From: Chthoniobacter flavus | Lineage (GTDB): Bacteria > Verrucomicrobiota > Verrucomicrobiia > Chthoniobacterales > Chthoniobacteraceae | Assembly: GCA_945861435.1 (NCBI GenBank) | Contig: CAMAUX010000004.1 | Coordinates: 1-64,000, forward strand | Direction: 5' to 3' | DNA length: 64,000 nt | Part shown: positions 1 through 64,000 of the stretch, one piece after another | Layout of the letters: each line of letters begins with the position of its first letter | How positions within the stretch are numbered: the stretch's first letter is position 1 | Made by a program: the position numbers and the translations under genes | The notes under the pieces: generated by a model | Database searches by the model: none | The model's input: the letters and a program-made list of their open reading frames with translations, nothing else | What the model was told of the DNA's origin: nothing

Positions 1-333
1 GGTTCATTTTCATTACGGCCTGGCTGTCTTGGATCGGTTGCTCCCCACCCCGCCTCACGGCGACGCAGTTACCGACCCATCACTGCCGCATACAGCCAAC
101 TCGGCAGACGGGACTTTCACCCGCTTGAGCACCGCATTCACCGGCGCACGCCCGTCCCTACCGTGCCCGTCCCTATCTCGACGCCCAGTTGCGAAGGCTC
201 GCTGCGCGCTGAAACCCTCCGTCAGCCTCACAGAATAAACGCCTCACCGATCCAGCCACCCTTCAACATCCTCTTCCGGTTGATCCACCTCGCGACACGC
301 AGCCCCTGTCCCTAACCTCCACCGACTTGCCTC
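1..333. other. left edge, no supported gene
   Basis: No convincing coding region was found. A plus-strand frame is open from base 2 to a TAA at 236-238. It could be the last 78 codons of a gene entering from the left, but its translation is rich in Pro, Ser, Thr and Arg and resembles no family I know. Bases 239-333 look like the leader of the alpha-2-macroglobulin gene. No strong promoter, terminator hairpin or Shine-Dalgarno sequence is visible. Confidence 0.4.
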
Positions 334-3300
334 ATGAACGCTTGGAAACTCCTGATTCTACTCGCTGCTTTCGCTTTCCAGCCCCTTCACGCAGCGCCCA
401 CACCCGCCATCCAGTTCCTTACCGAAGGCGCCCGCTTGGAACCCTCCAGCACACTGGAGATCCGCTTCCCAAACGACATGGTACCCCCCGAATCCCTTGG
501 CGCTACCACCGATGGCCCCGTCCTCATCGTGGAACCCGCACTGCCCGGTAGCTTCACATGGCTGAGCCGGCGCAGCGGCGTCTTCACACCAGAGGCCGCA
601 CCAAGGATGGGCACCGCCTACACCTTCACACTCCGCCCAGGATTGCGTGACCTCCGTGGCTCGCCCGTCGGCACCAACTTCAAACGCATCCTGCGCACCC
701 CTCCCTTCGCGCTCACTTTCATCCCGCAAACATGGGCCTCCAAAGATGCCCCCCTCCCGCCCAACCCGGAAATCCAAGTCGCCTTCAACCGCAACATCCA
801 CATCGAAAGCGCCGCGAGCTTCTTCGAATTCGCAGACCAATCCGGGAAGCGCGTTCCCGCCGTCCTCAACCGTCCCGCCAGCTACCAGCTCTATTTCTTT
901 GGACGTGATCCCGCCACCTCCGACTGGGAGGCCCGTTGGACGGAGGCCCTCCACCCCTCACCCTCCCCGCAACAAACAGACGACGATCCCGCCACACCGG
1001 AAGATCCCGCACACTCCCTGCCCGTCAGCAGCCGCCTCATGGTGTCACCGGCCTCCCCACTCCCGGCCGGGCGCTGGCGCTTGGAAATCGCAGCAGGCCT
1101 TCCCGACGCCTCCGGCCTCCATAAGATTCCCTCCAAGTCCTCCCACACGCTCGGGCTCGTGGAACCCTTTGAGCTCACAAGCGTGCGTACTGCCAGCCAT
1201 CTCAACTCGGGACGCAGCGTCGTCATCGAGCTCAGCGAACCACTCGCCCCATCCATCAACGACGACAACGCGCACGAGTTTTTCCTCTGCACACCGCAAC
1301 CCGCCGGGTTGCGTTTCGACGTCATGGGCACCTCAGTGACCCTGCAGGCCGCCTTCGATCGCGACACCGTCTACACCCTCGCTTCCCCGCCCAGCCTGCG
1401 TTCCCAATCTGGGCGCCCTCTCTCCGCTCCGCAGCAGCACACCCTGCGCTTCGCTCCCATCAGCCCTCGGGTCTACCTGCCCGACATCCTCATCCAGCAG
1501 AGCGAGGGCGGACGCCGCATCCTGCCCATCACCGCCGTCAACCTGCGTTCCCTGAGCGTGCGCGCAGTCCTTGTGGCTCCAGACGATGTCAGCGCCGCAC
1601 TCCAAACTTTCGAGAGCTACAGAAAGACCTTCGATCCCAAAGATCCTGAACCCGACGAGATTCATTCGCCCCTCAAAGCCGATGCAATCAGGGGCGCCAC
1701 CATTTTTGAAAAGCGCTACCCACTTCCCGAGGCACCAACCGACACGCGCCAGAGCATTGATCTGCCTTGGGATGAAATCCTCGGCGCACGGCGCACCGGC
1801 GTGCTTTTCGTCACTGTCGATGGCGCCCCGGCAAACGGCAGACACCCGGGCGCACAGGCCTTGGTGCAACTCACCGACCTCGGTGTCTCATGGAAGCAGC
1901 ATTCCCAAGGCCTTTCCCTCGCTCTCTTCTCCCTGCGTTCCGCGCAGCCTGTTGACGGAGCGCGGGTCACCTTGCTGGACGCCGATCACCGCCCACTCGC
2001 ACACGCGACCACCGACGCGCAAGGTGCCTCATTGCTTGCACCCAAGACCGTCCCCTCATGGCTGCTCGCGCAACACGCCAACGACACCCTCGTCCTCCCC
2101 ATGGGGCCCGATGCCAAGGACCTCCCCATGGCCGCTTTCAATCTGCCTGTCTACTACACAGCGTGGCAGCCGGGAGATGAACCCGCCGCCACCGAGCTTT
2201 TCCGCGCCGCCCTTTTCACCGAGCGCCCGCTCTACAAACCCGGCGAAAAAGTCTGCATCAAAGGCTTCCTCCGCAAACTGACCGATCACGGCCTCGAGCC
2301 GGTCGCCCATTTCCAAACCACTCTCGAGCTTCACCTCCCCGGCCAGCACGGCCAGCGCCAGATCCCCGTCCAAACCGACGCTGAAGGCGCCTTCGACACC
2401 GTATGCACTCTCGACAGGTCGATCGTCGGCCGCCACCTCCTCCGGTTCGAGGCGCTCCCCGGGGCCAACGCATGGGAACCCGGTTTCTCCACCAGATTCG
2501 AGGTCGCCCAGTATCAACCAGACGCCTTCGAAGCCGATCTCCAGTTGCCCGCGCAAATCCCGCCGGGCACCGCCATGGAAGCCCAGTTCGCGGGGAGATA
2601 CTTCTTCGGTGCACCCCTCTCCGAAGTTCCTGTGAAATGGGTGCTGCAGAACTCTCCCGCCCCGTTCCAGCCCGAAGGATGGAGCGCCTTCACGTTCACG
2701 GAACAGCGTCAGGGCAACGAACGATTCCTCACCCTGCGTGGCGAGGAACGCCTCTCCGCGAAGGGCACGGCATCCGTACGACCAGCACTGCCCGAGCCCA
2801 AAGGCGGACCCGCCCGCTCGGTCCTCACTGTGGAAGTCACGGATCTCAACCAGCAGACTGTCTCTGCCACGCGCACGTGCCTGCGGGACTCCTCCTCGTT
2901 CTACCTCGGACTCGAAATTCCCGACAAGGTGGTCCTTGGCCACGACGAAGCCATCGCCGCCCGGGTTGTCGCCGTCGATCCCGCCGGCAACCCGCTCCCC
3001 AGCCCCGCAGCTATCACGGTGGAACTCGTGCGCGTGCGCTTCGAAACCGTCCGCGTTCAAGGCGCCGGACGTGGCATGTCCTTTCAGAGCGAGCAGCGCC
3101 TCGAGCTTTTGGAAAGCCGCAAAACCTCCACACTCGTCCCGCAGAAAGCACCCGACGGATGGCACCTCTCCTCCGAGGACACGGATGCCACACTGTTCAA
3201 GCCGTCCAAGGCCGGCACCTACCTTCTGCGCGCGAGCGCCACGGACCCTGCGGGTCGCCCGGTATCGAGCTCCCTTTTTTTAAACGTCACCGGCAGCGAA

Positions 3301-6033
3301 CCCGTGGCGTGGGATTACAAGCATCCTGCGCAGATCAAACTCGTCCCGGACAAGCCCGCATATCAACCCGGGGAAACGGCAAAGATCCTCGTCCAGAGCC
3401 CATTCACGGGCGAGGCCAAGGTCACCATCGAGCGCGAAGACCGCATCCTGCGCACCCTGCGGTTCCGTCTCGCGGGGAACGCCCCCGTCATCGAGATCCC
3501 ACTCGAGAAGGGCGATGCCCCCAACATCTTCGTCTCCCTCATGCTCCTGCGCGGCACCGATCAGAGCCCCCGCAAATTCAAGCAACCCGAATTCCGCTAC
3601 GGTCTTTGCCAGCTTCATGTGCAGCGCCCGGAAACAGCACTCCACGTCGACGTCCGTCCCCTCGCTCCACGCGCGCAACCCGGGGAGAAGGTCGCCACGG
3701 AAATCCATGTCCGCGACTCCGCTGGCGCGCCGGCTCCCAACGCCGCCGTCACCTTCTTCGCCGTCGATGATGGCGTGCTCGCGATCACCGGCTACCAACG
3801 CCCGCAACCCAGCACTCTCTTCGAGCGCCCATTCCCGCTGCGTGTCCGCACCGGTCTCAGCCTCTTCAGCCTCCTCCCCGAAGACCCTTCCGAACTCCCC
3901 CTCGCAAACAAGGGCTATCTGATCGGCGGCGGCGGATCGCAAGGCCCGCTCAAAGCCCGCACGGACTTCTTCGGCACCGCCTGCTGGCTCCCCAACTTGC
4001 GCACCGACAAGGACGGCAGATGCCGCGCCGAGTTCACCGCCCCGGATTCCCTCACCCGCTACCGCCTCGTCGCCGTTGCCGCCGCAGGCCCCGACTCCTT
4101 TGGCTCCGCAGAAAGCAGCGTACAGATCCACCGCCCTCTGGTCATCCTTTCCGGTCTCGGACAAGGGGCACGCACTGGCGACCAGATTCAGGCACGCGCG
4201 GTTGTCCGCAATCAGTCGGGCTCCGACGGCACGCTCACCCTCGCGCTCCAACTCGACCCGCACGCGGTTTGCCCCGAGGGCTCGCTCACACGCAACATCC
4301 CACTCGCCGATGACCAGAGCGCCGCATTCGACTTCCCGGTCCGCCTCGCCTCCACCGGCGATGCACGCTGGGTATGGAACGCACGCCTCGAGCCCGGCGC
4401 CGGACCCGCATTCTCAGACAGTCTCGAAACTCCATTTCGCATCGAAAGCCCCGCCCCGCTCCTACGCGAAACGTATCTGCGCGATGTGCGCTCCAAGACC
4501 AACGACCTCCTCGCCAAGGTCAACCCGCAGATGCGCGATGCGAGCGGCACCGTCGAGGTCACCTTCTCCAACACCCGCCTTGCCACCCTGCGCGAGGCCG
4601 CCCGCAACCTGCTCGCCTATCCCTATGGCTGCGCGGAACAGCAGATCTCCGCAATGCTCCCATGGATCCTCTCCGTCGAGCTCGCGCCCGTCCTCCCGGA
4701 GCTCGCCTCGCCACAGAAACGCACCCGCGTCCTTGGCGACGCCGTGGCGAAACTCCTCTCCCAACAAACCCCTTCTGGCGGCATCGCATACTGGTCTGGA
4801 AGCCGCACCTCGGATCTCTTCGTGAGCGCCTACGCAGCCCTCGCCCTCACGCGTCTGCGCACCAGCGCGCCCGAACTCCTCCCCCAGCCCGCCATGGACA
4901 GCTTGTTGCTCTTCCTGAGCAATTCCCTCCGAGGCATCGGAGAGAATCGCAATCCCACCCAATCCCTCGACAGCCACGCCCTTGCCGCGCTCGCCATTGC
5001 TGCCGCGGGTGTCCCTGAACCCGCCTATCATGAGGCTCTCAACGCAGCCAAGGACCGCCTCACCACGGAGGGTCGTGCGTTCCTCGCTAGCGCAATCCTC
5101 CTCTCCGGTCCCACGCCCCCGCCGCGCACAGCCGCCGGGATGAGTCTCGAAAAACTCCTCGCCCCGGCAGCTCCCACCACCCTTTCCCCAGACTGGTTCA
5201 CCAGTTCCACGCGCGAGATCGCAATCCGCCTCATGGCGCTCTGCCAATACAACCCCCGCCACCGAGACATCGACCGCCTCGTCCACGAACTGATCACCGC
5301 ACAGATCAACGGGCGCTGGCGAACCACCCAGGAAGACGCATGGGCACTGCTCGCGCTCACCCACTACTTCCAACTGGTGGAAGGGCCCCCGCAACCAGTC
5401 GACGCGACACTCCTCCACAACGCCACGCCCTCCCCCTTCCACCTCGATCTCACCACCCTCGTTCACAAAATCCCCATCGCTCTGGCCCCCGCTTCTCCCC
5501 TCACCTCCCTCGAGGTCCGCAACCCTTCCAGATCCAACCTCTTTGCCGAAACCCGCTTCGTCGCACTCCCCCCGCTGGAGGCGCAACCGCGACAGGACCG
5601 CGGCTACAGCGTCTCGCGATCGTACCAAAAGCTCGCCATCGACGGAACAACCGCAGCGGAATCTCCATGGGTTGTCGGCGATCGCGTGCTGGTAACCGTC
5701 CGCGTTGAAACCCGCTCCCCCGGTCACTTCGTGGCGATCGACGATCCGCTACCCGCCGTGCTCGAAGCCATCAATCCGCACTTCACATCCTCATCAGCAA
5801 CCCCGAGCGGCACGCGTTTCACCAGCGCCTCCTACCGCGAAACCCGAGCAGACCGGGTGCTCTTCTTCTGCGACCACATTCAAGCCGGCGCCCACCTCTT
5901 CCAGTACGTTGCACGCGTACGCACTGCGGGTTCCGTTGTCGCCCCCGGCACAAAGGTCGAGGAGATGTACCGACCCGAACGCTTCGGCCTCGGCGAAAGC
6001 GGCCGCTTCGATTCCAAGCCTGCGCCTCGCTGA
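334..6033 (+). CDS. bacterial alpha-2-macroglobulin family protein
   Basis: Large (1899 aa) secreted or lipid-facing protease trap. Residues 1-20 form a signal peptide ending before APTPAI. A macroglobulin (MG2-type) segment near residues 620-650 contains the FTERPLYKPGE motif. A bait-region-associated segment near residue 1148 reads DDGVLAITGY, and the A2M domain follows at about 1210-1270. The thioester motif YGCAEQQ places Cys1433, Glu1435 and Gln1436 in an alpha-helical thioester domain (about 1400-1720), so covalent capture of proteases should be intact. The gene ends 11 bp before pbpC, an arrangement known in many bacteria: A2M blocks invading proteases in the periplasm while PBP1C repairs peptidoglycan. 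The ATG at 334 was chosen because it gives the signal peptide; no Shine-Dalgarno is visible. The family assignment is firm; the actual targets are inference. Confidence 0.95.
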   Translation: MNAWKLLILLAAFAFQPLHAAPTPAIQFLTEGARLEPSSTLEIRFPNDMVPPESLGATTDGPVLIVEPALPGSFTWLSRRSGVFTPEAAPRMGTAYTFTLRPGLRDLRGSPVGTNFKRILRTPPFALTFIPQTWASKDAPLPPNPEIQVAFNRNIHIESAASFFEFADQSGKRVPAVLNRPASYQLYFFGRDPATSDWEARWTEALHPSPSPQQTDDDPATPEDPAHSLPVSSRLMVSPASPLPAGRWRLEIAAGLPDASGLHKIPSKSSHTLGLVEPFELTSVRTASHLNSGRSVVIELSEPLAPSINDDNAHEFFLCTPQPAGLRFDVMGTSVTLQAAFDRDTVYTLASPPSLRSQSGRPLSAPQQHTLRFAPISPRVYLPDILIQQSEGGRRILPITAVNLRSLSVRAVLVAPDDVSAALQTFESYRKTFDPKDPEPDEIHSPLKADAIRGATIFEKRYPLPEAPTDTRQSIDLPWDEILGARRTGVLFVTVDGAPANGRHPGAQALVQLTDLGVSWKQHSQGLSLALFSLRSAQPVDGARVTLLDADHRPLAHATTDAQGASLLAPKTVPSWLLAQHANDTLVLPMGPDAKDLPMAAFNLPVYYTAWQPGDEPAATELFRAALFTERPLYKPGEKVCIKGFLRKLTDHGLEPVAHFQTTLELHLPGQHGQRQIPVQTDAEGAFDTVCTLDRSIVGRHLLRFEALPGANAWEPGFSTRFEVAQYQPDAFEADLQLPAQIPPGTAMEAQFAGRYFFGAPLSEVPVKWVLQNSPAPFQPEGWSAFTFTEQRQGNERFLTLRGEERLSAKGTASVRPALPEPKGGPARSVLTVEVTDLNQQTVSATRTCLRDSSSFYLGLEIPDKVVLGHDEAIAARVVAVDPAGNPLPSPAAITVELVRVRFETVRVQGAGRGMSFQSEQRLELLESRKTSTLVPQKAPDGWHLSSEDTDATLFKPSKAGTYLLRASATDPAGRPVSSSLFLNVTGSEPVAWDYKHPAQIKLVPDKPAYQPGETAKILVQSPFTGEAKVTIEREDRILRTLRFRLAGNAPVIEIPLEKGDAPNIFVSLMLLRGTDQSPRKFKQPEFRYGLCQLHVQRPETALHVDVRPLAPRAQPGEKVATEIHVRDSAGAPAPNAAVTFFAVDDGVLAITGYQRPQPSTLFERPFPLRVRTGLSLFSLLPEDPSELPLANKGYLIGGGGSQGPLKARTDFFGTACWLPNLRTDKDGRCRAEFTAPDSLTRYRLVAVAAAGPDSFGSAESSVQIHRPLVILSGLGQGARTGDQIQARAVVRNQSGSDGTLTLALQLDPHAVCPEGSLTRNIPLADDQSAAFDFPVRLASTGDARWVWNARLEPGAGPAFSDSLETPFRIESPAPLLRETYLRDVRSKTNDLLAKVNPQMRDASGTVEVTFSNTRLATLREAARNLLAYPYGCAEQQISAMLPWILSVELAPVLPELASPQKRTRVLGDAVAKLLSQQTPSGGIAYWSGSRTSDLFVSAYAALALTRLRTSAPELLPQPAMDSLLLFLSNSLRGIGENRNPTQSLDSHALAALAIAAAGVPEPAYHEALNAAKDRLTTEGRAFLASAILLSGPTPPPRTAAGMSLEKLLAPAAPTTLSPDWFTSSTREIAIRLMALCQYNPRHRDIDRLVHELITAQINGRWRTTQEDAWALLALTHYFQLVEGPPQPVDATLLHNATPSPFHLDLTTLVHKIPIALAPASPLTSLEVRNPSRSNLFAETRFVALPPLEAQPRQDRGYSVSRSYQKLAIDGTTAAESPWVVGDRVLVTVRVETRSPGHFVAIDDPLPAVLEAINPHFTSSSATPSGTRFTSASYRETRADRVLFFCDHIQAGAHLFQYVARVRTAGSVVAPGTKVEEMYRPERFGLGESGRFDSKPAPR

Positions 6034-6044
6034 GCGGCCCTCCG

Positions 6045-8393
6045 ATGAAACCGCTGCGTCTTATCCAAGATCTCCCGCGAGGCCTCTGTAGCCTCGCTCG
6101 CGCACTTCCATGGGCCGCCAAAGCTAGCGCCCTCTCAATACTGCTGCTCGCGCTCGGCTTCCTCCTCACCCCAATTCCGGAATCACTCCGAACGCCCGCC
6201 CCCCAGAGCGCCGAGTTCCTCGACGTCCACGACACACCGCTGCGCCTCATCCTGCGCGATGAACGCCAGTACGCGCGCTCCTGCTCACTCTCGGAAGTCT
6301 CTCCGCACCTCATCGCCGCAACCCTCAGCGCAGAGGACCATCGATTCTACTCCCATCATGGCGTGGACCCGCGCTCCACGGCCTCCGCTCTCGCGCAGTG
6401 GATCCGTCTCGGGCGCCCCCATTCCGGCGCCTCCACCATCACCCAACAACTCGTCAAAATCGCGGATCCCGCTCCCCGCACACTCCCCCGGAAGTTGCGC
6501 GAAGCATGGCTCGCGCTGCGCATCGAATCCGCATGGACAAAGCCACAGATCCTCGAGGCCTACCTCAACCGACTCGACTACGGGAACCTGCAGTTCGGCA
6601 TCGCCCAAGCCAGCCGCTTCTACTTTGGCAAACCCCCATCGGATCTCAGCCCCGCCGAGAGTGCACTGCTCGCCGCGCTGCCAAAAGCACCCTCGCGCCT
6701 TAATCCACACACCGCGCTCGCAGCCGCCAAGCAGCGCCAGCAGTGGATTCTCGGCCGCATGCTCTCCATTGGACATCTCGACTCACCCGCCTTCACACGC
6801 GCGAAAAGCGAACCGCTTCGGATCCAACCACGGCCGGTCGACTTCGCCGCTCCGCACTTCGTCGAGCTGCTCCTGCACCGTCAAGGCACGCTGCCTCGCA
6901 GCGGAGGCACAGTCCGCACCACCCTCGACCTCCCGCTCAACACCTTTGCGGAACATCTCCTCGCCGAGAACCTCTCCCACCTCACCGATCAACAGGCCGC
7001 CGCAGCTGCCGTCGTCGTCCTGCATGTCCCCTCAGGCGAAGTCCGGGCCTTGGCAGCTTCGGGAAACTTCTTCGACCCGCGCTCCGACTCCATCAACGGC
7101 GCATGGAGCGTCCGCTCCCCGGGTTCGGCCCTGAAACCTTTCACCTACCTGCTCGCTTTGGAGCGCGGCGCGCACACCGGCACCGTGGTCGCCGATGTCC
7201 CCACCAGCTTCCCCACCCCCACCGGCGTCTACACTCCCAACAATTACAACCGCCGCTTCCACGGCCCCGTGAGCCTCCGCACCGCCCTTGGCAATTCGCT
7301 CAACGTGGCCGCCATCCGCACCCTGCAGATAGCGGGTGGTCCTGAAGCCCTCCAACGCACACTTCTCCAGTGCGGCATCACCACCCTCCATCAACCCGCT
7401 GATTACTACGGGCTCGGTCTCACACTGGGCAACGGCGAGGTCCGCCTTCTGGAACTCACCAACGCCTACGCCACCATCGCACGCATGGGTTCACACCTCC
7501 CCTTCCGCCTCCTCGCATCGGCCACTCCATCATTCACCCCGCGCCAAGTCTTCTCACCGGAAGCTGCCTACCTCACCGCAGACATCCTCGCCGACAATGC
7601 CGCACGAGCCGCCGCTTTCGGCCTCGACTCCCATTTGCACTTCGATTTCCCGGTGGCGTGTAAGACCGGCACCAGTTCCGATTACAGGGACAACTGGGCC
7701 CTCGGTTTCACCCCAGAGTTCTGCGTCGGTGTCTGGGTGGGCAACCCCAACGGCAAGCCCATGCGCGAAATCACCGGTGTCACCGGAGCCGGCCCCATCC
7801 TCCACCAGCTTTTCAATCACCTCCACGAACGCTTCGGCACCTCGTGGTTCTCCTCGCCACCACGCGTCCTGACCTTCGCCGTCGATCCCCTCACAGGAAG
7901 GCAGCCCCTCGCCACAGTTCTCACCACTGTCCCCTCCCCCGCATCTGGCGCTCCTGTCCGCCCACAGGCCATGGAGAAGGGAATTGCCCTTCCGGAACCC
8001 GCGCGCCCTGCCGACTACGACGCCTCAGGTCGCGTCCGCCTCAGCGCGGAGTATTCCCCGTGGATACGCAGTAACCAAAACCCATTGGGCCCCCTCCTCT
8101 GTGAAGCCTCCTCCGAAACATTACCCACCCCGCTCCGCCTGACTCGCCCAGCTCCGGGAACCCTTTATTACCTCGATCCCGACCTGCCCAACGAAAGCCA
8201 GTGGATCCCCATCGATTCGCCGGACGCAGCCGGCAACCCCGGCCAACTCCAATGGGACTGCCCCACTGCAACGTTGGAACCCACCCCGCTCGGCGCGCGC
8301 TGCCGCCTGCAACCTGGCACCCACACCATCAACGTGCGCGACCCTGCCACCGGCCGATCTTGCGCCACTTGGATCCGGGTCCAGCCCCTTTAG
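6045..8393 (+). CDS. pbpC: penicillin-binding protein 1C
   Basis: Bifunctional peptidoglycan glycosyltransferase/transpeptidase, 782 aa, close to the usual PBP1C length. A membrane anchor lies at about residues 25-42. The GT51 domain (about 75-240) has the EDHRFYSHHGVD and STITQQLVK motifs. The transpeptidase domain (about 300-590) has the nucleophile Ser361 in SALK, an SLN motif after LGN, and KTG at Lys540. The C-terminal 90 residues match the BiPBP_C module typical of PBP1C. It lies 11 bp after the alpha-2-macroglobulin gene and is almost certainly co-transcribed with it. All catalytic motifs are present. PBP1C is known to polymerise glycan strands; its transpeptidase role is less certain in characterised relatives. 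Confidence 0.95.
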   Translation: MKPLRLIQDLPRGLCSLARALPWAAKASALSILLLALGFLLTPIPESLRTPAPQSAEFLDVHDTPLRLILRDERQYARSCSLSEVSPHLIAATLSAEDHRFYSHHGVDPRSTASALAQWIRLGRPHSGASTITQQLVKIADPAPRTLPRKLREAWLALRIESAWTKPQILEAYLNRLDYGNLQFGIAQASRFYFGKPPSDLSPAESALLAALPKAPSRLNPHTALAAAKQRQQWILGRMLSIGHLDSPAFTRAKSEPLRIQPRPVDFAAPHFVELLLHRQGTLPRSGGTVRTTLDLPLNTFAEHLLAENLSHLTDQQAAAAAVVVLHVPSGEVRALAASGNFFDPRSDSINGAWSVRSPGSALKPFTYLLALERGAHTGTVVADVPTSFPTPTGVYTPNNYNRRFHGPVSLRTALGNSLNVAAIRTLQIAGGPEALQRTLLQCGITTLHQPADYYGLGLTLGNGEVRLLELTNAYATIARMGSHLPFRLLASATPSFTPRQVFSPEAAYLTADILADNAARAAAFGLDSHLHFDFPVACKTGTSSDYRDNWALGFTPEFCVGVWVGNPNGKPMREITGVTGAGPILHQLFNHLHERFGTSWFSSPPRVLTFAVDPLTGRQPLATVLTTVPSPASGAPVRPQAMEKGIALPEPARPADYDASGRVRLSAEYSPWIRSNQNPLGPLLCEASSETLPTPLRLTRPAPGTLYYLDPDLPNESQWIPIDSPDAAGNPGQLQWDCPTATLEPTPLGARCRLQPGTHTINVRDPATGRSCATWIRVQPL

Positions 8394-8414
8394 CGACCAA
8401 CAGGAACGTCCCCC

Positions 8415-9083
8415 CTATTTGCCTCGGAAAAAGTCACCCACACCGCGTCCCCACCGACCCACGGTCTGACCTGTGCGCCTGAAAAAAGTGCCCAGATCAC
8501 GTGCCGCCCCATCATCAGCGCCCTCCCCATCGCTCTCTGCGTTGCCGCCCGCCGGACGCACACGGCCCGCGGCAAGGATGCGCTGCTCTACCACCACCCC
8601 GTTATCCGCGGAAATCCGGAAAAACGCGGATTCGGAACCGTCGGCTTGGAAAAGACGAACCTCCCAGAGTGGCGCACCATCGTCCGTGGCGCTTTTAAGT
8701 AAGTAATCCATGTACGCGACGGAGATTCGTTGCTTTTTGGCCTCCCGCTTAATGAGTTCCTCTGTCCCGGGAGAATCTAGGTTGAGCTGACCGAAGTTCA
8801 TCACACTCCCGAGCGGCCGCGATGCAGGGGCACGCTCAGAGATCACCTGTCCGTTCTGCACATCGAGTTCGCGAAATCCGCCTCGCGCCTGATCCTCCTT
8901 GATTACCACCTTCCACACTTGGCTCTCCGGTGTTCCGCTGCGGCCGCGCAGTTCCACCACCCGCTTGAGGGCATCCCCGCCGACCGATTTTCCCGCCACA
9001 CGCAGGGCCGAGTAGGCGGATTCACCCGCATGGATCGCTGAGGTCAAACTCAGCATGAGAATTGCAAAACAGACGCTCTTCAT
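8415..9083 (-). CDS. secreted protein of unknown function, PepSY-like repeats
   Basis: 222 aa with a clear signal peptide (MKSVCFAILMLSLTSAIHA). The ATG at 9083 is preferred over an upstream GTG at 9092 because AAAGGGGGG sits eight bases upstream of it. The mature part has two stretches of the type W-x-V-x-(I/L) followed by D-x-x-N/D-G-x-V (VWKVVIKEDQ... and LWEVRLFQADG...), which resembles the beta-strand pattern of PepSY-like domains; that similarity is only suggestive. The C-terminus is basic and aromatic (FFRRTGQTVGRWGRG). It is convergent with pbpC, with 21 bp between them, and is read away from the rhomboid gene side of the block. I do not recognise a function. Confidence 0.7.
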   Translation of the reverse strand: MKSVCFAILMLSLTSAIHAGESAYSALRVAGKSVGGDALKRVVELRGRSGTPESQVWKVVIKEDQARGGFRELDVQNGQVISERAPASRPLGSVMNFGQLNLDSPGTEELIKREAKKQRISVAYMDYLLKSATDDGAPLWEVRLFQADGSESAFFRISADNGVVVEQRILAAGRVRPAGGNAESDGEGADDGAARDLGTFFRRTGQTVGRWGRGVGDFFRGK

Positions 9084-9122
9084 GGTTGCCACCCCCCTTT
9101 CTCCATCGAGAACCCCGCCAAG

Positions 9123-10055
9123 TCAACCGAAGCGCAACGCCAATCCCCAAGCCGCCCCCACCACGCCCACCGCCAATATCCCGCAGCAAAAACGCACCCC
9201 CTTCGGGAGCACCCGCCCTTTGCACACCGCCTCCCACCCCGCACCCACCACGCCACCCATGAGAAACCCCCAGAGGTGCGCCAGCAAATCCGTGCGCCCG
9301 TGCTCGCCCCCAGCGCCAAGAAGAGCCAGAAGCCCGAGCCCGCCGCCAAGAGGCAAGATCAACTGCCAACGCGCCCTAGCGTGCGGCCGCAAAAACCGCC
9401 GCAGCGACTCGATGCCGATCAGCACCCCAAGCGCTCCGAATACCGCTGTGGAAGCACCAATCGAAATGTGCCCCTCCCCCTTGTAAAACCAAGCGTTGAT
9501 CAGATTGCCTCCCATCCCTGAAACCAGCACAGAAAGCCACGCCGGTCCCGCCCCCAGACGCGAAAGCAACAGGCCCGTGAACAACAGCCCAACGCACACG
9601 TTGCCAACCCAGTGGGAAAAATCTCCGTGCAGAAAAAGCGCTGTCACCGCACGCCACCAGTGAAACCCCGGCATCCCGGCGCTCAATCCCTGTCCCGCTT
9701 CCATCCAAGGAGCGCCCCTCTGGTTCTGCAAAAGCCAGAATCCGCCCATGATCCATGCGGCAAAAAAAAGGGAGAAGGGAGCAAACCGGATTGTCTCCGC
9801 TTCGGGCCCAGCTGCCACACCCCCATGCGCACTCTCCGCTCCGTACTCCCCGAGTTCATCCAGTGCCTTAGCGACGTCGCCCTCAGCGACTTGAAGAACA
9901 AAATGATCGCCCTCCCTCACCACCCAGTGCGCCAGTCCCACAGCATTGAGAACCAACCCGTGCTCACGGGCCTGGGAAAGGCTGCAATAGACCCCCACGG
10001 TCAACCGCTCGCTGTCTTCCTCGCTCCCGTCTCCAAGGTCCTCCCCAGAACTCAT
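9123..10055 (-). CDS. rhomboid family intramembrane serine protease
   Basis: About 310 aa. A short cytoplasmic N-terminal domain of 90-100 residues precedes a six-helix rhomboid core. Catalytic features are visible: HGDFSHWVGN in the helix 2 region, the serine motif GAST in ISIGASTAVFG, and the C-terminal histidine in AHLWGFLMGG. Rhomboids cut transmembrane substrates within or near the inner membrane. The frame extends to a GTG at 10082 inside the preceding gene. I prefer the ATG at 10055, 13 bp after the end of the methyltransferase gene. The two genes probably form one transcript, though their functions are not obviously linked. The substrate is unknown. Confidence 0.9.
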   Translation of the reverse strand: MSSGEDLGDGSEEDSERLTVGVYCSLSQAREHGLVLNAVGLAHWVVREGDHFVLQVAEGDVAKALDELGEYGAESAHGGVAAGPEAETIRFAPFSLFFAAWIMGGFWLLQNQRGAPWMEAGQGLSAGMPGFHWWRAVTALFLHGDFSHWVGNVCVGLLFTGLLLSRLGAGPAWLSVLVSGMGGNLINAWFYKGEGHISIGASTAVFGALGVLIGIESLRRFLRPHARARWQLILPLGGGLGLLALLGAGGEHGRTDLLAHLWGFLMGGVVGAGWEAVCKGRVLPKGVRFCCGILAVGVVGAAWGLALRFG

Positions 10056-10068
10056 GCGGCACCGGGAC

Positions 10069-11148
10069 TCATGCGGCCTCACTCACCCGCACCAAATGCG
10101 CCACCACCTCGATCTCCGCAGTCTGAGGAAACATATCAAAGGGCGTGACTGACTCCAACCGGTAGCGTCCTGCAAGCAACCCAAGATCCCGCGCTAATGT
10201 CGCCGGATTACACGAAACATAAACCACCTCCGCAGGCCCCACCCCCGTAATCAATTCAGTCACTCGCGCACTGAGACCCGTGGCCGGAGGATCTGCGATC
10301 ACCGTGGTTCGGGCCGGATCCGCCCATGAAAGCACATCCCCGAGATGCACCTCCACGTCCCCGCAGATGTAGCTCTCGGTCGGCCCGGCACCACGGCGTG
10401 CACTCTCCACAGCCAGGGTGTTCTGCTCAATCCCAGCGACCCTCGCAAACTGCGATGCCAGATGCTTGGCAAAAAGGCCCGATCCACAGAACGCATCCAC
10501 AAGAAGTTCCTGCCCCACACGAACCATCCGTCCGACTGCCTCCACCATCTCCCTCGCCACCGCCTCATTCGTCTGCTCGAAAAACGGCCCTCCCCCGCCG
10601 GGTGCCCTCAAAGCGTAATCCCCGTCAGGAAGCCCGGCCGACCTCAGTCGGCGAAGCCCCGTATTGACCTCTGGCCGCGCAATTGGGCACTGCCCCACAT
10701 CCACCAAGCGGTTTGATCCAGCCTCATAAAACCCAGCCACACCGCCCGCCACATGCACCCGAATCCGGTTCCGATATCCGTATTCCTTGGGCGACGCCAC
10801 CATCGGGCGCATCGGCACCTGCTCCAGACGCCCCACCCTTCGCAGCGTCTGCTCCACTTGCGAGGCCTTCAACTCCAACTGCCGCGCATAGGAAAGATGC
10901 TGATAGGCACATCCTCCACACCGTCCAAAATACTCACACCGGGGCTCTACGCGTTCCGCCGCTGGACTGAGCACTCGCTCCAGATCCGCCTCCATAAACT
11001 GCTTCTTTTCCCTTCGCACGCGTGCGCTCACGCGGTCTCCGGGAGCGGTGAATGGAACAAAGCAGACGCGACCATCCACCCTCCCCACCCCCTTGCCCCC
11101 AAATGCCACATCCGTAATCTCCACTTCAATCGAACGCCCAGACTTCAT
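10069..11148 (-). CDS. class I SAM-dependent RNA m5U methyltransferase (RlmD/TrmA family), short form
   Basis: 359 aa. The N-terminal TRAM domain (about residues 1-58) is followed by a 4Fe-4S cysteine cluster (CEYFGRCGGC plus the Cys in GQCPIA), then a Rossmann methyltransferase domain with DAFCGSGLFA and the catalytic-cysteine motif YVSCNPATLARD, ending with FDMFPQTAEIE. These are the signatures of enzymes making 5-methyluridine in 23S rRNA or tRNA. It is shorter than the roughly 430-residue enterobacterial RlmD because the region between the Fe-S domain and the AdoMet domain is reduced. Which uridine it modifies cannot be told from sequence. It leads a probable two-gene unit with the rhomboid gene. 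Confidence 0.9.
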   Translation of the reverse strand: MKSGRSIEVEITDVAFGGKGVGRVDGRVCFVPFTAPGDRVSARVRREKKQFMEADLERVLSPAAERVEPRCEYFGRCGGCAYQHLSYARQLELKASQVEQTLRRVGRLEQVPMRPMVASPKEYGYRNRIRVHVAGGVAGFYEAGSNRLVDVGQCPIARPEVNTGLRRLRSAGLPDGDYALRAPGGGGPFFEQTNEAVAREMVEAVGRMVRVGQELLVDAFCGSGLFAKHLASQFARVAGIEQNTLAVESARRGAGPTESYICGDVEVHLGDVLSWADPARTTVIADPPATGLSARVTELITGVGPAEVVYVSCNPATLARDLGLLAGRYRLESVTPFDMFPQTAEIEVVAHLVRVSEAA

Positions 11149-11152
11149 TAGG

Positions 11153-11188
11153 TGAAAAAAGAGGCTTCCGTCTCACAACGGAAGCCTC
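11153..11188 (-). terminator. intrinsic terminator
   Basis: A perfect 11-bp inverted repeat (GAGGCTTCCGT at 11161-11171 and ACGGAAGCCTC at 11178-11188) with a 6-nt loop. Read on the minus strand it is followed at once by six Ts (11160-11155). It ends transcription of the TIGR04073-like gene before the methyltransferase gene, whose start codon lies just downstream. The methyltransferase transcript must therefore start within or right after it, or depend on read-through. Confidence 0.9.
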
Positions 11189-11254
11189 AAATACCGACAA
11201 TCAATAAAAGCCGATGCCCAACAACCCGGTAAGCGCCGGAGTTGGACTCAGAAG

Positions 11255-11677
11255 TCAACGCCTCCCGGAATAATCGCGGACGTAACGGTAGCGAGTTTCG
11301 AACCCCAGCTCCGGGGGAAACTCTTCCATACCTGAGTTAACCCAAGGAATGTTGCTAGTGTAGGGCTGGAAATAAGTCCCCTTATTCGTCGGGAACGGGA
11401 ACGTGATCACTTCATAAACCCCACAACCCAGTCGTGCGATGAACCTCGTGAACCCACGCACCGCTCCATAAATAATCGCGCTATTGCCTTCCGTCTCGTT
11501 AGCCGAAACCACCTGTATCGGGATCTCCGATGCACCGGTGAGTATGTTCGCAAGACCCCTCGACAACTTACGCCCAGGCCCCTGCGTCGTCATGGGCGGT
11601 TCCTGAATGTCAGCCATTACCGAAGCGGAGATCGTAAAGAGCACCGAAAAAAGGACGACGCAGGGGGGGAGTCTCAT
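11255..11677 (-). CDS. exosortase system-associated protein, TIGR04073-like
   Basis: 140 aa with an N-terminal signal peptide (MRLPPCVVLFSVLFTISASVMA). The core GRKLSRGLANILTGASEIP, followed by an FGCGVYEV-type segment (here RLGCGVYEVITFPFP), resembles the TIGR04073 family found in Verrucomicrobia and relatives that have exosortase/PEP-CTERM sorting. Function is unknown. The ATG at 11677 was chosen because the signal peptide begins there; an ATG at 11722 is also possible. It has its own intrinsic terminator at 11153-11188, so it is probably monocistronic or the last gene after the ExoD-like gene. No exosortase gene lies in this window. Confidence 0.7.
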   Translation of the reverse strand: MRLPPCVVLFSVLFTISASVMADIQEPPMTTQGPGRKLSRGLANILTGASEIPIQVVSANETEGNSAIIYGAVRGFTRFIARLGCGVYEVITFPFPTNKGTYFQPYTSNIPWVNSGMEEFPPELGFETRYRYVRDYSGRR

Positions 11678-11751
11678 TTGTGTAAAATCTAAAGGCCCGT
11701 CCCCTTGAAAGGCAATTGTCATTTTCTGCACTTGCAGCGCCACCGCCCTCA

Positions 11752-12420
11752 TTATCCCAGCCAGTTCCAGTGGTCAAAAATCCGCCGCACCCCCTCCCCC
11801 GCAAGGAGCACATACGCGGTGGCTATCACGTTGGTCGCATACCCAATGAGCACCAGCACCCCATCTCTCTCCACCATTCCACCAGTAAGCAGCAGCACAG
11901 CCACAGCCGGTATCGTGTTGCTAAAGGGCAACGGCAGGGGCAACGCAAGCAGCAGTCCAGCCACTGCGATCCCCACGCCAATCAGATTCCGGAAGCCCGG
12001 CCACTCCTGCAGAAACTCCAAGCGCGGCCGCACCAACCTCTCCAGCCTGCGACTGAGCGCCAGCCCCCCCCGCAAAATCTTCTCCAGCATCACCGGATTC
12101 AACTCCCGCTTCCGAATAAACCCGGGCAGCGACGGTTGCCGCCCGCACGCCAGCCTCAGCCCCATCAAGGCCACCACCACTCCGAAGGGAGTCGAAAGCC
12201 CCGGAAGCGCGGGGATCGCAAAAGGCAGCGCCAGCACGAAGATCATCAGCGCAAACCCGCGTCCGTGCAGGTTCTCCTCCAGTTCCGAAAGGCTCATCAC
12301 GCGCCCTTTCGAAAGCCCCAGGAGCAGCTCGATATCGGCCGAAAGCCTTCCACCCTCGACCCCAGCCTCCGCACTTCGGGAGCCTCCCTCCCGGTTCTGT
12401 TCGTGGGGCTGAGCGGTCAT
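11752..12420 (-). CDS. ExoD family membrane protein (exopolysaccharide synthesis-related)
   Basis: 222 aa. A soluble N-terminal part (about 1-60) has LSELEENLHGRGFALMIFV. Hydrophobic segments follow (LALPFAIPALPGLSTPFG, a GIAVAGLLLALPLPLPF segment, and a C-terminal pair), as in ExoD of Sinorhizobium. ExoD affects exopolysaccharide production and nodule invasion, but its biochemical role is unclear. The ATG at 12420 opens a Gln/Glu/Arg-rich leader. It is divergent from the rhodanese-like gene across a 216-bp gap. A link with the polysaccharide cluster at the right end of the window is possible but not shown. Confidence 0.85.
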   Translation of the reverse strand: MTAQPHEQNREGGSRSAEAGVEGGRLSADIELLLGLSKGRVMSLSELEENLHGRGFALMIFVLALPFAIPALPGLSTPFGVVVALMGLRLACGRQPSLPGFIRKRELNPVMLEKILRGGLALSRRLERLVRPRLEFLQEWPGFRNLIGVGIAVAGLLLALPLPLPFSNTIPAVAVLLLTGGMVERDGVLVLIGYATNVIATAYVLLAGEGVRRIFDHWNWLG

Positions 12421-12598
12421 ACTCCACTCGCTGACGCACGGGTCAACCGGCGCAGCCTAAGAACCATCACTCGCTTTTGGGGTGTGTGCATCGCGCTAAT
12501 AGTAAAGGCTCCTCCGAACTCTCAACCCCTAACACATCGCGACAAACATGCCAGCCATGGCGCACCCCTGCCACGTCCCGTGCCCTTGCCTGTGTAAA

Positions 12599-12627
12599 TT
12601 GCAAACCCTCACCGGCCGCTTCATAGT
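12599..12627 (+). promoter_or_regulatory. possible sigma-70-type promoter for the rhodanese-like gene
   Basis: TTGCAA (12599-12604) and CATAGT (12622-12627) are separated by 17 bp. Each matches four of six consensus bases. Transcription would start only a few bases before the GTG at 12637, giving a nearly leaderless mRNA; this fits the absence of a Shine-Dalgarno sequence. Weak, pattern-based call. Confidence 0.3.
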
Positions 12628-12636
12628 TCACCCCCT

Positions 12637-13050
12637 GTGTCTCAATTGATTCGCCAGCTTGCACTGATCCTCGCCGCGGCCCTCCTACCCGCCGCTGCTT
12701 CCGCTGCCCTTCAACTACGCTGGCGCTCCGAAACACCGCTCCAGCCAGGCGAGATCCGGCCCTCAACCGCACGCCTCTGGAGCCACCATCAGGTGCTGTG
12801 GGTCGACATCCGCCCTCCCGCACGCTTTGAAGCCGCCCACATCCCGGGCGCATTCAATTGCCCGCCCGAACAGTGGACTACCGGTTCTCAGGAAGTCCTC
12901 GCCCGCTGGAGCGCCGAGAAAGCCGTCGTCATCTACGGCGATGACGATCAGGAAACACAGGCCCACGCAATGTCCCAGCGCATGCGCGAACAATTGGGCT
13001 TCGAAACCACTTATGTCCTCAAGGGAGGCTGGCAGGCATGGCGCAGGTAA
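12637..13050 (+). CDS. rhodanese-like protein lacking the catalytic cysteine
   Basis: 137 aa with a hydrophobic N-terminus (LIRQLALILAAALLPAAASA) that looks like a signal peptide or anchor, so the domain is probably periplasmic. The rhodanese fold is marked by WVDIRPPARFEAAHIPGAFN and the C-terminal VLKGGWQAWR. The active-site loop normally begins with a cysteine (VVYC...); here it reads VVIYGDDDQE, with Gly in place of Cys. Sulfur transfer by the usual mechanism is therefore unlikely. The start is GTG. It overlaps the next gene by 13 bp, so the two are translationally coupled, and the pair may act together in a redox or sulfur-related envelope task. Confidence 0.8.
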   Translation: MSQLIRQLALILAAALLPAAASAALQLRWRSETPLQPGEIRPSTARLWSHHQVLWVDIRPPARFEAAHIPGAFNCPPEQWTTGSQEVLARWSAEKAVVIYGDDDQETQAHAMSQRMREQLGFETTYVLKGGWQAWRR

Positions 13051-13502
13051 CACGCACACTCCTGCGCGTATTGCTGGGCGCACTTCTGCTCTGCGCGGGT
13101 GCGTTGAAGGCCGCCGACACCCAGCAGTTCACCCTCTCCATCCACAACTTCCACCTCACAAACTGGAGCGTGTCCGTGCTTCTGGCCGTGTACCTCCCAT
13201 GGCTGGAGGTCATCACCGGCGCCGCACTCCTTCTCCGCAGACTCTATGCAGGAGCACTCGCTTCCACTCTTCTGCTGAGCACCCTTTTCTTCGCCGCGGT
13301 GGCAAGTGCTTGGTCCCGTGCCATCGACATCAGCTGCGGATGCTTCGGCGCTTCGCAAAACCAGACGCACTACCCGTCCCACCTCGCCGGTAACCTCGCT
13401 TTACTGGCCGCCGCAGCGGCACTGTCTATTCTCGAGTGGCGCGCCTGGCGCGAAAAATCTCCCTCTTCGACAAACGAATGCGGCGACAACCCTCCGCGAT
13501 AA
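13038..13502 (+). CDS. MauE/DoxX-type redox-associated membrane protein
   Basis: 154 aa with four predicted membrane helices (about 7-25, 45-65, 72-92 and 115-132). It carries the motif ISCGCFGA between helices 3 and 4, as in MauE/DoxX-family proteins linked to disulfide or quinone redox chemistry. MauE itself supports maturation of methylamine dehydrogenase, but no mau genes are here, so only the family name is safe. The start overlaps the end of the rhodanese-like gene by 13 bp. Its CxC pair could be the redox centre that the partner protein serves. Confidence 0.8.
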   Translation: MAQVTRTLLRVLLGALLLCAGALKAADTQQFTLSIHNFHLTNWSVSVLLAVYLPWLEVITGAALLLRRLYAGALASTLLLSTLFFAAVASAWSRAIDISCGCFGASQNQTHYPSHLAGNLALLAAAAALSILEWRAWREKSPSSTNECGDNPPR

Positions 13503-13505
13503 TCA

Positions 13506-13542
13506 AGTACTAGATTGCCTTTGCGACACACAGTACTAGATT
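13506..13542 (+). repeat. 11-bp direct repeat pair upstream of the superoxide dismutase gene
   Basis: AGTACTAGATT occurs at 13506-13516 and again at 13532-13542, 26 bp apart start to start. Each copy contains the palindrome AGTACT. They lie 120-157 bp before the SOD start and right after the MauE-like stop, in a 160-bp gap. Possible operator sites; no regulator is known. Confidence 0.45.
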
Positions 13543-13662
13543 CCGAATCCTGCTCGCCCGTCCCCTGCCACACCCTTACATGGGAAGCAGTTACGAAACC
13601 ATTGCGACCCTGGCGGAGATCGTAAGACGCCCCAACTCTATTACCCTTCACCCTCCCCACCT

Positions 13663-14421
13663 ATGAACACTCGACGCTCAGTTCTGAAGACCATCGCCCT
13701 AGCCACGGGATCCACCGCCATCGGCCACGGACTGCTCCGCGCACAAGCCCCCTCCAACTCGACTGCAGCACCGTCGCCAGTCCCAGCCCCGAACACTGAC
13801 TCCGAAGGCGTCTTTAAGCTTCCTCCTCTGGGATACGACTACGATGCGCTTGAGCCCTTCATCGACGCGGAGACAATGAAACTCCACCACGACAAGCACC
13901 ACGCCACCTACGTCAGCAAACTGAACCAGGCCATCGCCAAGGCCCCGGATTTCGAACGCCAAACCGTTGAGCAACTCCTTGCCTCACTCGAGAAACTTCC
14001 AGAAACCATCCGCAACGACGTCCGCAATCATGGCGGCGGCCACTCCAACCACACCCTCTTCTGGCAACTGCTGCGCAAACAGGAAAAGGCAGCACCCTCT
14101 TCTGAACTAGCCAAGGCAATCGACAAGGCATTCGGAAGCTTCAGCGCCTTCGAGGATAAGTTCACGGAAACGTCGATGAAGCTCTTTGGCAGCGGTTGGG
14201 TCTGGCTCGCATGGATCCCGGCGGCCAAGAAACTCGAAATCCAACCCACGCCAAATCAGGACTCCCCCATCATGACAGGCGCCGTGCCGCTCATGGGGAT
14301 CGATCTCTGGGAGCACGCCTATTACCTCAAGCACCAAAACCGCCGCGCAGACTACATCAAGGCTTTCACGCAGTTGATCAACTGGGGCTTCGTTAGCGAG
14401 CGTTTCAGCAAGCTGGGCTAA
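13663..14421 (+). CDS. exported Fe/Mn superoxide dismutase
   Basis: 252 aa, about 45 longer than cytosolic SODs because of a twin-arginine-type leader (NTRRSVLKTIALATG, then an Ala/Ser/Pro-rich linker). Mature SOD runs from about residue 50: FKLPPLGYDYDALEPFID, the metal His in LHHDKHHATY, HSNHTLFW, GSGWVWLAW, and the Asp/His pair in GIDLWEHAYY. All four metal ligands are visible. NQDSPIM is of the kind seen in Mn-preferring enzymes, but metal choice is uncertain. It converts superoxide to peroxide and oxygen, here outside the cytoplasm; a folded, metal-loaded enzyme is a typical Tat substrate. It stands alone between the MauE-like gene and a convergent DUF1501 gene. Confidence 0.93.
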   Translation: MNTRRSVLKTIALATGSTAIGHGLLRAQAPSNSTAAPSPVPAPNTDSEGVFKLPPLGYDYDALEPFIDAETMKLHHDKHHATYVSKLNQAIAKAPDFERQTVEQLLASLEKLPETIRNDVRNHGGGHSNHTLFWQLLRKQEKAAPSSELAKAIDKAFGSFSAFEDKFTETSMKLFGSGWVWLAWIPAAKKLEIQPTPNQDSPIMTGAVPLMGIDLWEHAYYLKHQNRRADYIKAFTQLINWGFVSERFSKLG

Positions 14422-14532
14422 ACCCGCTCACACTCTCAACGCTCGTAATCGAAGGCGCGTTGCCTCGACGCCCTCCTGCCGTGCGCACCGGCAGCACTGG
14501 ATCTCCGCACAAACGCCGACAAACGCGGCTGC

Positions 14533-14576
14533 GGTCGCCAAGTACTCTTGCAGCACCGTCACCCAACTTGGCGACC
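14533..14576. repeat. 11-bp perfect inverted repeat between convergent genes
   Basis: GGTCGCCAAGT (14533-14543) and ACTTGGCGACC (14566-14576) are perfect reverse complements around a 22-nt loop. They lie in the 205-bp gap between the ends of the SOD gene and the minus-strand DUF1501 gene. A bidirectional, U-tract-free hairpin that may slow polymerase or protect 3' ends. Confidence 0.6.
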
Positions 14577-14626
14577 ATCCACCGTTACCAGTCAGCCCAA
14601 TGCCTTCCCCCCGGCCCGCGAGCTGG

Positions 14627-16063
14627 TCACCCCGCCACAAGCTGCCTCGAAGGGTGCCCCTCGTTCAGATCGATCCGCTCCGGCCGCCCCTTGTGATAGT
14701 AAACTAACTTGGTGTGCTCCACGCCGAGTAAGTGCAGCACCGTGGCGTGTAGGTCGTGGACGTGCAGACGATCCTCCGTTGCATAAAGCCCGAGCTCGTC
14801 AGTCGATCCGATCGTACGCCCTCCCTTCACCCCGCCCCCAGCCATCCACATCGTGAATCCCGTCGGGTTGTGATCGCGCCCATCGCCCTGCTCGCTCATC
14901 GGCGTGCGCCCAAATTCGCCGCCCCAGATCACCAGGGTGTCCTCCAAAAGACCACGACTCTTGAGGTCGCTGAGCAGTCCGGCGATCGGCTTGTCCACGG
15001 CGCGGCACAGCTTGCCGTGCCCTGCCTCAATGCCCTTGTGACTGTCCCACTTGCTGCCAGCTCCACTGTAGAGTTGCACAAAGCGCACCCCGCGCTCCAC
15101 GAGCCGTCGAGCCAGCAGGCAATTGCGGCCGAAGACCGCCGTCGCCTCAGAGTCCATCCCATACAGCGCCTTGGTCGCCGCTGTTTCCTTGCTGAGATCC
15201 ACGGCCTCGGGTGCCTCCGCCTGCATCCGGCACGCCAGCTCGTATCCACGGATCCGCGCCTCCAGTTCCGTGTTGTCGGAGCGACCAACCGCGTGGTGCT
15301 CGTTCAAATCGCGCAGCAACTCAAGCCGCTCACGCTGCCTCTGCACACTCACACCCTTCGCATTCTCCAGATACTTGATGGGCGCACCTTCCGCGCTGAA
15401 TTCCGTGCCCTGGTAAACCGCCGGCATAAATCCACTGCCCCAGTTGCGCACCCCATTCACGACCGTCCCCTCGCTATCCTTGATCACCACGAACCCGGGC
15501 AGATTCTCGTTCTCCGATCCCAATCCATAGTTCACCCACGCGCCCAGAGAAGGTCGTCCGCCAAACACCGACCCCGTGTTCATCTGGCATACGCCGCCGG
15601 CATGGTTGATCCCATCCGAAACACAGGAACGAATCACCGCGAGATCGTCGGCGTGCTCGGCCACATGCTCAAACCAGTCTGAGATCCATAGTCCGCTCTG
15701 ACCACGCTGCCTCCACACCCGCTTGCTGCCGAGCAGCGGTGACTTCGTCTCTCCCATCGCCGTGATCGGCGCTTTGAAACTGCCCGGTAGCTGCTGCCCT
15801 GCCAGTTCGTTGAGCAACGGCTTGTAGTCGAATGTGTCCAAATGACTCGGCCCTCCCTCCATGAACAGGAAGATCACGTTCTTCGCCCGCCGCCCAGAGC
15901 CCGGAAGCTTTGCAGCAACGGGATTCGGGGCATTGCGCGGATCCGCCGCATGCACCACGGGCCGCCCCATCAGCGCCGCCAGTGCCACGGCACCAAACCC
16001 GCACCCGGCCTGCTGAAGAAACTCACGACGCGAACCCGGAAGCTCAAAGCGATTACACGACAT
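14627..16063 (-). CDS. DUF1501 family protein (Tat-exported, sulfatase/phosphatase-like fold)
   Basis: 478 aa. A Tat leader (SRREFLQQAGCGFGAVALAALMG) indicates export of a folded, probably metal-bound protein. The body has the family landmarks FLFMEGGPSHLDTFDYKP near residue 70, NHAGGVCQMNTG, GGEFGRTPMSEQGDGRDHNP and FTMWMAGGGVKGG. DUF1501 is distantly related to alkaline phosphatase/sulfatase enzymes; no substrate has been proven. It is the last gene of the sigma factor-FecR-PSCyt-DUF1501 operon, 13 bp after the PSCyt gene. It is paralogous to the protein at 30763-32190. DUF1501 next to DUF1549/DUF1553 is a very common pairing in Planctomycetes and Verrucomicrobia. Confidence 0.92.
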   Translation of the reverse strand: MSCNRFELPGSRREFLQQAGCGFGAVALAALMGRPVVHAADPRNAPNPVAAKLPGSGRRAKNVIFLFMEGGPSHLDTFDYKPLLNELAGQQLPGSFKAPITAMGETKSPLLGSKRVWRQRGQSGLWISDWFEHVAEHADDLAVIRSCVSDGINHAGGVCQMNTGSVFGGRPSLGAWVNYGLGSENENLPGFVVIKDSEGTVVNGVRNWGSGFMPAVYQGTEFSAEGAPIKYLENAKGVSVQRQRERLELLRDLNEHHAVGRSDNTELEARIRGYELACRMQAEAPEAVDLSKETAATKALYGMDSEATAVFGRNCLLARRLVERGVRFVQLYSGAGSKWDSHKGIEAGHGKLCRAVDKPIAGLLSDLKSRGLLEDTLVIWGGEFGRTPMSEQGDGRDHNPTGFTMWMAGGGVKGGRTIGSTDELGLYATEDRLHVHDLHATVLHLLGVEHTKLVYYHKGRPERIDLNEGHPSRQLVAG

Positions 16064-16076
16064 AGCGGTGGGGAGG

Positions 16077-19000
16077 TTAGTGCAGGTAGAAAAACTCGTT
16101 GCCGTTCAAGAGCACAAGACAGAGGTCCGCCAACGGCCCCCTCGATGGATCCCCGTCCCCCTTCGCCTCCACCCCCACCCAAGCCATCTCAGCCCCCGCC
16201 TTGCCCACCCAACGCACAAGCGCGTTTCCCCACTGCAGCGGATCCACGCTCACCGCATCCGGCCCGATCGGAGCCGGATCCAGCCGCAATCCCTCAATGC
16301 GCCCGTCAAAATGATGCCCGGCAACACGCTTCCCGAGCCCTCCAATCACCAGCGGCGAACTGCCTGCTCCGATGCGCCCCGCGATCGCGTGCGGAATGGA
16401 TGCCTCCCGCCACGGCAGATCAGGTTCCGTGAGGTCCCGCAGCCGGAAAACCACCCGGCGTTCCGTGCACGAAACGCGCACCAACAAATGATAGCGCCGC
16501 CCCAACTCCACATGCAGCCCCGAAGCCACCACCTCATAATTGATGTTCGCGTTCTCGTCCTCACCCACCAACTGGACGATCAGATTGCGCGGCTGAAAAC
16601 GCGACTTCTCGCCCGTGATCCCAAGACTCCATCCATACGCCTCCACGCTGTCCTTTCCCTGACTCCACCGCGACGCCAGCGTGCGCACCGCCGCGTTCAC
16701 GTCGATGCTCTCCAGCGCAAACACAGACTCGATGCTGAAGGCATCCCCCTCCCGCTCACCGGGCGAAACAACCAAGCGCTCCTGCGCTGTGTTTTCGTGG
16801 AAGCGCATCGGCTCCATCAGCACAGACTGCACCGCAGGTGTCCGCCCCTGTTGTACCACCTGCGCCTTGAGAAAAGCCTCAGCCTGCGCCCGCTCGTACT
16901 CGTCTGGAAGTCGCCCCAACGCATGCATCCAAGCCTGATCCACGGTCTTGGCTCGTGCTGCAAGCCCTCGCGCCCTCAAGCCCACCCAGTCGCTGTTAAT
17001 CATCAGCAGCGCCTGCGTCGGTGTCGTGGTGCTCTGACGCTCCGCCGCACTCGCAAATCCCATCGGCGCATCAAGACTGCGCAACAGTTCGTTGGGACTA
17101 TTGCGTTTCTTGGTCGTGTACACCGAGCGCCTCTTGGAATTGCCATCCTCCGACGGCCCGCCCTCACGCAAGTCCAGCTCCCCGCTCACCGTCAAAAGCG
17201 CGTCGCGCAGCTGCTCGGCGTCCAGCCTCCGCGGCTCAAAGCGCCACAGGTAACGATTGCCCGGATCAGCCTGTGCGGCCACGAACGGCGGCTCGCGGCG
17301 CGCCGTCTGACGGTACGTCGCCGAAAGCACGATGCGCCGGTGCAGCTTCTTCAAACTCCAGCCGTCCTCCACAAACCGCCGCGCCAGCCAGTCCAAAAGT
17401 TCCGGATGCGTCGGCTTGTCCCCAAGATGCCCGAAGTCGCTCGAAGTCCCCACGATCCCTCGCCCGAAATGATACTGCCACACCCGGTTCACCATCACCC
17501 GCGTCGAAAGCCGATTGTCGGGCCGCGTGATCCACTGCGCCAGCGCCGAACGCCGGCCGGTTGAAGCGCTCATCGGCTCCAACTTCAAATCGCCCGGCTC
17601 CAACAGCGTGAGAAACCCAGGCGCCACCTCCTGCTCTCCACGCCGCGTCTTGAGAATGGTCGGCGGCGCCACCGCCCCGACATCCGTCGCCACAAACGCT
17701 TCCGGCAAGGGTTTGGGCTTGAGATGATCCAGCTTCTTGAGCTCCGCATGCAGGCTCACATAACGCGCCCGCACCGCCTCATCCTTGAAACTCTTCTCGG
17801 AAACCGCATCCCGCCGTTCGCGCTCGATCTGCCTCTCACACAGCCCTGCGAGCTGCTTCTCAAGCGGCTCCCTTTCCCCTGGGCTCTTGGCGATCATGGC
17901 CTGAAGTTCCTCATTAAACTTCACCGCCGCCCTTCGCGCCTTGCCGGCCACAAGCGGTCCCGTCAAAGCCTCCAGCTTCGCACGTGCAGAACCCGCCACG
18001 TGTTCCCACCGTGCCAACTGCTCTTCGTGTTCCCGCTTCTGATCCGTGCTCGCCAGCACAAGATCGTCCCGCCACTGCACCGGAGTGAAGAACGCCCGCA
18101 GCCGGAAATAATCCTTCTGCAAAATCGGATCGAACTTGTGGTTGTGGCAGCGGGCGCACCCGAAACTCAGGCCGAGGAAGAGTTCGCCTGTCGTGTCGGT
18201 GATGTCATTGAGGATGATCTCCCACTGCCCCCGCACATCCCGCTGGTTATATTCATAGACGGGATGCCTCAGGTAAGCCGTCGCAATGAGGGTCTCGGGA
18301 TCCTCAGGCGCTATCTCATCCCCAGCCAACTGCGCCCGCACAAACTGATCGTAAGGCATGTCGGCGTTCAGGCTGCGGATCACCCAGTCCCTGTACCGCC
18401 ACACCTCGGACCGCGGCCCATCCTGATTGTACCCGTCGCTCTCCGCATACCGCACCAGATCCAGCCAGTGCTGCCCCCACCGCTCCCCGTAGCGTGGACT
18501 TGCCAGCAGTCCATCCACCAACTTCTCCAACGCCCGCGGGTCCGCGTCGTCCTCAAAAGCCCGCACTTGCTCGATCGACGGCGGCAGCCCGTGCAAGTCC
18601 ATGGACAGCCGCCGGATCAACTCCGCACGCCCCGCTTCAGGCGCCGGCGTCAGCTTCAACTCCGCATGCTTCTGCGCCACGAAACGATCGATCGCCCCCA
18701 GCGCCCACCCAGCACCCGCCTTCGCCGGTGGCTCAGGATCACTCAGAGGCTGGAACACCCAAAACTTCCGGTCTTCCTCACTGAAGCCGGACGCGTCCAC
18801 CGCTCCACGGCCCTTCGCTCCCTCCGGCCATGGCGCACCCATCGCCACCCACTTTTCGAGCACCGCCACCTCCGCCGCTGAAAGCTTCTCCTTTGGCGGC
18901 ATCTCAAAGTCAGGATCCGTGCGCCGCACCGCCTTGATCAGCAGCGACTCATCCGGCCGCCCTGCCACCAGCGCAGGCCCGGAACCGCCCCCAGTCAGAA

Positions 19001-19202
19001 CGTGCCGCTTCTCGTCGAGACGCAGGTCCCCTTTCTGCTTCTTCGCCCCGTGACACTCCACGCAGCGCTGCACCAGCACCGGGCGCACTTCCTTTTCGAA
19101 AAACTTCATGCCAGCGGCATCGGGCTCAGCAGCCGGCAGGCTGGCGGCCGCGAGGAAAACGGGCAGCAATAATGGCAAAGCGCGCAGGGGTGGCAGGCTC
19201 AT
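16077..19202 (-). CDS. planctomycete-type cytochrome protein (PSCyt1-DUF1549-DUF1553) with LamG-like C-terminus
   Basis: 1041 aa with a signal peptide ending near LPAAEPDA. The first haem site is CVECHG in the PSCyt1 module (about residues 45-60). DUF1549 (about 145-350) carries YGERWGQHWLDLVRYAESDG and a second CxxCH (CARCHNHKFDP). DUF1553 (about 545-800) carries MVNRVWQYHFGRGIVGTSSDFG and LLRSLDAPMGFASAAERQSTTTPTQALLMIN. After it comes a beta-rich tail of about 200 residues resembling a LamG/concanavalin-like fold, absent from the paralog at 28526-30766. Such proteins are abundant in PVC bacteria and predicted periplasmic; no reaction is proven. Its ATG overlaps the FecR stop by 4 bp, so it is coupled to sigma-factor control. 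Confidence 0.92.
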   Translation of the reverse strand: MSLPPLRALPLLLPVFLAAASLPAAEPDAAGMKFFEKEVRPVLVQRCVECHGAKKQKGDLRLDEKRHVLTGGGSGPALVAGRPDESLLIKAVRRTDPDFEMPPKEKLSAAEVAVLEKWVAMGAPWPEGAKGRGAVDASGFSEEDRKFWVFQPLSDPEPPAKAGAGWALGAIDRFVAQKHAELKLTPAPEAGRAELIRRLSMDLHGLPPSIEQVRAFEDDADPRALEKLVDGLLASPRYGERWGQHWLDLVRYAESDGYNQDGPRSEVWRYRDWVIRSLNADMPYDQFVRAQLAGDEIAPEDPETLIATAYLRHPVYEYNQRDVRGQWEIILNDITDTTGELFLGLSFGCARCHNHKFDPILQKDYFRLRAFFTPVQWRDDLVLASTDQKREHEEQLARWEHVAGSARAKLEALTGPLVAGKARRAAVKFNEELQAMIAKSPGEREPLEKQLAGLCERQIERERRDAVSEKSFKDEAVRARYVSLHAELKKLDHLKPKPLPEAFVATDVGAVAPPTILKTRRGEQEVAPGFLTLLEPGDLKLEPMSASTGRRSALAQWITRPDNRLSTRVMVNRVWQYHFGRGIVGTSSDFGHLGDKPTHPELLDWLARRFVEDGWSLKKLHRRIVLSATYRQTARREPPFVAAQADPGNRYLWRFEPRRLDAEQLRDALLTVSGELDLREGGPSEDGNSKRRSVYTTKKRNSPNELLRSLDAPMGFASAAERQSTTTPTQALLMINSDWVGLRARGLAARAKTVDQAWMHALGRLPDEYERAQAEAFLKAQVVQQGRTPAVQSVLMEPMRFHENTAQERLVVSPGEREGDAFSIESVFALESIDVNAAVRTLASRWSQGKDSVEAYGWSLGITGEKSRFQPRNLIVQLVGEDENANINYEVVASGLHVELGRRYHLLVRVSCTERRVVFRLRDLTEPDLPWREASIPHAIAGRIGAGSSPLVIGGLGKRVAGHHFDGRIEGLRLDPAPIGPDAVSVDPLQWGNALVRWVGKAGAEMAWVGVEAKGDGDPSRGPLADLCLVLLNGNEFFYLH

Positions 19203-20575
19203 TTGAAACGCAGGGTGGGTGGTCGCGCGCCGGGATGTTCCTTCGACGCAAAGGCGTGGACCAGTCCGGAAGGATCGCTCTCCCCGCTCTCGCGCACCAG
19301 CAAGAAAGTCACCAAACCATTGCCATCCGCGCGCACGAACTCGGCCAGCGCATCACCCCTCACCGTCAGCGCCCCCCGACCTGCTCCCCGCGCAATCTCA
19401 AACTCCCCCAGCCTCCGCGTCTTCCCGGCAATCGGCCCACCGTCATCGCACCCGGGCACTGTGTCCCAGAGCAGACCGGCCTCGTCCCAAAAATCGAGAG
19501 ACTCGTCCTCCACACCGTAAAGTGCAAAGTGCGAGTCGGGCACCAGAGCCGAGAATCCAAGGCCGCTTGGCTCCGTCTCAAGAACCAATTCCACCTCCGC
19601 AACCCCACCGTGCGCCGTCTGACTCAGATCAAACGTCAGCACTGCACGCCGCTCATTGTTTAATCCGGCCGCCAACTCCGTGTGCTTCACCAACAGCAGC
19701 GGCCCCTTTCCTTGCGGCCCCAATCCATCGCCCCTCCGCGCACTCCCATCCTTCCCTCGGCCAAACCCTGTGCTGACCGACGTCCAACCGTCTGCATTCT
19801 CCAACACCCTCGCACGCGCAGGTTCCTGCCCGGCCGCCGTGCTCCCGGTCGGCACGTTGAGGCCCCTGCCCTCACGCAATCGCCGCACCCCTCCCGAAAG
19901 GCCAACCACCTCCACCTCACCGTCAAACACGCGCACCTGCGAATCACCCAAGCGGCTACTCGTGAGCCCAAAGCGAGTGCCAAGGTCCACCACATGGATG
20001 TCTGCTGTCTCGATGGTGAACCCGTGCGCAGGTTCCGGAACCTCCGCAACCACCGACCCTTCATGCAGACGGCAATGCATCCCATCCAGAATCTCCAGCG
20101 TCGTCGGCGCCTCCATCGTCACTCGCGCGCCGTTGTGGAAGCGCAGTGTTGCCATCCCCTCAGCCAACGCAAGCGTTCCGGGCTTTAGCGCAGACTGCGC
20201 CTTCGTCGGGAGATCCGATGCCGCCCATCGGCAGTTGTCTGCCTGCTCAAGCACCGCCACCGCCCCAGTCCCGCGCCCAGAAATCCATCCCAGAGCCACT
20301 CCGGCACACAACGCCACCGAGGCCGCCGCAGCAATCCATCCCGGCATGCTCCTGCGCATCCACCAGCGCGAGGGCTCAGCCCGCATCCCCTCTTCTCCTT
20401 TATTCCCACGAACCACTCCCTGCGCCCTCAGCGCCGCGGCGATCCATGCCTGCTCAGCATAAGCCGAACGCAACTCCCCATCGCCCACCACTGCCGAATA
20501 AAACGCAGCGCGTTCCCCTCCCGAAAGCCCACCGTCCAAGGCCCGGCCGATGCGATCCTTCTCGTCCAGATTCAT
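19199..20575 (-). CDS. FecR-type membrane signal protein with C-terminal DNRLRE-like domain
   Basis: 458 aa. The N-terminal about 90 residues look like a cytoplasmic sigma-binding segment. One membrane helix (WIAAAASVALCAGVALGW) lies near residues 103-120. The periplasmic FecR domain (about 150-230) contains ATLRFHNGARVTMEAPTTLE and IHVVDLGTRFGL. The C-terminal about 170 residues (FDLSQTAHGGVAEVELVLET, WDTVPG, a Leu/Phe-rich end) match the pattern of DNRLRE domains of extracellular carbohydrate-active proteins. FecR proteins relay envelope signals to an ECF sigma factor. The ATG at 20575 overlaps the sigma-gene stop by 4 bp, and its own stop overlaps the next start by 4 bp. A FecR with its own possible ligand domain suggests direct sensing; that is inference. 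Confidence 0.88.
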   Translation of the reverse strand: MNLDEKDRIGRALDGGLSGGERAAFYSAVVGDGELRSAYAEQAWIAAALRAQGVVRGNKGEEGMRAEPSRWWMRRSMPGWIAAAASVALCAGVALGWISGRGTGAVAVLEQADNCRWAASDLPTKAQSALKPGTLALAEGMATLRFHNGARVTMEAPTTLEILDGMHCRLHEGSVVAEVPEPAHGFTIETADIHVVDLGTRFGLTSSRLGDSQVRVFDGEVEVVGLSGGVRRLREGRGLNVPTGSTAAGQEPARARVLENADGWTSVSTGFGRGKDGSARRGDGLGPQGKGPLLLVKHTELAAGLNNERRAVLTFDLSQTAHGGVAEVELVLETEPSGLGFSALVPDSHFALYGVEDESLDFWDEAGLLWDTVPGCDDGGPIAGKTRRLGEFEIARGAGRGALTVRGDALAEFVRADGNGLVTFLLVRESGESDPSGLVHAFASKEHPGARPPTLRFK

Positions 20576-21138
20576 CCCCTTGAATCCTCCCGCCTTGCAT
20601 GTTGCACGCATTCCACCAGCGCAGCGCGGATCCTGCTCAAAAGCCGGTACACAGCCTCCACACTGCGCCGACTCCTAGAGGCGATCTCCTCCACTCCCAG
20701 CCCCTCCTCATACCGCCACGCCAGCGCCGCCCGGTGCGCCTCCGGCAGCCTCTCCACACAGCCTTGAAGCAACTGCGCCTTCTGCTCCAACTCCTCGCTG
20801 CGACGATCGATCTCCTCCGCCACAGCCTCAATAAACTCCGTCTCCATGGCCACACAGGGACGCCTTTTGCACGAACGCCGGAAGTTCAACACACGGTGCA
20901 ACGCAATCACCCTCGCCCATGCCCGAAAGTTCGTTCCCTCCTTGAACCCCGCAAATTGCCTCCACAGCGCCACACGACACTCCTGCAAAATCTCCTCCGC
21001 ATCGGCATCCACAGAAACAAGGCTGTGAACATAAGTCGCCAACCACCTTTCGTGCTCCCCAAGAAGCCGCAGATACGCCTCCGTACGCAATTCCGCACCC
21101 CCACCGTCCAGTTCAGACTGCTGCTCGTCACCCTTCAT
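20572..21138 (-). CDS. ECF sigma factor, Rhodopirellula/Verrucomicrobium-type
   Basis: 188 aa. Region 2 includes AEEILQECRVALWRQF and NFRAWARVIALHRVLNFRR, contacting core RNA polymerase and the -10 element. Region 4 contains a helix-turn-helix (EEGLGVEEIASRSRRSVEAVYRLLSRIRAAL) for the -35 element. The ATG at 21138 is preferred over an in-frame TTG at 21150. It is the first gene of an operon whose four genes are joined by ATGA overlaps or a 13-bp gap. It is divergent from the YHYH gene across about 160 bp, which should hold the promoter, possibly autoregulated. The FecR protein downstream is the obvious regulator. Confidence 0.92.
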   Translation of the reverse strand: MKGDEQQSELDGGGAELRTEAYLRLLGEHERWLATYVHSLVSVDADAEEILQECRVALWRQFAGFKEGTNFRAWARVIALHRVLNFRRSCKRRPCVAMETEFIEAVAEEIDRRSEELEQKAQLLQGCVERLPEAHRAALAWRYEEGLGVEEIASRSRRSVEAVYRLLSRIRAALVECVQHARREDSRG

Positions 21139-21298
21139 CCTACATCTCAAAGGTCGACTCCCGCGCGTTTCGGACAGTTTTTTTTGAACTATTTCAGATG
21201 CCAGCCCGAGAGCTCATTTACTATCCCTTAACAATCTAGCGCAGCGCCACAACAAAGCCTTTACCCACCGGGTATACTCTCAGCACCGCCTTCGCCCT

Positions 21299-22861
21299 AT
21301 GACTCTGCGACCCTGCGCCGCCCTTCTGGCTTTCGCCGCCACCGCTCACGCTGAACCCATTCTCACGTCTTGGTTCACCCAGAACTCCGGCGTCCTTGCC
21401 CGTTCCATTCAGAGCTCCACGCTCACCACCCCGGTCACCATGTGGCCTGCCTCCGGTGTGGCAAACAACAACACCGGAGGTGTGGCCCAAACCGTGCCCG
21501 TCTACGCGGACATCCAGCGCATCCGCCACACACCCACCGACGTCTACATCAACGCCAGCGGACTCGCCTCCTACACGATGGGTCCATGGTTGAGCGCCAG
21601 CGGAGGCCTCTTCGGCTTCTGGCCTTTGGCTAACGATTACCAAGTCCGCATCACCCGCGCCCCTACCCAGACCACCGCAAAAACCAAGCATCCAGGCGGT
21701 CCCATCGGCATGATGGTCAACGGTGTCGTCATCTACGACCTCGGCGACTCTTTCTCCTTCAAGCAGTCCAACACCACAACGCCCTCCACTTCCGCCGCCG
21801 TCACAGGCTCCGATGCCATGGGATTCACTGCCCCATGGTCCCGCGATGCGCTCGCCGTGGAGGTCGTCACCTTCGACCCGGGCTTCGCTCATCAACCAGG
21901 CAACAACGGCCAGTACCATTACCACGCCCAGCCCAAGGCCCTGCGTCACCAACTCGGCGACAACACCAAGGCCTCCTACAACGCCGCCACCAACACTTAC
22001 TCCTACGCCGAGGACACCTCCAACCTCCACCACTCGCCCATCCTCGGATGGTGTTACGACGGCTACCCCATCTACGGACCTTACGGCTACTCCGTCGCCA
22101 GCGACCCCTCCAGCCCGGTCACACGGATGCGCACCGGCTTCCAGATCCGCGACGGCTCCCGCGGCACCACCAACCTCGCCACCACCGGCCGCATCTCGCT
22201 TCCCCGCTGGGCTGCCACAGCACAGGGCTACGCCAACCCCTCAAACCTTGTCAGCGTCCCGCTCGCAGCAACCGAATACGGACCCACGATTGATTACAAG
22301 TCCACGGGCCCAGGCGCCGCGACCTACAGTCTCGGCCGTTACATCGGCGACTACGAATACCTTGGTGACCGCGGCTATCTGCAGGGGACTGACTTTGACC
22401 TCGACCAATACAATGGCCGCCAGTGCGTCACCCCAGACTTCCCCGGTGGCACCTACGCTTATTTCGTCGCCATCGATTCCTTGGGCAGCACCACCTTCCC
22501 CCACATGCTCAGCAAGGAATTCTACGGCGTAAAAAACGCGGGCACTTCCACAAGCGTTCCCGCCAACGCCGTCGACATCTTCAATGGCGGGCCCAATCTC
22601 CAGGAAACTATGCGCCCACCGACCGTCAACTCCTCCAGTGGCACGGTCACCATCGCATGGAACAGCGTGGAGGGCGGCACTTATAAACTCGAGGCCGCAG
22701 ACGAACCAGGCGGCGCATGGACTGTCCTCAACCCCGCGGTCCCGGCCGCTGCCAACACCACGCGTACCGCAGTCACCGAGACTTCTTCCGGACCAAAGCG
22801 CTTCTACCGCGTCACCCGCACCGCCACCGCCCCTTACGACCCCGCCTTCGTCGGCCAATAA
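21299..22861 (+). CDS. secreted YHYH-domain protein
   Basis: 520 aa with a signal peptide (MTLRPCAALLAFAATAHA). The central domain has the namesake motif in NGQYHYHAQP, with nearby HHSPILGWCYDGYPIYGPYGYS, a His/Tyr/Cys-rich set that could bind metal. The last 90 residues (TVNSSSGTVTIAWNSVEGG, YKLEAADEPGGAWTVL, RFYRVT) form a fibronectin-III-like module often found at the C-terminus of secreted proteins in this group. YHYH proteins are widespread in marine bacteria and planctomycetes, and their function is unknown. It is divergent from the ECF sigma operon and might share its regulation. Confidence 0.85.
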   Translation: MTLRPCAALLAFAATAHAEPILTSWFTQNSGVLARSIQSSTLTTPVTMWPASGVANNNTGGVAQTVPVYADIQRIRHTPTDVYINASGLASYTMGPWLSASGGLFGFWPLANDYQVRITRAPTQTTAKTKHPGGPIGMMVNGVVIYDLGDSFSFKQSNTTTPSTSAAVTGSDAMGFTAPWSRDALAVEVVTFDPGFAHQPGNNGQYHYHAQPKALRHQLGDNTKASYNAATNTYSYAEDTSNLHHSPILGWCYDGYPIYGPYGYSVASDPSSPVTRMRTGFQIRDGSRGTTNLATTGRISLPRWAATAQGYANPSNLVSVPLAATEYGPTIDYKSTGPGAATYSLGRYIGDYEYLGDRGYLQGTDFDLDQYNGRQCVTPDFPGGTYAYFVAIDSLGSTTFPHMLSKEFYGVKNAGTSTSVPANAVDIFNGGPNLQETMRPPTVNSSSGTVTIAWNSVEGGTYKLEAADEPGGAWTVLNPAVPAAANTTRTAVTETSSGPKRFYRVTRTATAPYDPAFVGQ

Positions 22862-23016
22862 CGCTTGAAACGTCCCGAGCAGTGGGACGCGCAGACCTTC
22901 ACTCTCCCCTGGCGGATCTCTCACGCACAGTCATCGGCGCGTCCATGAGGAAGCCTACTCTTTGTTGTAGCCTCAGCTGCGCCTAGCTCGCCCGGACCCC
23001 ACCATTCGCCTGTGGC

Positions 23017-24738
23017 TTAACGCGCAGGGTCACGCGGAAACTTCGCGTAGGGAAGACGCGCACCGCGGTAGGTGTAACGATCTGCACGAATCGCCTCTGG
23101 CGCAACGAAGGGCCCGCAACCACTGGCTGAAATAATATCGTCCTGATCAATCCCATCACCGGATACGCCAATGGCCCCAACCAGTTTGCCATCCCGATAG
23201 AGCGGAAACCCCCCCGGGAAAATCGTCACACCATTGGGAAGATTCGGATTGGGAGGAAATGGTAATAGAGGGTCGGTCGACTGGCGCAGGCTCACAGCTT
23301 CCTGAAACCCAAAGAGCGGCCCGAAGGAACGCCCATCGAGGCCTGGCGGATAATAGCGCTGAGCCATGAAACCCACCGTGCGGCAAGACTGGGCGATCTG
23401 ACGGTTGGAAAAAAACACGGCTGTGAACGCCTTCTGTGCGGACACATCCCACGAGAAAATCGGCCCGTCTCCCGTGCGGAAAATCCCCAGAATATCCGGC
23501 GCCCTGTCAGCTTCGTCCGGATTATTCACCACGGTGATGAACACCTTGGCGCTGGTGCCTACTGGCAGGCGAATCGCTGCCCTCGTCGACTTGGCCCGCG
23601 CAGCAGCCCGACTAATGATCCCCTCAACCTCCTCCAGCGTGAGTCGCGCCGCTCCTCCGATGGTCTCATGCCCGGCCTCCGTCGTGCGTGGATCTGCACG
23701 CAAAGTGAAGCGTACCTCCCCCTCATACCCGCCAAGGGTGCGCTGCACATAAGGATAAGGTGCGGGTGATGCCGTTGGAGAGCCGGAAATCACAACCCCG
23801 TTGCTAGTCACATCCACCGCATTACCTAATGTAGCGAGTGCTTCAGGATCCCGCAGATCCCTAATGTCGGCCACGCGCTGCCCCACATAGGGAAGCCGAA
23901 TCCCTCCCACGAGGACGTTCGTGGCGACGATCTTGGAGGAGGGCCGGAACCCAGTCTGACCAGCAAGCGCCACCAACTCATCCACATCCGACCCCCCCTT
24001 GAATCCGGTGGTGGCGGAAGGTTGCGTCTGGTTGAAAAAAACCGCCGCTGCCGGCGCCAGATCCGTGGGCGAACCGTCCCCGGTCACTCCAACGCCCCCG
24101 ACCAACTCACCGTTCTTATAGAGAGGCACGCCGCCCGGGGAATCATTCAGACTACTCGGTGGAAACGCATCGGTACGCGCACCAGGAGACTCGTCGTCTG
24201 GCACCGGGTCCGAAACATCCGCTGTAATTAACTTCACACGGTTTACGGCGGAGAAGAAGAGGTTGGAAAACCCCACCCCGACCAGCGGGCCGTTCGGAGT
24301 GTTGCGAACTCCGGGCGGGAAGTGCTGCTGAACAATGAAGCCCGCCGTGCGCGACGTTAGAGCGTTCTCATTACTGCTCAGGAACGCCGATGTGCTGGCA
24401 CGCGTCACAGCCCCCGCAGCGAGTCCGTAGTTCCGAAGCACCGTAAGGTCCGTCAGATCGAAGGCTGGAAGCGTGGCTGGCAATCGCCCATTCACATCCC
24501 ACAATCCGAGCATAAAACCCTCGCGGTCCGTCACCGCAATCACCGCACCATACCCTCGCCTCTTCGCCTCGGTGGCCGCCTGCGAAATCACGCGCTCCAC
24601 ATCCGCCTGGCTCAAAGACTCCGCAGCGGAGGCAGCGCCGGAAATCACCCCGCTCACTAGCAAGGTGCTTACTAAAAGCCTGAAATTAACAAATGCCCTC
24701 ACGCTTAAGATTCCAACGCGGAAGGGGGCTCCAAGCAA
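23017..24738 (-). CDS. secreted protein with two HbpS/GlcG-like haem-binding domains
   Basis: 573 aa. A TTG start with GAGGG seven bases upstream gives a long leader ending in SGVISGAASA; a GTG at 24702 is the alternative. Two copies of the HbpS/GlcG (DUF336) fold are present. The first, about residues 40-260, starts LSQADVERVISQAATEAKRRG and ends PGGVPLYKNGELVGGVGVTGDG. The second, about 365-560, starts LTLEEVEGIISRAAARAKS and ends PGGFPLYRDGKLVGAIGVSGDG. Each GVSGDG-type loop is the family hallmark. Characterised relatives bind or degrade haem or sense redox stress; most have one domain. It is divergent from the barrel-propeller-cytochrome operon, 82 bp away, so a role in haem supply or scavenging for those cytochromes is possible but unproven. 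Confidence 0.88.
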   Translation of the reverse strand: MLGAPFRVGILSVRAFVNFRLLVSTLLVSGVISGAASAAESLSQADVERVISQAATEAKRRGYGAVIAVTDREGFMLGLWDVNGRLPATLPAFDLTDLTVLRNYGLAAGAVTRASTSAFLSSNENALTSRTAGFIVQQHFPPGVRNTPNGPLVGVGFSNLFFSAVNRVKLITADVSDPVPDDESPGARTDAFPPSSLNDSPGGVPLYKNGELVGGVGVTGDGSPTDLAPAAAVFFNQTQPSATTGFKGGSDVDELVALAGQTGFRPSSKIVATNVLVGGIRLPYVGQRVADIRDLRDPEALATLGNAVDVTSNGVVISGSPTASPAPYPYVQRTLGGYEGEVRFTLRADPRTTEAGHETIGGAARLTLEEVEGIISRAAARAKSTRAAIRLPVGTSAKVFITVVNNPDEADRAPDILGIFRTGDGPIFSWDVSAQKAFTAVFFSNRQIAQSCRTVGFMAQRYYPPGLDGRSFGPLFGFQEAVSLRQSTDPLLPFPPNPNLPNGVTIFPGGFPLYRDGKLVGAIGVSGDGIDQDDIISASGCGPFVAPEAIRADRYTYRGARLPYAKFPRDPAR

Positions 24739-24820
24739 GACAATCCCTCATTATTTGGCCAGCATAATAGCATTGCTGCTAGCGTCCCAATTCCAATAGT
24801 TTCATCGCTCGTTCGTATCC

Positions 24821-27232
24821 ATGGCAGCCACACCTTTCACGCAACTAACGACCAGACGCTGGCTCGTCGCCGCTGGCTCGGTGCTGATCGTCTCCGCTGA
24901 CACTCCTGCGCGTGAACCCTCCGAGAGTTTCAAACTTTCCATGCCGAAGCTACGCACCCTTTTCTCAGAACGCGTAGCTAACACCAATCCTCCGCAGCAA
25001 GTCCCTCCAAAAGCTCCCCCTCAATTTAATCCAGACCCGGGCGGCGGCGCCGCTCCTGCCACCGCGACCGCTCCCACTCCCCGTGCGGCAACGGAAACAC
25101 AGGCGCTCCCCTTTGCCGCCGAGCCGTTCCTCCCGGATCGATCAGGCGATCAATCCCCGCCTGTTCGCTTTGGTGAGGAGGCCCTCCCTCCGGAACTCAA
25201 ACTCCCGCGCTCCAAGGTGCGCAGCCGTCCGGCCGTCGAACACGTTTGGGAGCATCCAGAGTTCCCCTTGGGCAGTCAGGGACTCGGCCTCCTCCCTCAC
25301 TCAGAAGCTGTTCCCAACCGTTGGTTCCTTAACTTCCCACACTGGCAACGGTACCGCGACCCCTCCCACGAAACCCCGTACCAATACGAAACCCCCCTGC
25401 TCTGGCATCCCTACAGACAGAGCACGCTCAAGGGCGACGTACCCATTTTCGGTGAGGAGATCTTCGCCAACATCACCGCAAAGAGCTTCTCGCTCTTTGA
25501 GAACCGGATCCTCCCCGTCCCCAGCGGCGTCAGTACCGCAGCGCCAAACAGTTCTGAGTTCTTTGGCCGAGGCGAGCAGACGCTCTTCTCCACCGACACC
25601 TCACTCGCCGTCGAAATTTTCCAAGGGGAAACCAGCTTCAAGCCCGTCCACTGGCTTGTCCGCTTTCTCGGCGTCTACAACTACAATTACATCCGGGTCC
25701 GCGAAAACGGCCTCCTTGACCCCGACCCGCGGGGCACCGCCGCCAAAGACAACTACCCGTTCCCAAACACCTCAGTCATCCAGTCTCTGCCCCCGGACGG
25801 ACACAGCGTAAATCCCGTGGGCGGCATCCCTTCGCCTTTTACCAGCAACATTCGACCGGGTGATGCCTTCAACTACCTCTCTCCCCTGCTCAACCCGGCA
25901 GGTGGCGCCCCGCTCACCCCGGTCGACCCGGCTACCAACAACGACACCAACTCCGGAGTCACCACTGGACGCACGGACTTCAAACGCACCCGCTCCACGG
26001 AACGCCAGCGCGACTTCTTCGCATTCCAAGAAGCCTTCGGCGAACTCCACATCAGCGACCTCTCCGATAACTACGACTTCGTCTCCTCCCGCTGGGGCCT
26101 CCAACCGTTCGTCAGCGACTTCCGCGGATTCATCTTTGCGGACACCAACCTCGGCGCCCGCATCTTCGGTAACTTCGACAACAATCGCTGGCAGTACAAC
26201 CTCGCCTACTTCAATCAAAGGGAAAAGGACACGTACTCCGACCTCAATACCTTTGATTCCCGCCACCAGCAGATCCTCATAGCAAACCTCTATCATCAGG
26301 ACACCATCTGGCCCGGCTACACCAGCCAGTGGAGCATCCACACCAACTTCGATGACGGAGGAACTCATTACGACAAAAACGGTTTCCTCACCCGCCCGGC
26401 GCTTCTAGGTAGCGTGCCCGACGAAGGAAACTTCTTCGGCGATGACGGCTCCGTGCGCGGTCACGAAGTGAAATCCGTCTACCTCGGCTGGACCGGCGAC
26501 GGCCATATCGGCCGCCTGAACATCAACCACGCCTTTTATCAGGTACTGGGACAGGACAACTTCAATTCCCTCGCTGGACGCTCCGTCGACATCAACGCCC
26601 AGATGGCCGCGCTCGAACTCAGCTACGACCGCGACTGGTACCGCCTCAAGCTCTCAGGCTTCTACGCAAGCGGCGATAGCGACCCCACCGACGGCACCGC
26701 ACGCGGATTCGACTCCATTCTCGACAACCCCTTCTTCATCGGCGGCCCGTTTAGCTGGTACGTGCATCAAGGCGCCAACCTCGCCGGCACCGCCGTCAAC
26801 CTCAAGCAACGCGACTCCCTCATTCCCAACCTCCGCACCAGCAAGACCGAGGGCCAGTCCAACTTCGTCAACCCAGGCGTCATGATCCTCGGCGCGGGCA
26901 CCGATGTCGACATCACCCCAAAGCTCAAGGGCTTCGCCAACGCCAACTATGTCTGGCTGGCACAGACCGAGCCCATCGCCACCGCACTCCAGAGCAACAA
27001 GATCAAAAGTGACCTCGGCTTGGACACCAGCATCGGCTTCAAATACCGCCCCCTCCTCATCGACAATATGATCCTGTCCGCTGGCCTCGGTTGCTTCTTC
27101 CCGGGCAATGGTTACCGCTCCATCTATCGGACCAACACCGAACCGGTCCCGGGCTTCGGTCCGCAGGACGACGCGGGCAAGGTGGACCCCGTCCTCTACA
27201 ACATCTTCTTCACAGTCACGCTCACCTACTGA
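24821..27232 (+). CDS. predicted outer-membrane beta-barrel protein (porin-like)
   Basis: 803 aa. The N-terminus has a weak export signal (RRWLVAAGSVLIVSA) and a Pro/Ala-rich linker to about residue 110. From about residue 170 the sequence alternates polar and aromatic residues in strand-like pairs (GFIFADTNLGARIFGNFDNN, RWQYNLAYFNQREKDTY, NHAFYQVLGQDNFNSLAG), and it ends in an aromatic residue (FFTVTLTY), as BAM-assembled barrels do. There is no CxxCH haem site and no plug domain. I recognise the general barrel type but not the substrate. It is the first gene of an operon: the PQQ-propeller gene follows after 6 bp, then PSCyt and DUF1501. It may form the outer-membrane pore for that system. 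Confidence 0.75.
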   Translation: MAATPFTQLTTRRWLVAAGSVLIVSADTPAREPSESFKLSMPKLRTLFSERVANTNPPQQVPPKAPPQFNPDPGGGAAPATATAPTPRAATETQALPFAAEPFLPDRSGDQSPPVRFGEEALPPELKLPRSKVRSRPAVEHVWEHPEFPLGSQGLGLLPHSEAVPNRWFLNFPHWQRYRDPSHETPYQYETPLLWHPYRQSTLKGDVPIFGEEIFANITAKSFSLFENRILPVPSGVSTAAPNSSEFFGRGEQTLFSTDTSLAVEIFQGETSFKPVHWLVRFLGVYNYNYIRVRENGLLDPDPRGTAAKDNYPFPNTSVIQSLPPDGHSVNPVGGIPSPFTSNIRPGDAFNYLSPLLNPAGGAPLTPVDPATNNDTNSGVTTGRTDFKRTRSTERQRDFFAFQEAFGELHISDLSDNYDFVSSRWGLQPFVSDFRGFIFADTNLGARIFGNFDNNRWQYNLAYFNQREKDTYSDLNTFDSRHQQILIANLYHQDTIWPGYTSQWSIHTNFDDGGTHYDKNGFLTRPALLGSVPDEGNFFGDDGSVRGHEVKSVYLGWTGDGHIGRLNINHAFYQVLGQDNFNSLAGRSVDINAQMAALELSYDRDWYRLKLSGFYASGDSDPTDGTARGFDSILDNPFFIGGPFSWYVHQGANLAGTAVNLKQRDSLIPNLRTSKTEGQSNFVNPGVMILGAGTDVDITPKLKGFANANYVWLAQTEPIATALQSNKIKSDLGLDTSIGFKYRPLLIDNMILSAGLGCFFPGNGYRSIYRTNTEPVPGFGPQDDAGKVDPVLYNIFFTVTLTY

Positions 27233-27238
27233 GCCCCC

Positions 27239-28492
27239 ATGCCCCACACCTACAGCGCCCGCCCCCTTCTGGGCTTGTTGTGCCTTAGCGCACTGTGCCT
27301 CGCCGCGGCCACTTCTCTCGCCCAGTCCGCCAACTGGCCTCAGTTCCGCGGCCCCCTCTCCAACGGTTCGACCCCGACGGCCTCCATTCCCTCAGCCCCA
27401 GCCATTGTCTGGAGCGCTCCACTTCCAGGCCGCGGCATCTCCAGCCCCATCGTGGTCGACGGGAAAATCCTCCTCACCGCTTCCAGCGGTCCCACACAGG
27501 AAAAACTCCACGTCCTCTGCTTCGACGCCGCCTCCGGATCCCTCCTGTGGCAACGGGAACTGCGTGCCACCGGCCGCACCATGGCCCACGAAAAAACCGC
27601 CGTTGCCGCCCCCGCCCCGTGCAGTGACGGCAAACGCGTCTTCGCCCTCTGGAGTTGTAACGACCTGGTCGCCCTCGACCTCGACGGCAACCTGCTTTGG
27701 ACCCGCGGCCTCACCTCCGACTACCCCAACGTCAGCAACAGCCTCGGCATGGCGTCCTCCCCTCTCGTCGTCGACAACACCCTCGTCGCCGTCGTTGAAA
27801 ACGATAGCGAAAGCTACTCCCTCGGCATCGACGCAGATACCGGTCTCAACCTCTGGAAACTCGAGCGCCCAAAAAACGCCAACTGGACCAGCCCCGTCCT
27901 CTGGAAACCCACAGCCGATGCCAACCCCGTCGTCCTACTCCAGTCTTCAAAGGGCCTCCTCGCCGTGGCGCCGCGCACCGGCAGCGCTCTCTGGAGCTAT
28001 GATGGCGGCGCTTCCACCGTGAGCTCCAGCGCATCCGCAGAGGGCCATGGGCTTGTCCTCGTCCCCTCCAACGGCCTCACCGCACTGCGCCCAGCGCCCA
28101 ACAACGCACCCCCGGAACAACTCTGGAACGCGCGCGCCCTCAATCCCGCCACCGTCAGCCCACTCGTCCTCGGATCCCGCGTCCTGTCCACCAACAACGC
28201 CGGCGTCCTCTCCTGCGCAAACCTCTCCACAGGCGAAGCGCAGTGGAAACTACGTCTCACTGGCCCCTTCAGTTCCTCTCCCGTCGGCGCAGGCTCAACG
28301 CTTCTGATCGTCAGTGAAAAAGGCCTCGTCCAAACCGCGGACGTCTCCGGCAGCGAAGGCCGTCTCTTGGGCACCCTCCAACTCCCGCTCCGAGCTGAAA
28401 CCAAGGAGCTCGTCTTGGGAACCCCTGCTCTCAGCGGCCAGCGCGTTTTCGTTCGTACTGAGAGCACCCTCTGGTGCCTCGGAGGTTCCTAA
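27239..28492 (+). CDS. secreted PQQ-like beta-propeller repeat protein
   Basis: 417 aa. The signal peptide is followed by NWPQFRGPLSNG, the standard opening of PVC-type PQQ-like propeller proteins. Repeats of the form V-x-G-x-x-x-x-x-A-(L/C)-D-x-x-(S/T)-G-x-x-x-W are visible, for example LCFDAASGSLLWQREL, ALDLDGNLLWTRGL, LGIDADTGLNLWKLE and APRTGSALWSYDGG. No residues for PQQ or haem binding are evident, so it may be a scaffold or binding propeller. It lies 6 bp after the barrel gene and 33 bp before the PSCyt gene. Confidence 0.87.
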   Translation: MPHTYSARPLLGLLCLSALCLAAATSLAQSANWPQFRGPLSNGSTPTASIPSAPAIVWSAPLPGRGISSPIVVDGKILLTASSGPTQEKLHVLCFDAASGSLLWQRELRATGRTMAHEKTAVAAPAPCSDGKRVFALWSCNDLVALDLDGNLLWTRGLTSDYPNVSNSLGMASSPLVVDNTLVAVVENDSESYSLGIDADTGLNLWKLERPKNANWTSPVLWKPTADANPVVLLQSSKGLLAVAPRTGSALWSYDGGASTVSSSASAEGHGLVLVPSNGLTALRPAPNNAPPEQLWNARALNPATVSPLVLGSRVLSTNNAGVLSCANLSTGEAQWKLRLTGPFSSSPVGAGSTLLIVSEKGLVQTADVSGSEGRLLGTLQLPLRAETKELVLGTPALSGQRVFVRTESTLWCLGGS

Positions 28493-28525
28493 ACGCCCAC
28501 CAGTCGCCCCTCCCCCCCGCTCCTC

Positions 28526-30766
28526 ATGCGCACCCGTGCGCCCGCACCCGCTCTGGCACTTGCTGCATACCTGCTCCTCTCAGGACTCGGGAGCGCGGAT
28601 GACACCCGCGATGCCTTCTTCGAAAATCGCGTCCGCCCCATCCTCGCGAACCACTGCATCGACTGCCATGGCGAGAAGAAGCAAAAGGGCGGCCTGCGTC
28701 TCGACTCGCGCGCCGGTTGGGAACGGGGTGGCGACAACGGCCCCGCCATTGTCCCGGGTAAGAGCGCCGAAAGCCTTTTCTTCAAGGCTGTCCTCCATTC
28801 CGATCCCGACCTGAAGATGCCGCCCAAGGAACCCCTCGCGCCCTCCGATGTGGAGGCCCTCGCGAAGTGGATCGATTCCGGCGCAGCAGATCCGCGCACA
28901 GCGGCCGTGCGTCCGGTAGTCGATCCCGAGCAGGCAAAACGTCACTGGTCATTCCAACCTCTTGCACACACTTCCCCGCCGCCGGTCCACAATCCCGCAT
29001 GGTGCCGCAATTCCATCGACCAGTTCATTCTTGCCCGCCTCGAATCCGCACACCTCCAACCATCCCCCCAGGCAGACAAGGCGACCCTGCTGCGCCGCGC
29101 GAGCTTTGATCTCACAGGGCTCCCACCCTCCGAAGACGACCTCCACGCATTCCTCGCCGATGATTCCCCGCGCGCTTGGGAGCAGGTGGTCGACCGCCTC
29201 CTTGCCAGCCCCCAATACGGCGAGCGCTGGGGCCGCCACTGGCTAGACCTCGCTCGCTACGCAGACACCTGCGGCTTCCACAACGACCTCGACCGCCCCC
29301 ACGCATGGCGTTACCGCGACTACGTCATCGACAGCTTCAACGCCGACAAACCCTACCAGCGCTTCGTCGCCGAACAGCTCGCCGGCGACGAAGTGACAGA
29401 CGCCGATGAACTCACCCTGGTCGCCACCGGCTTCTGCCGCAATGGCCCCTCCAATGACGACAACATGGGCGTCGATCGCGAGCAGTACCGCATGGACCAG
29501 CTCGACGACGTGGTCTCCACCACCGCCAACGTCTTCCTCGGACTCACCATCGGTTGCGCCCGCTGCCACGACCACAAGACAGACCCCTTCTCTAGCGCAG
29601 ATTACTACAGCCTCATCGCCGTTTTCTACGGCACCGAAAAACGCGGCGTCCCAAAGGAGCCCCCCCCCAAGGATCCAGACAAAAACTCCGACCCCGAAAA
29701 GGCCGCCAAACCGCAGCCGATCAACTACCACGCCCTTGTGGAGACCAAGGCCACTGTGCGTCCCGTCCACATCCTGCGTCGCGGCAGCGTCAAGAATCCG
29801 GGCGCGATCGTCGATCCCGCTGTGCCTGCGGTTCTTTCCACCAACCACCCGCTCCCCCTGCAACCACCGCAGGCGGGCGCCAAGTCCTCGGGGCGCCGGA
29901 TCGCCCTCGCGCAATGGATCACCAGCGAGCACAACCCTCTCACATGGCGGGTACTCGCCAACCGCATCTGGCAGCACCACTTCGGCTCTGGTCTCGTAGC
30001 CACCCCTAGCAACTTCGGCTTCAAAGGCTCCTCTCCCACACACCCCGAGCTCCTCGACTTCCTTGCTCATCAGCTTCTGGAATCCGGAGGCCGCTGGAAG
30101 CCCCTCCACAGACTGATCCTTCTCTCGGCCGCCTATCAGCAGGAGTCCCGCGCACGCACCGATGCATTTCAAACGGATCCCGAAAACCGCCTTCTGTGGC
30201 GAATGCCCATGCGCCGTCTCGAAGCAGAGGCCATCCGGGATGCCATTCTATCCAGTGCAGGCACACTCAACACCCGCGCGGGCGGCCCCGGAATCAAACC
30301 ACGCATCCGTCCTGAGCTCCTCACCGCCAGCCAGCGCAACAAGTGGCCGCAACACGCGGAGGAGGGCCCGGAGCTCTGGCGGCGCAGCGTGTATATCTAC
30401 GTGAAACGCCAGCTCTTGATGCCAATGCTCGAGCTCTTCGACGCACCCACCACCACCGACTCCTGCCCCGAACGCATCCACAGCGTGCTCCCCACCCAAG
30501 CCCTCGTGCTCATGAACGACGAGTTCGTCGAGGACCATGCCGCCCTCCTCGCCCAGCACGCATGGGAAAGCGCTCGCGGCGACTTCTCCACTGCCATCCG
30601 AATCCTGCACGAACGCACCCTCTCAAAGCCCCCCACCGCGCCCCGCCTCGCGCAATCCCTCGCATTCCTCCAGACCCAGACAAGTGCCGGCGCAAACCCC
30701 GTCGACGCGCTCGCCGACCTCGCCCACGTCCTCTTCAACAGCAGCGAGTTTCTCTCCCTCGAATGA
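28526..30766 (+). CDS. planctomycete-type cytochrome protein (PSCyt1-DUF1549-DUF1553)
   Basis: 746 aa with a signal peptide (LALAAYLLLSGLGSAD). PSCyt1 has the haem motif CIDCHG followed by KKQKGGLRLDS. DUF1549 has YGERWGRHWLDLARYADTCG and a second CxxCH (CARCHDHKTDP). DUF1553 has LANRIWQHHFGSGLVATPSNFG, SPTHPELLDFL and SVLPTQALVLMNDEFV. Unlike the 1041-aa paralog it stops right after DUF1553. The linker KEPPPKDPDKNSDPEK is encoded partly by a C9 tract (29660-29668) that could slip. The stop overlaps the DUF1501 start by 4 bp (ATGA). Confidence 0.92.
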   Translation: MRTRAPAPALALAAYLLLSGLGSADDTRDAFFENRVRPILANHCIDCHGEKKQKGGLRLDSRAGWERGGDNGPAIVPGKSAESLFFKAVLHSDPDLKMPPKEPLAPSDVEALAKWIDSGAADPRTAAVRPVVDPEQAKRHWSFQPLAHTSPPPVHNPAWCRNSIDQFILARLESAHLQPSPQADKATLLRRASFDLTGLPPSEDDLHAFLADDSPRAWEQVVDRLLASPQYGERWGRHWLDLARYADTCGFHNDLDRPHAWRYRDYVIDSFNADKPYQRFVAEQLAGDEVTDADELTLVATGFCRNGPSNDDNMGVDREQYRMDQLDDVVSTTANVFLGLTIGCARCHDHKTDPFSSADYYSLIAVFYGTEKRGVPKEPPPKDPDKNSDPEKAAKPQPINYHALVETKATVRPVHILRRGSVKNPGAIVDPAVPAVLSTNHPLPLQPPQAGAKSSGRRIALAQWITSEHNPLTWRVLANRIWQHHFGSGLVATPSNFGFKGSSPTHPELLDFLAHQLLESGGRWKPLHRLILLSAAYQQESRARTDAFQTDPENRLLWRMPMRRLEAEAIRDAILSSAGTLNTRAGGPGIKPRIRPELLTASQRNKWPQHAEEGPELWRRSVYIYVKRQLLMPMLELFDAPTTTDSCPERIHSVLPTQALVLMNDEFVEDHAALLAQHAWESARGDFSTAIRILHERTLSKPPTAPRLAQSLAFLQTQTSAGANPVDALADLAHVLFNSSEFLSLE

Positions 30767-32190
30767 ACCGCCCTCTCTCACGCCGGCACATGCTCCAACT
30801 CGCCGGGGGCGGCTTCGGAGCCACGGCATTCAACGCCCTCCTCGGTGCCGATCAGCCCCCCTCCAACCCGGGGCCGGACCCCGCCCACCCACTGCTCGCC
30901 CGCCCGCCTCACTTCGCCCCAAAGGCCACGTCCGTCATCTTCCTCTTCATGTACGGGGGCCCGAGCCACATCGACCTCTTTGACCCAAAACCCGAACTCG
31001 AAAAGTGGCACGGCAAGGCAATCCCTGTGTGGAAACCGGAGGACGCTTTCATGGGCAAGAAGACCCAGAACGTCGCGATGAAGAGCTACTACGCGTTCGC
31101 TCCCCACGGCGCCTCGGGCATGGAAATCTCGGAAGCCTACCCGCACCTCTCCAAGCACGCGGACGAACTCTGCCTCATCCGCTCCATGCACGCAGAGAGC
31201 AACAACCACGGGCCAGCCCTGTTCCAGATGAACAGCGGTTTCATCCAAGCGGGACGCCCCAGCATGGGATCCTGGCTCACCTATGGCCTCGGCTCCGAAA
31301 GCCAGAACCTTCCAGGATTCGTCGTCCTCCTCGACCAACTGGGCGCCCCAGTCAACGGCGCGATGAACTGGTCCAACGGCTTCATGCCAGCCGCTTACCA
31401 AGGCGTTCCCTTCCGCTCAAACGGCGACCCCATCGCCTACCTCAACCCGCCCAAACGCACCACCGCCCAACGCCAGCGCTCACGACTCGACCTGCTCCAA
31501 AAGTGGAATCAGGAGTACGCCGACGCCCACCCCCTCGAAACCGCCCTCTCCGCGCGCGTCGCCTCCTACGAACTCGCCTTCCGCATGCAGATGAGCGCCG
31601 CCGAGTGCACCAACCTCTCCGACGAACCAGACCCCATTCGCCAAGCCTACGGCCTCGACCAACCCGTCACCCGCCACTTCGGACGCAACTGCCTGCTCGC
31701 CCGCCGTCTGGTCGAACGCGGCGTCCGTTTCGTCCAAGTCTACAGCGGCGGCAACGAGGGTCCCAAAGCATGGGACGCCCACGACGACCTTAAAAAGAAT
31801 CACGACCTCCACTGCGCCGAAACCGACGCCCCCATCGCCGCACTCCTCACCGATCTCAAAAACCGCGGCCTCCTCGACACCACCCTCGTCGTCTGGGGCG
31901 GCGAATTCGGACGGTCCCCCGTCGCAGAGAACGGCAAGGGCCGCGATCACCATCCCAAGGGCTTCACCATGTGGATGGCCGGTGGCGGCGTCCGCGGCGG
32001 AATCATCCACGGCGCCACCGACCCCTTCGGTTACAACGCCATCGAGAACAAGGTCTCCGTGCCAGATCTTCACGCCACGATGCTCCATCAAATGGGCCTC
32101 GACCACGAACGCCTCACCTTCCGCCATTCCGGTCGCGATTACCGCCTCACCGACGTCAGCGGGCGCGTTGTGCGTGAGATTCTTGCCTGA
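30763..32190 (+). CDS. DUF1501 family protein (Tat-exported)
   Basis: 475 aa from the ATG at 30763, which overlaps the previous stop by 4 bp. The frame is open much further upstream, but that part is the shadow of the PSCyt gene. A Tat leader (LSRRHMLQLAGGGFGATAFN) is present. Family landmarks: FLFMYGGPSHIDLFDPKP, NNHGPALFQMNSG, VVWGGEFGRSPVAENGKGRDHHP, FTMWMAGGGVRGG. It is paralogous to the protein at 14627-16063, with the same metal-site-like His/Asp positions. Its substrate is unknown. It is the last gene of the barrel operon, 100 bp before the pseudokinase gene. Confidence 0.92.
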   Translation: MNRPLSRRHMLQLAGGGFGATAFNALLGADQPPSNPGPDPAHPLLARPPHFAPKATSVIFLFMYGGPSHIDLFDPKPELEKWHGKAIPVWKPEDAFMGKKTQNVAMKSYYAFAPHGASGMEISEAYPHLSKHADELCLIRSMHAESNNHGPALFQMNSGFIQAGRPSMGSWLTYGLGSESQNLPGFVVLLDQLGAPVNGAMNWSNGFMPAAYQGVPFRSNGDPIAYLNPPKRTTAQRQRSRLDLLQKWNQEYADAHPLETALSARVASYELAFRMQMSAAECTNLSDEPDPIRQAYGLDQPVTRHFGRNCLLARRLVERGVRFVQVYSGGNEGPKAWDAHDDLKKNHDLHCAETDAPIAALLTDLKNRGLLDTTLVVWGGEFGRSPVAENGKGRDHHPKGFTMWMAGGGVRGGIIHGATDPFGYNAIENKVSVPDLHATMLHQMGLDHERLTFRHSGRDYRLTDVSGRVVREILA

Positions 32191-32223
32191 ACGGCTGCCT
32201 CCGCCCGTTCTCCCGTGCCTCTA

Positions 32224-32252
32224 CATACAGACCAGAGGCCTGTTGCTATACT
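32224..32252 (+). promoter_or_regulatory. possible promoter for the pseudokinase gene
   Basis: TATACT at 32247-32252 matches five of six -10 bases. CATACA at 32224-32229, 17 bp upstream, keeps only the ACA half of a -35. Transcription would begin about 30 bp before the ATG at 32291. Pattern-based and uncertain. Confidence 0.35.
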
Positions 32253-32290
32253 AGCTGCATCGGACCTAATCTAATTCCGCCCCCCCGCAA

Positions 32291-34912
32291 ATGCCTCCCC
32301 CCAGAGACATCGAGGTGCGCTCTCAAAACGGCGACACCCTGCTCAAGACCACGCTCCCGTCCGGCATCTATCTCATCGGCGCCGACGAATGCGCGGCCCT
32401 TCGTATTCAGGGATCCGATGTCCGCGCCCAACACTGTCACCTCGTCATCAGCGAAAAGGAGGTCCTCCTGCTGGAGACCAACGCTGCCGATCCCTCCCAC
32501 AGCACTACCGTTGTGCTCTCCCCGATGCGTCCAACCAGCATCGGTTCGGCTCAACTTCACCTCCACCAATCGTCTGCTCCAGAAAAGGAAAAAGCTTCAT
32601 CCAAATACGCACTCGGCTCCGTCATCACCCGTGGGAGCTCCGGCCAGATCCACAACGCCGTCGAGAAAACCACAGGGCGCAGAGTCGCAATGAAGCTCCT
32701 GCCGGTTTCAGCAAACGACGAAACAGACAGCGACAGGTTCCTCGCAGAAGCCAAAATCACCGCGCAGCTCGAGCACCCGGGCGTCGTCCCCGTGTACGAA
32801 TTGGGTACCGCATGGGCAGGTCGCCGCTTCTACACCATGAAGCTCGTCGACGGCATCACCCTTGCCAAAATCCTCGAGGACATCCACGCCGGCAATCCCG
32901 CGGTGGTGCACAAGTATCCCCTCGCAGCTCTCCTCGCAGCGTTCCAAAAGGTTTGCGACGCCATCGCGTACGCCCACAGCCGCGGCATCCTCCACCGCAA
33001 CCTCAAACCCGAGAACATCACGCTCGGCGCCTTCGGCGAGGTCCTCGTCACGAACTGGAGCGTTGCCATCCACATCAATTCCCTTGCCGATCCCCATTCC
33101 CACAGAGAGGGCGAAGTCATCGGCACCGCCCGTTACATGAGTCCGGAGCAGGCACGGGCGGAAAACAGCACCCTCGACCCTCGCAGCGACATCTACTCCC
33201 TTGGCGCCATCCTCTTCCGCATCCTCAGCCTCCGCTCTTCGGTCGCCGACGGCCCCGTGCTCGAAATACTCGAACGTGTAGGCAGGGGACGAATCCTCCC
33301 TCTCAAAGATCCCCCTCGCAATCCCAAGGTCGAATCCCACCTCCCTGGCGGCCGAATTCCGGCCTCACTCGCAGCCATAGTCAACAAGGCCATGGCCTTC
33401 GATCGCAACCAGCGCTACGCCTGCGTGTCCGACCTCCTCAACGACCTGGATGGCTACCGCAACGGCTACCTCACCAGCGCCGAGCGCGGCACATGGTGGA
33501 AACGGGGCGCACTCTTCCTCTGGCGTCACAGGATCACCAGCGTCGCCGCCGCCTTCGTCCTTATCTTCGGCGGTGCACTCGCAGCCAAAAGCCTCATCGC
33601 AGCACGCCAAGCGGGAGCCGCCCTCGCCAAGCAGCGCTCCAGCGCCCCCATCCTGCGTCAACTCGCCCAAAGCGAGGCCGCATCGCAGCGCCTCGCCTCC
33701 GCACTCAAAAAACTCGATACCGCCCTGCAACTCGACCCGGATCACCTCCCCACCATCGCCCGCATGGCATGGATCAACGCCGGCCTCGCACGCATGAACG
33801 ACGCCGCATCCCTCATGCGCAACGTGATCGAACGCGACCCTGCCAACGAAGAAGCACGGCAGTCCCTTCCCCTCTTCGAAAAACTCGCCCGCATCCCACC
33901 TCGAGACTGGTCTAAACGAGGCCCAAACTCCATCGCCCCGGAAGACACACGCAGCCTCGTCGAGTTGATGACCGCTCGTGGCCTCACCGGCGAAACCCTA
34001 GCACTCGGAAATTTCCTCACCCTCTCCTCGGAGCAAAAACAACAGATCATCACCAGCCGCCTCGAAGAACTCCTCGGAAAATCAGGCAACTGGGACCTCT
34101 CCCTCAACCAAAACACTTCCCCTAAAGAGATCCGCCTGATCATCCATGATCCAGCCTTCAGCAGTCTGGAACCTCTGCGAGGACTTCCCTTGGACGCCCT
34201 AGACATCGCCGGCACTTCGGTCACCGACATCTCCCCCCTGCGGGGCATGGACCTCAAGGTGCTGAAAATCTCCGGACTCAACGTCTCAGATATTTCTGTG
34301 GTACAAGGAATGCCGCTTCGTAATCTGGACATTCGAAACACGCAGGTGTTCACACTCGCAGCGATTCGAGGCGCGTCCCTCGCTCATCTTCATGCGACCG
34401 GTTGCCCGCTGCCCGACTTCAGGCCGCTCAAGTTTATGCCACAGCTCCAATACCTGAGCTTGGGCAACAATCTGGCCCCGCTCGAATTATCCCTCCTCAC
34501 CACCAAACAGATCGTGAGTCTCTCGCTCGATCAGTCGGGCATCTCCGATCTCTCTCCACTCACAGGCCAGCAACTGGAAAGACTCTCCATCTCCTCCAAC
34601 CCCGTCTCGGATCTGTCCCCGCTCAAGAGCATGCCAATTGTCGAACTCCACATGCTCAATGTCGGCCAACCCAAAGGCATGGAAACTCTGGCGACCATGC
34701 CAAACCTCACCTCCCTGCACATCTCCTCCGAGTCGGTTCCGTTCCTCCCTGCGGCCCTCCTCAAGAAGCCCGATCTCAAGATCATGATCGATCCCGCACC
34801 CCGATCCTCTGACGACCTCCAGCGCGATCGATCCAACCCAAATCCCCAACCTCAGTCGCCGCCCCAGCCGCAACCCATACCGGCTCCTCAGCCGCCTCCG
34901 CGCCAAGGCTAA
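32291..34912 (+). CDS. predicted membrane pseudokinase: FHA-like domain, kinase fold, TM helix, leucine-rich repeats
   Basis: 873 aa. Residues 1-95 resemble a degenerate FHA domain (GIYLIGADECAALRIQG, no GR or SxxH pair). A Ser/Thr kinase fold spans about 106-395. The ATP lysine is kept (Lys135 in VAMK), as are Glu153, GTARYMSPEQ and DPRSDIYSLG. Both catalytic aspartates are lost: the HRD motif reads HRNLKPEN (Asn237) and the DFG position reads TNWS (Asn255). Both are AAC codons where the paralog downstream has GAC. A TM helix lies at about 414-434, then a tetratricopeptide-like helical stretch, leucine-rich repeats with an SDISPL pattern (about 615-840) and a Pro/Gln-rich tail. It probably binds nucleotide but does not phosphorylate, and may regulate the active kinase. 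Confidence 0.88.
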   Translation: MPPPRDIEVRSQNGDTLLKTTLPSGIYLIGADECAALRIQGSDVRAQHCHLVISEKEVLLLETNAADPSHSTTVVLSPMRPTSIGSAQLHLHQSSAPEKEKASSKYALGSVITRGSSGQIHNAVEKTTGRRVAMKLLPVSANDETDSDRFLAEAKITAQLEHPGVVPVYELGTAWAGRRFYTMKLVDGITLAKILEDIHAGNPAVVHKYPLAALLAAFQKVCDAIAYAHSRGILHRNLKPENITLGAFGEVLVTNWSVAIHINSLADPHSHREGEVIGTARYMSPEQARAENSTLDPRSDIYSLGAILFRILSLRSSVADGPVLEILERVGRGRILPLKDPPRNPKVESHLPGGRIPASLAAIVNKAMAFDRNQRYACVSDLLNDLDGYRNGYLTSAERGTWWKRGALFLWRHRITSVAAAFVLIFGGALAAKSLIAARQAGAALAKQRSSAPILRQLAQSEAASQRLASALKKLDTALQLDPDHLPTIARMAWINAGLARMNDAASLMRNVIERDPANEEARQSLPLFEKLARIPPRDWSKRGPNSIAPEDTRSLVELMTARGLTGETLALGNFLTLSSEQKQQIITSRLEELLGKSGNWDLSLNQNTSPKEIRLIIHDPAFSSLEPLRGLPLDALDIAGTSVTDISPLRGMDLKVLKISGLNVSDISVVQGMPLRNLDIRNTQVFTLAAIRGASLAHLHATGCPLPDFRPLKFMPQLQYLSLGNNLAPLELSLLTTKQIVSLSLDQSGISDLSPLTGQQLERLSISSNPVSDLSPLKSMPIVELHMLNVGQPKGMETLATMPNLTSLHISSESVPFLPAALLKKPDLKIMIDPAPRSSDDLQRDRSNPNPQPQSPPQPQPIPAPQPPPRQG

Positions 34913-34976
34913 GCCCCACTCGCGCCGTCCCTAGTTCATGCGCCTCTGCACCCTCCAACCCCTCCAACCTTCAGCC

Positions 34977-34986
34977 AAGGAGGTGG
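34977..34986 (+). promoter_or_regulatory. strong ribosome binding site of the active kinase gene
   Basis: AAGGAGGTGG ends four bases before the ATG at 34991. It is a near-perfect anti-16S match and the strongest one I saw in the window, where most genes have none. It fixes the start and suggests the active kinase is translated more efficiently than the pseudokinase. Confidence 0.85.
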
Positions 34987-34990
34987 CCAC

Positions 34991-37900
34991 ATGAGTCCCT
35001 CTCCTCCCATGGTCGTGACCCTGCTCACCACCGCCGGCCAACGTCTGCTGGAACTCCCGCTTAGTCCGGGAACCCACACCATCGGCAGCGCCGATACCGC
35101 ATCCCTTCGCATCCAACTCCCAGGCATAGAGCCCCTGCATGCGCGCCTCAGCGTCGATGACTTCGGCCTCACCGTGGAAAGCCTCGTCGACGACAAACCC
35201 GTGGAACTCGACCAGATCCCACTCGAAAGCACCGCACTCATGTTCCCGGGCCAGCGCCTCAAGCTCGGCGACCTCTTCCTTGAACTCGAGGCCCCAGACC
35301 CCTCCTCCCGCCCTCCCTCAAGCGATAAGTACGCGATCGGCGACGTCTTCGCACGCGGCGGCATGGGCGTCGTCCGCTCGGCCCTCGACCCGGAAATCGG
35401 CCGCACCGTCGCTGTCAAAGTTCTGCACAGCAATCTTAAGGATCCCACGCAGAAACATCGCTTCCTCAACGAAGCCAGACTCACCGCACGCCTCCAGCAC
35501 CCAAGCATCGTCCCAGTCTACGAACTCGTCGAAGAACACGACGGCGACAACTTCTACGTGATGAAGTTGGTCCAAGGCGTGACCCTCAAGAAAATCCTCG
35601 ATTCCCTCGCCAAAGATGACGCGGAAATGGCCGCCAAGTACCCGCTCCCCACCCTCCTCACCGCCTTCGGCAAGGTCTGCGACGCCATCGCCTACGCGCA
35701 CAGTCGCAATGTCGTCCACCGCGACCTCAAACCGGACAACATTATGCTCGGCAACTATGGCGAGGTCTTCGTCATGGACTGGGGCGTCGCCAGGGAATTC
35801 GGCCACAACGACCAATCCGAAGTATCCCTCTCCGATGCCTCCGACGCGGGCCTCACCCTAGACGGCGAAGTCGTCGGAACCCCCCAGTACATGAGCCCCG
35901 AACAAGCCCGCGCAGAGGGATGGGCCATCGATGGCCGTAGCGACATCTACGCCCTCGGCGGCATTCTCTACGAAATCCTCGCCCTGCGCGCCTCCATTTC
36001 CATGCGCCCGGACCTCCGCGGCAACGAGGGACTCCTCGACATTCTCGATCGCGTGGGCCGCGGCCAGATCACCCTCATCTCGCCCCCAAAAAACATCCGC
36101 TTTCAGCACCTGCCAAGCGGCCGCATCCCGGAGGCCTTCACCGCCATTGTCTCAAAGGCCATGGCCCATGACCAGAGAGCCCGATATAAAAACGTCACCG
36201 CCCTCCAGCAAGATCTCGAGAGGGTTCAAGGAGGCTATCTCACCACGGCAGAAAACCAGACGCTGCGCAGGAAACTCAGCCTCTTTGTCGCTCGCAACCG
36301 CACCCTCCTCGTTGCATCCCTCCTCCTCCTCTTCATTGCATCTACCGCCATTTTCCAGACCATTCGATCAGGTCAAAACGCCGCGCGTGCACTCGCCGAA
36401 CTCACGTCCACTGCCTCGTCCCTTCTCGCAGCGGCGGACCGCGAGGCTTCTTATAATCATCTCGACAGTGCCTTGGAAAAACTCGATGCCGCACACCTGC
36501 TCAACCCGGCCCTCCGCATTGACCCCAGCCTCCGAGTGTGGATTCACATTGCACAGGGCCAGCCCATCCCCGCTGCAAATGCGCTGCGGAGTACCGCTCA
36601 GGGGGACACCGCTCATCCCTCGGCTGCGTCACTGCTCCCTATTCTCAGCCGCCTCTTCAACACTCCCATTCATGATTGGTCTCCGGAGGACCGCCTCGCG
36701 CTTCTGAACACACTCGAAACCCACGGCCGCTCCGGAGAACGCCTTCACCTCACCCACCTCCTCCAAGCCAGCGCCGCCCCGATCCTCTCCCTCATCCAAA
36801 ACCAACTCGCTTCTCGCCCCGGTGGAGACAATTTCATCGTCTCCATCGACTCCCGTGGCCTCATCGCCGTCGAGCTAAAGCAGTTCTCCTCCCACTCGTC
36901 CCTCGAACCACTGCGCGCTCTGCCCATAAGGTCCCTCAACCTCAATGGCTCAACCACAATCTCCGACCTCTCCCACATCGCCGGACTAAAACTCGTCGCC
37001 CTTAAAATCTCCGGCAGCCCGGTCACCGACCTCGGCCCTCTGCGCGGCATGCCCATCGAAATCCTCGAAGCTCACGGCTGCCCCCTCTCCAGCATCGATA
37101 TACTGTCAGGCATGCGTCTCCGACGCCTCACCCTCTCAAACAAAGCCCTCAAGTCAGCCAACCTCAGCGTCCTCGCAGACGCCCCGCTCGAAGAACTCGA
37201 ACTCTCGGGGCTCCCCGTCGGAGATCTCACGCCCCTCAGCCGCAAACCCCTTCGCATCCTCAAACTCATTAACAGCGACGTACGCGACCTCGCCCCTCTT
37301 CACGGCGCTCCCATTCGCATCCTCGACCTCCAAGGATGCTCTCAACTCCAGTCCGCCAACCAACTCGCTGTCCTCGTCCGCCTACGCGAACTCACCGAAC
37401 TCTCCCTTCCTCCCAACGCCGAACTCCCCGAACTCCTGCGCATCCATCCCGCACTCCAAAAAGTCAGGATGATCCCCTTCGCACCGACCTACCAATCGAA
37501 GGACACCTTCTGGGAGCAGTACCAAAAAAGACGCTCCCAAGCCCCTGCTCACCCGCGCATCAACGCCGCATGGATCTGGGGCGACTCCGCAGCCAATGGC
37601 AAATTCCCGCCCGGCAACGAGCAAGTCCTCCTGCGCACCACATGGAAGCTCGATGCCCCGCCTTCCTCCGGCATCGCCTTGGTCACCTGCGACGACGTTT
37701 TCAACCTCTACATCAACGACAAGCCCGTAGCGTACAGCGCCGAATTGGCAAAACTCACCTCCATCCCACTCCACGACAAACTCCAAAAGGGCGACAACCA
37801 TATCGTCGTCGCCGCATCCAACGTCGGCGCCGGCTCAAACCCAGCCGGCTTCTTCTTCTACGCCGAAGCCGCACTCTCCAACGGATCCCGCACCTCTCTC

Positions 37901-38086
37901 GCATCCAACTCCTCATGGGAATGCATTCCCAGATCCCTCGATATTCGTCCGGAGCGCTACGCCGAACTTCCCAAGGATTGGAAACCCGCCACCGAAGTAA
38001 CCGCAAATGCTCAATGGTCGGCTATCATCTCCAGTCAGGGCCCGCCTCTCCTTGACCAACCTGCCGCTCAAGCACCCGCCCGCTAA
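34991..38086 (+). CDS. membrane Ser/Thr protein kinase with FHA-like, LRR and galactose-binding-like domains
   Basis: 1031 aa. An FHA-like N-terminus (about 1-100) is followed by a kinase domain at about 114-415. It has ARGGMGVV glycine loop, Lys143, Glu161, HRDLKPDN (Asp245), MDWG in place of DFG (Asp263), and GTPQYMSPEQ. DWG kinases of this type are common in PVC bacteria. A TM helix lies at about 438-456. Outside the membrane are a helical region, leucine-rich repeats (about 640-830), and a C-terminal beta-sandwich (about 855-1010; WIWGDSAANGKFPPGNEQVL, VTCDDVFNLYINDKPV) of galactose-binding/rhamnosidase N-terminal type. It resembles a receptor kinase whose outer part could bind a carbohydrate or protein. 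It aligns along most of its length with the preceding pseudokinase, which lacks the C-terminal sandwich. Confidence 0.93.
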   Translation: MSPSPPMVVTLLTTAGQRLLELPLSPGTHTIGSADTASLRIQLPGIEPLHARLSVDDFGLTVESLVDDKPVELDQIPLESTALMFPGQRLKLGDLFLELEAPDPSSRPPSSDKYAIGDVFARGGMGVVRSALDPEIGRTVAVKVLHSNLKDPTQKHRFLNEARLTARLQHPSIVPVYELVEEHDGDNFYVMKLVQGVTLKKILDSLAKDDAEMAAKYPLPTLLTAFGKVCDAIAYAHSRNVVHRDLKPDNIMLGNYGEVFVMDWGVAREFGHNDQSEVSLSDASDAGLTLDGEVVGTPQYMSPEQARAEGWAIDGRSDIYALGGILYEILALRASISMRPDLRGNEGLLDILDRVGRGQITLISPPKNIRFQHLPSGRIPEAFTAIVSKAMAHDQRARYKNVTALQQDLERVQGGYLTTAENQTLRRKLSLFVARNRTLLVASLLLLFIASTAIFQTIRSGQNAARALAELTSTASSLLAAADREASYNHLDSALEKLDAAHLLNPALRIDPSLRVWIHIAQGQPIPAANALRSTAQGDTAHPSAASLLPILSRLFNTPIHDWSPEDRLALLNTLETHGRSGERLHLTHLLQASAAPILSLIQNQLASRPGGDNFIVSIDSRGLIAVELKQFSSHSSLEPLRALPIRSLNLNGSTTISDLSHIAGLKLVALKISGSPVTDLGPLRGMPIEILEAHGCPLSSIDILSGMRLRRLTLSNKALKSANLSVLADAPLEELELSGLPVGDLTPLSRKPLRILKLINSDVRDLAPLHGAPIRILDLQGCSQLQSANQLAVLVRLRELTELSLPPNAELPELLRIHPALQKVRMIPFAPTYQSKDTFWEQYQKRRSQAPAHPRINAAWIWGDSAANGKFPPGNEQVLLRTTWKLDAPPSSGIALVTCDDVFNLYINDKPVAYSAELAKLTSIPLHDKLQKGDNHIVVAASNVGAGSNPAGFFFYAEAALSNGSRTSLASNSSWECIPRSLDIRPERYAELPKDWKPATEVTANAQWSAIISSQGPPLLDQPAAQAPAR

Positions 38087-38130
38087 CAACCCTCGCCGAT
38101 CATCTCTCCAGCCCTTATTCACTCACTTTC

Positions 38131-39168
38131 GTGATTTCCCGTCGATCCCTCCTCAAGAATGCCGCCGGCGCCGCCCTCTCCACCGCGCTCCCTCTCTTTC
38201 CTCACGTCCGCGCACAAGACCCCGCCCACATCCTCGGCCACGCCAACTTCCGCTACCGTATCGTTCCAGACTGGGGACTTCTCAGCTCCGATTCCCCCGT
38301 CAACAACTGCCACGGCATCGTCTGCGACCAGGAAGGCCATGTCATCCTGCTCACCGACCACACCGCCAACAACGTCCTCATCTACCACCCGAACGGCCGC
38401 CTCGCACACAAGTGGGGCACTACATTCCCGGGTGCACACGGCCTTTCCATCGTCACCGAAGGCACACGAGAGGTGCTCTATCTCACCTGCCTCCAAACCC
38501 ACCGCGTCGTCAAAGCAACCCTCGACGGCCAGATCCTCCAAGAGTGGGCCTGCCCCATGCAGAGCGCCAAATACCAAAGGCCTGAGGACTACAAACCCTC
38601 CTGGACTCTCCACCTTCCCGATGGCTCCTTCTTGGTTCTCGACGGTTATGGTCGCGACTACATCCTCCACTACGCTGCCGATGGCAGCTACCGCAGAACC
38701 CTCGGAGGTCCCGAAGGCGGCATCACTCATTGGGGCCCACATGGTGGTATGGTCGACCCGCGTTCCGCAGACGCCCCCTCTCTCCTCATCGCCATGAGCG
38801 ATCAGCAGCACTTGCTCCACCTCGCCCTCGACGGCTCGCACCTTCGCAAAATCTCGCTGCCCGGTGGCAACCCCCGGCAGATCCGTTTTCACGACCAGCA
38901 CTTCTTCGTCGCCCACCTCGCCGACAACTGGCCCAAGGATCGCAACAGCCGCGGCTTCCTCTCCGTTCTCGATTCCAAACTGCGGGTCGTCTCAAACGTC
39001 GGCGGAACCGCCCCGGCCTACGATGATGACGGCAACCTCCTGCCCATGCGCTCTCTGGAACCTGTGTTCACCCACCCGCACGACTTGGTCGCGGGCAACG
39101 ATGGATCCCTCTACGTCGCGCAATTCGCTTCGGGCCGCACCTACCCTCTCAAGCTCGAACGTATCTGA
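38131..39168 (+). CDS. Tat-exported six-bladed beta-propeller (NHL-type) protein
   Basis: 345 aa with a GTG start. The leader SRRSLLKNAAGAALSTALPL is a twin-arginine signal. The mature chain has NHL-like blades: HGIVCDQEGHVILLTDHTANNVLIYHPNG split by loops, LHLPDGSFLVLDGYGRDYILHY, and PHDLVAGNDGSLYVAQF. Relatives include peptidyl-hydroxyglycine lyase-like and 6-bladed propeller proteins of PVC bacteria, mostly without assigned function. It begins 44 bp after the active kinase gene in the same direction. It could be a periplasmic partner or target of the kinase pair, but only position supports this. Confidence 0.82.
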   Translation: MISRRSLLKNAAGAALSTALPLFPHVRAQDPAHILGHANFRYRIVPDWGLLSSDSPVNNCHGIVCDQEGHVILLTDHTANNVLIYHPNGRLAHKWGTTFPGAHGLSIVTEGTREVLYLTCLQTHRVVKATLDGQILQEWACPMQSAKYQRPEDYKPSWTLHLPDGSFLVLDGYGRDYILHYAADGSYRRTLGGPEGGITHWGPHGGMVDPRSADAPSLLIAMSDQQHLLHLALDGSHLRKISLPGGNPRQIRFHDQHFFVAHLADNWPKDRNSRGFLSVLDSKLRVVSNVGGTAPAYDDDGNLLPMRSLEPVFTHPHDLVAGNDGSLYVAQFASGRTYPLKLERI

Positions 39169-39198
39169 CCCCAGCCCACGCACCCGAAGAGACCAACC

Positions 39199-40968
39199 CT
39201 AGAGCAGGTCCGGATAATGCGCACGCGCCACATCCTCGCACTTGCGCAGGATGTTTGCCGCACTGTCCTCGTACCGGATGTCCTCCAACAACTGCCGGCA
39301 CGCAGCGAGGTCCAGCGCTTGCACTGCACGCTTCACCCGCGGCACCAGCGCCGCGCCCGTGCTCAACTCGTCCACTCCCAAACCCAGAAGCAACGGCGCA
39401 AGCACCACATCGCCAGCCATCTCCCCGCATACCCCAACCCATAGGTTGTTCGCATGCCCGGCTTCCACCACCATCCGAATCAGCCGGATGATCGCCGGAT
39501 GCGTCGCCTCGTAAAGATGGCTGATCCTCTCGTTGAGCCGGTCCACCGCAATCGCGTACTGGATCAGGTCGTTGGTCCCAATGCTGAAAAAGTCCACCTC
39601 CCTCGCCAGCAAATCCGCTGACACCGCCGCACTGGGAATCTCCACCATCGCCCCAACCTCCATCTCCGGATCGAACGCCACCCCCTCCCGCCTCAATTCT
39701 TCCCGGCACTCCTCAAGGATCCGGTTGGCACGCCGCACCTCATCCACGCCCGATATCATCGGGTACATCATCCGCACGTTCCCCAATACGCTGGCCCTCA
39801 GAATCGCCCTAAGCTGCGTCTTGAAAATGTCCACCCGCTCAAGACAAAACCGAATCGCGCGCCACCCGAGAAACGGGTTGAGCTCCTCCGGAAGATTCAG
39901 CGCGCTCATGAACTTGTCTCCGCCAAGATCCAGCGTCCGAATGATCACACTGTGAGGACGCACCGCCTCCGCCACTTTGTGATAGGCTTGAAACTGATCC
40001 TCCTCGCTCGGTAGCTCCGTGCGGTTGAGATAGAAAAACTCCGTACGGTAAAGCCCTACTCCCTCCGCCCCGGAAAGCTGCACCTGCTCGATATCCTCCG
40101 GCAGCTCAATGTTCGCCGAGAGGATCACATGCCGGCCATCGACCGTCGTCGACTGTGTCTCCCGCAGCTTGTTGAGCTGCTCCTCCACCTCCGTCTTTTT
40201 GATCTCCAGCTGCCCGTACTCCCAAAGCGTCTGGTCACTCGGGTTCACGATCACCACCCCGTTGTAACCATCCAGCAGCACCTGATCCCCGCGGCTCAGT
40301 TGCTCGCTCACATCATGCAACCCCACCACCGCAGGAATGTTCAGCGATCGCGCCATGATCGCGGTGTGCGACACCTTGCTCCCTATGTCCGTCGCAAATC
40401 CCAGCACAAGGGAACGATTGAGCTGCGCCGTGTCCGAGGGCGTCAGATTGTGCGCCACCAACACATGCTCGGAGTCCAAACTCCCCAAGTCCCTCCCGCC
40501 TTTTCCGAGCAGGTTGTGGATCACCCGCCGCATCACGTCGTGGATATCCAACGCACGCTCCCTCAAATACGGGTCGTCAATCTCGCCCAGCGTCTTCGCA
40601 TATCGTCCCGCCACCTCGCTGAACACGTGCTCCACGTTGCGGCGGTCCCGCTGAAGCATTCTCAGAACCTCATCAATCAGCGTCCGGTCCTCCACCACCA
40701 AGAGGTGAGCATCGAAAATACTCGCATCCTTCGCCCCAATCGACTGCTCGATACGCTCCTGAAGCTCCAAGATCTGCGCCCGGGTCGCCAATAGCGCCGC
40801 CTCAAACCGCGCAATCTCCCCAGGAATCTCGTCTTCGCCTACGACGCGAGGGGCGGGCAGCTCGTCATCCGCGCGATGCAAAAACACCGTTCCTCGCGCA
40901 ATCCCAGGCGACACTCCAATCCCGTGAAAGCGGCGTTCCTGTCTGGAACTGTCTGTCGGCGCACTCAT
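39199..40968 (-). CDS. ptsI: phosphoenolpyruvate-protein phosphotransferase (PTS enzyme I)
   Basis: 589 aa, standard length. The phospho-histidine motif is GSKVSHTAIMARSL; the PEP-binding barrel has VGLYRTEFFYLNR, GGDKFMSALNLPEE and the C-terminal FFSIGTNDLIQYA with the catalytic Cys in WVGVCGEMAGD. It moves phosphate from PEP to HPr. It is the last gene of the kdsA-to-ptsI cluster, 117 bp after ptsH. A 6-bp hairpin (TCCGTC/GACGGA, 40977-40994) sits just before the start. No EII sugar permease is in the window, so this PTS may be mainly regulatory. Confidence 0.96.
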   Translation of the reverse strand: MSAPTDSSRQERRFHGIGVSPGIARGTVFLHRADDELPAPRVVGEDEIPGEIARFEAALLATRAQILELQERIEQSIGAKDASIFDAHLLVVEDRTLIDEVLRMLQRDRRNVEHVFSEVAGRYAKTLGEIDDPYLRERALDIHDVMRRVIHNLLGKGGRDLGSLDSEHVLVAHNLTPSDTAQLNRSLVLGFATDIGSKVSHTAIMARSLNIPAVVGLHDVSEQLSRGDQVLLDGYNGVVIVNPSDQTLWEYGQLEIKKTEVEEQLNKLRETQSTTVDGRHVILSANIELPEDIEQVQLSGAEGVGLYRTEFFYLNRTELPSEEDQFQAYHKVAEAVRPHSVIIRTLDLGGDKFMSALNLPEELNPFLGWRAIRFCLERVDIFKTQLRAILRASVLGNVRMMYPMISGVDEVRRANRILEECREELRREGVAFDPEMEVGAMVEIPSAAVSADLLAREVDFFSIGTNDLIQYAIAVDRLNERISHLYEATHPAIIRLIRMVVEAGHANNLWVGVCGEMAGDVVLAPLLLGLGVDELSTGAALVPRVKRAVQALDLAACRQLLEDIRYEDSAANILRKCEDVARAHYPDLL

Positions 40969-41085
40969 GCATCCATTCCGTCCATCCAGACGGATCCCGC
41001 ACCAACCTTAGCACGCACCTGAAAAAAATCTGTCCGGAAACTCGCAACCCGTCGCAGCCCCTCAGCCCCGGCAGATAACCGCGGC

Positions 41086-41394
41086 TCAATCCTCATCGAA
41101 CTTGCTCTGGATGATGGTCTCGATCTCCCCAAGCGCACGCTCCGCATCCGGCCCCTCGCATGTCACCCTCAGCTTCGATCCCAGCCCGGCCGCCAGCATC
41201 ATCAACCCCATGATGCTCTTCCCATTGACCTGCTCGCCGTCCTTCTCAATCCAGATCTCAGACTTAAAACGACTGCACGCCTTCACCAACATCGCAGAAG
41301 GGCGCGCATGCAGCCCCAGACGATTCTGGATGGTCAGTTCCCTCGTAATCTTAGGGTGGGATCCCACTTCAGCCTTGCGAGTCAGGAAGCCCAT
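41086..41394 (-). CDS. ptsH: phosphocarrier protein HPr
   Basis: 102 aa. It carries both regulatory sites: His29 in GLHARPS, phosphorylated by enzyme I, and Ser60 in NGKSIMGLMMLAA, the HPr kinase target. The ATG at 41394 overlaps the hprK stop by one base (TGATG), so the two are translationally coupled. A GTG one codon upstream is possible. The N-terminal extension of about 14 residues is slightly longer than usual. Confidence 0.95.
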   Translation of the reverse strand: MGFLTRKAEVGSHPKITRELTIQNRLGLHARPSAMLVKACSRFKSEIWIEKDGEQVNGKSIMGLMMLAAGLGSKLRVTCEGPDAERALGEIETIIQSKFDED

Positions 41395-42362
41395 CACTGC
41401 TGGTTTTTCTGCATGAGGTTGAGGAGGCGCTGGTTGAACTCCACCGCACTGTTCTGACCCATGCCCTTGAGCTTCTGGTCCAGTGCTGCCACCTCGATCA
41501 GGCGGGCCAAATCTCGGCCCATCCGAACCGGGATGGTAATGTGGGGGACCAGAATCTCAAGTATCTCGAAGTATTCCTGATCCAATCCAATCCTATCGAC
41601 CTCCTCTAACTCCTGCCAATCCTTTAGTGTGACAACTAAATCCAGCCGCTTCTCAGTACGCACGCTCCCCACCCCAAAGATCGACATCACATTGATCACC
41701 CCAATCCCGCGCACCTCCATGTGGTGACGCGTCAACTCCGGCGAACACCCCACCAATTCCCGCCCCTCAATCGCCCGAAACCTCGTGATGTCGTCACTCA
41801 CAAGACTATGGCCGCGCTCCACCAATCCCAACACACACTCACTCTTGCCGATCCCGCTTGAACCGCGAATCAGCGTCCCAACCCCAAGAATGTCCACCAT
41901 CGACCCGTACTCGCTCTTCGTGGGCGCAAAGTCGAACTCCAGTGCCAAGGTCGCCTTGTTGATAAACTTCATCGTCACCATCGGCGTCCGGAACACCGCC
42001 ACCCCAGCCTTCTGGGCCTCCTCCAGCAGCACAGGCGGCGCCTTCACCCCACGCGACACCACAAGGCACGGAATCGGCTGACCACATAGCAACCGACTCC
42101 GCTCCCGCATCTGCTCCGCGGGGAGGCTCTTCAGGTACGACAACTCCGCACTTCCAAGCACCTGAATCCGCTTCTCCGCAAAGTAACTGTAAAAACCCGA
42201 CAGCGCCAGACCCGGCCGGTTGATAGTTGGTTCCCGAATCCGCCTCTCAAATCCCAACTCCGGCCCTGCAAGCTTAAGTTGCAACGCTTCCGCATGGCGG
42301 GTGTAGAACTCCCCCACGGTCAGGGTCGGTCGCTGGGCTTCGGATGCGCTCATCAAAACCAT
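41394..42362 (-). CDS. hprK: HPr kinase/phosphorylase
   Basis: About 322 aa from the ATG at 42362; the ATG at 42353 is equally possible, and an upstream extension to 42461 lacks homology. The Walker A motif is RGSSGIGKSE. The HPrK signature LVSDDITRF and the C-terminal ITIPVRMGRDLARLIEVAA follow. It phosphorylates and dephosphorylates the regulatory serine of HPr according to energy status. The preceding gene, hpf, ends 79 bp upstream, and ptsH overlaps its stop. HprK beside lpt genes recalls proteobacteria, where an Hpr/PtsN-type PTS lies near lptB and hpf. Confidence 0.95.
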   Translation of the reverse strand: MVLMSASEAQRPTLTVGEFYTRHAEALQLKLAGPELGFERRIREPTINRPGLALSGFYSYFAEKRIQVLGSAELSYLKSLPAEQMRERSRLLCGQPIPCLVVSRGVKAPPVLLEEAQKAGVAVFRTPMVTMKFINKATLALEFDFAPTKSEYGSMVDILGVGTLIRGSSGIGKSECVLGLVERGHSLVSDDITRFRAIEGRELVGCSPELTRHHMEVRGIGVINVMSIFGVGSVRTEKRLDLVVTLKDWQELEEVDRIGLDQEYFEILEILVPHITIPVRMGRDLARLIEVAALDQKLKGMGQNSAVEFNQRLLNLMQKNQQ

Positions 42363-42441
42363 GTATATTAGTCGCCGCTCGCCCAAATGAAAAGCGCGTC
42401 GCATCAAAATTACCCCCCCGCGACTCCGCCAGTCTACTCCG

Positions 42442-43170
42442 TCAGCCCGGCTCCGCTTCAATTAACCCAAGCAACCCGTCCCTACGCACATGCAACACGG
42501 AAATCCGCCCACTGCACTCGTCTTTAAACAACTGGAACGAACGCCCGGAACAGCCCAACTGTAAACGCGCCTCTTCCAGCGACATCGGCTTGAGTCCTAT
42601 CCGCTCCAAACGAATCTCCTGCATCTCCCCCCTGGGCGACCCATCGCCCCCATCGCCCCCATCGCCCCCATCGCCCCCATCGCCCCTGTCAACCCGCTGC
42701 GCTGCCTCCACCCCTCGCCTCACAACCCGCTGCGCACGCAGCCTCCGCGTCTTACACTTCCGGATCCGCCTACAGATCTTGTCCACCACCCCATCGAGTG
42801 AAGCATACATGTCTCTCGTCTCGCATACCGCCTCCAACCTTACGCGAGCCCCACACCTGAGCACCAACTCCGCCCGGTGCCGGCCCCTCACCACACCAAG
42901 GATGACGTGTGCCTCCCGCACCCGCGGAAACCCTTCTGGCAAATGCCCCAGCTTCGCAAGTGCGTAGGCTCTGAGGCCGTCGGTCAACCTCATCTGCCTC
43001 CCTGTGAACTGCACCGACAGCCCCCCATCATCCCCATCATCCCCATCATCCCCATCGTCCCCATCGTCCCCATCGTCCCCATCATCCCCCACCTGCAGCA
43101 TCCCGCCACGCTCCCCCCCCCCAACACCCCACGCGCTCGAAACCCCATTTTCCCATTTGTTACGTCTCAC
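42442..43170 (-). CDS. hpf: long-form ribosome hibernation promoting factor with repeat-expanded leader and linker
   Basis: 242 aa. The HPF/RaiA domain begins near residue 51 (LSVQFTGRQMRLTDGLRAYA). The C-terminal dimerisation domain (about 193-240) reads KPMSLEEARLQLGCSGRSFQLF and ends GLIEAEPG. Long HPFs pair 70S ribosomes into inactive 100S dimers. Two features are unusual: an N-terminal extension with seven GDD units, and a linker with five GDG units, each from a 9-bp DNA repeat. AAAGGGG seven bases before the GTG at 43170 supports translation of the extension. An ATG at 43101 and a GTG at 43014 (GGGGGG six bases upstream, right at the domain start) are alternatives. A G10 run lies in codons 17-20. 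Position after lptB matches the proteobacterial order. Confidence 0.92.
   Translation of the reverse strand: MRRNKWENGVSSAWGVGGGERGGMLQVGDDGDDGDDGDDGDDGDDGDDGGLSVQFTGRQMRLTDGLRAYALAKLGHLPEGFPRVREAHVILGVVRGRHRAELVLRCGARVRLEAVCETRDMYASLDGVVDKICRRIRKCKTRRLRAQRVVRRGVEAAQRVDRGDGGDGGDGGDGGDGSPRGEMQEIRLERIGLKPMSLEEARLQLGCSGRSFQLFKDECSGRISVLHVRRDGLLGLIEAEPG
42640..42686 (-). repeat. 9-bp G-rich tandem repeat in the hpf linker
   Basis: Five units with a 9-bp period. On the coding strand, runs of 4, 5, 5, 5, 5 and 3 Gs are separated by the 4-nt loop CGAT. It encodes GDG repeats between the two hpf domains. Four or more G runs with short loops fit a G-quadruplex in mRNA or the non-template strand. Confidence 0.85.
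43021..43090 (-). repeat. 9-bp G-rich tandem repeat near the hpf start
   Basis: Eight G runs of 4-6 on the coding strand are separated by seven 5-nt spacers (ATGAT or ACGAT), an exact 9-bp period. It encodes seven GDD units if the GTG at 43170 or ATG at 43101 is used, or lies in the leader if the GTG at 43014 is used. The pattern fits G4-N5 quadruplex rules. Confidence 0.88.
43113..43122 (-). repeat. G10 homopolymer in the hpf N-terminal extension
   Basis: Ten consecutive Gs on the coding strand within codons 17-20 counted from the GTG at 43170. Slippage by one base would end the extended form and leave the internal starts at 43101 and 43014 usable. It could also act as a Shine-Dalgarno-like element for the ATG at 43101. 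Confidence 0.6.
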
Positions 43171-43278
43171 ACTCGTTCCCCTTTCTTTTTCTCCTCATTC
43201 CCCTCGCTTTACCCACCACCAAACTCGTCCCGTCCGCATTCAACCCTTACCATCCCACCTACCCCAACTCCCTGCGGT

Positions 43279-44067
43279 TCACATCTGGAAACTCTCGCCC
43301 AGATAGACCCTCCGCGCCACCGGATCGTTGACGAGAAATTCCTTACTCCCCTGTGTCTCTACTCGCCCCTCGAAGATCATGTAGGCCCGGTCTACAATCG
43401 CGAGAGTCTCCCGCACATTGTGATCGGTGATCAGGATCCCCAAACCAGAATCCCTCAACTTGGAGATGATCTGCTGCACGTCATGCACAGCAATCGGATC
43501 CACCCCGCTGAAGGGCTCGTCCAGCATCAGCAGACTCGGCCGACTCACCAGCGAACGCGCAATCGTCAGACGCCGCTTTTCACCACCGGATAGCGTCAGC
43601 GCCAACTGCCTGGCCACATGCGTGATCCCAAATTGTTCCAGCAACTCCTCACACCGCGCCCTGCGCTCTTTGCGCGAAAGCGGCTGCATCTCCAGAATCG
43701 CCATCAGGTTTTCTTCCACCGTGAGCTTCCTGAATATGGACTCTTCCTGGGGCAGATAGCCCATCCCCATCCGCGCACGTCGGTACATCGGTTGGTCCGT
43801 GACATCCTTCCCGTTGAAAATCACGCGCCCCCCATTGGGACGCACCAGCCCCACGATCATGTAAAAACTCGTGGTTTTCCCGGCCCCGTTGGGCCCCAGA
43901 AGCCCCACAATCTCTCCCTTCCCCAACTGGATATCCACCCCGTTCACCACCGCACGCCCCCCGTACACCTTTAACAATCCTTCGGTTCGCAACAGCGAAC
44001 CAGAAGCCACCTCCGGCACCCCAGCCCTACTGCTCAGCATCTCCTCACTCAAGTCCATGTGCGACAT
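43279..44067 (-). CDS. lptB: LPS export ABC transporter ATPase
   Basis: 262 aa. Walker A is GPNGAGKT, the signature is LSGGEKRR, Walker B is LLMLDEPFSGVDP, and the switch His is in ITDHNVRETL. GYLPQEESIFRKLTVEEN is typical of LptB. It powers lipopolysaccharide extraction from the inner membrane with LptFG, which are not in this window. The ATG at 44067 lies 2 bp after the lptA stop, with GGGGCG six bases before it. It follows lptC and lptA and precedes hpf, as in proteobacteria. Confidence 0.95.
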   Translation of the reverse strand: MSHMDLSEEMLSSRAGVPEVASGSLLRTEGLLKVYGGRAVVNGVDIQLGKGEIVGLLGPNGAGKTTSFYMIVGLVRPNGGRVIFNGKDVTDQPMYRRARMGMGYLPQEESIFRKLTVEENLMAILEMQPLSRKERRARCEELLEQFGITHVARQLALTLSGGEKRRLTIARSLVSRPSLLMLDEPFSGVDPIAVHDVQQIISKLRDSGLGILITDHNVRETLAIVDRAYMIFEGRVETQGSKEFLVNDPVARRVYLGESFQM

Positions 44068-44069
44068 AC

Positions 44070-44864
44070 TCAACGCCCCGATGGCTTCTCTGCACCCCCA
44101 TCTTTGATCACGCTCTTGTGCGGCCCCTGAACGCTCATCCGGCCGTCCCGGGTAAGAATCATGATCGTGGACTCATCGAGCGAAACAACGGTGTTAAGGC
44201 CCTGCTGGATCCATGGCATCCCCGTCAAAGTCACCTCCTCCGTTTCCGTCACATACACCGCCATCCGCCCCTCCCCGACACTTCGTGAAACCGCCCCGTT
44301 CACATCCTTCTTCTCCTGCACAATGTGGACCCGCTTCCCTGAATCCGCCTCTGCCACCGCCTTCTCCAATCCGCCGCCCCCAGCGTCGGCCGCCTTCGCT
44401 GCTACAGAGCCCTCAACCGGCGGAGCAATCGCTCCCTTTGCCGGACCCACCGCCTTTCCATCAGTCCCCTTGGCCTCCTTTCCCACGGCCCCAGGGTTCT
44501 TGAGATGCGCTGTCAGTTTGTCACAGGTCAAAGTAAACTGCGGGTTGTTAACCGTAACCTCACCCACAAATACCGCGATATGCCTGCGGTTGTCGAAATT
44601 GGACGCCATCGCGACCACTTCAGTCGCATCCTTGTGTTGATCCGGACGCTTGTCCGACTTGGCAACCACCCGTTCCCCCACCCCACCGAGTGAGCCCACC
44701 CCTCCCCTTCCCAAGGGCTCATCTACAATCGCTGACTCCAACGCCCGCGACAGATCCTTCGAGTCCGGTGCCTTGAAAAGATTCTCCTGCGCAAGGGTGA
44801 CACCCGCGCCCATCACCAACACACCGGGCACCCAGAACAAACGCCAGAAATCAGCGACCTTCAT
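44070..44864 (-). CDS. lptA: LptA-like periplasmic LPS transport protein (OstA fold) with low-complexity insert
   Basis: 264 aa from the ATG at 44864, which opens a signal peptide (MKVADFWRLFWVPGVLVMGAGVTLA) and overlaps the lptC stop by 14 bp. The OstA beta-jellyroll pattern shows in SNFDNRRHIAVFVGEVTVNN, QFTLTCDKLTAHL and, after an insert, EGRMAVYVTETEEVTLTGMP. The insert (about 130-190) is rich in Ala, Gly and Lys and splits the domain, unusual for LptA. LptA bridges LptC and LptD across the periplasm. Identity rests on fold pattern plus neighbours. Confidence 0.85.
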   Translation of the reverse strand: MKVADFWRLFWVPGVLVMGAGVTLAQENLFKAPDSKDLSRALESAIVDEPLGRGGVGSLGGVGERVVAKSDKRPDQHKDATEVVAMASNFDNRRHIAVFVGEVTVNNPQFTLTCDKLTAHLKNPGAVGKEAKGTDGKAVGPAKGAIAPPVEGSVAAKAADAGGGGLEKAVAEADSGKRVHIVQEKKDVNGAVSRSVGEGRMAVYVTETEEVTLTGMPWIQQGLNTVVSLDESTIMILTRDGRMSVQGPHKSVIKDGGAEKPSGR

Positions 44865-45552
44865 CCCCTCGGCCCCCCGTCCCCGTATCGTCAGACTTTG
44901 GTTTGTCTTCATCACTTAGTTTGTAAAGCAGCATCCTTACGCCCTCGTCGAAATTACCCTGCCGGGTATCCATATTAAACTCAAAATTACGCCCAGTCAG
45001 TTGGAAGTCCCTCCGCTCCACAACCACCCCTTCCTGACCCGTGATCATGCGCGTCACCACATTCAACACCCCAGATGGTATCGTGATGTTCATCTCCCTC
45101 CCCCCATCTTCACCAAATGTCTCCACACGCACATCGCTTACCTTCACATGATCCTCGTCCAATTTGTCCGCCACCCCGATGAAGAAATTCATCTTCAGCC
45201 GCCCTTCCGTGTCGACATAAGGAATCTTCAACCCCTTGGACTCATGCCCCTTCACCAAAGGCAGACTCATGCGCGAAGATTTCGCCACCCCGCCCGCGCC
45301 CACAGTCCCTCCACCAGCCACCTTCCCGCCGTCCTGAGCCGCCACGGACCTGACTTTCTCGGAATCTTTTCCAGAACCTTTGCCCTTAACCGAATCCTTC
45401 CCCCCCGACACGCCGGAGGGAATAACGGATGATTCCACGCCTGCCACAGACTTCGACCCTTTCTCAGCGGCCCAAGACCGCCCGCCAACACCACCAACCA
45501 AGCTCCATGCGACGACCAACGCAGCTACCAGTAGCTGTCTATACAATCTCAT
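44851..45552 (-). CDS. lptC: LptC-like LPS transport protein
   Basis: 233 aa. The N-terminal hydrophobic segment (LLVAALVVAWSLVGGVGG) anchors or exports the protein. A Gly/Ser/Lys-rich linker covers about 30-95. The C-terminal half (LPLVKGHESKGLKIPYVDTEG, VSDVRVETF, ITIPSGVLNVVTRMITGQEGVVVERRDF) follows the LptC/OstA beta-strand pattern. It would hand LPS from LptBFG to LptA. Sequence similarity is weak, so the name leans on position between kdsA and lptA and on overlaps of 14 bp at each end. Confidence 0.78.
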   Translation of the reverse strand: MRLYRQLLVAALVVAWSLVGGVGGRSWAAEKGSKSVAGVESSVIPSGVSGGKDSVKGKGSGKDSEKVRSVAAQDGGKVAGGGTVGAGGVAKSSRMSLPLVKGHESKGLKIPYVDTEGRLKMNFFIGVADKLDEDHVKVSDVRVETFGEDGGREMNITIPSGVLNVVTRMITGQEGVVVERRDFQLTGRNFEFNMDTRQGNFDEGVRMLLYKLSDEDKPKSDDTGTGGRGDEGR

Positions 45553-46357
45553 GGATCTGAATGAGTTTCTTCAAAACACTGGGAAGTTGCGCCAGCGCAA
45601 TCTGGTTGGGCCCATCCGACAGCGCCTTTGAGGGGTCCTCGTGCGTCTCGATGAACACACCGTCGCATCCCGCCGCCACGGCCGCCCTCGCCAAGACGGG
45701 CGCCAACACCCCGTCGCCACTGGTTGTGTCCCCACCGCCGCCAGGACGCTGCACCGAATGCGTTGCATCAAACACCACATGGTACCCAGCCTCCCGAATC
45801 CAGTAAAGCGAGCGCATGTCAGCCACGAGGTTGTTGTAGCCAAAGCTTGTGCCCCGTTCGGTGAAGAAAAACTGGTCACAACCAACCGCTGCCAGCTTGC
45901 GCGCGATGTTGGTCACATCCCATGGAGCAAGGAACTGTCCCTTCTTCACATTCACCACACGCCCCGTCTTCCCTGCCGCCACGATCAAATCCGTCTGCCG
46001 ACAGAGAAACGCGGGAATCTGCAATATATCGATCCACCTTGCCGCCACCGCTGCCTGCTCAGGAAGGTGAATATCCGTCGTCACGGGCACCCCGAGCTCG
46101 CTTCCGATCTCTCCCAGCACACGGCACCCATCCTCAACCGAGCCCCCGCGGAACGAACTGCCGGACGTCCGGTTCGCCTTGTCAAAAGACGCCTTGAACA
46201 CCCACTGCACCCCCAGTTCATCACAGATCACCTTCAGACTACGGGCCATCGACCATACGAACTCCTCAGACTCCATCACGCACGGACCAAGGATGAAAAG
46301 CGGCCGCCTTCCCCCAAGCTCACAGGAACCAATCTTCAGCGGTGATTTAGCAGCCAT
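45539..46357 (-). CDS. kdsA: 3-deoxy-8-phosphooctulonate synthase
   Basis: 272 aa, standard length. Motifs: LFILGPCVMES, FKASFDKANRTSGSSFRGG, TDIHLPEQA, CRQTDLIVAAGKTG, NVKKGQFLAPWDV, ATHSVQRPGGGGDTTSGD. It condenses arabinose-5-phosphate with PEP to make Kdo-8-phosphate for LPS core. The Cys in GPC suggests the metal-dependent type may apply, but I cannot settle this. First gene of the cluster; its stop overlaps the lptC start by 14 bp. Confidence 0.96.
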   Translation of the reverse strand: MAAKSPLKIGSCELGGRRPLFILGPCVMESEEFVWSMARSLKVICDELGVQWVFKASFDKANRTSGSSFRGGSVEDGCRVLGEIGSELGVPVTTDIHLPEQAAVAARWIDILQIPAFLCRQTDLIVAAGKTGRVVNVKKGQFLAPWDVTNIARKLAAVGCDQFFFTERGTSFGYNNLVADMRSLYWIREAGYHVVFDATHSVQRPGGGGDTTSGDGVLAPVLARAAVAAGCDGVFIETHEDPSKALSDGPNQIALAQLPSVLKKLIQIHEIV

Positions 46358-46419
46358 GTCGGGAGCGGTCAGAAAAAATGGTCACCAGCCAGACAAATGG
46401 CGGGACGGTACGTGTGTCT

Positions 46420-46443
46420 AAATAGAAAACGAAATAGAAAACG
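46420..46443. repeat. 12-bp tandem direct repeat upstream of kdsA
   Basis: AAATAGAAAACG occurs twice head to tail (46420-46431 and 46432-46443), 63-86 bp before the kdsA start in the 234-bp kdsA-DUF1844 gap. The AT-rich copies could be a doubled -10-like element on the minus strand (TCTATT) or a regulator site. Confidence 0.6.
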
Positions 46444-46591
46444 ATCAGAGGGCAAAACGCGAACCAGTCGGGGGCAAAGGCCGCAACCGCACAGAAGCGG
46501 CAATCCAACCGAGCTTAACTAACCCCGCCCACGGCCACTGGCCAGATGTTTTCTAGCGCCCAAAAACCGCCCCCCCTCAGGCCGACGTCTC

Positions 46592-46879
46592 CTAGCCCTC
46601 TTCGGAGGCCTCCTCATACTCGCGCCGCAACCCCTCCACCACGGTCTGCAACAACTGCACTTCCGCCGCTGAGAGATTTCCCCGCGTCTTGTGCGCGATC
46701 ATCGCAAGCTGATCCAGAAACACCTTGGCTAGCGCAAGATTCGCAGGGGGGGCCGAGGCTCCACTGCTCGGGTGCCGCCCCATCGCCATCAACGCCTGCT
46801 GTTGTTGCATCACCAGAAAACGCACGAAAACCTCTCCCATCCGCCCGTCATCAGCCGAACTTGTCTGCACCTCAGCCAT
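46592..46879 (-). CDS. DUF1844 domain protein
   Basis: 95 aa. The ATG at 46879 has GGAGGGG just upstream and gives MAEVQTSSADDGRM. The core FVRFLVMQQQQALMAMG then LALAKVFLDQLAMIAHKTRGNLSAAEVQLLQTVVEGLRREYEE is the DUF1844 pattern: two amphipathic helices with a Leu-rich second half. Function unknown; common in PVC bacteria and Acidobacteria. It is divergent from the DUF3500 gene (102 bp). Confidence 0.87.
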   Translation of the reverse strand: MAEVQTSSADDGRMGEVFVRFLVMQQQQALMAMGRHPSSGASAPPANLALAKVFLDQLAMIAHKTRGNLSAAEVQLLQTVVEGLRREYEEASEEG

Positions 46880-46981
46880 ACCCCTCCATAAACTGTGCCG
46901 CACGCCCCCTCGGCAAATGAAAACTTCCCCTTTCTCAATGCTTCCCTCCTATGCAACCCGCCAACTAGTCTGTCCCACAGC

Positions 46982-48004
46982 ATGAAACTTCGTTCCCTCC
47001 TCATCGCCGCATCACTAGTATTCGGCGCCCTCCGTTCTGAGGCCCATGATGCCTCCACAGACATGGCGCAGGCTGCCAAGAACTGGCTGGCCACCCTCTC
47101 ACCAGACCAAGCGGCAAAGGCCCGCTTCGAATTCAAATCTGAAGAGCGTACCAACTGGCACTTCATCCCGCGCCCGAGGAAGGGCCTTCCCATCAAGGAG
47201 ATGACCCAGGAACAGCGTCTCCTCGCCCACGCCCTTCTCGCCACCGGCCTCAGCCACAAGGGCTATTCCAAGGCCGTCTCCATCATGAGCCTCGAGACCA
47301 TCCTTGCTGAACTCGAGAAAGCACGCGTCAACGGCCCCGTGCGCGATCCCGAACTCTACTTTGTCTCCATCTTCGGCCAACCGGGTGGCGAGCAACCATG
47401 GGGATGGCGCGTCGAAGGCCACCACCTCGCCCTCAACTTCACCGTCGCAGGTAACGATGCCCCCGCACTCACCCCCTCCTTCTTTGGCACCAACCCCGGT
47501 GAAGTGCGCCAAGGACCGCGCTCAGGCACCCGCATCCTTGCCGCAGAGGAAGAACTCGGACGTTCCCTCCTCAAATCCCTCAACGACGAGCAGCGCAAAC
47601 AAGCCGTCCTTCCCATCGAAGTCCCAAAAGAAATCCTCAACGACCCCACACGCGTAGAACCCACCAAGCCTGAAGGTCTCTCCCATTCTCAGATGAACCC
47701 CGAGCAGCGCGCTCTCCTCGCAAAACTCGTGAAGGAGTACCTCGACAGGCATCGGCCCGATGTCGCCTCCATCGAGTGGGATCGCATCGAAAAGGCAGGC
47801 CTCGACAAGGTCTTCTTCGCATGGGCCGGTGGTCCGGAGCGCGGCCAGCCACACTACTACCGAGTCCAAGGCACCAGCTTCGTCCTCGAGTACGACAACA
47901 CCCAGAACGACGCCAACCACGTCCACGCCGTCTGGCGTGACTTCGCTCACGACTTCGGACTCGACCTCCTCAAGGCCCACTACGAGCAGTCCCACGCCAA
48001 GTAG
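46982..48004 (+). CDS. secreted DUF3500 family protein
   Basis: 340 aa from the ATG at 46982, which starts a signal peptide (MKLRSLLIAASLVFGALRSEA). An in-frame extension to 46895 is unlikely. DUF3500 features: FEFKSEERTNWHFIPRPRKGL, GYSKAVSIMSLETILAELE, WGWRVEGHHLALNFTV and the C-terminal HYYRVQGTSFVLEYDNTQNDANHVHAVWRDF, with His residues that suggest a metal site. No activity is established. It stands alone, with a hairpin in the 80-bp gap before the convergent next gene. Confidence 0.9.
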   Translation: MKLRSLLIAASLVFGALRSEAHDASTDMAQAAKNWLATLSPDQAAKARFEFKSEERTNWHFIPRPRKGLPIKEMTQEQRLLAHALLATGLSHKGYSKAVSIMSLETILAELEKARVNGPVRDPELYFVSIFGQPGGEQPWGWRVEGHHLALNFTVAGNDAPALTPSFFGTNPGEVRQGPRSGTRILAAEEELGRSLLKSLNDEQRKQAVLPIEVPKEILNDPTRVEPTKPEGLSHSQMNPEQRALLAKLVKEYLDRHRPDVASIEWDRIEKAGLDKVFFAWAGGPERGQPHYYRVQGTSFVLEYDNTQNDANHVHAVWRDFAHDFGLDLLKAHYEQSHAK

Positions 48005-48020
48005 TCCCTGAAGCTCCAGA

Positions 48021-48055
48021 GCCGCAGCTTCTCAGAAACTCTGGGCAGCTGCGGC
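48021..48055. terminator. bidirectional hairpin between convergent genes
   Basis: GCCGCAGCT (48021-48029) and AGCTGCGGC (48047-48055) pair perfectly around a 17-nt loop that contains a second CCAGAG/CTCTGG pairing option. No T run on either side. It lies in the gap between the DUF3500 gene and the convergent DUF6572-like gene. Confidence 0.45.
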
Positions 48056-48084
48056 CCGCTGCTTCTAACCCTAACCCCGCCGAC

Positions 48085-48606
48085 TTACCCACCATGGCAG
48101 CCACAGCCATGGCCGCAACTGCCACCACTCTCCCCGGTCGCTTCCCCGGCATCTTCCGCACGAACTGACGCCACGGCCGCTGCCCGCACCTCTAGTTTGA
48201 TACCCTGAAACGCGATCTGGTCGCGAATCATTCTCAACAACTGCCGCGCCATCCCATCCGGTTCGCTCGCGCAGTTGAGCACAATGCGCAGAGGCTTTCC
48301 GATCAGCATCGGATAGGAATCCTGCATCTCTCCGTCCAACGCAAAACTCAGGTAGGCGTTGAACTTCTCTTGCAACTGGAAGAGTTGCAGCTCGCTTCCG
48401 TCCCACGGGCGCGGCTCCACCATGATCAACACCACCTCACCCGCCTCCTCGTCATACTTGAGCGCATCGATCATCCCGGTCTGCTCGACGCCCCCAATTT
48501 GCACTCCCTCCTCACCCACATTCACCTCACTCTCCCCACGGGCGGGGACCTGCTTTGGTTGCTGCAGCGCTTCAGAAACGGAAACTGGATTTGAAGGGGT
48601 GGCCAT
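48085..48606 (-). CDS. DUF6572-like protein with Cys/His-rich tail
   Basis: 173 aa. The core (about 44-135; MIDALKYDEEAGEVVLIMVE, PWDGSELQLFQLQEKFNAYL, SFALDGEMQ) looks like the DUF6572 family, but the chain is longer than the core because of a Gln/Gly-rich N-terminus (residues 1-43). The C-terminus ends GGSCGHGCGCHGG, three Cys and two His in eleven residues, a likely metal-binding tail. No signal peptide, so cytoplasmic. An internal Met at residue 45 is an alternative start. Function unknown. Confidence 0.72.
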   Translation of the reverse strand: MATPSNPVSVSEALQQPKQVPARGESEVNVGEEGVQIGGVEQTGMIDALKYDEEAGEVVLIMVEPRPWDGSELQLFQLQEKFNAYLSFALDGEMQDSYPMLIGKPLRIVLNCASEPDGMARQLLRMIRDQIAFQGIKLEVRAAAVASVRAEDAGEATGESGGSCGHGCGCHGG

Positions 48607-48682
48607 GGAAGATTGCTGCTCCCCATAGCCGCTCCTTCGCCCGGCTTCAACTCCTCTCGCTCATTCTCGCTCATTCTCGCAA

Positions 48683-49681
48683 ATGAAAGCTATCCGTGTC
48701 ACCCAGTTCGGCCCTCCGGAAGTGCTTCAGTCCATCGAGATTCCCCAACCAATTCCGGATCAAGGCCAGATTCTCGTCCGAATCGAAGCTGCCGGAGTCA
48801 ACCCCATCGACACCTACATCCGCTCCGGCAATTACGGACGCCTCCCCGAGCTGCCCTACACCCCGGGCTCCGATGGCGCCGGCACCGTCCTTGCCGTCGG
48901 CCATGGCATTCAATCATGGCAGCCCGGCCAGCGCGTCTACCTCGCGGGCAGCCTCACCGGCACCTACGCAGAAGCTGCGCTCTGCACCCCTGCGCAAATC
49001 CACCCACTTCCCGAAAACCTCTCCTTCAGCGAGGGCGCTGCACTCGGCATTCCCTACCCCACAGCCCACTACGCCCTTTTCGCTAGGGGACACGCCCAAC
49101 CGGGTGAAACCGTCCTCATCCATGGCGGCTCAGGCGCTGTCGGCCAGGCCGCCATCCAACTCGCAAAGGCGCACGGACTCCACGTCCTCGCCACCGCCGG
49201 CACTGAGACCGGCCTCGAGCTCGTCACGCTCCACGGGGCGGACGCTGCCTTCGACCACACCCGACTCGGTTACCGCGAAGCCATCCTCGAGTATACCAAT
49301 GGCCTTGGCGTGCACCTCATTGTCGAGATGCTCGCCAACGTCAACCTCGCCCACGACCTCACCCTCCTCGCTCCCAATGCCAATGGCAGTGCCAACGCCA
49401 AGGCTAATACCAATGGCCGCGTCCTCGTCGTTGGCAGTCGCGGCCCCGTCGAAATCAACCCGCGCGATCTCATGCTGCGCAGCGCAGATATCCGCGGCGT
49501 CCTCCTTTTCAACGCCTCGCAGGCAGAACTCTCCTCCATCCACGCAGAGCTCCAAGGTTCACTTCGCGCCGGCCAAATCCGCCCCTCAATCGCCCTCGAA
49601 TTCCCCCTAGCAGACGCCGCTTCCGCCCACACCGCCCTCCTCACCCGCGGAGTCAACGGAAAGATCGTCCTCCGCCCCTGA
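48683..49681 (+). CDS. zinc-type medium-chain dehydrogenase/quinone reductase-like protein
   Basis: 332 aa. GroES-like N-terminal part: VRIEAAGVNPIDTYIRSGNYG and LPYTPGSDGAGTVLAVG. The Rossmann part has VLIHGGSGAVGQAAIQLAKAHG, matching NADPH:quinone reductases (QOR/zeta-crystallin type) that lack the catalytic zinc ligands. It reduces quinones or enones with NADPH. Oddity: in the loop before VLVVGSRG an Asn/Ala-rich stretch (PNANGSANAKANTNG, 49376-49417) of about 12 residues replaces the usual short turn. Single gene, no operon partner. Confidence 0.9.
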   Translation: MKAIRVTQFGPPEVLQSIEIPQPIPDQGQILVRIEAAGVNPIDTYIRSGNYGRLPELPYTPGSDGAGTVLAVGHGIQSWQPGQRVYLAGSLTGTYAEAALCTPAQIHPLPENLSFSEGAALGIPYPTAHYALFARGHAQPGETVLIHGGSGAVGQAAIQLAKAHGLHVLATAGTETGLELVTLHGADAAFDHTRLGYREAILEYTNGLGVHLIVEMLANVNLAHDLTLLAPNANGSANAKANTNGRVLVVGSRGPVEINPRDLMLRSADIRGVLLFNASQAELSSIHAELQGSLRAGQIRPSIALEFPLADAASAHTALLTRGVNGKIVLRP

Positions 49682-49946
49682 ATCTCAGTCGCCAACCTGC
49701 AATACCGCACCTGCCAATTTGGGGCGCAGTCTCAACCAAAAAGGCACCGCGGGCGAAAAGGTGAAGGCGGCTGATTCGCTCAGACACGAGCAGTTTCCTT
49801 CCAAACGCTCCCCTGGGGAAAAGCCCATATATAGGCCGCGAGGGCAAAGGAGCCCTGGCCTTGAATCTCCCCCGCCTTCCTTGCTCTGGGCCGTTGCACC
49901 AACCCACCAGCATTCCGGCCCATTGTCCGCTTTATCTCGACCGCCC

Positions 49947-51416
49947 TCAATGCACTGACTTGCGGGACCCCTTCAGCCACCGAATGAGAATCGTAACGGC
50001 AACCCAACTCACAACCACATAGTTCATCAGCACCAACTCCAAAATCGACCGCATTCCAGTGAACAGCGCCATCAACCCCGCACTGAAAATCACCAACTTT
50101 CCAACAGTCCACTCCCCGTCGCGCAGTCCGTTGAGCATGGTGCCGACGCGCCCGTAGAACCATCCGCCCGCGAGAATGCCAAGAAAGCCCGCAGACATAT
50201 ACAACTCGCCAATCACTGAACTCGAATACGACACCCCCTGCGCCCCCAAGGCCGAGGGCAGGTCAAACCCAGGGTCGGTGGGTTTTCCAGGCCAAAACAC
50301 CCGTGGGATCGGCCGCACTGCAGCCCACACCACATATCGCCAGTACACATGGTCGTACTTGGCCGGAATCAATTGGATCATCTGCGTGAGGCGCAGGAAG
50401 TTGTCATCCACATGGAAATGATCGTTCCACTCGCTACGCAGTTCTGTAGCCCGAGTACGGTCCATAGCCACGGCAAAACCCTCGTTTCGGAAACTCAACA
50501 TCGTCTGTAAGACCCACACGGTGCCAGCAAGCGCAACCACCACCAACACAGACGAGCGCACTCTAACGCGATCCTGCCTCAGCAGGTAAACGATGAGCGC
50601 CGAGCATACCATCACCCCAATGATCCGTCGCCCCCCTCCTTGAGAAAGGAATGCCGCAACGATGAGCGAAAGAACCCCGGAAAGCACTGTGTACCGATGC
50701 ACCCACCCCACACGCATGGCGATCACCACCATCAGTGACGGAAGCAAATAACCGAAGTACGCCAACTGATCCCGAAATGCATCCCATCCCCCAAGGGCAC
50801 CACGGCCCCAAGGCGCCAGCCATCGCGGCTGCCCCAGGTAATAAAACATCTCAAACACATTGAAATTGCAGGGGATGGCAAAGTTCAACATCGCGAGCCC
50901 AAACGCCAGCCAAGCGGCCCTCAGCACTTCTGCCGGTGAAAAGTCAACATCCGCAGCCCGCACAACCACACCGGGGAGACTCCACGCTTTCCCCCAGCAG
51001 GAAACCCACACGCCCACCCCAAAACAGCTGATTGCAGCAAAGCTGAACTGCACCTCCCCCTGACGCACGTCAGCCATCATGTAGGCGTCCTGAATAAGGT
51101 CGAGCAACAGCCAGAAAATAGGCGAGACCAGCGCCACGAATTCGCCGCGCAACACAGCCTTGGGATCCCGTATGGCAATCGCAACAGGCAGTCCCCCCAA
51201 GCCCAGCAACATCAGAATCCCGGAAAAGCGCAACGCCCCGAGTTCAGCGACATTCTCTGGAACCATCGCCACGGCGCAAAGCGTCGCTGCCACCAGCAAA
51301 GCGATCCCCACAGGAACAAGCCTGCGGGAGTCCCGACTGGCTGTCTCCACAGCGATCGCCGCCTCCGTTCGGGCGCTTCGCCCCCCCTCAATTTGTACAA
51401 CGGCAGCCACTTTCAT
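49947..51416 (-). CDS. polytopic membrane protein, probable oligosaccharide repeat-unit polymerase (Wzy-like)
   Basis: 489 aa with about ten to twelve hydrophobic segments, a cytoplasmic N-terminus, and a large loop after the middle (about 300-420; RATELRSEWNDHFHVDDNF, VFWPGKPTDPGFDLPSALG). This layout, and its position at the end of a polysaccharide cluster, fit an O-antigen/EPS polymerase. Low sequence conservation of Wzy proteins means no motif proves it; a ligase or flippase is the alternative. Its start overlaps the stop of the glycosyltransferase before it by 4 bp. Confidence 0.68.
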   Translation of the reverse strand: MKVAAVVQIEGGRSARTEAAIAVETASRDSRRLVPVGIALLVAATLCAVAMVPENVAELGALRFSGILMLLGLGGLPVAIAIRDPKAVLRGEFVALVSPIFWLLLDLIQDAYMMADVRQGEVQFSFAAISCFGVGVWVSCWGKAWSLPGVVVRAADVDFSPAEVLRAAWLAFGLAMLNFAIPCNFNVFEMFYYLGQPRWLAPWGRGALGGWDAFRDQLAYFGYLLPSLMVVIAMRVGWVHRYTVLSGVLSLIVAAFLSQGGGRRIIGVMVCSALIVYLLRQDRVRVRSSVLVVVALAGTVWVLQTMLSFRNEGFAVAMDRTRATELRSEWNDHFHVDDNFLRLTQMIQLIPAKYDHVYWRYVVWAAVRPIPRVFWPGKPTDPGFDLPSALGAQGVSYSSSVIGELYMSAGFLGILAGGWFYGRVGTMLNGLRDGEWTVGKLVIFSAGLMALFTGMRSILELVLMNYVVVSWVAVTILIRWLKGSRKSVH

Positions 51417-52645
51417 TCTTTGATAAGCTGCTCAAGTCCTTTCTGCAAACTTTGAAGGCTGAAGCGCTCGTCCAATCGTGCGTTTTGAGCCAGCCCATCC
51501 AACAGTCCGATTTCGCGAAGGCAACGCTTCAGCACGCCCGCTACTTGGTCCCCGTCCACTTCATCCAGAATCAACCCGTTCACACCATCCTCAACCACCT
51601 CCCCGCAGAACCGGCTGGCTATCACCGGCAGGCCATGAGCCAGAGCCTCTAACTGAGTAAGGCCAAACCCGTCGGAGTGGGTGGGAAACAGAAAAACATC
51701 CGCCTCCCCGTAAAAACGCCCCACCTCACCGCGTGTCACCGACCCGAACCATCGTACGCGCACACTGTTCTGAGCCGCACCCGGAAGCTCACCATGCGTC
51801 GCACCAACAACCCAAAACTCCACATGCTCACCCGCGAGAAGAGCTGCGGCCTCCAGAACAACTCCGATCCCCTTGCGAAGACTCACTTGGCCAAGAAACA
51901 GAACCCTCAGCGGCCTCGCCTCGCTGAACAAATCAGGATAGTGCCGACTACGACGGTTCCCTGCCTCTTCGTATGCGAGCGGCACAACCTCCACTTGTTT
52001 CTCGTCAATTCCCGCCCCTAGTAAACACTGCTTCGACCAGCGCGAATTGACCACAATCCGGTCAGCTAGGCTGCATTCCTCCCTCCAATCCTCCCAGTAA
52101 CTGGCTGGGGCAGGCCTCCATCCATCTCGCGCAAGCACTCCGCTGCGCTCGCATACGCACCTAATGACCTCCTCGTCCTGCGGACCTGGATCAATCTGCC
52201 CTAGCACCGTCATCCATCCCTCTCTGCGCGCCCAACGCAACGCTTCAAGCCCCGCGTAACTGTACGAAAACAAAACCGGCCTCCCCCCCCCATGCACTCC
52301 CGTAATACCGCCTTCGAGCACTTCCAGCACCTTGGCACCAAACCAGCGGTTGCGGGCGATGATGCGCTCCCATCCCTCAGTGCCCAGACACCGCTGATGT
52401 AATTCAAAACCCATCAGGCCCCAATTCCAAGCGATCGGCGAAATCCCCTTCAATCCGGGGTGAAAGCGCTCTCCCAGCCTCCTTCTTGCCGTCGACAGAA
52501 TACTGCCAGGCTTAACCCACGCATCCGTCACCAGAGCAGCCAAACGCCCCGACCCGTGCAGTGCACGAGCAACAGCATAGTGCTCCCTCGCGCCCAACTG
52601 CGCGCATACCCACCGCCCGCTGAGTTCCGACTCCGCCGCCATCAT
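51413..52645 (-). CDS. glycosyltransferase family 4 protein
   Basis: 410 aa, GT-B fold. The C-terminal donor domain shows LRVLFLGQVSLRKGIGVVLEAA and FPTHSDGFGLTQLEALAHGLPVIAS, where the EX7E-like pair sits. The start at 52645 follows AGGAGG by seven bases and overlaps the upstream stop by 4 bp; an upstream extension to 52696 is rejected. A G9 tract (52283-52291) in the N-terminal half, coding HGGGR, could permit slippage. It adds an unknown sugar. Confidence 0.9.
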   Translation of the reverse strand: MMAAESELSGRWVCAQLGAREHYAVARALHGSGRLAALVTDAWVKPGSILSTARRRLGERFHPGLKGISPIAWNWGLMGFELHQRCLGTEGWERIIARNRWFGAKVLEVLEGGITGVHGGGRPVLFSYSYAGLEALRWARREGWMTVLGQIDPGPQDEEVIRCVCERSGVLARDGWRPAPASYWEDWREECSLADRIVVNSRWSKQCLLGAGIDEKQVEVVPLAYEEAGNRRSRHYPDLFSEARPLRVLFLGQVSLRKGIGVVLEAAALLAGEHVEFWVVGATHGELPGAAQNSVRVRWFGSVTRGEVGRFYGEADVFLFPTHSDGFGLTQLEALAHGLPVIASRFCGEVVEDGVNGLILDEVDGDQVAGVLKRCLREIGLLDGLAQNARLDERFSLQSLQKGLEQLIKE

Positions 52646-53562
52646 GCCACCGCCTCCTGTCCTCCACGTAATGTTTCCGGTGGAATGGCGATGCACCCCG
52701 GACGCCGTCTTTTTATCCAGTAGCTTCGAAGGTCCCCCACCCCAACCGTGCGCCGGTAAGTCGCGAACCTACGGATCTGCCCAGGAATCCGCCCCACCCC
52801 CTCATGGATCCCATCCAGACGCCCTACCTTGAGCAGCCACACAACTCGTCTCAACAACTGTACCGCACCCACCCACCACAGCGTCGGCGGATACCGCAGA
52901 TAAGTCAGCAACCCAATGTTAGCAATACTCGCCGCGGTAACCTCCCGGTCCGCATGCCTTGCGAGGTCCGTATCATGAAAAACACGCAGCCATGGAGTCT
53001 GGAAAACAAGTCCCCCCATCGCGCTCAGGCGGATTGCTAGATCCACCTCCTCAATCCCATAGGCTGTCGCCACTGGAACGTAGCCGCCGGCCCTCAGGAA
53101 AAGGGAACGGCGAAAAACCGCTGCTCCGCCGCAAAAGTCGGCGCACCACTGGCCGGTAGGCGCGTCATCGATCAGAGGCTCCCCTCTGTGAACCACCCCA
53201 CCGGTATAAACCGCAGCATCCAAGGCATCCGCAAGCCGCTTCACCCGCGCAAAAAAATCCCTGTCCACCGGCCAAGAGTCGTCATCGAAACTCGCAACCA
53301 ACTCCGTGCGGGCAGCCTCCATCATCCGATTGCGACCGCCCCCAGGCCCCACGCGTCCCTCAGATACAATGATCCGCACGTTCTTAAAGCGGTTCCGCAC
53401 CGCATCCGCGCAAGCCTGCTGACCGCCATCGACGTGGACGATAATCTCCGCCGGCGGTGGGTCGCATGATTCCAGAACCTCCAGCGTGTGCAGCGTCTGC
53501 TCAATGCGTGCGTAGGCCGCCACCATCGCGCTGACACCCGCCAGATCAGGCGATCCGCTCAT
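52642..53562 (-). CDS. glycosyltransferase family 2 protein
   Basis: 306 aa, GT-A fold. The start VSAMVAAYARIEQTLHTLEVLESC is followed by the DxD-like SFDDDSWP and the acceptor-side motif GIEEVDLAIRLSAMG (family E/D-D). The ATG at 53562 overlaps the FkbM stop by 4 bp. The C-terminal third has amphipathic helices that may attach to the membrane. The sugar is unknown. Confidence 0.9.
   Translation of the reverse strand: MSGSPDLAGVSAMVAAYARIEQTLHTLEVLESCDPPPAEIIVHVDGGQQACADAVRNRFKNVRIIVSEGRVGPGGGRNRMMEAARTELVASFDDDSWPVDRDFFARVKRLADALDAAVYTGGVVHRGEPLIDDAPTGQWCADFCGGAAVFRRSLFLRAGGYVPVATAYGIEEVDLAIRLSAMGGLVFQTPWLRVFHDTDLARHADREVTAASIANIGLLTYLRYPPTLWWVGAVQLLRRVVWLLKVGRLDGIHEGVGRIPGQIRRFATYRRTVGVGDLRSYWIKRRRPGCIAIPPETLRGGQEAVA
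52653..52658 (-). promoter_or_regulatory. ribosome binding site deciding the GT4 start
   Basis: AGGAGG, seven bases upstream of the ATG at 52645. It sits inside the upstream gene and rules in this start over the upstream 52696 candidate. Confidence 0.75.
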
Positions 53563-54437
53563 GACTGCTGCGATCCCATGCAGGCATCGCCCCCTCGCTG
53601 AGCCCCTCCTTCGACAGACCAATCCGTTCTGCGCACAAAGTCCCCCACGTCACGCAGTGCCACGAGGTTCTCCACCGATGCCGATTGGTAGTCCCTACCA
53701 ATGGCACAGAGGGTGCCGCACGCGGCCACCCTAAAGAGGGCAAATCCCTGACATAGCAGCAGGTCAAGCAGGTCAGATCGCTTCGAAACCACTCCAATAG
53801 AACCCTCCAAACCCACCTCAAAATACACACACTCCACCGACCGGAGCAGCCTTCCGGCCCCGTCCAGAACCACCTTCTCATACCCCTCCACGTCCACCTT
53901 CAACAACTGCACCGGGGCAGGTTCCGTAAAGAATTCATCCAGACTCACCATCTCAACCTCCATATCGCCACCCACTGCCAGTACCTGATTCATGTCATCG
54001 GCACTCCGATCGGAGAAGGCCACCCTCCCGTGGCAGGCTCCCACGGCAAGGTTGTGCACAGTCACATTAGTCACTCCGTTGAGCTCAAGGTTCCCACCCA
54101 AATACCCGAAAATCCGCGGGTGCGGTTCAAAAGCATGGATATGACCTAGGGCCCCCACCCGAAGGGAGGCCGTAAGCGCCGTGTCACCTATGTTGGCCCC
54201 CACGTCGATCACGCGGTCGCCCTCCCGAAGATACGCCCGCAACAGTGACAACTCCCGCTCCCGGGCCCCCGGATTGATCCAGAGTGAATAAGATGCGTTC
54301 GAGGGAAAGAAGCGCAGCTGATATCCCTCCTGCTGAATTTTGAAAAACCTGCATAAACCCGACAGTCTCAGCAGACGTCCCAACACAAATCTCATCGGAC
54401 GCTCCTGACTGAGCAAGATTCGAAGGTAGTTCTTCAT
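53559..54437 (-). CDS. FkbM family methyltransferase
   Basis: 292 aa. AdoMet-binding motif VIDVGANIGDTALTASLR, then EPHPRIFGYLGGNLELNG and LLKVDVEGYEKVVLDGAG, all FkbM landmarks. FkbM enzymes methylate sugar or polyketide hydroxyls; here a glycan residue is likely. The ATG at 54437 is used, with an adjacent TTG upstream. A 133-bp gap before it may hold a promoter, since other neighbours overlap. Confidence 0.9.
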   Translation of the reverse strand: MKNYLRILLSQERPMRFVLGRLLRLSGLCRFFKIQQEGYQLRFFPSNASYSLWINPGARERELSLLRAYLREGDRVIDVGANIGDTALTASLRVGALGHIHAFEPHPRIFGYLGGNLELNGVTNVTVHNLAVGACHGRVAFSDRSADDMNQVLAVGGDMEVEMVSLDEFFTEPAPVQLLKVDVEGYEKVVLDGAGRLLRSVECVYFEVGLEGSIGVVSKRSDLLDLLLCQGFALFRVAACGTLCAIGRDYQSASVENLVALRDVGDFVRRTDWSVEGGAQRGGDACMGSQQS

Positions 54438-54570
54438 CAACGTGTAACCCCTACTTTCCGCCCCACATAGCTACAGATTCACCCCGCCTTGAACAAGCAC
54501 GCATATCGTCCCGGTGCAGTAAGTTGCACGCTTTCTGCCACCATTCACAAAACTGTCCGCCTGAACCTCA

Positions 54571-55569
54571 TTATCCGCTTTTTTCTGCACCACGACTCCG
54601 CGAACGGAAGGTCTGCTTGAAAATGCGTCTCATTGCAGACGTGCGCCCGAAGAAAAGCTGGAAACTCCCCCTGAAGGAAAACCGACGTAGTGCCCCAAGA
54701 AAGTTACTTAAACTCTCCAACACCCAAAACGTCATGCACGACCGGAAGGACTCCACCTCCGTCCGCCCACAAGTCTTCCAAAGGATTTGGTAACGGTTGA
54801 AGAGATCGTCTTCAGCCGCTGCCCTCGTTGAGACCCGTCCGCCACTCGCGTGAAAATGCGCAAGCCGCGCCGATGGACAGTATAGGAGAACCCCTGTGCG
54901 ACCCAACTTCAGCCCGAGGTCGACATCCTCGTTCACCGTTGATCGATGAAGAAAAAAATCCGAGAAGCCACCCGCTGCATCGTAAGCACTGCGCGCCACC
55001 ATGCTGTTACCGGCTCCAATCCACTCAATCCTACGAACCTGCCGCGTCTCGTCGGGAAAGCAAAAGCGCAGGAGCGGCCCCATGACACGCCCTTCCCACC
55101 CCTCCTTTTCCACACCCAATATCCAGCGCATATACCAGCGCCAGATTCGGGTTGGCCTCGACCAAGTTTGGTTCGTAAAGCCTGCCATGACAGCCACCGC
55201 GCCGGGATGCCCGTAAAGCGCTCGCTCCATCTCCGCCACACACTCGCGATCCAGCTCCACATCGTCATCAAGAAGCAGCAGCAACGTCCCGCGCGCCTGG
55301 GCAATCGCCGCCACGCGTTGCCGCACCGCATGCGGCGGATCCACCACAACTCGCTTGAGAAGCAATCCCTCGCGGCCCCACCGCGGGTCTTCCACCACAA
55401 GCCCCACGCCGGACCCACCGCTTCCGTCTGCAATAATCACCTCATCGACCCGTCGCGACTGCGCAACGAGGGAACACAGCAACCGGGTGAGCGACTCACA
55501 TCGGCCAATGGTCGGTACAATCGCGCTGATCACGCCCCCTCGCCCATTCACTGAATGTGCTCCGTCCAT
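54571..55569 (-). CDS. glycosyltransferase family 2 protein
   Basis: 332 aa. VISAIVPTIGRCESLTRLLCSL opens the GT-A domain. A DDD motif in LLLLDDDVELD binds the nucleotide-sugar metal, and NEDVDLGLKLGRTG is the acceptor/catalytic segment. The C-terminal part is basic and aromatic. The ATG at 55569 shares one base with the upstream stop (TGATG). Confidence 0.9.
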   Translation of the reverse strand: MDGAHSVNGRGGVISAIVPTIGRCESLTRLLCSLVAQSRRVDEVIIADGSGGSGVGLVVEDPRWGREGLLLKRVVVDPPHAVRQRVAAIAQARGTLLLLLDDDVELDRECVAEMERALYGHPGAVAVMAGFTNQTWSRPTRIWRWYMRWILGVEKEGWEGRVMGPLLRFCFPDETRQVRRIEWIGAGNSMVARSAYDAAGGFSDFFLHRSTVNEDVDLGLKLGRTGVLLYCPSARLAHFHASGGRVSTRAAAEDDLFNRYQILWKTCGRTEVESFRSCMTFWVLESLSNFLGALRRFSFRGSFQLFFGRTSAMRRIFKQTFRSRSRGAEKSG

Positions 55570-56756
55570 CACTTTGTACGATCTGCACACACCTTGGAGA
55601 AAAAGTTGGATGCAACCCCCCGGTGGTCAAATAGACGCGCTCCAACCTCCAACGCACGCCGGGCAAGCGCGCTGCGCCACTGCACATCCCGCAACCGTTC
55701 CAACGAGTGCGCGAGCGCCATCGATTCATTGCGATCCACCACCTCTCCAACTCCCGACTCGCCCCGCGCCCAGCGGACGGCAGAGCAGTCCTCCGGACCA
55801 AACATTAGCAAAGGCAATCCAGCCGCTGTGTAATCGGTAAGCTTGCTGGGAAATCCGAGCCGCATGTTAGCGGCTTCCCCGGGCTCGAAGGACATCGGAA
55901 CGAAAAGCACATCGACCTCCGAACGCAGGCGCTGAATCAGAACCGACGACTCCAGCATGCCCATCAACTGGATGTTGGGACCCACCAATCCAACTGCCCG
56001 AGCCTGCGCCGCGGTCAGAGGACCGTAAATCAGAAGTCGATCACCGGAAGTCGACAGCACCTCAGCCAGCAATCTAAGCGCATCCGCGTAACCGCTAGAG
56101 TTCACGCTGCCCGCGAATGCCACCGTCAGCGGCCCTCTGTCACGCATGGTCGCCTCACCGGGCCCCGCGAACTCTCCGACGCCTGCTGACCGCGACGGGT
56201 AAAGAACAGTCCCTTCCACCCCATAACGTGCCAAGTACTCGTCCCTCATCCATGGGCTCACACAGTGCCGAGACGCCGCCTGCCGGTACACACGCGAGAA
56301 CTCGTCCTCGAACCATCGCTCCATCACCTTAGGCACGGCTCCTACGCGAGGCAAATCGTCGTGACAGATCATATGAAGCGGAAGCCCCTCCGCTTCCGCG
56401 AATGCAGCCGCCGCAAGCCAATGAAACCCATGTGCGACAGTTATAACCGCATCTGGACAGAATCCATCGAGAAGCCCATGGATCTGCGACGCCCGACTGC
56501 GCGCAAGTAGAGCAAGCGCAGCTGAATAGCCGCTGTGAAACCGCGAGTTCAGGATGCGCCGCCGACCGGCCGACAGCCGACGATAGGCAACACCGGTAAG
56601 CCGGCGCGTCGCCTGCGATTCCGCGATGCTTGATTCCAGTATCAGAATCTTATCTGGCCGGTATCCTTCGAATAGTCGGTAAAGCAAAGCCGACCCATGG
56701 CAGGTGCTCTCCACGGGCACATCCCCCAGCATCAACAGCGATGGACACTCCCTCAT
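55569..56756 (-). CDS. GT-B type glycosyltransferase
   Basis: 395 aa. The N-terminal half has CPDAVITVAHGFHWLAAAAF and the acceptor side MICHDDLPRVG. The C-terminal half has LTVAFAGSVNSSGYADALRLL and GFPSKLTDYTAAGLPLLMFG, the donor-binding GT4-like pattern. No closer assignment is possible. The start overlaps the wecB stop by one base. Confidence 0.82.
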   Translation of the reverse strand: MRECPSLLMLGDVPVESTCHGSALLYRLFEGYRPDKILILESSIAESQATRRLTGVAYRRLSAGRRRILNSRFHSGYSAALALLARSRASQIHGLLDGFCPDAVITVAHGFHWLAAAAFAEAEGLPLHMICHDDLPRVGAVPKVMERWFEDEFSRVYRQAASRHCVSPWMRDEYLARYGVEGTVLYPSRSAGVGEFAGPGEATMRDRGPLTVAFAGSVNSSGYADALRLLAEVLSTSGDRLLIYGPLTAAQARAVGLVGPNIQLMGMLESSVLIQRLRSEVDVLFVPMSFEPGEAANMRLGFPSKLTDYTAAGLPLLMFGPEDCSAVRWARGESGVGEVVDRNESMALAHSLERLRDVQWRSALARRALEVGARLFDHRGVASNFFSKVCADRTK

Positions 56757-57901
56757 CACAGGGGCCGAGGCTCCAGACTGCCGCTCGTCGCCAGCAACTC
56801 GATGATCCGCCCCGCAGCTTTCCCATCTCCAAACGGATTGGAGGCACCCGCCATCTGTCTGTACCTGTCTGGCTCATTCAACAAACGGCTTACGGCTCCA
56901 ACGATGTTCGCAGTCCCAGTTCCGGTAAGGCACCCGCATCCGGCGTCGATGACCTCCGCCCGCTCGGTGGTCTCACGCATGATCACCACCGGTTTCCCAA
57001 AGCTTGGTGCCTCCTCCTGAATACCCCCAGAGTCGGTGAGTACGCAGTAGCTGCGCTTCAGCAGATAAACCAATGCCTCATATCCGAGCGGATCCACCAA
57101 ATAAATCCGCTCGCACCCTCCCAGCAGCTTTCTTACTGGAACACGCACGTTCGGATTGAGGTGCACCGGATAGACAACAACCACATCCGGGTGAGCACGC
57201 ACCAACTCCAGAACCGCCTGACAGATATCCTCCAACCCCTTTCCAAACGACTCCCGGCGATGGCTTGTCACAAGCAGAAGCCGCATCCCCTCAATCGCCC
57301 TGAGAAGATCCGTCCCGATTTCCAAAGGCGCCTCGCTCCCCAGCTGGCCGCTGATCCACAACAGCGCGTCCACCACCGTATTCCCCGTCACATGCACCGA
57401 CCCGGCGCTCACCCCCTCACTCACGAGGTTCTCCGATGCACGCACTGTCGGCGCAAAATGCAGGTCAGCCACCCGGCTGATCATGGTGCGGTTCACCTCC
57501 TCGGGAAATGGCGACCAACGGTCGTGCGTTCGCAACCCCGCCTCAACGTGTCCCACCCTCACCCGACGGTAAAACGCACACATGGCGCCCACCATCGCAG
57601 AAGTGGTGTCTCCCTGTACCAGCACCCAGTCCGGACGCGTTTCTGCCAACACAGCGTCCAAATCGGTGAACAGCCTGCCTGTGAGGCTCCCGAGCGAATG
57701 CGCTGCCGTCATCGCATCCAGTTGGACATCAATCCCCAGACCGAACCCAGAAAGTGCCTGATCCACCATCTCGCGATGCTGCCCCGTGGAAACCAGGACG
57801 CTCTCAAACGCCTCCGGGTGCGCCCGTAGCTCCCGCAACACAGGAGCAAGCTTGATCACCTCCGGGCGCGTACCCAGAACGGTCACGATGCGCTTACGCA
57901 T
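56756..57901 (-). CDS. wecB: UDP-N-acetylglucosamine 2-epimerase (non-hydrolysing)
   Basis: 381 aa. GTRPEVIKLAPVL at the N-terminus, VQGDTTSAMVGAMCAFY, VGHVEAGLRT, VTSHRRESFGKG and TDSGGIQEEAPSFGKPVV are canonical. It interconverts UDP-GlcNAc and UDP-ManNAc. With WecC two genes away it supplies UDP-ManNAcA for a capsule, O-antigen or ECA-like polymer. Confidence 0.95.
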   Translation of the reverse strand: MRKRIVTVLGTRPEVIKLAPVLRELRAHPEAFESVLVSTGQHREMVDQALSGFGLGIDVQLDAMTAAHSLGSLTGRLFTDLDAVLAETRPDWVLVQGDTTSAMVGAMCAFYRRVRVGHVEAGLRTHDRWSPFPEEVNRTMISRVADLHFAPTVRASENLVSEGVSAGSVHVTGNTVVDALLWISGQLGSEAPLEIGTDLLRAIEGMRLLLVTSHRRESFGKGLEDICQAVLELVRAHPDVVVVYPVHLNPNVRVPVRKLLGGCERIYLVDPLGYEALVYLLKRSYCVLTDSGGIQEEAPSFGKPVVIMRETTERAEVIDAGCGCLTGTGTANIVGAVSRLLNEPDRYRQMAGASNPFGDGKAAGRIIELLATSGSLEPRPL

Positions 57902-57931
57902 GGGATTATTTTCCAGGAGGACCGGCTTGGA

Positions 57932-58897
57932 TTACTGCACCTTGTACACCTCCCGCATCCACGCAATGGTGCGGCCAATCCCTTCCTCCAGATTCACCGT
58001 CGTGCGATGGTCCAGATCCCGCTTAGCCTTCGTGCAGTCCACCTCCTTTGCCCTCGTGGTCAGGATCTCCTCGGGTTCCACGCGCACGAGTTCCTCCCGC
58101 CGCCCCTCACGCCCGGAAAGCTTCAAAACCAGATCGGCCGCCTCCTCGATTGTGTGAAAGTCGAGTCCGCCAATATTGTACACCTCCCCTTCCTTGAAGT
58201 TGCCGCAGATGTTTCCAAGCGTGCGCGCCATGTCCGCGATGTAGGTGCTTGTGCGCCTGTAGCCTGAATACACCGTGATCGGCAGCCCGTGCAGGATCCT
58301 GTAGCAGAACATGCAGATCACCGAACGGTACGGGCTGTAGTATTCACCGGGGCCGTAGGTGTTGAAGAGACGCACCCTCACCGATCGCGTTCCAAACTGG
58401 GCCGCCGAGTTCTGCACCTGCATCTCATTGACCCACTTCGACATCGCGTAGTCGTTCATCTGCTTCACCTCCACCCTGTCCATTACATCCTCGCTCATGA
58501 CGCCATTGTAGTCCCCGTAGACCTCCGAAGAGGAGAAGTAGACAGCCTCGAACCCTTCTCGCTCCTGCATCCGGAGGAGGTTCTTCACACCCACTGCATT
58601 TGTGCGCCACACGTTCTCGTAATAGTCCTCGCCGTTCCACCGCCCGAACTCCGCCGCGAGGTGGTAAACACAGTCAAATCTCCTGCCCTTGGACGCATAC
58701 CCATTGGCCCATCCTCCACCTTTCCACAACCGCTCGACTTGGTGAAACTCCCCCACATCGCACCGCGCGTACTCGGGATCGTGGTGGTGACGCATGTCGG
58801 CCACGAACACCCGATGCCCACGGCTTCTTAGTTCGCTCACCAGATGCGTGCCGACAGCACCGAGGCCGCCTGTCACCAGAATGTTCTTTTCGCTCAT
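57932..58897 (-). CDS. NAD-dependent nucleotide-sugar epimerase/dehydratase (extended SDR)
   Basis: 321 aa. Rossmann motif VTGGLGAVGTHL; catalytic Ser in YFSSSEVYGDY and YxxxK in NDYAMSKWVNE. RVRLFNTYGPGEYYSPYRSVI is typical of dTDP/UDP-sugar epimerases and GlcA decarboxylases. The exact sugar is not clear. It lies between wecB (30 bp) and wecC (20 bp) in one transcript. Confidence 0.9.
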   Translation of the reverse strand: MSEKNILVTGGLGAVGTHLVSELRSRGHRVFVADMRHHHDPEYARCDVGEFHQVERLWKGGGWANGYASKGRRFDCVYHLAAEFGRWNGEDYYENVWRTNAVGVKNLLRMQEREGFEAVYFSSSEVYGDYNGVMSEDVMDRVEVKQMNDYAMSKWVNEMQVQNSAAQFGTRSVRVRLFNTYGPGEYYSPYRSVICMFCYRILHGLPITVYSGYRRTSTYIADMARTLGNICGNFKEGEVYNIGGLDFHTIEEAADLVLKLSGREGRREELVRVEPEEILTTRAKEVDCTKAKRDLDHRTTVNLEEGIGRTIAWMREVYKVQ

Positions 58898-58917
58898 GGT
58901 TGTGTTGTCGTCAGGGG

Positions 58918-60129
58918 TTACTCTTCAAAGAAAATAATACGGGCATGGCGCATCGCCTTCTCAATGGCCGCCCGCTTTTCATCCAACTCTGCACGAATCT
59001 CATCGTGGCAAACCAGAACCGCGATGAGATCCGCTCCTCGGGCAGCCTTCACCAGCGAAGGCCCCCGCAACTGCGCCACCAAGGGGTCGTAGTGCGCCAC
59101 CTCGTAGCCATCCCTGCGCAAAATCTCCACGATTTCCAAAGCGGGACTTTCCCTCATGTCCTCGCAGTTCCTTTTGTAAGTGGCCCCGAGCGCAACAATC
59201 CGCGGCTCCCGCACGTCAGAGACGGCGCGACGGATCTTTCCCGCTATATGCTCCGGCATCTCATCATTCACCATTCGCGCGGTGCTGATCAGGCGGGCAT
59301 TGTAAGGCGCAACCTCCTTCAGAAACCAAGGATCCACGGGAATGCAGTGCCCTCCCACCCCGATCCCGGGACTGAGAATTTTCACCCGTGGATGCTTGTT
59401 GGCAAAGCCAATCACCCTCCGCACGTCGGCCCCCAGATGCTCGCAGATCTGCGCAAACTCATTCGCCAGCGCGATGTTCACGTCCCGATAAGTGTTCTCC
59501 ATGAGCTTCGCCAACTCCGCCGACAGGTCATCGGTAAGGTGCAACTCTCCTTTCACAAAGCACCCGTAGACTTCCGCTGCGACGCGGGCTGATCGGGCAT
59601 CCATACCCCCGATGAGCCGATCATTATGCACGATCTCCTGAAAAATATCCCCCGGCAGAATCCGCTCCGGACAGTGCGCAACCAAGATATCCCGCGGCAC
59701 CTTGAACTTCGTACGCGTCTCGATGAACGTCTTCACCATCCGCCTGCATGTCATGGGCGGAACCGTGCTCTCAAGGATCACCAAATTCCCCCGCCGCAAG
59801 TGCGGCAGCACCGATGCAAGCGCCGCCTCCACAGGCCCCATGTCACACACCTTCTTGAGAGGATCTACCGGCGTGGGTACTGCAATGACAAACACGTCCC
59901 CCTCGCACGGCGTCTGACGAGCACTCAGATTGGCACGCACCACGGGATCCTCCAGAAGTGCCTGAAGCTCCTTCTCGTCGAGAAGCAGCGTGCGCTCATT
60001 GATCGCGCGAACAAGGTTCTTGTTGATGTCCACACCGACCACACTCAAGCCCGCCTTCGCCCACATCAGTGCGGCAGGCAACCCCACGTAGCCGGTCCCG
60101 ATCACGACGATCTTTTTAGTGGCTTTCAT
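58918..60129 (-). CDS. wecC: UDP-N-acetyl-D-mannosamine dehydrogenase-type nucleotide-sugar dehydrogenase
   Basis: 403 aa. NAD site VVIGTGYVGLPAALMWAKAG; the catalytic Cys lies in GVGGHCIPVDPWFL; AELAKLMENTYRDVNIALANE is the central helix. Four-electron oxidation of UDP-ManNAc to UDP-ManNAcA fits its partner wecB. UDP-Glc/GalNAc dehydrogenases are close alternatives. The 195 bp upstream, before the next gene's end, probably contain a promoter. Confidence 0.92.
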   Translation of the reverse strand: MKATKKIVVIGTGYVGLPAALMWAKAGLSVVGVDINKNLVRAINERTLLLDEKELQALLEDPVVRANLSARQTPCEGDVFVIAVPTPVDPLKKVCDMGPVEAALASVLPHLRRGNLVILESTVPPMTCRRMVKTFIETRTKFKVPRDILVAHCPERILPGDIFQEIVHNDRLIGGMDARSARVAAEVYGCFVKGELHLTDDLSAELAKLMENTYRDVNIALANEFAQICEHLGADVRRVIGFANKHPRVKILSPGIGVGGHCIPVDPWFLKEVAPYNARLISTARMVNDEMPEHIAGKIRRAVSDVREPRIVALGATYKRNCEDMRESPALEIVEILRRDGYEVAHYDPLVAQLRGPSLVKAARGADLIAVLVCHDEIRAELDEKRAAIEKAMRHARIIFFEE

Positions 60130-60324
60130 GCACGAAAATTATTCCCAAACAACAGGCTAACCCGCTCCATCTTGGGAGCCGATAACAAACTGTCCCTTGG
60201 ACGGCCCCCCAATCACCGGGACTCCATCACAATCCCGCGGAAAGAGACCCTGCTCACGCCACCCCGCGACACCATCCAACTCACACTGGTTTTTGAGGTG
60301 CACGCTCACTTCAAATTACGCCGA

Positions 60325-61575
60325 TCAACAGAGCCGCTTGTAGAGTTCCAAAAACTGCTTGGCTTGCATCTCGATCGTGAACTCACCCTCCACTTTTCGC
60401 CGCGCCGCATGTCGTAGATCCTCCGGTTTCGCGTGATCTAAAACCCATTGCATCCCCTCGGCGAGGTTCTCGATGGAAAAAGGCTCTGCAAGCCATCCGT
60501 TGCTCCGGTGCTCGATTGCATCGGGCATACCGCCCACCCTGAATGCCGCGCACGGCGTTCCGCACGAAAGCGCCTCTAGCACCGTGTTGGCCAGATTTTC
60601 CTGCCTCGACGGCGCCACAACCAGGTCGGCCGCATTGTAGATAAGGCAACGGTGAAGAGCGTCCTCCACGAATCCCATCGAGTGCACGGGCACGCCCATC
60701 CCTGCGCCTAGTTCTCCTTGGTCTGCGCCCAAGAGAACCACTGAGAAACTCGTGTTGTCCAAGGACTCCCGCAAAAAACGGATGGCATCAAAAAACAAGT
60801 CCACCCCCTTCCGGGGATGCCTCAAATGGGCTGCGGTAACGAGAATGAGTCGCCTATCCTGCGGTAACCCCAGCAATTCACGGCAGGTCGTCCTGTCCAG
60901 CGGCCTGAATAGCTGTGTATCGCAGCCCGTCTTGATCACGACCACCTCGCGACCTCCCAGAAGAGCGCTCTCGCGAACGCACCCTGCCAGCCACTCGCTG
61001 GGCGAGACCAGTGTCAGGCTCTTGATCCTCCCATAGACCCGCTTCTTGAACATCCAAGCAAAGCGACTGATATCAAAGCCACTCTCGCCGCGGGGGCGGT
61101 TGGATTCGGAGTATCCATCCCTGAATCGCCGATCGTCCCCGGTATAGTGCTCCACTCCAGTAAAAGCCCACATGTCCGGCAGCCGCCATACGATGGGCTT
61201 ACCCATGCACCGAAGCCGGCCCAGGGCCATGGTCATCGCGCCAATCCAATGCAACTGCACCACATCGCTCTCATCCGAACGAACAGCGGGTACTGGGTCG
61301 TATCCAAAAAAACCTGTCGATAGCGTGTCTTCCGCTCCCTCTTTCGCGGAGCGCAGCAGCATCTCCTCGCACCGCTGCTCCACCCCCCTCCACCGCCTTC
61401 TTAGAAATGATGTGTAGTCCAGCAACTCCACATGCGGCTCGGAACTTTCCCTGCGTGTCACCCAAAGCCTTGACCGCACTCCCAAGCGCATCAGGCCGGC
61501 ATGGATCCTTAGAGCCGCACCGGACGCGCCACCAGCGGCGTCGGAATTCGCAAACTGTGAAACACGCAGACTCAT
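60325..61575 (-). CDS. glycosyltransferase family 4 protein
   Basis: 416 aa. MSLRVSQFANSDAAGGASGAAL opens the acceptor domain of a GT-B enzyme. The donor domain has RLILVTAAHLRHPRKGVDLF, NAADLVVAPSRQENLANTVLEALSCG with the EX7E pair, and AFRVGGMPDAI. The ATG at 61575 overlaps the previous stop by 4 bp; an upstream extension is rejected. Confidence 0.9.
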   Translation of the reverse strand: MSLRVSQFANSDAAGGASGAALRIHAGLMRLGVRSRLWVTRRESSEPHVELLDYTSFLRRRWRGVEQRCEEMLLRSAKEGAEDTLSTGFFGYDPVPAVRSDESDVVQLHWIGAMTMALGRLRCMGKPIVWRLPDMWAFTGVEHYTGDDRRFRDGYSESNRPRGESGFDISRFAWMFKKRVYGRIKSLTLVSPSEWLAGCVRESALLGGREVVVIKTGCDTQLFRPLDRTTCRELLGLPQDRRLILVTAAHLRHPRKGVDLFFDAIRFLRESLDNTSFSVVLLGADQGELGAGMGVPVHSMGFVEDALHRCLIYNAADLVVAPSRQENLANTVLEALSCGTPCAAFRVGGMPDAIEHRSNGWLAEPFSIENLAEGMQWVLDHAKPEDLRHAARRKVEGEFTIEMQAKQFLELYKRLC

Positions 61576-62678
61576 CGCCGCTTCGAGAACAGCCTCCCCA
61601 CCCGCGAAAAAGCTGCGAAACATTTCCTGCGAACCTTCGGCATGTAATAGCTCTTGAACATGTGCCACCGGTATCGGTTGAGGAGCCGCAGGTAGCCCCC
61701 CACGTTGACTCCTGGCAAACGACGAACAGGCACATCCGCCGACCCCTCCGAAGCCTCCAAACTCTGCGACGGTAGAAGCGCCACACTCGCGCGGCCGCCG
61801 TCAAGAAGAGCGCGCCAAACCATCACATGATGGCGCGCATAATTCTCCCAAGTCCATCCGGAAACCGATTCAACCCTGCTCCCGCGCTCCCGGATCAATT
61901 CCCTAAAAACACCAAGCAGCTCCTCATAACTTGTGAACGGGTGCGTGATCCCGCCCGGGATGTCGAGGTGGAACCCTTGGGGCGTCACGATCGTTTTCAC
62001 CCCAGCCGCTAGTGCATCAAGCGTACCCAGAGACCCCTCGTCGAGCCCCAGATACAGGTAATAGTCGAACTCTCCAATCGCCTGCTTGATATGCTCGTAA
62101 TCGGCGATGCAATCATCCGTCCCGGCAACAACTCGCACCGATGCCCCGCCCGCCCTTAATTGCGCAGCGGTCTTCTCCCAGCCCTTGCCAAAAATCTCGA
62201 AGTGGAAGAACTCAAGGTTCAGCTCAGACGCCAGACGAGCAAGAAACCCCTCCCTCTTGCGCCCGTCAGGATAAAGGTTCGTCGTGATTCCCACGCGCAC
62301 CCGCCTCGGAGTGATGATGCCGTCGTGCGCCGGGGAAATGTAACAGAGCCCCTCCCTCGGCACCCCTTCCGCAATGAGCGCTCTGACCGTACCCCGCGAC
62401 ATGCAGACACCCAGATCCACATTACCCGCCAGGCGATCCCTGATCATCGTGACCTTCAACGGGTCATCCACATGAGTGATGAACATGGTGCTCACAGCCC
62501 CCTGCTCAGCCTCGGCAAAGTGAAACATCATGAAGTGGTTGATGTCGACCGCAGGAGACCATGAACTCCCCACCTCCGCCTCCACTCCCAATGCACAAAG
62601 GCTGTCGCAAAGCCGCCTCGCCATCTTCTCAATGATCCAACTCCTGCTCCGCTCATCCAGTACAATCCGACATCTCAT
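61572..62678 (-). CDS. glycosyltransferase-like protein of unknown specificity
   Basis: 368 aa from the ATG at 62678. The frame stays open for 130 codons upstream, but that part is Arg/Ser/Trp-rich and covers the methyltransferase gene, so it is a shadow. The C-terminal region (YEHIKQAIGEFDYYLYLGLD, EGSLGTLDALAAGVKTIVTP, QGFHLDIPGGITHPF) resembles GT-B donor domains. The N-terminal half has no familiar motif. Basic C-terminal tail (KVRRKCFAAFSRVGRLFSKRR) could touch the membrane. It is coupled to the next gene by a 4-bp overlap. Confidence 0.72.
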   Translation of the reverse strand: MRCRIVLDERSRSWIIEKMARRLCDSLCALGVEAEVGSSWSPAVDINHFMMFHFAEAEQGAVSTMFITHVDDPLKVTMIRDRLAGNVDLGVCMSRGTVRALIAEGVPREGLCYISPAHDGIITPRRVRVGITTNLYPDGRKREGFLARLASELNLEFFHFEIFGKGWEKTAAQLRAGGASVRVVAGTDDCIADYEHIKQAIGEFDYYLYLGLDEGSLGTLDALAAGVKTIVTPQGFHLDIPGGITHPFTSYEELLGVFRELIRERGSRVESVSGWTWENYARHHVMVWRALLDGGRASVALLPSQSLEASEGSADVPVRRLPGVNVGGYLRLLNRYRWHMFKSYYMPKVRRKCFAAFSRVGRLFSKRR

Positions 62679-62703
62679 CTTCAAGACCAGTGGAGAGATT
62701 GAG

Positions 62704-63483
62704 CTATCGAATCGCACGTTTGACCGCCGCAAAACAGACTGACCAAGTCTGGTCGGACGCCGGCCCGCCCCCCATCCACTCCTGCGTAAGAACCAAGTCG
62801 AACCCGGACTCAGCAAGGAGCATCTCCACCTCCGGTTCGAAGAGGTAGCGCATGACATGTGATTCCTGAAACTCGGAAAAAGAACCGGACTCCTTGTCCA
62901 CGCAGTGGATCGAATACCGCACCTCCACCGTGTTGCGGCTGAAGTCCATTTTCGGCTCGGCGATCCGGGTGATAGACACCCTCTCATCTTCCAAACGCCT
63001 GACGCGAACAGATGGCAACTGCGTGAGCACTGCCGGCCCATACCACGCGTCGAATACAAAAACTCCACCCGCGCAAAGGTGCCTCGACGCGCTGCTAAAC
63101 ATCCCCCTCAATCGCTCGTTGGAAGCCTGATAGGAAACGACGTGAAAAAGCGAAATCACGGAGTCGTATACACGCCCTGAATCATACGAAGTCACGTCGC
63201 CCACCGAGAATCCAATACTCCCGTTCCCGCCCGATCGCTCCATCCCTCTCTGTTGGGCCCGTTCCACCATTTCCGGGCTCTGATCCACTCCATGGACGTC
63301 GAATCCGGACGCACCCAAATGTTCAGCGTGCCTTCCTGTGCCGCATCCAAGCTCGAGAACACTCACCGCCTCCGGGCTGAACCGCCGGATCAGCGCCGAA
63401 ACATAGTCGGCCTCAGCCCCGTACTGTTTGCCCTGATAGAGGAGGTCGTAATACCGCGCGTAATCTTTCGCAAATACACTCAT
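62704..63483 (-). CDS. class I SAM-dependent methyltransferase
   Basis: 259 aa. SVLELGCGTGRHAEHLGASG is the AdoMet loop, VHGVDQSPEMVERAQQRGM the second strand, and VFVFDAWYGPAV the later Asp region. Substrate unknown; in a polysaccharide cluster it probably modifies a sugar or a biosynthetic intermediate. The ATG at 63483 overlaps the aminotransferase stop by 4 bp. Confidence 0.88.
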   Translation of the reverse strand: MSVFAKDYARYYDLLYQGKQYGAEADYVSALIRRFSPEAVSVLELGCGTGRHAEHLGASGFDVHGVDQSPEMVERAQQRGMERSGGNGSIGFSVGDVTSYDSGRVYDSVISLFHVVSYQASNERLRGMFSSASRHLCAGGVFVFDAWYGPAVLTQLPSVRVRRLEDERVSITRIAEPKMDFSRNTVEVRYSIHCVDKESGSFSEFQESHVMRYLFEPEVEMLLAESGFDLVLTQEWMGGGPASDQTWSVCFAAVKRAIR

Positions 63484-64000
63484 GCCAAAATCTCACGAAG
63501 CGCGGCCGCCGAGCGCTTGGCTTGGGCGTCCGTGAGCGCCGCTCCGCTGGGAAGATAAAAGCCCCGTTCCCCAATGCGTTCCGCAACCGGACAGGTAACG
63601 CCTCCAAACAGCCCCATCCTTTCAAAGACCGGCTGCCTGTGCATCGGCCAGAAAAACGGCCGCGATCCCACCCCCAACTGATGCAAGTGCTTCATCGCTA
63701 ATTCCGCGTCGAAGGGAACTTCCACCCCAAGCACCACCCCGAAAACCCAATAGACGTTTTCCGCACCGGGGCCAACAGGGGCAGCCAACTGCAACCCCTC
63801 CACGCCAGCCAACTCCTCCTGATACACCGCACCGATCTCCCGCTTCCTGCGCAGCGTCGCGTCCAAGCGCTCCAACTGCGCCACTCCCACGGCCGCCTGC
63901 AGGTTGCTCATGCGAAAGTTCCAGCCAAGCGCCTCGTGACGAAACCGCCACCTCTGGCCGAAGCAGAGGTTGCGCAACTCACGACATCTGCGCGCGAGAA
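63480..64000 (-). CDS. DegT/DnrJ/EryC1/StrS sugar aminotransferase, C-terminal part
   Basis: About 173 codons; the 5' end lies beyond the right edge, as the frame runs open to base 64000. GWNFRMSNLQAAVGVAQLERLD is the hallmark of PLP-dependent sugar aminotransferases just after the PLP-lysine region, and VYWVFGVVL plus GVGSRPFFWPMHRQP follow the expected order. It would transfer an amino group to a keto-sugar nucleotide (perosamine or bacillosamine type). The PLP lysine is outside the window. Confidence 0.9.
   Translation of the reverse strand, partial: LARRCRELRNLCFGQRWRFRHEALGWNFRMSNLQAAVGVAQLERLDATLRRKREIGAVYQEELAGVEGLQLAAPVGPGAENVYWVFGVVLGVEVPFDAELAMKHLHQLGVGSRPFFWPMHRQPVFERMGLFGGVTCPVAERIGERGFYLPSGAALTDAQAKRSAAALREILA

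Follow-up and report, generated by a model that had tools for sequence, protein, structure and literature searches.

Pseudokinases are already known in bacteria, and a review describes their functions as largely unexplored (PMC12599244). The known ones belong mainly to isolated, heavily degraded families whose partner is not obvious. In M. tuberculosis, PknB phosphorylates the pseudokinase MviN (ActPs3), which recruits FhaA (PMC12599244). EssB/YukC, a component of type VII secretion systems, is another bacterial pseudokinase bound to the membrane, and its role is structural (PMC12599244); it is heavily degraded and has no tandem active paralogue. In eukaryotes, EFR and BAK1 are leucine-rich repeat (LRR) receptor kinases with one transmembrane segment each, and EFR, which is naturally active, still activates BAK1 allosterically when it is made kinase-dead (PMC11259431).

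The window analyzed here, a stretch of 64,000 nucleotides from Chthoniobacter flavus, encodes a pseudokinase (P0001) directly followed by an active paralogue (P0002), so that the presumed partner adjoins. We regard this tandem pair of dead and live receptor kinases as a new variant. A literature search confined to papers available without subscription found no description of such a pair in bacteria, and the review does not mention Verrucomicrobiota, Planctomycetes, HRN or leucine-rich repeats (PMC12599244). Like MviN (PMC12599244), P0001 is a bacterial membrane protein whose pseudokinase domain has the Hanks fold, with ties to FHA biology and to an active kinase. However, MviN is neither a paralogue nor a neighbor of its kinase, its architecture is different and its motifs are fully degraded (VALT, no HRD or DFG), whereas P0001 keeps the K, E, HR, K and N. 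With VAMK, HRN..K..N and NWS, P0001 falls outside ActPs3 (compared with Table 1 of PMC12599244). The window pair has features of the EFR-BAK1 type, namely a single transmembrane segment, repeats that hydropathy and charge place outside the cell, and dead and live paralogues that are inherited together. In contrast to EFR and BAK1, in which the LRR is on the N-terminal side, the window pair has its LRR on the C-terminal side, a partner that is dead by nature, and genes arranged in tandem. PknB (PASTA) and the PknD-type kinases of PRK13184 have the same kinase fold, with the kinase inside and a sensor outside, but the window pair has TPR and LRR regions in place of PASTA repeats. Its two proteins score 164 and 211 bits against the curated cut-off of 450 for PASTA kinases (PknB/Stk1), and 177-222 bits against that of 839 for PRK13184, and we do not place them in either family.

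P0001 (873 aa; open reading frame at 32291-34912; all window coordinates are on the plus strand) contains, from N to C terminus, an FHA-like domain, the dead kinase domain, a transmembrane segment, TPR-like helices, LRRs and a Pro-rich tail. The kinase domain spans residues 107-377 (32609-33421), and hydropathy indicates a single transmembrane segment at residues 414-439 (33530-33607), with a helix at 414-437 in an AlphaFold2 model built on a 35-row alignment. Profile search and the model place the TPR-like helices at residues 454-523 (33650-33859). The LRRs, at approximately residues 626-835 (34166-34795), were found by profile and structure searches and in the model, and they resemble those of internalin A and Roco proteins. 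The model has a mean pLDDT of 85 and is consistent with this layout, although its pTM of 0.46 makes the relative placement of the domains unreliable. The kinase domain gives a significant Pkinase match (99.9 bits; cut-off 31.7), and its bilobal fold is predicted to be intact, with a pLDDT mostly above 90. Its best structural match, and the closest solved structure, is PknB (5u94; TM-score 0.88 on the PknB chain, 30% identity). These properties are those of a Hanks-type (eukaryote-like) Ser/Thr kinase fold.

A preliminary description of this DNA reported AAC codons for Asn at the two catalytic Asp positions of the first protein, and their locations are exact. N237 (32999-33001), within HRNLKPEN, replaces the catalytic Asp of HRD, and N255 (33053-33055), within TNWSVA, replaces the metal-binding Asp equivalent to that of DFG (NWS vs DWG). 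Over 90% of the 35 aligned relatives have Asp at both positions; with the recurrence of Asn/Asn in two further pairs of this genome, described below, the finding exceeds chance. A pseudokinase is defined by loss of at least one of the VAIK Lys, the HRD Asp and the DFG Asp, and P0001 is one by this definition; it probably lacks phosphotransfer activity. The ATP-binding Lys and the fold motifs are retained, as was also proposed: the beta3 Lys K135 (VAMK), the alphaC Glu E153, HR, the catalytic-loop Lys239 and Asn242, and SPE. The glycine loop reads RGSSG vs RGGMG. The activation loop is shortened and is missing the Thr conserved among relatives; H271 (33101-33103) occupies the site equivalent to the activation-loop Thr of the active partners and outgroup.

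The second gene follows after a gap of 78 bp that contains a ribosome-binding site, AAGGAGG (34977-34983). It encodes P0002, a receptor kinase of 1031 aa (34991-38086; open reading frame and profile search) that is 39% identical to P0001 over the full length. Its kinase domain (residues 122-407, 35354-36211; profile search and alignment) matches Pkinase with 122 bits (cut-off 31.7) and has the motifs HRDLKPDN and MDWG. Asp is present at both catalytic sites, as the preliminary description stated: D245 of HRD (35723-35725) and D263 of DWG (35777-35779). Hydropathy indicates a transmembrane segment at residues 436-459 (36296-36367). In both proteins a weak FHA-like domain, a kinase domain, one transmembrane segment, TPR-like helices and LRRs succeed one another; the layout first described was right about the kinase, transmembrane and LRR parts, but the TPR-like region had been overlooked and the FHA-like domain is weak. 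Basic residues flank the transmembrane segment on the kinase side, and by the positive-inside rule the kinase side would be inside and the TPR/LRR side outside. The C-termini differ, as noted before. That of P0002 extends into a lectin-like domain (37544-37930) that matches a two-domain fungal lectin (6t0q, 6kbj; E 7e-8). Because an AlphaFold model of this region made without an alignment had a pLDDT of 32, phmmer is the sole basis for the lectin assignment. This domain is absent from the other active partners among the four pairs that we found.

A search for the same pair elsewhere, which the preliminary description had suggested, was productive. A Pkinase profile search of the window genome (G000) gave 21 matches, including two further tandem pairs, and a congener, G002, has a fourth. 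In the pair on contig C13 (L026), the pseudokinase gene is at approximately 9675-11957 on the minus strand and the active gene at 7068-9668. In the pair on contig C14 (L027), the pseudokinase gene is at 8353-10776 and the active partner probably starts from the ATG at 10773. The G002 pair (L145) consists of genes at 4254-6884 and 6881-9415. The order is pseudokinase then kinase at all four loci. The start and stop codons overlap by 4 bp (ATGA) in the C14 and G002 pairs, which fits translational coupling, and the pairs are probably coupled.

The four pseudokinases have lost their catalytic residues in different ways. Those of C13 and C14 have HRN and NWG, have lost the glycine loop, and have lost the beta3 Lys as well (VALH and VCLR). 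The first kinase of G002 has HRS and GWG, with Arg for the catalytic-loop Lys and Ser for the Asn; the second kinase of G002 is canonical. Had Asp been usual at these sites in orthologs of the first protein, the Asn pair of P0001 could have been a peculiarity of one strain, but both sites are non-Asp in all four copies (N/N, N/N, N/N and S/G). The Asn residues themselves are conserved in the three copies of the window genome and not in the G002 copy, which has Ser and Gly. Thus, the conserved feature across copies would be the loss of catalysis and not Asn itself.

The loss appears to be selective. We defined a reference set of 76 kinase-domain sites that do not vary among the four active partners and five kinases of the outgroup. 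Of these, the four pseudokinases keep 67, 64, 62 and 60, and only four sites are lost in every pseudokinase: M117 in the glycine loop, D237, D255, and T271 in the activation loop. Because only those four are lost throughout, the loss is concentrated on catalysis and activation, and the fold is preserved. In a comparison of C13 with C14, dN/dS is 0.33 (0.25-0.45; dN 0.21, dS 0.63) for the pseudokinase domain and 0.22 (0.15-0.31) for the kinase domain of the active partner; these are counting estimates at a moderately saturated dS of 0.6-1.0, and the ratios are approximate. The kinase domain is also the best-conserved part of these two pseudokinases (68% identity, compared to 42% for TPR plus LRR). 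By these sequence comparisons, purifying selection acts on the dead kinase domain. Such selection would be needless for a spacer, and this makes it quite improbable that the pseudokinase is a dead decoy or split sensor that provides just ligand binding through its LRR/TPR regions and a membrane anchor, with its kinase domain as a spacer, even though LRR and TPR-like regions are found in every copy and are uninterrupted in three of the four.

What P0001 retains (the residues K135, E153, K239 and N242, along with a large part of its glycine loop) could point to weak or different chemistry, such as nucleotide binding, AMPylation or slow phosphotransfer, and SelO and SidJ are precedents for pseudokinases with other activities (PMC12599244). 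However, two of the other pseudokinases have His or Arg for the beta3 Lys and have lost the glycine loop, and the third has lost the Lys and Asn of the catalytic loop, so the lineage as a whole shares no nucleotide chemistry. We consider retained chemistry very improbable.

The FHA-like domains bear on another alternative, in which the active partner phosphorylates the cytoplasmic part of the pseudokinase, which then recruits downstream proteins without controlling kinase activity. The MviN-PknB-FhaA system is a bacterial precedent for such a phosphorylated scaffold (PMC12599244), and the gene linkage and selection data fit it equally well. In P0001 the FHA-like region matches Yop-YscD_cpl weakly (E 0.035) and no FHA profile; in P0002 it matches Yop-YscD_cpl with E 1.6e-6 and FHA with E 0.22, and this best FHA score, 12.4 bits, is under the cut-off of 20.7. 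The canonical phosphothreonine-binding residues of FHA domains are Gly-Arg and Ser-x-x-His. Both window proteins have GA/GS instead of GR and lack the Ser of S-x-x-H, and the canonical combination is missing from every FHA-like domain in the four pairs. We therefore rejected this domain as a phosphothreonine reader because the binding residues are lacking. The obvious reader module of a phosphorylated scaffold is thus missing, and the activation-loop Thr is gone from the pseudokinases; a scaffold seems to us an unlikely explanation, though the least unlikely of the alternatives.

All of the pairs go back to a single duplication. In a tree of 24 rows and 747 columns, comprising the kinase domain plus the transmembrane, TPR and LRR regions, the pseudokinases and the active partners, four of each, fall into separate clades (97/94 and 100/100, respectively), and the two clades group together (100/100). 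A tree of the kinase domain only recovers the pseudokinase clade (87/91) and leaves the active clade unresolved; both are resolved once the other regions are added. A separate local duplication at each locus is rejected (AU test of forced sisterhood: window pair, p 0.0015; G002 pair, p 4e-7). Because pseudokinases fall in one clade and active partners in another, one duplication predates the copying of the pair, and since C13 and C14 are sisters within each clade, the pair was copied as a unit. The sequences strongly support a single duplication that took place before G000 and G002 diverged, and presumably catalysis was likewise lost once, ahead of that divergence. The nearest relatives of the joint clade are three single canonical kinases of another congener, G003.

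The neighborhood of the genes agrees with the tree. Upstream of the window pair lie a PSD1 (PF07587)-family gene (28526-30766) and, directly before P0001, a gene that we take, by recognition of its sequence, to be of the DUF1501 type (30763-32190). Same-strand PSD1 and DUF1501 genes are also directly upstream of the G002 pair (L145) and of a single active kinase gene in G003 (L146). PSD1 proximity alone is weak evidence because there are about 50-55 PSD1 genes per genome in the window genome, G002 and G003. However, the DUF1501 genes of these loci are homologous with E about 1e-115 (phmmer), and the repeated order of PSD1, DUF1501 and kinase together with this strong homology points to one ancestral locus behind all three. 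The lone active kinase at the G003 locus probably represents the state before duplication. Tree and gene order thus bear out the earlier suggestion of gene duplication followed by catalytic loss. The 'before' state (a single active gene) and the 'N/N dead' and 'S/G dead' states are all found within one genus.

These observations also bear on whether P0001 is a redundant duplicate in ongoing decay, or an error of sequencing or assembly. The C13 pseudokinase gene has an in-frame TAG ahead of the LRR, one such case among the four, and neither of two other congeners, G001 and G003, has a pair. But the Asn pair is present at three loci of the assembly and a fourth dead copy is in another genome, the genes apart from that TAG read through 760-876 aa without a stop, and dN/dS is well below 1. 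The three pairs, the congener's fourth and dN/dS largely refute strain-specific decay and sequencing error, and we give decay or error hardly any credence.

We postulate that the two genes encode co-produced receptors that each span the membrane once, so that the kinase lies inside and the TPR/LRR regions outside. P0002 would be an active Hanks-type Ser/Thr kinase, and P0001 a dead paralogue retained for a non-catalytic role. The pseudokinase would most likely bind its active partner and set its activity, by allosteric activation or inhibition, with the dead kinase domain acting through contact within the heteromer and ligand sensing divided between the two ectodomains. Complex formation, the direction of control and the ligand are what we infer here. 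A pseudokinase that complexes with and controls its live partner is the explanation we favor, with some confidence, because the receptors are linked, probably translationally coupled and co-duplicated, and because one of them is live and the dead one keeps its kinase fold. The heterodimer raised by the preliminary description is plausible given the constant gene order, the ATGA overlap in two pairs, the conserved fold and the co-duplication, and inheritance and copying of the dead-plus-live pair as a unit suggests a regulatory job for the dead half. Both allosteric (EFR-BAK1, PMC11259431) and scaffold (MviN-PknB, PMC12599244) versions of such an arrangement exist. The fuller proposal, that a dedicated pseudokinase paralogue, encoded together with its live partner, acts as an allosteric switch on that partner across the membrane, and that the pair arose by one duplication within the genus and subsequent copying of the two-gene cassette while the unduplicated ancestral locus persists in a sister species, we advance tentatively, as slightly short of an even prospect. 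Three observations count against control within a heteromer: the TAG in the C13 pseudokinase gene, the lack of an FHA-like domain in the C13 and C14 pseudokinases, and the restriction of the pair to two of the four genomes of one genus. Since that domain has disappeared from two pseudokinases, the layouts of the partners need not strictly match; the 'matching outer domains' first reported hold for part of the shared layout and not for these two pseudokinases or for the variable C-termini of the active partners. Why cells retain a dead kinase beside a live one should be directly testable here, in a small system.

The pair has a narrow distribution. Among 40 genomes of the family, only G002 carries it besides the window genome, and 213 genomes of the order yielded no further member of the clade (threshold E 1e-105); a contig scan with seed peptides, whose seeds would overlook copies like that of G002, is no proof of absence. 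A search for the HRN motif in 388 genomes of the phylum gave matches in 16, the window genome among them, and no other pseudokinase-then-kinase pair of the same kind. Most of the other HRN matches are unrelated single-gene pseudokinases or HRN kinases that retain DFG. Other tandem kinase pairs of the family (L149, L150 and L151) consist of two active members. Among the C-termini of the active partners, which vary between copies, that of the C14 gene contains a partial F1-ATPase alpha/beta C-terminal domain (46 bits), separate from a full match on C16.

The pseudokinase gene of the C13 pair, on another contig of the window genome, carries a lone in-frame TAG (L026:10557-10559, minus strand) between its TPR and LRR regions, and apart from this single codon its frame is intact and homologous. 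In the C14 pair of the same genome, the C-terminus of the active receptor kinase is an incomplete copy of the ATP synthase alpha/beta C-terminal domain (L027:13365-13640; 46 bits to PF00306). The full PF00306 match in this genome is on C16, and the join on C14 could be either a true fusion on the outer side of the receptor or an assembly join.

A further kind of pseudokinase, distinct from that of the pairs, occurs within the large group of Hanks-type kinases described below. These proteins retain the Lys and Glu, have HGS, HCT or HAA at the HRD position and NWA, NWG or SWC at DWG, and are without the catalytic-loop Lys and Asn. One is encoded in the window genome, on C35 (L034:5696-6781, minus strand), and others are at L112:8137-9159 and L122:8899-10239. 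Three separate single-gene pseudokinases from another Verrucomicrobiota family (L184, L185 and L186) have HRN and N[YF]N and are without the beta3 Lys; Asn at both Asp sites is an apparent convergence. At L193, adjoining minus-strand ORFs (5078-7039 and 899-5074) encode two kinase domains apiece, and in one of the proteins the first domain has HRD/DFG and the second HRN/DFS.

In a large group of Hanks-type kinases on genome contigs, the beta3 Lys is replaced by Ala (VAMA), a Lys takes the place of the final Gly in the glycine loop (GGxK), and HLD replaces HRD, with DWG retained. This group, found at L089, L091, L097, L104, L106, L113, L120, L130, L134, L143 and about 18 further loci, comes from Lentisphaerota, Kiritimatiellota, Verrucomicrobiota and Planctomycetota. 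The pattern appears to reflect a WNK-like shift in the position of the ATP lysine, here in bacterial kinases.

An ORF in the window (42442-43170, minus strand) encodes extended runs of Asp and Gly (DGDDGDDGDD..., GGDGGDGG...), apparently a tandem repeat that stays in frame.
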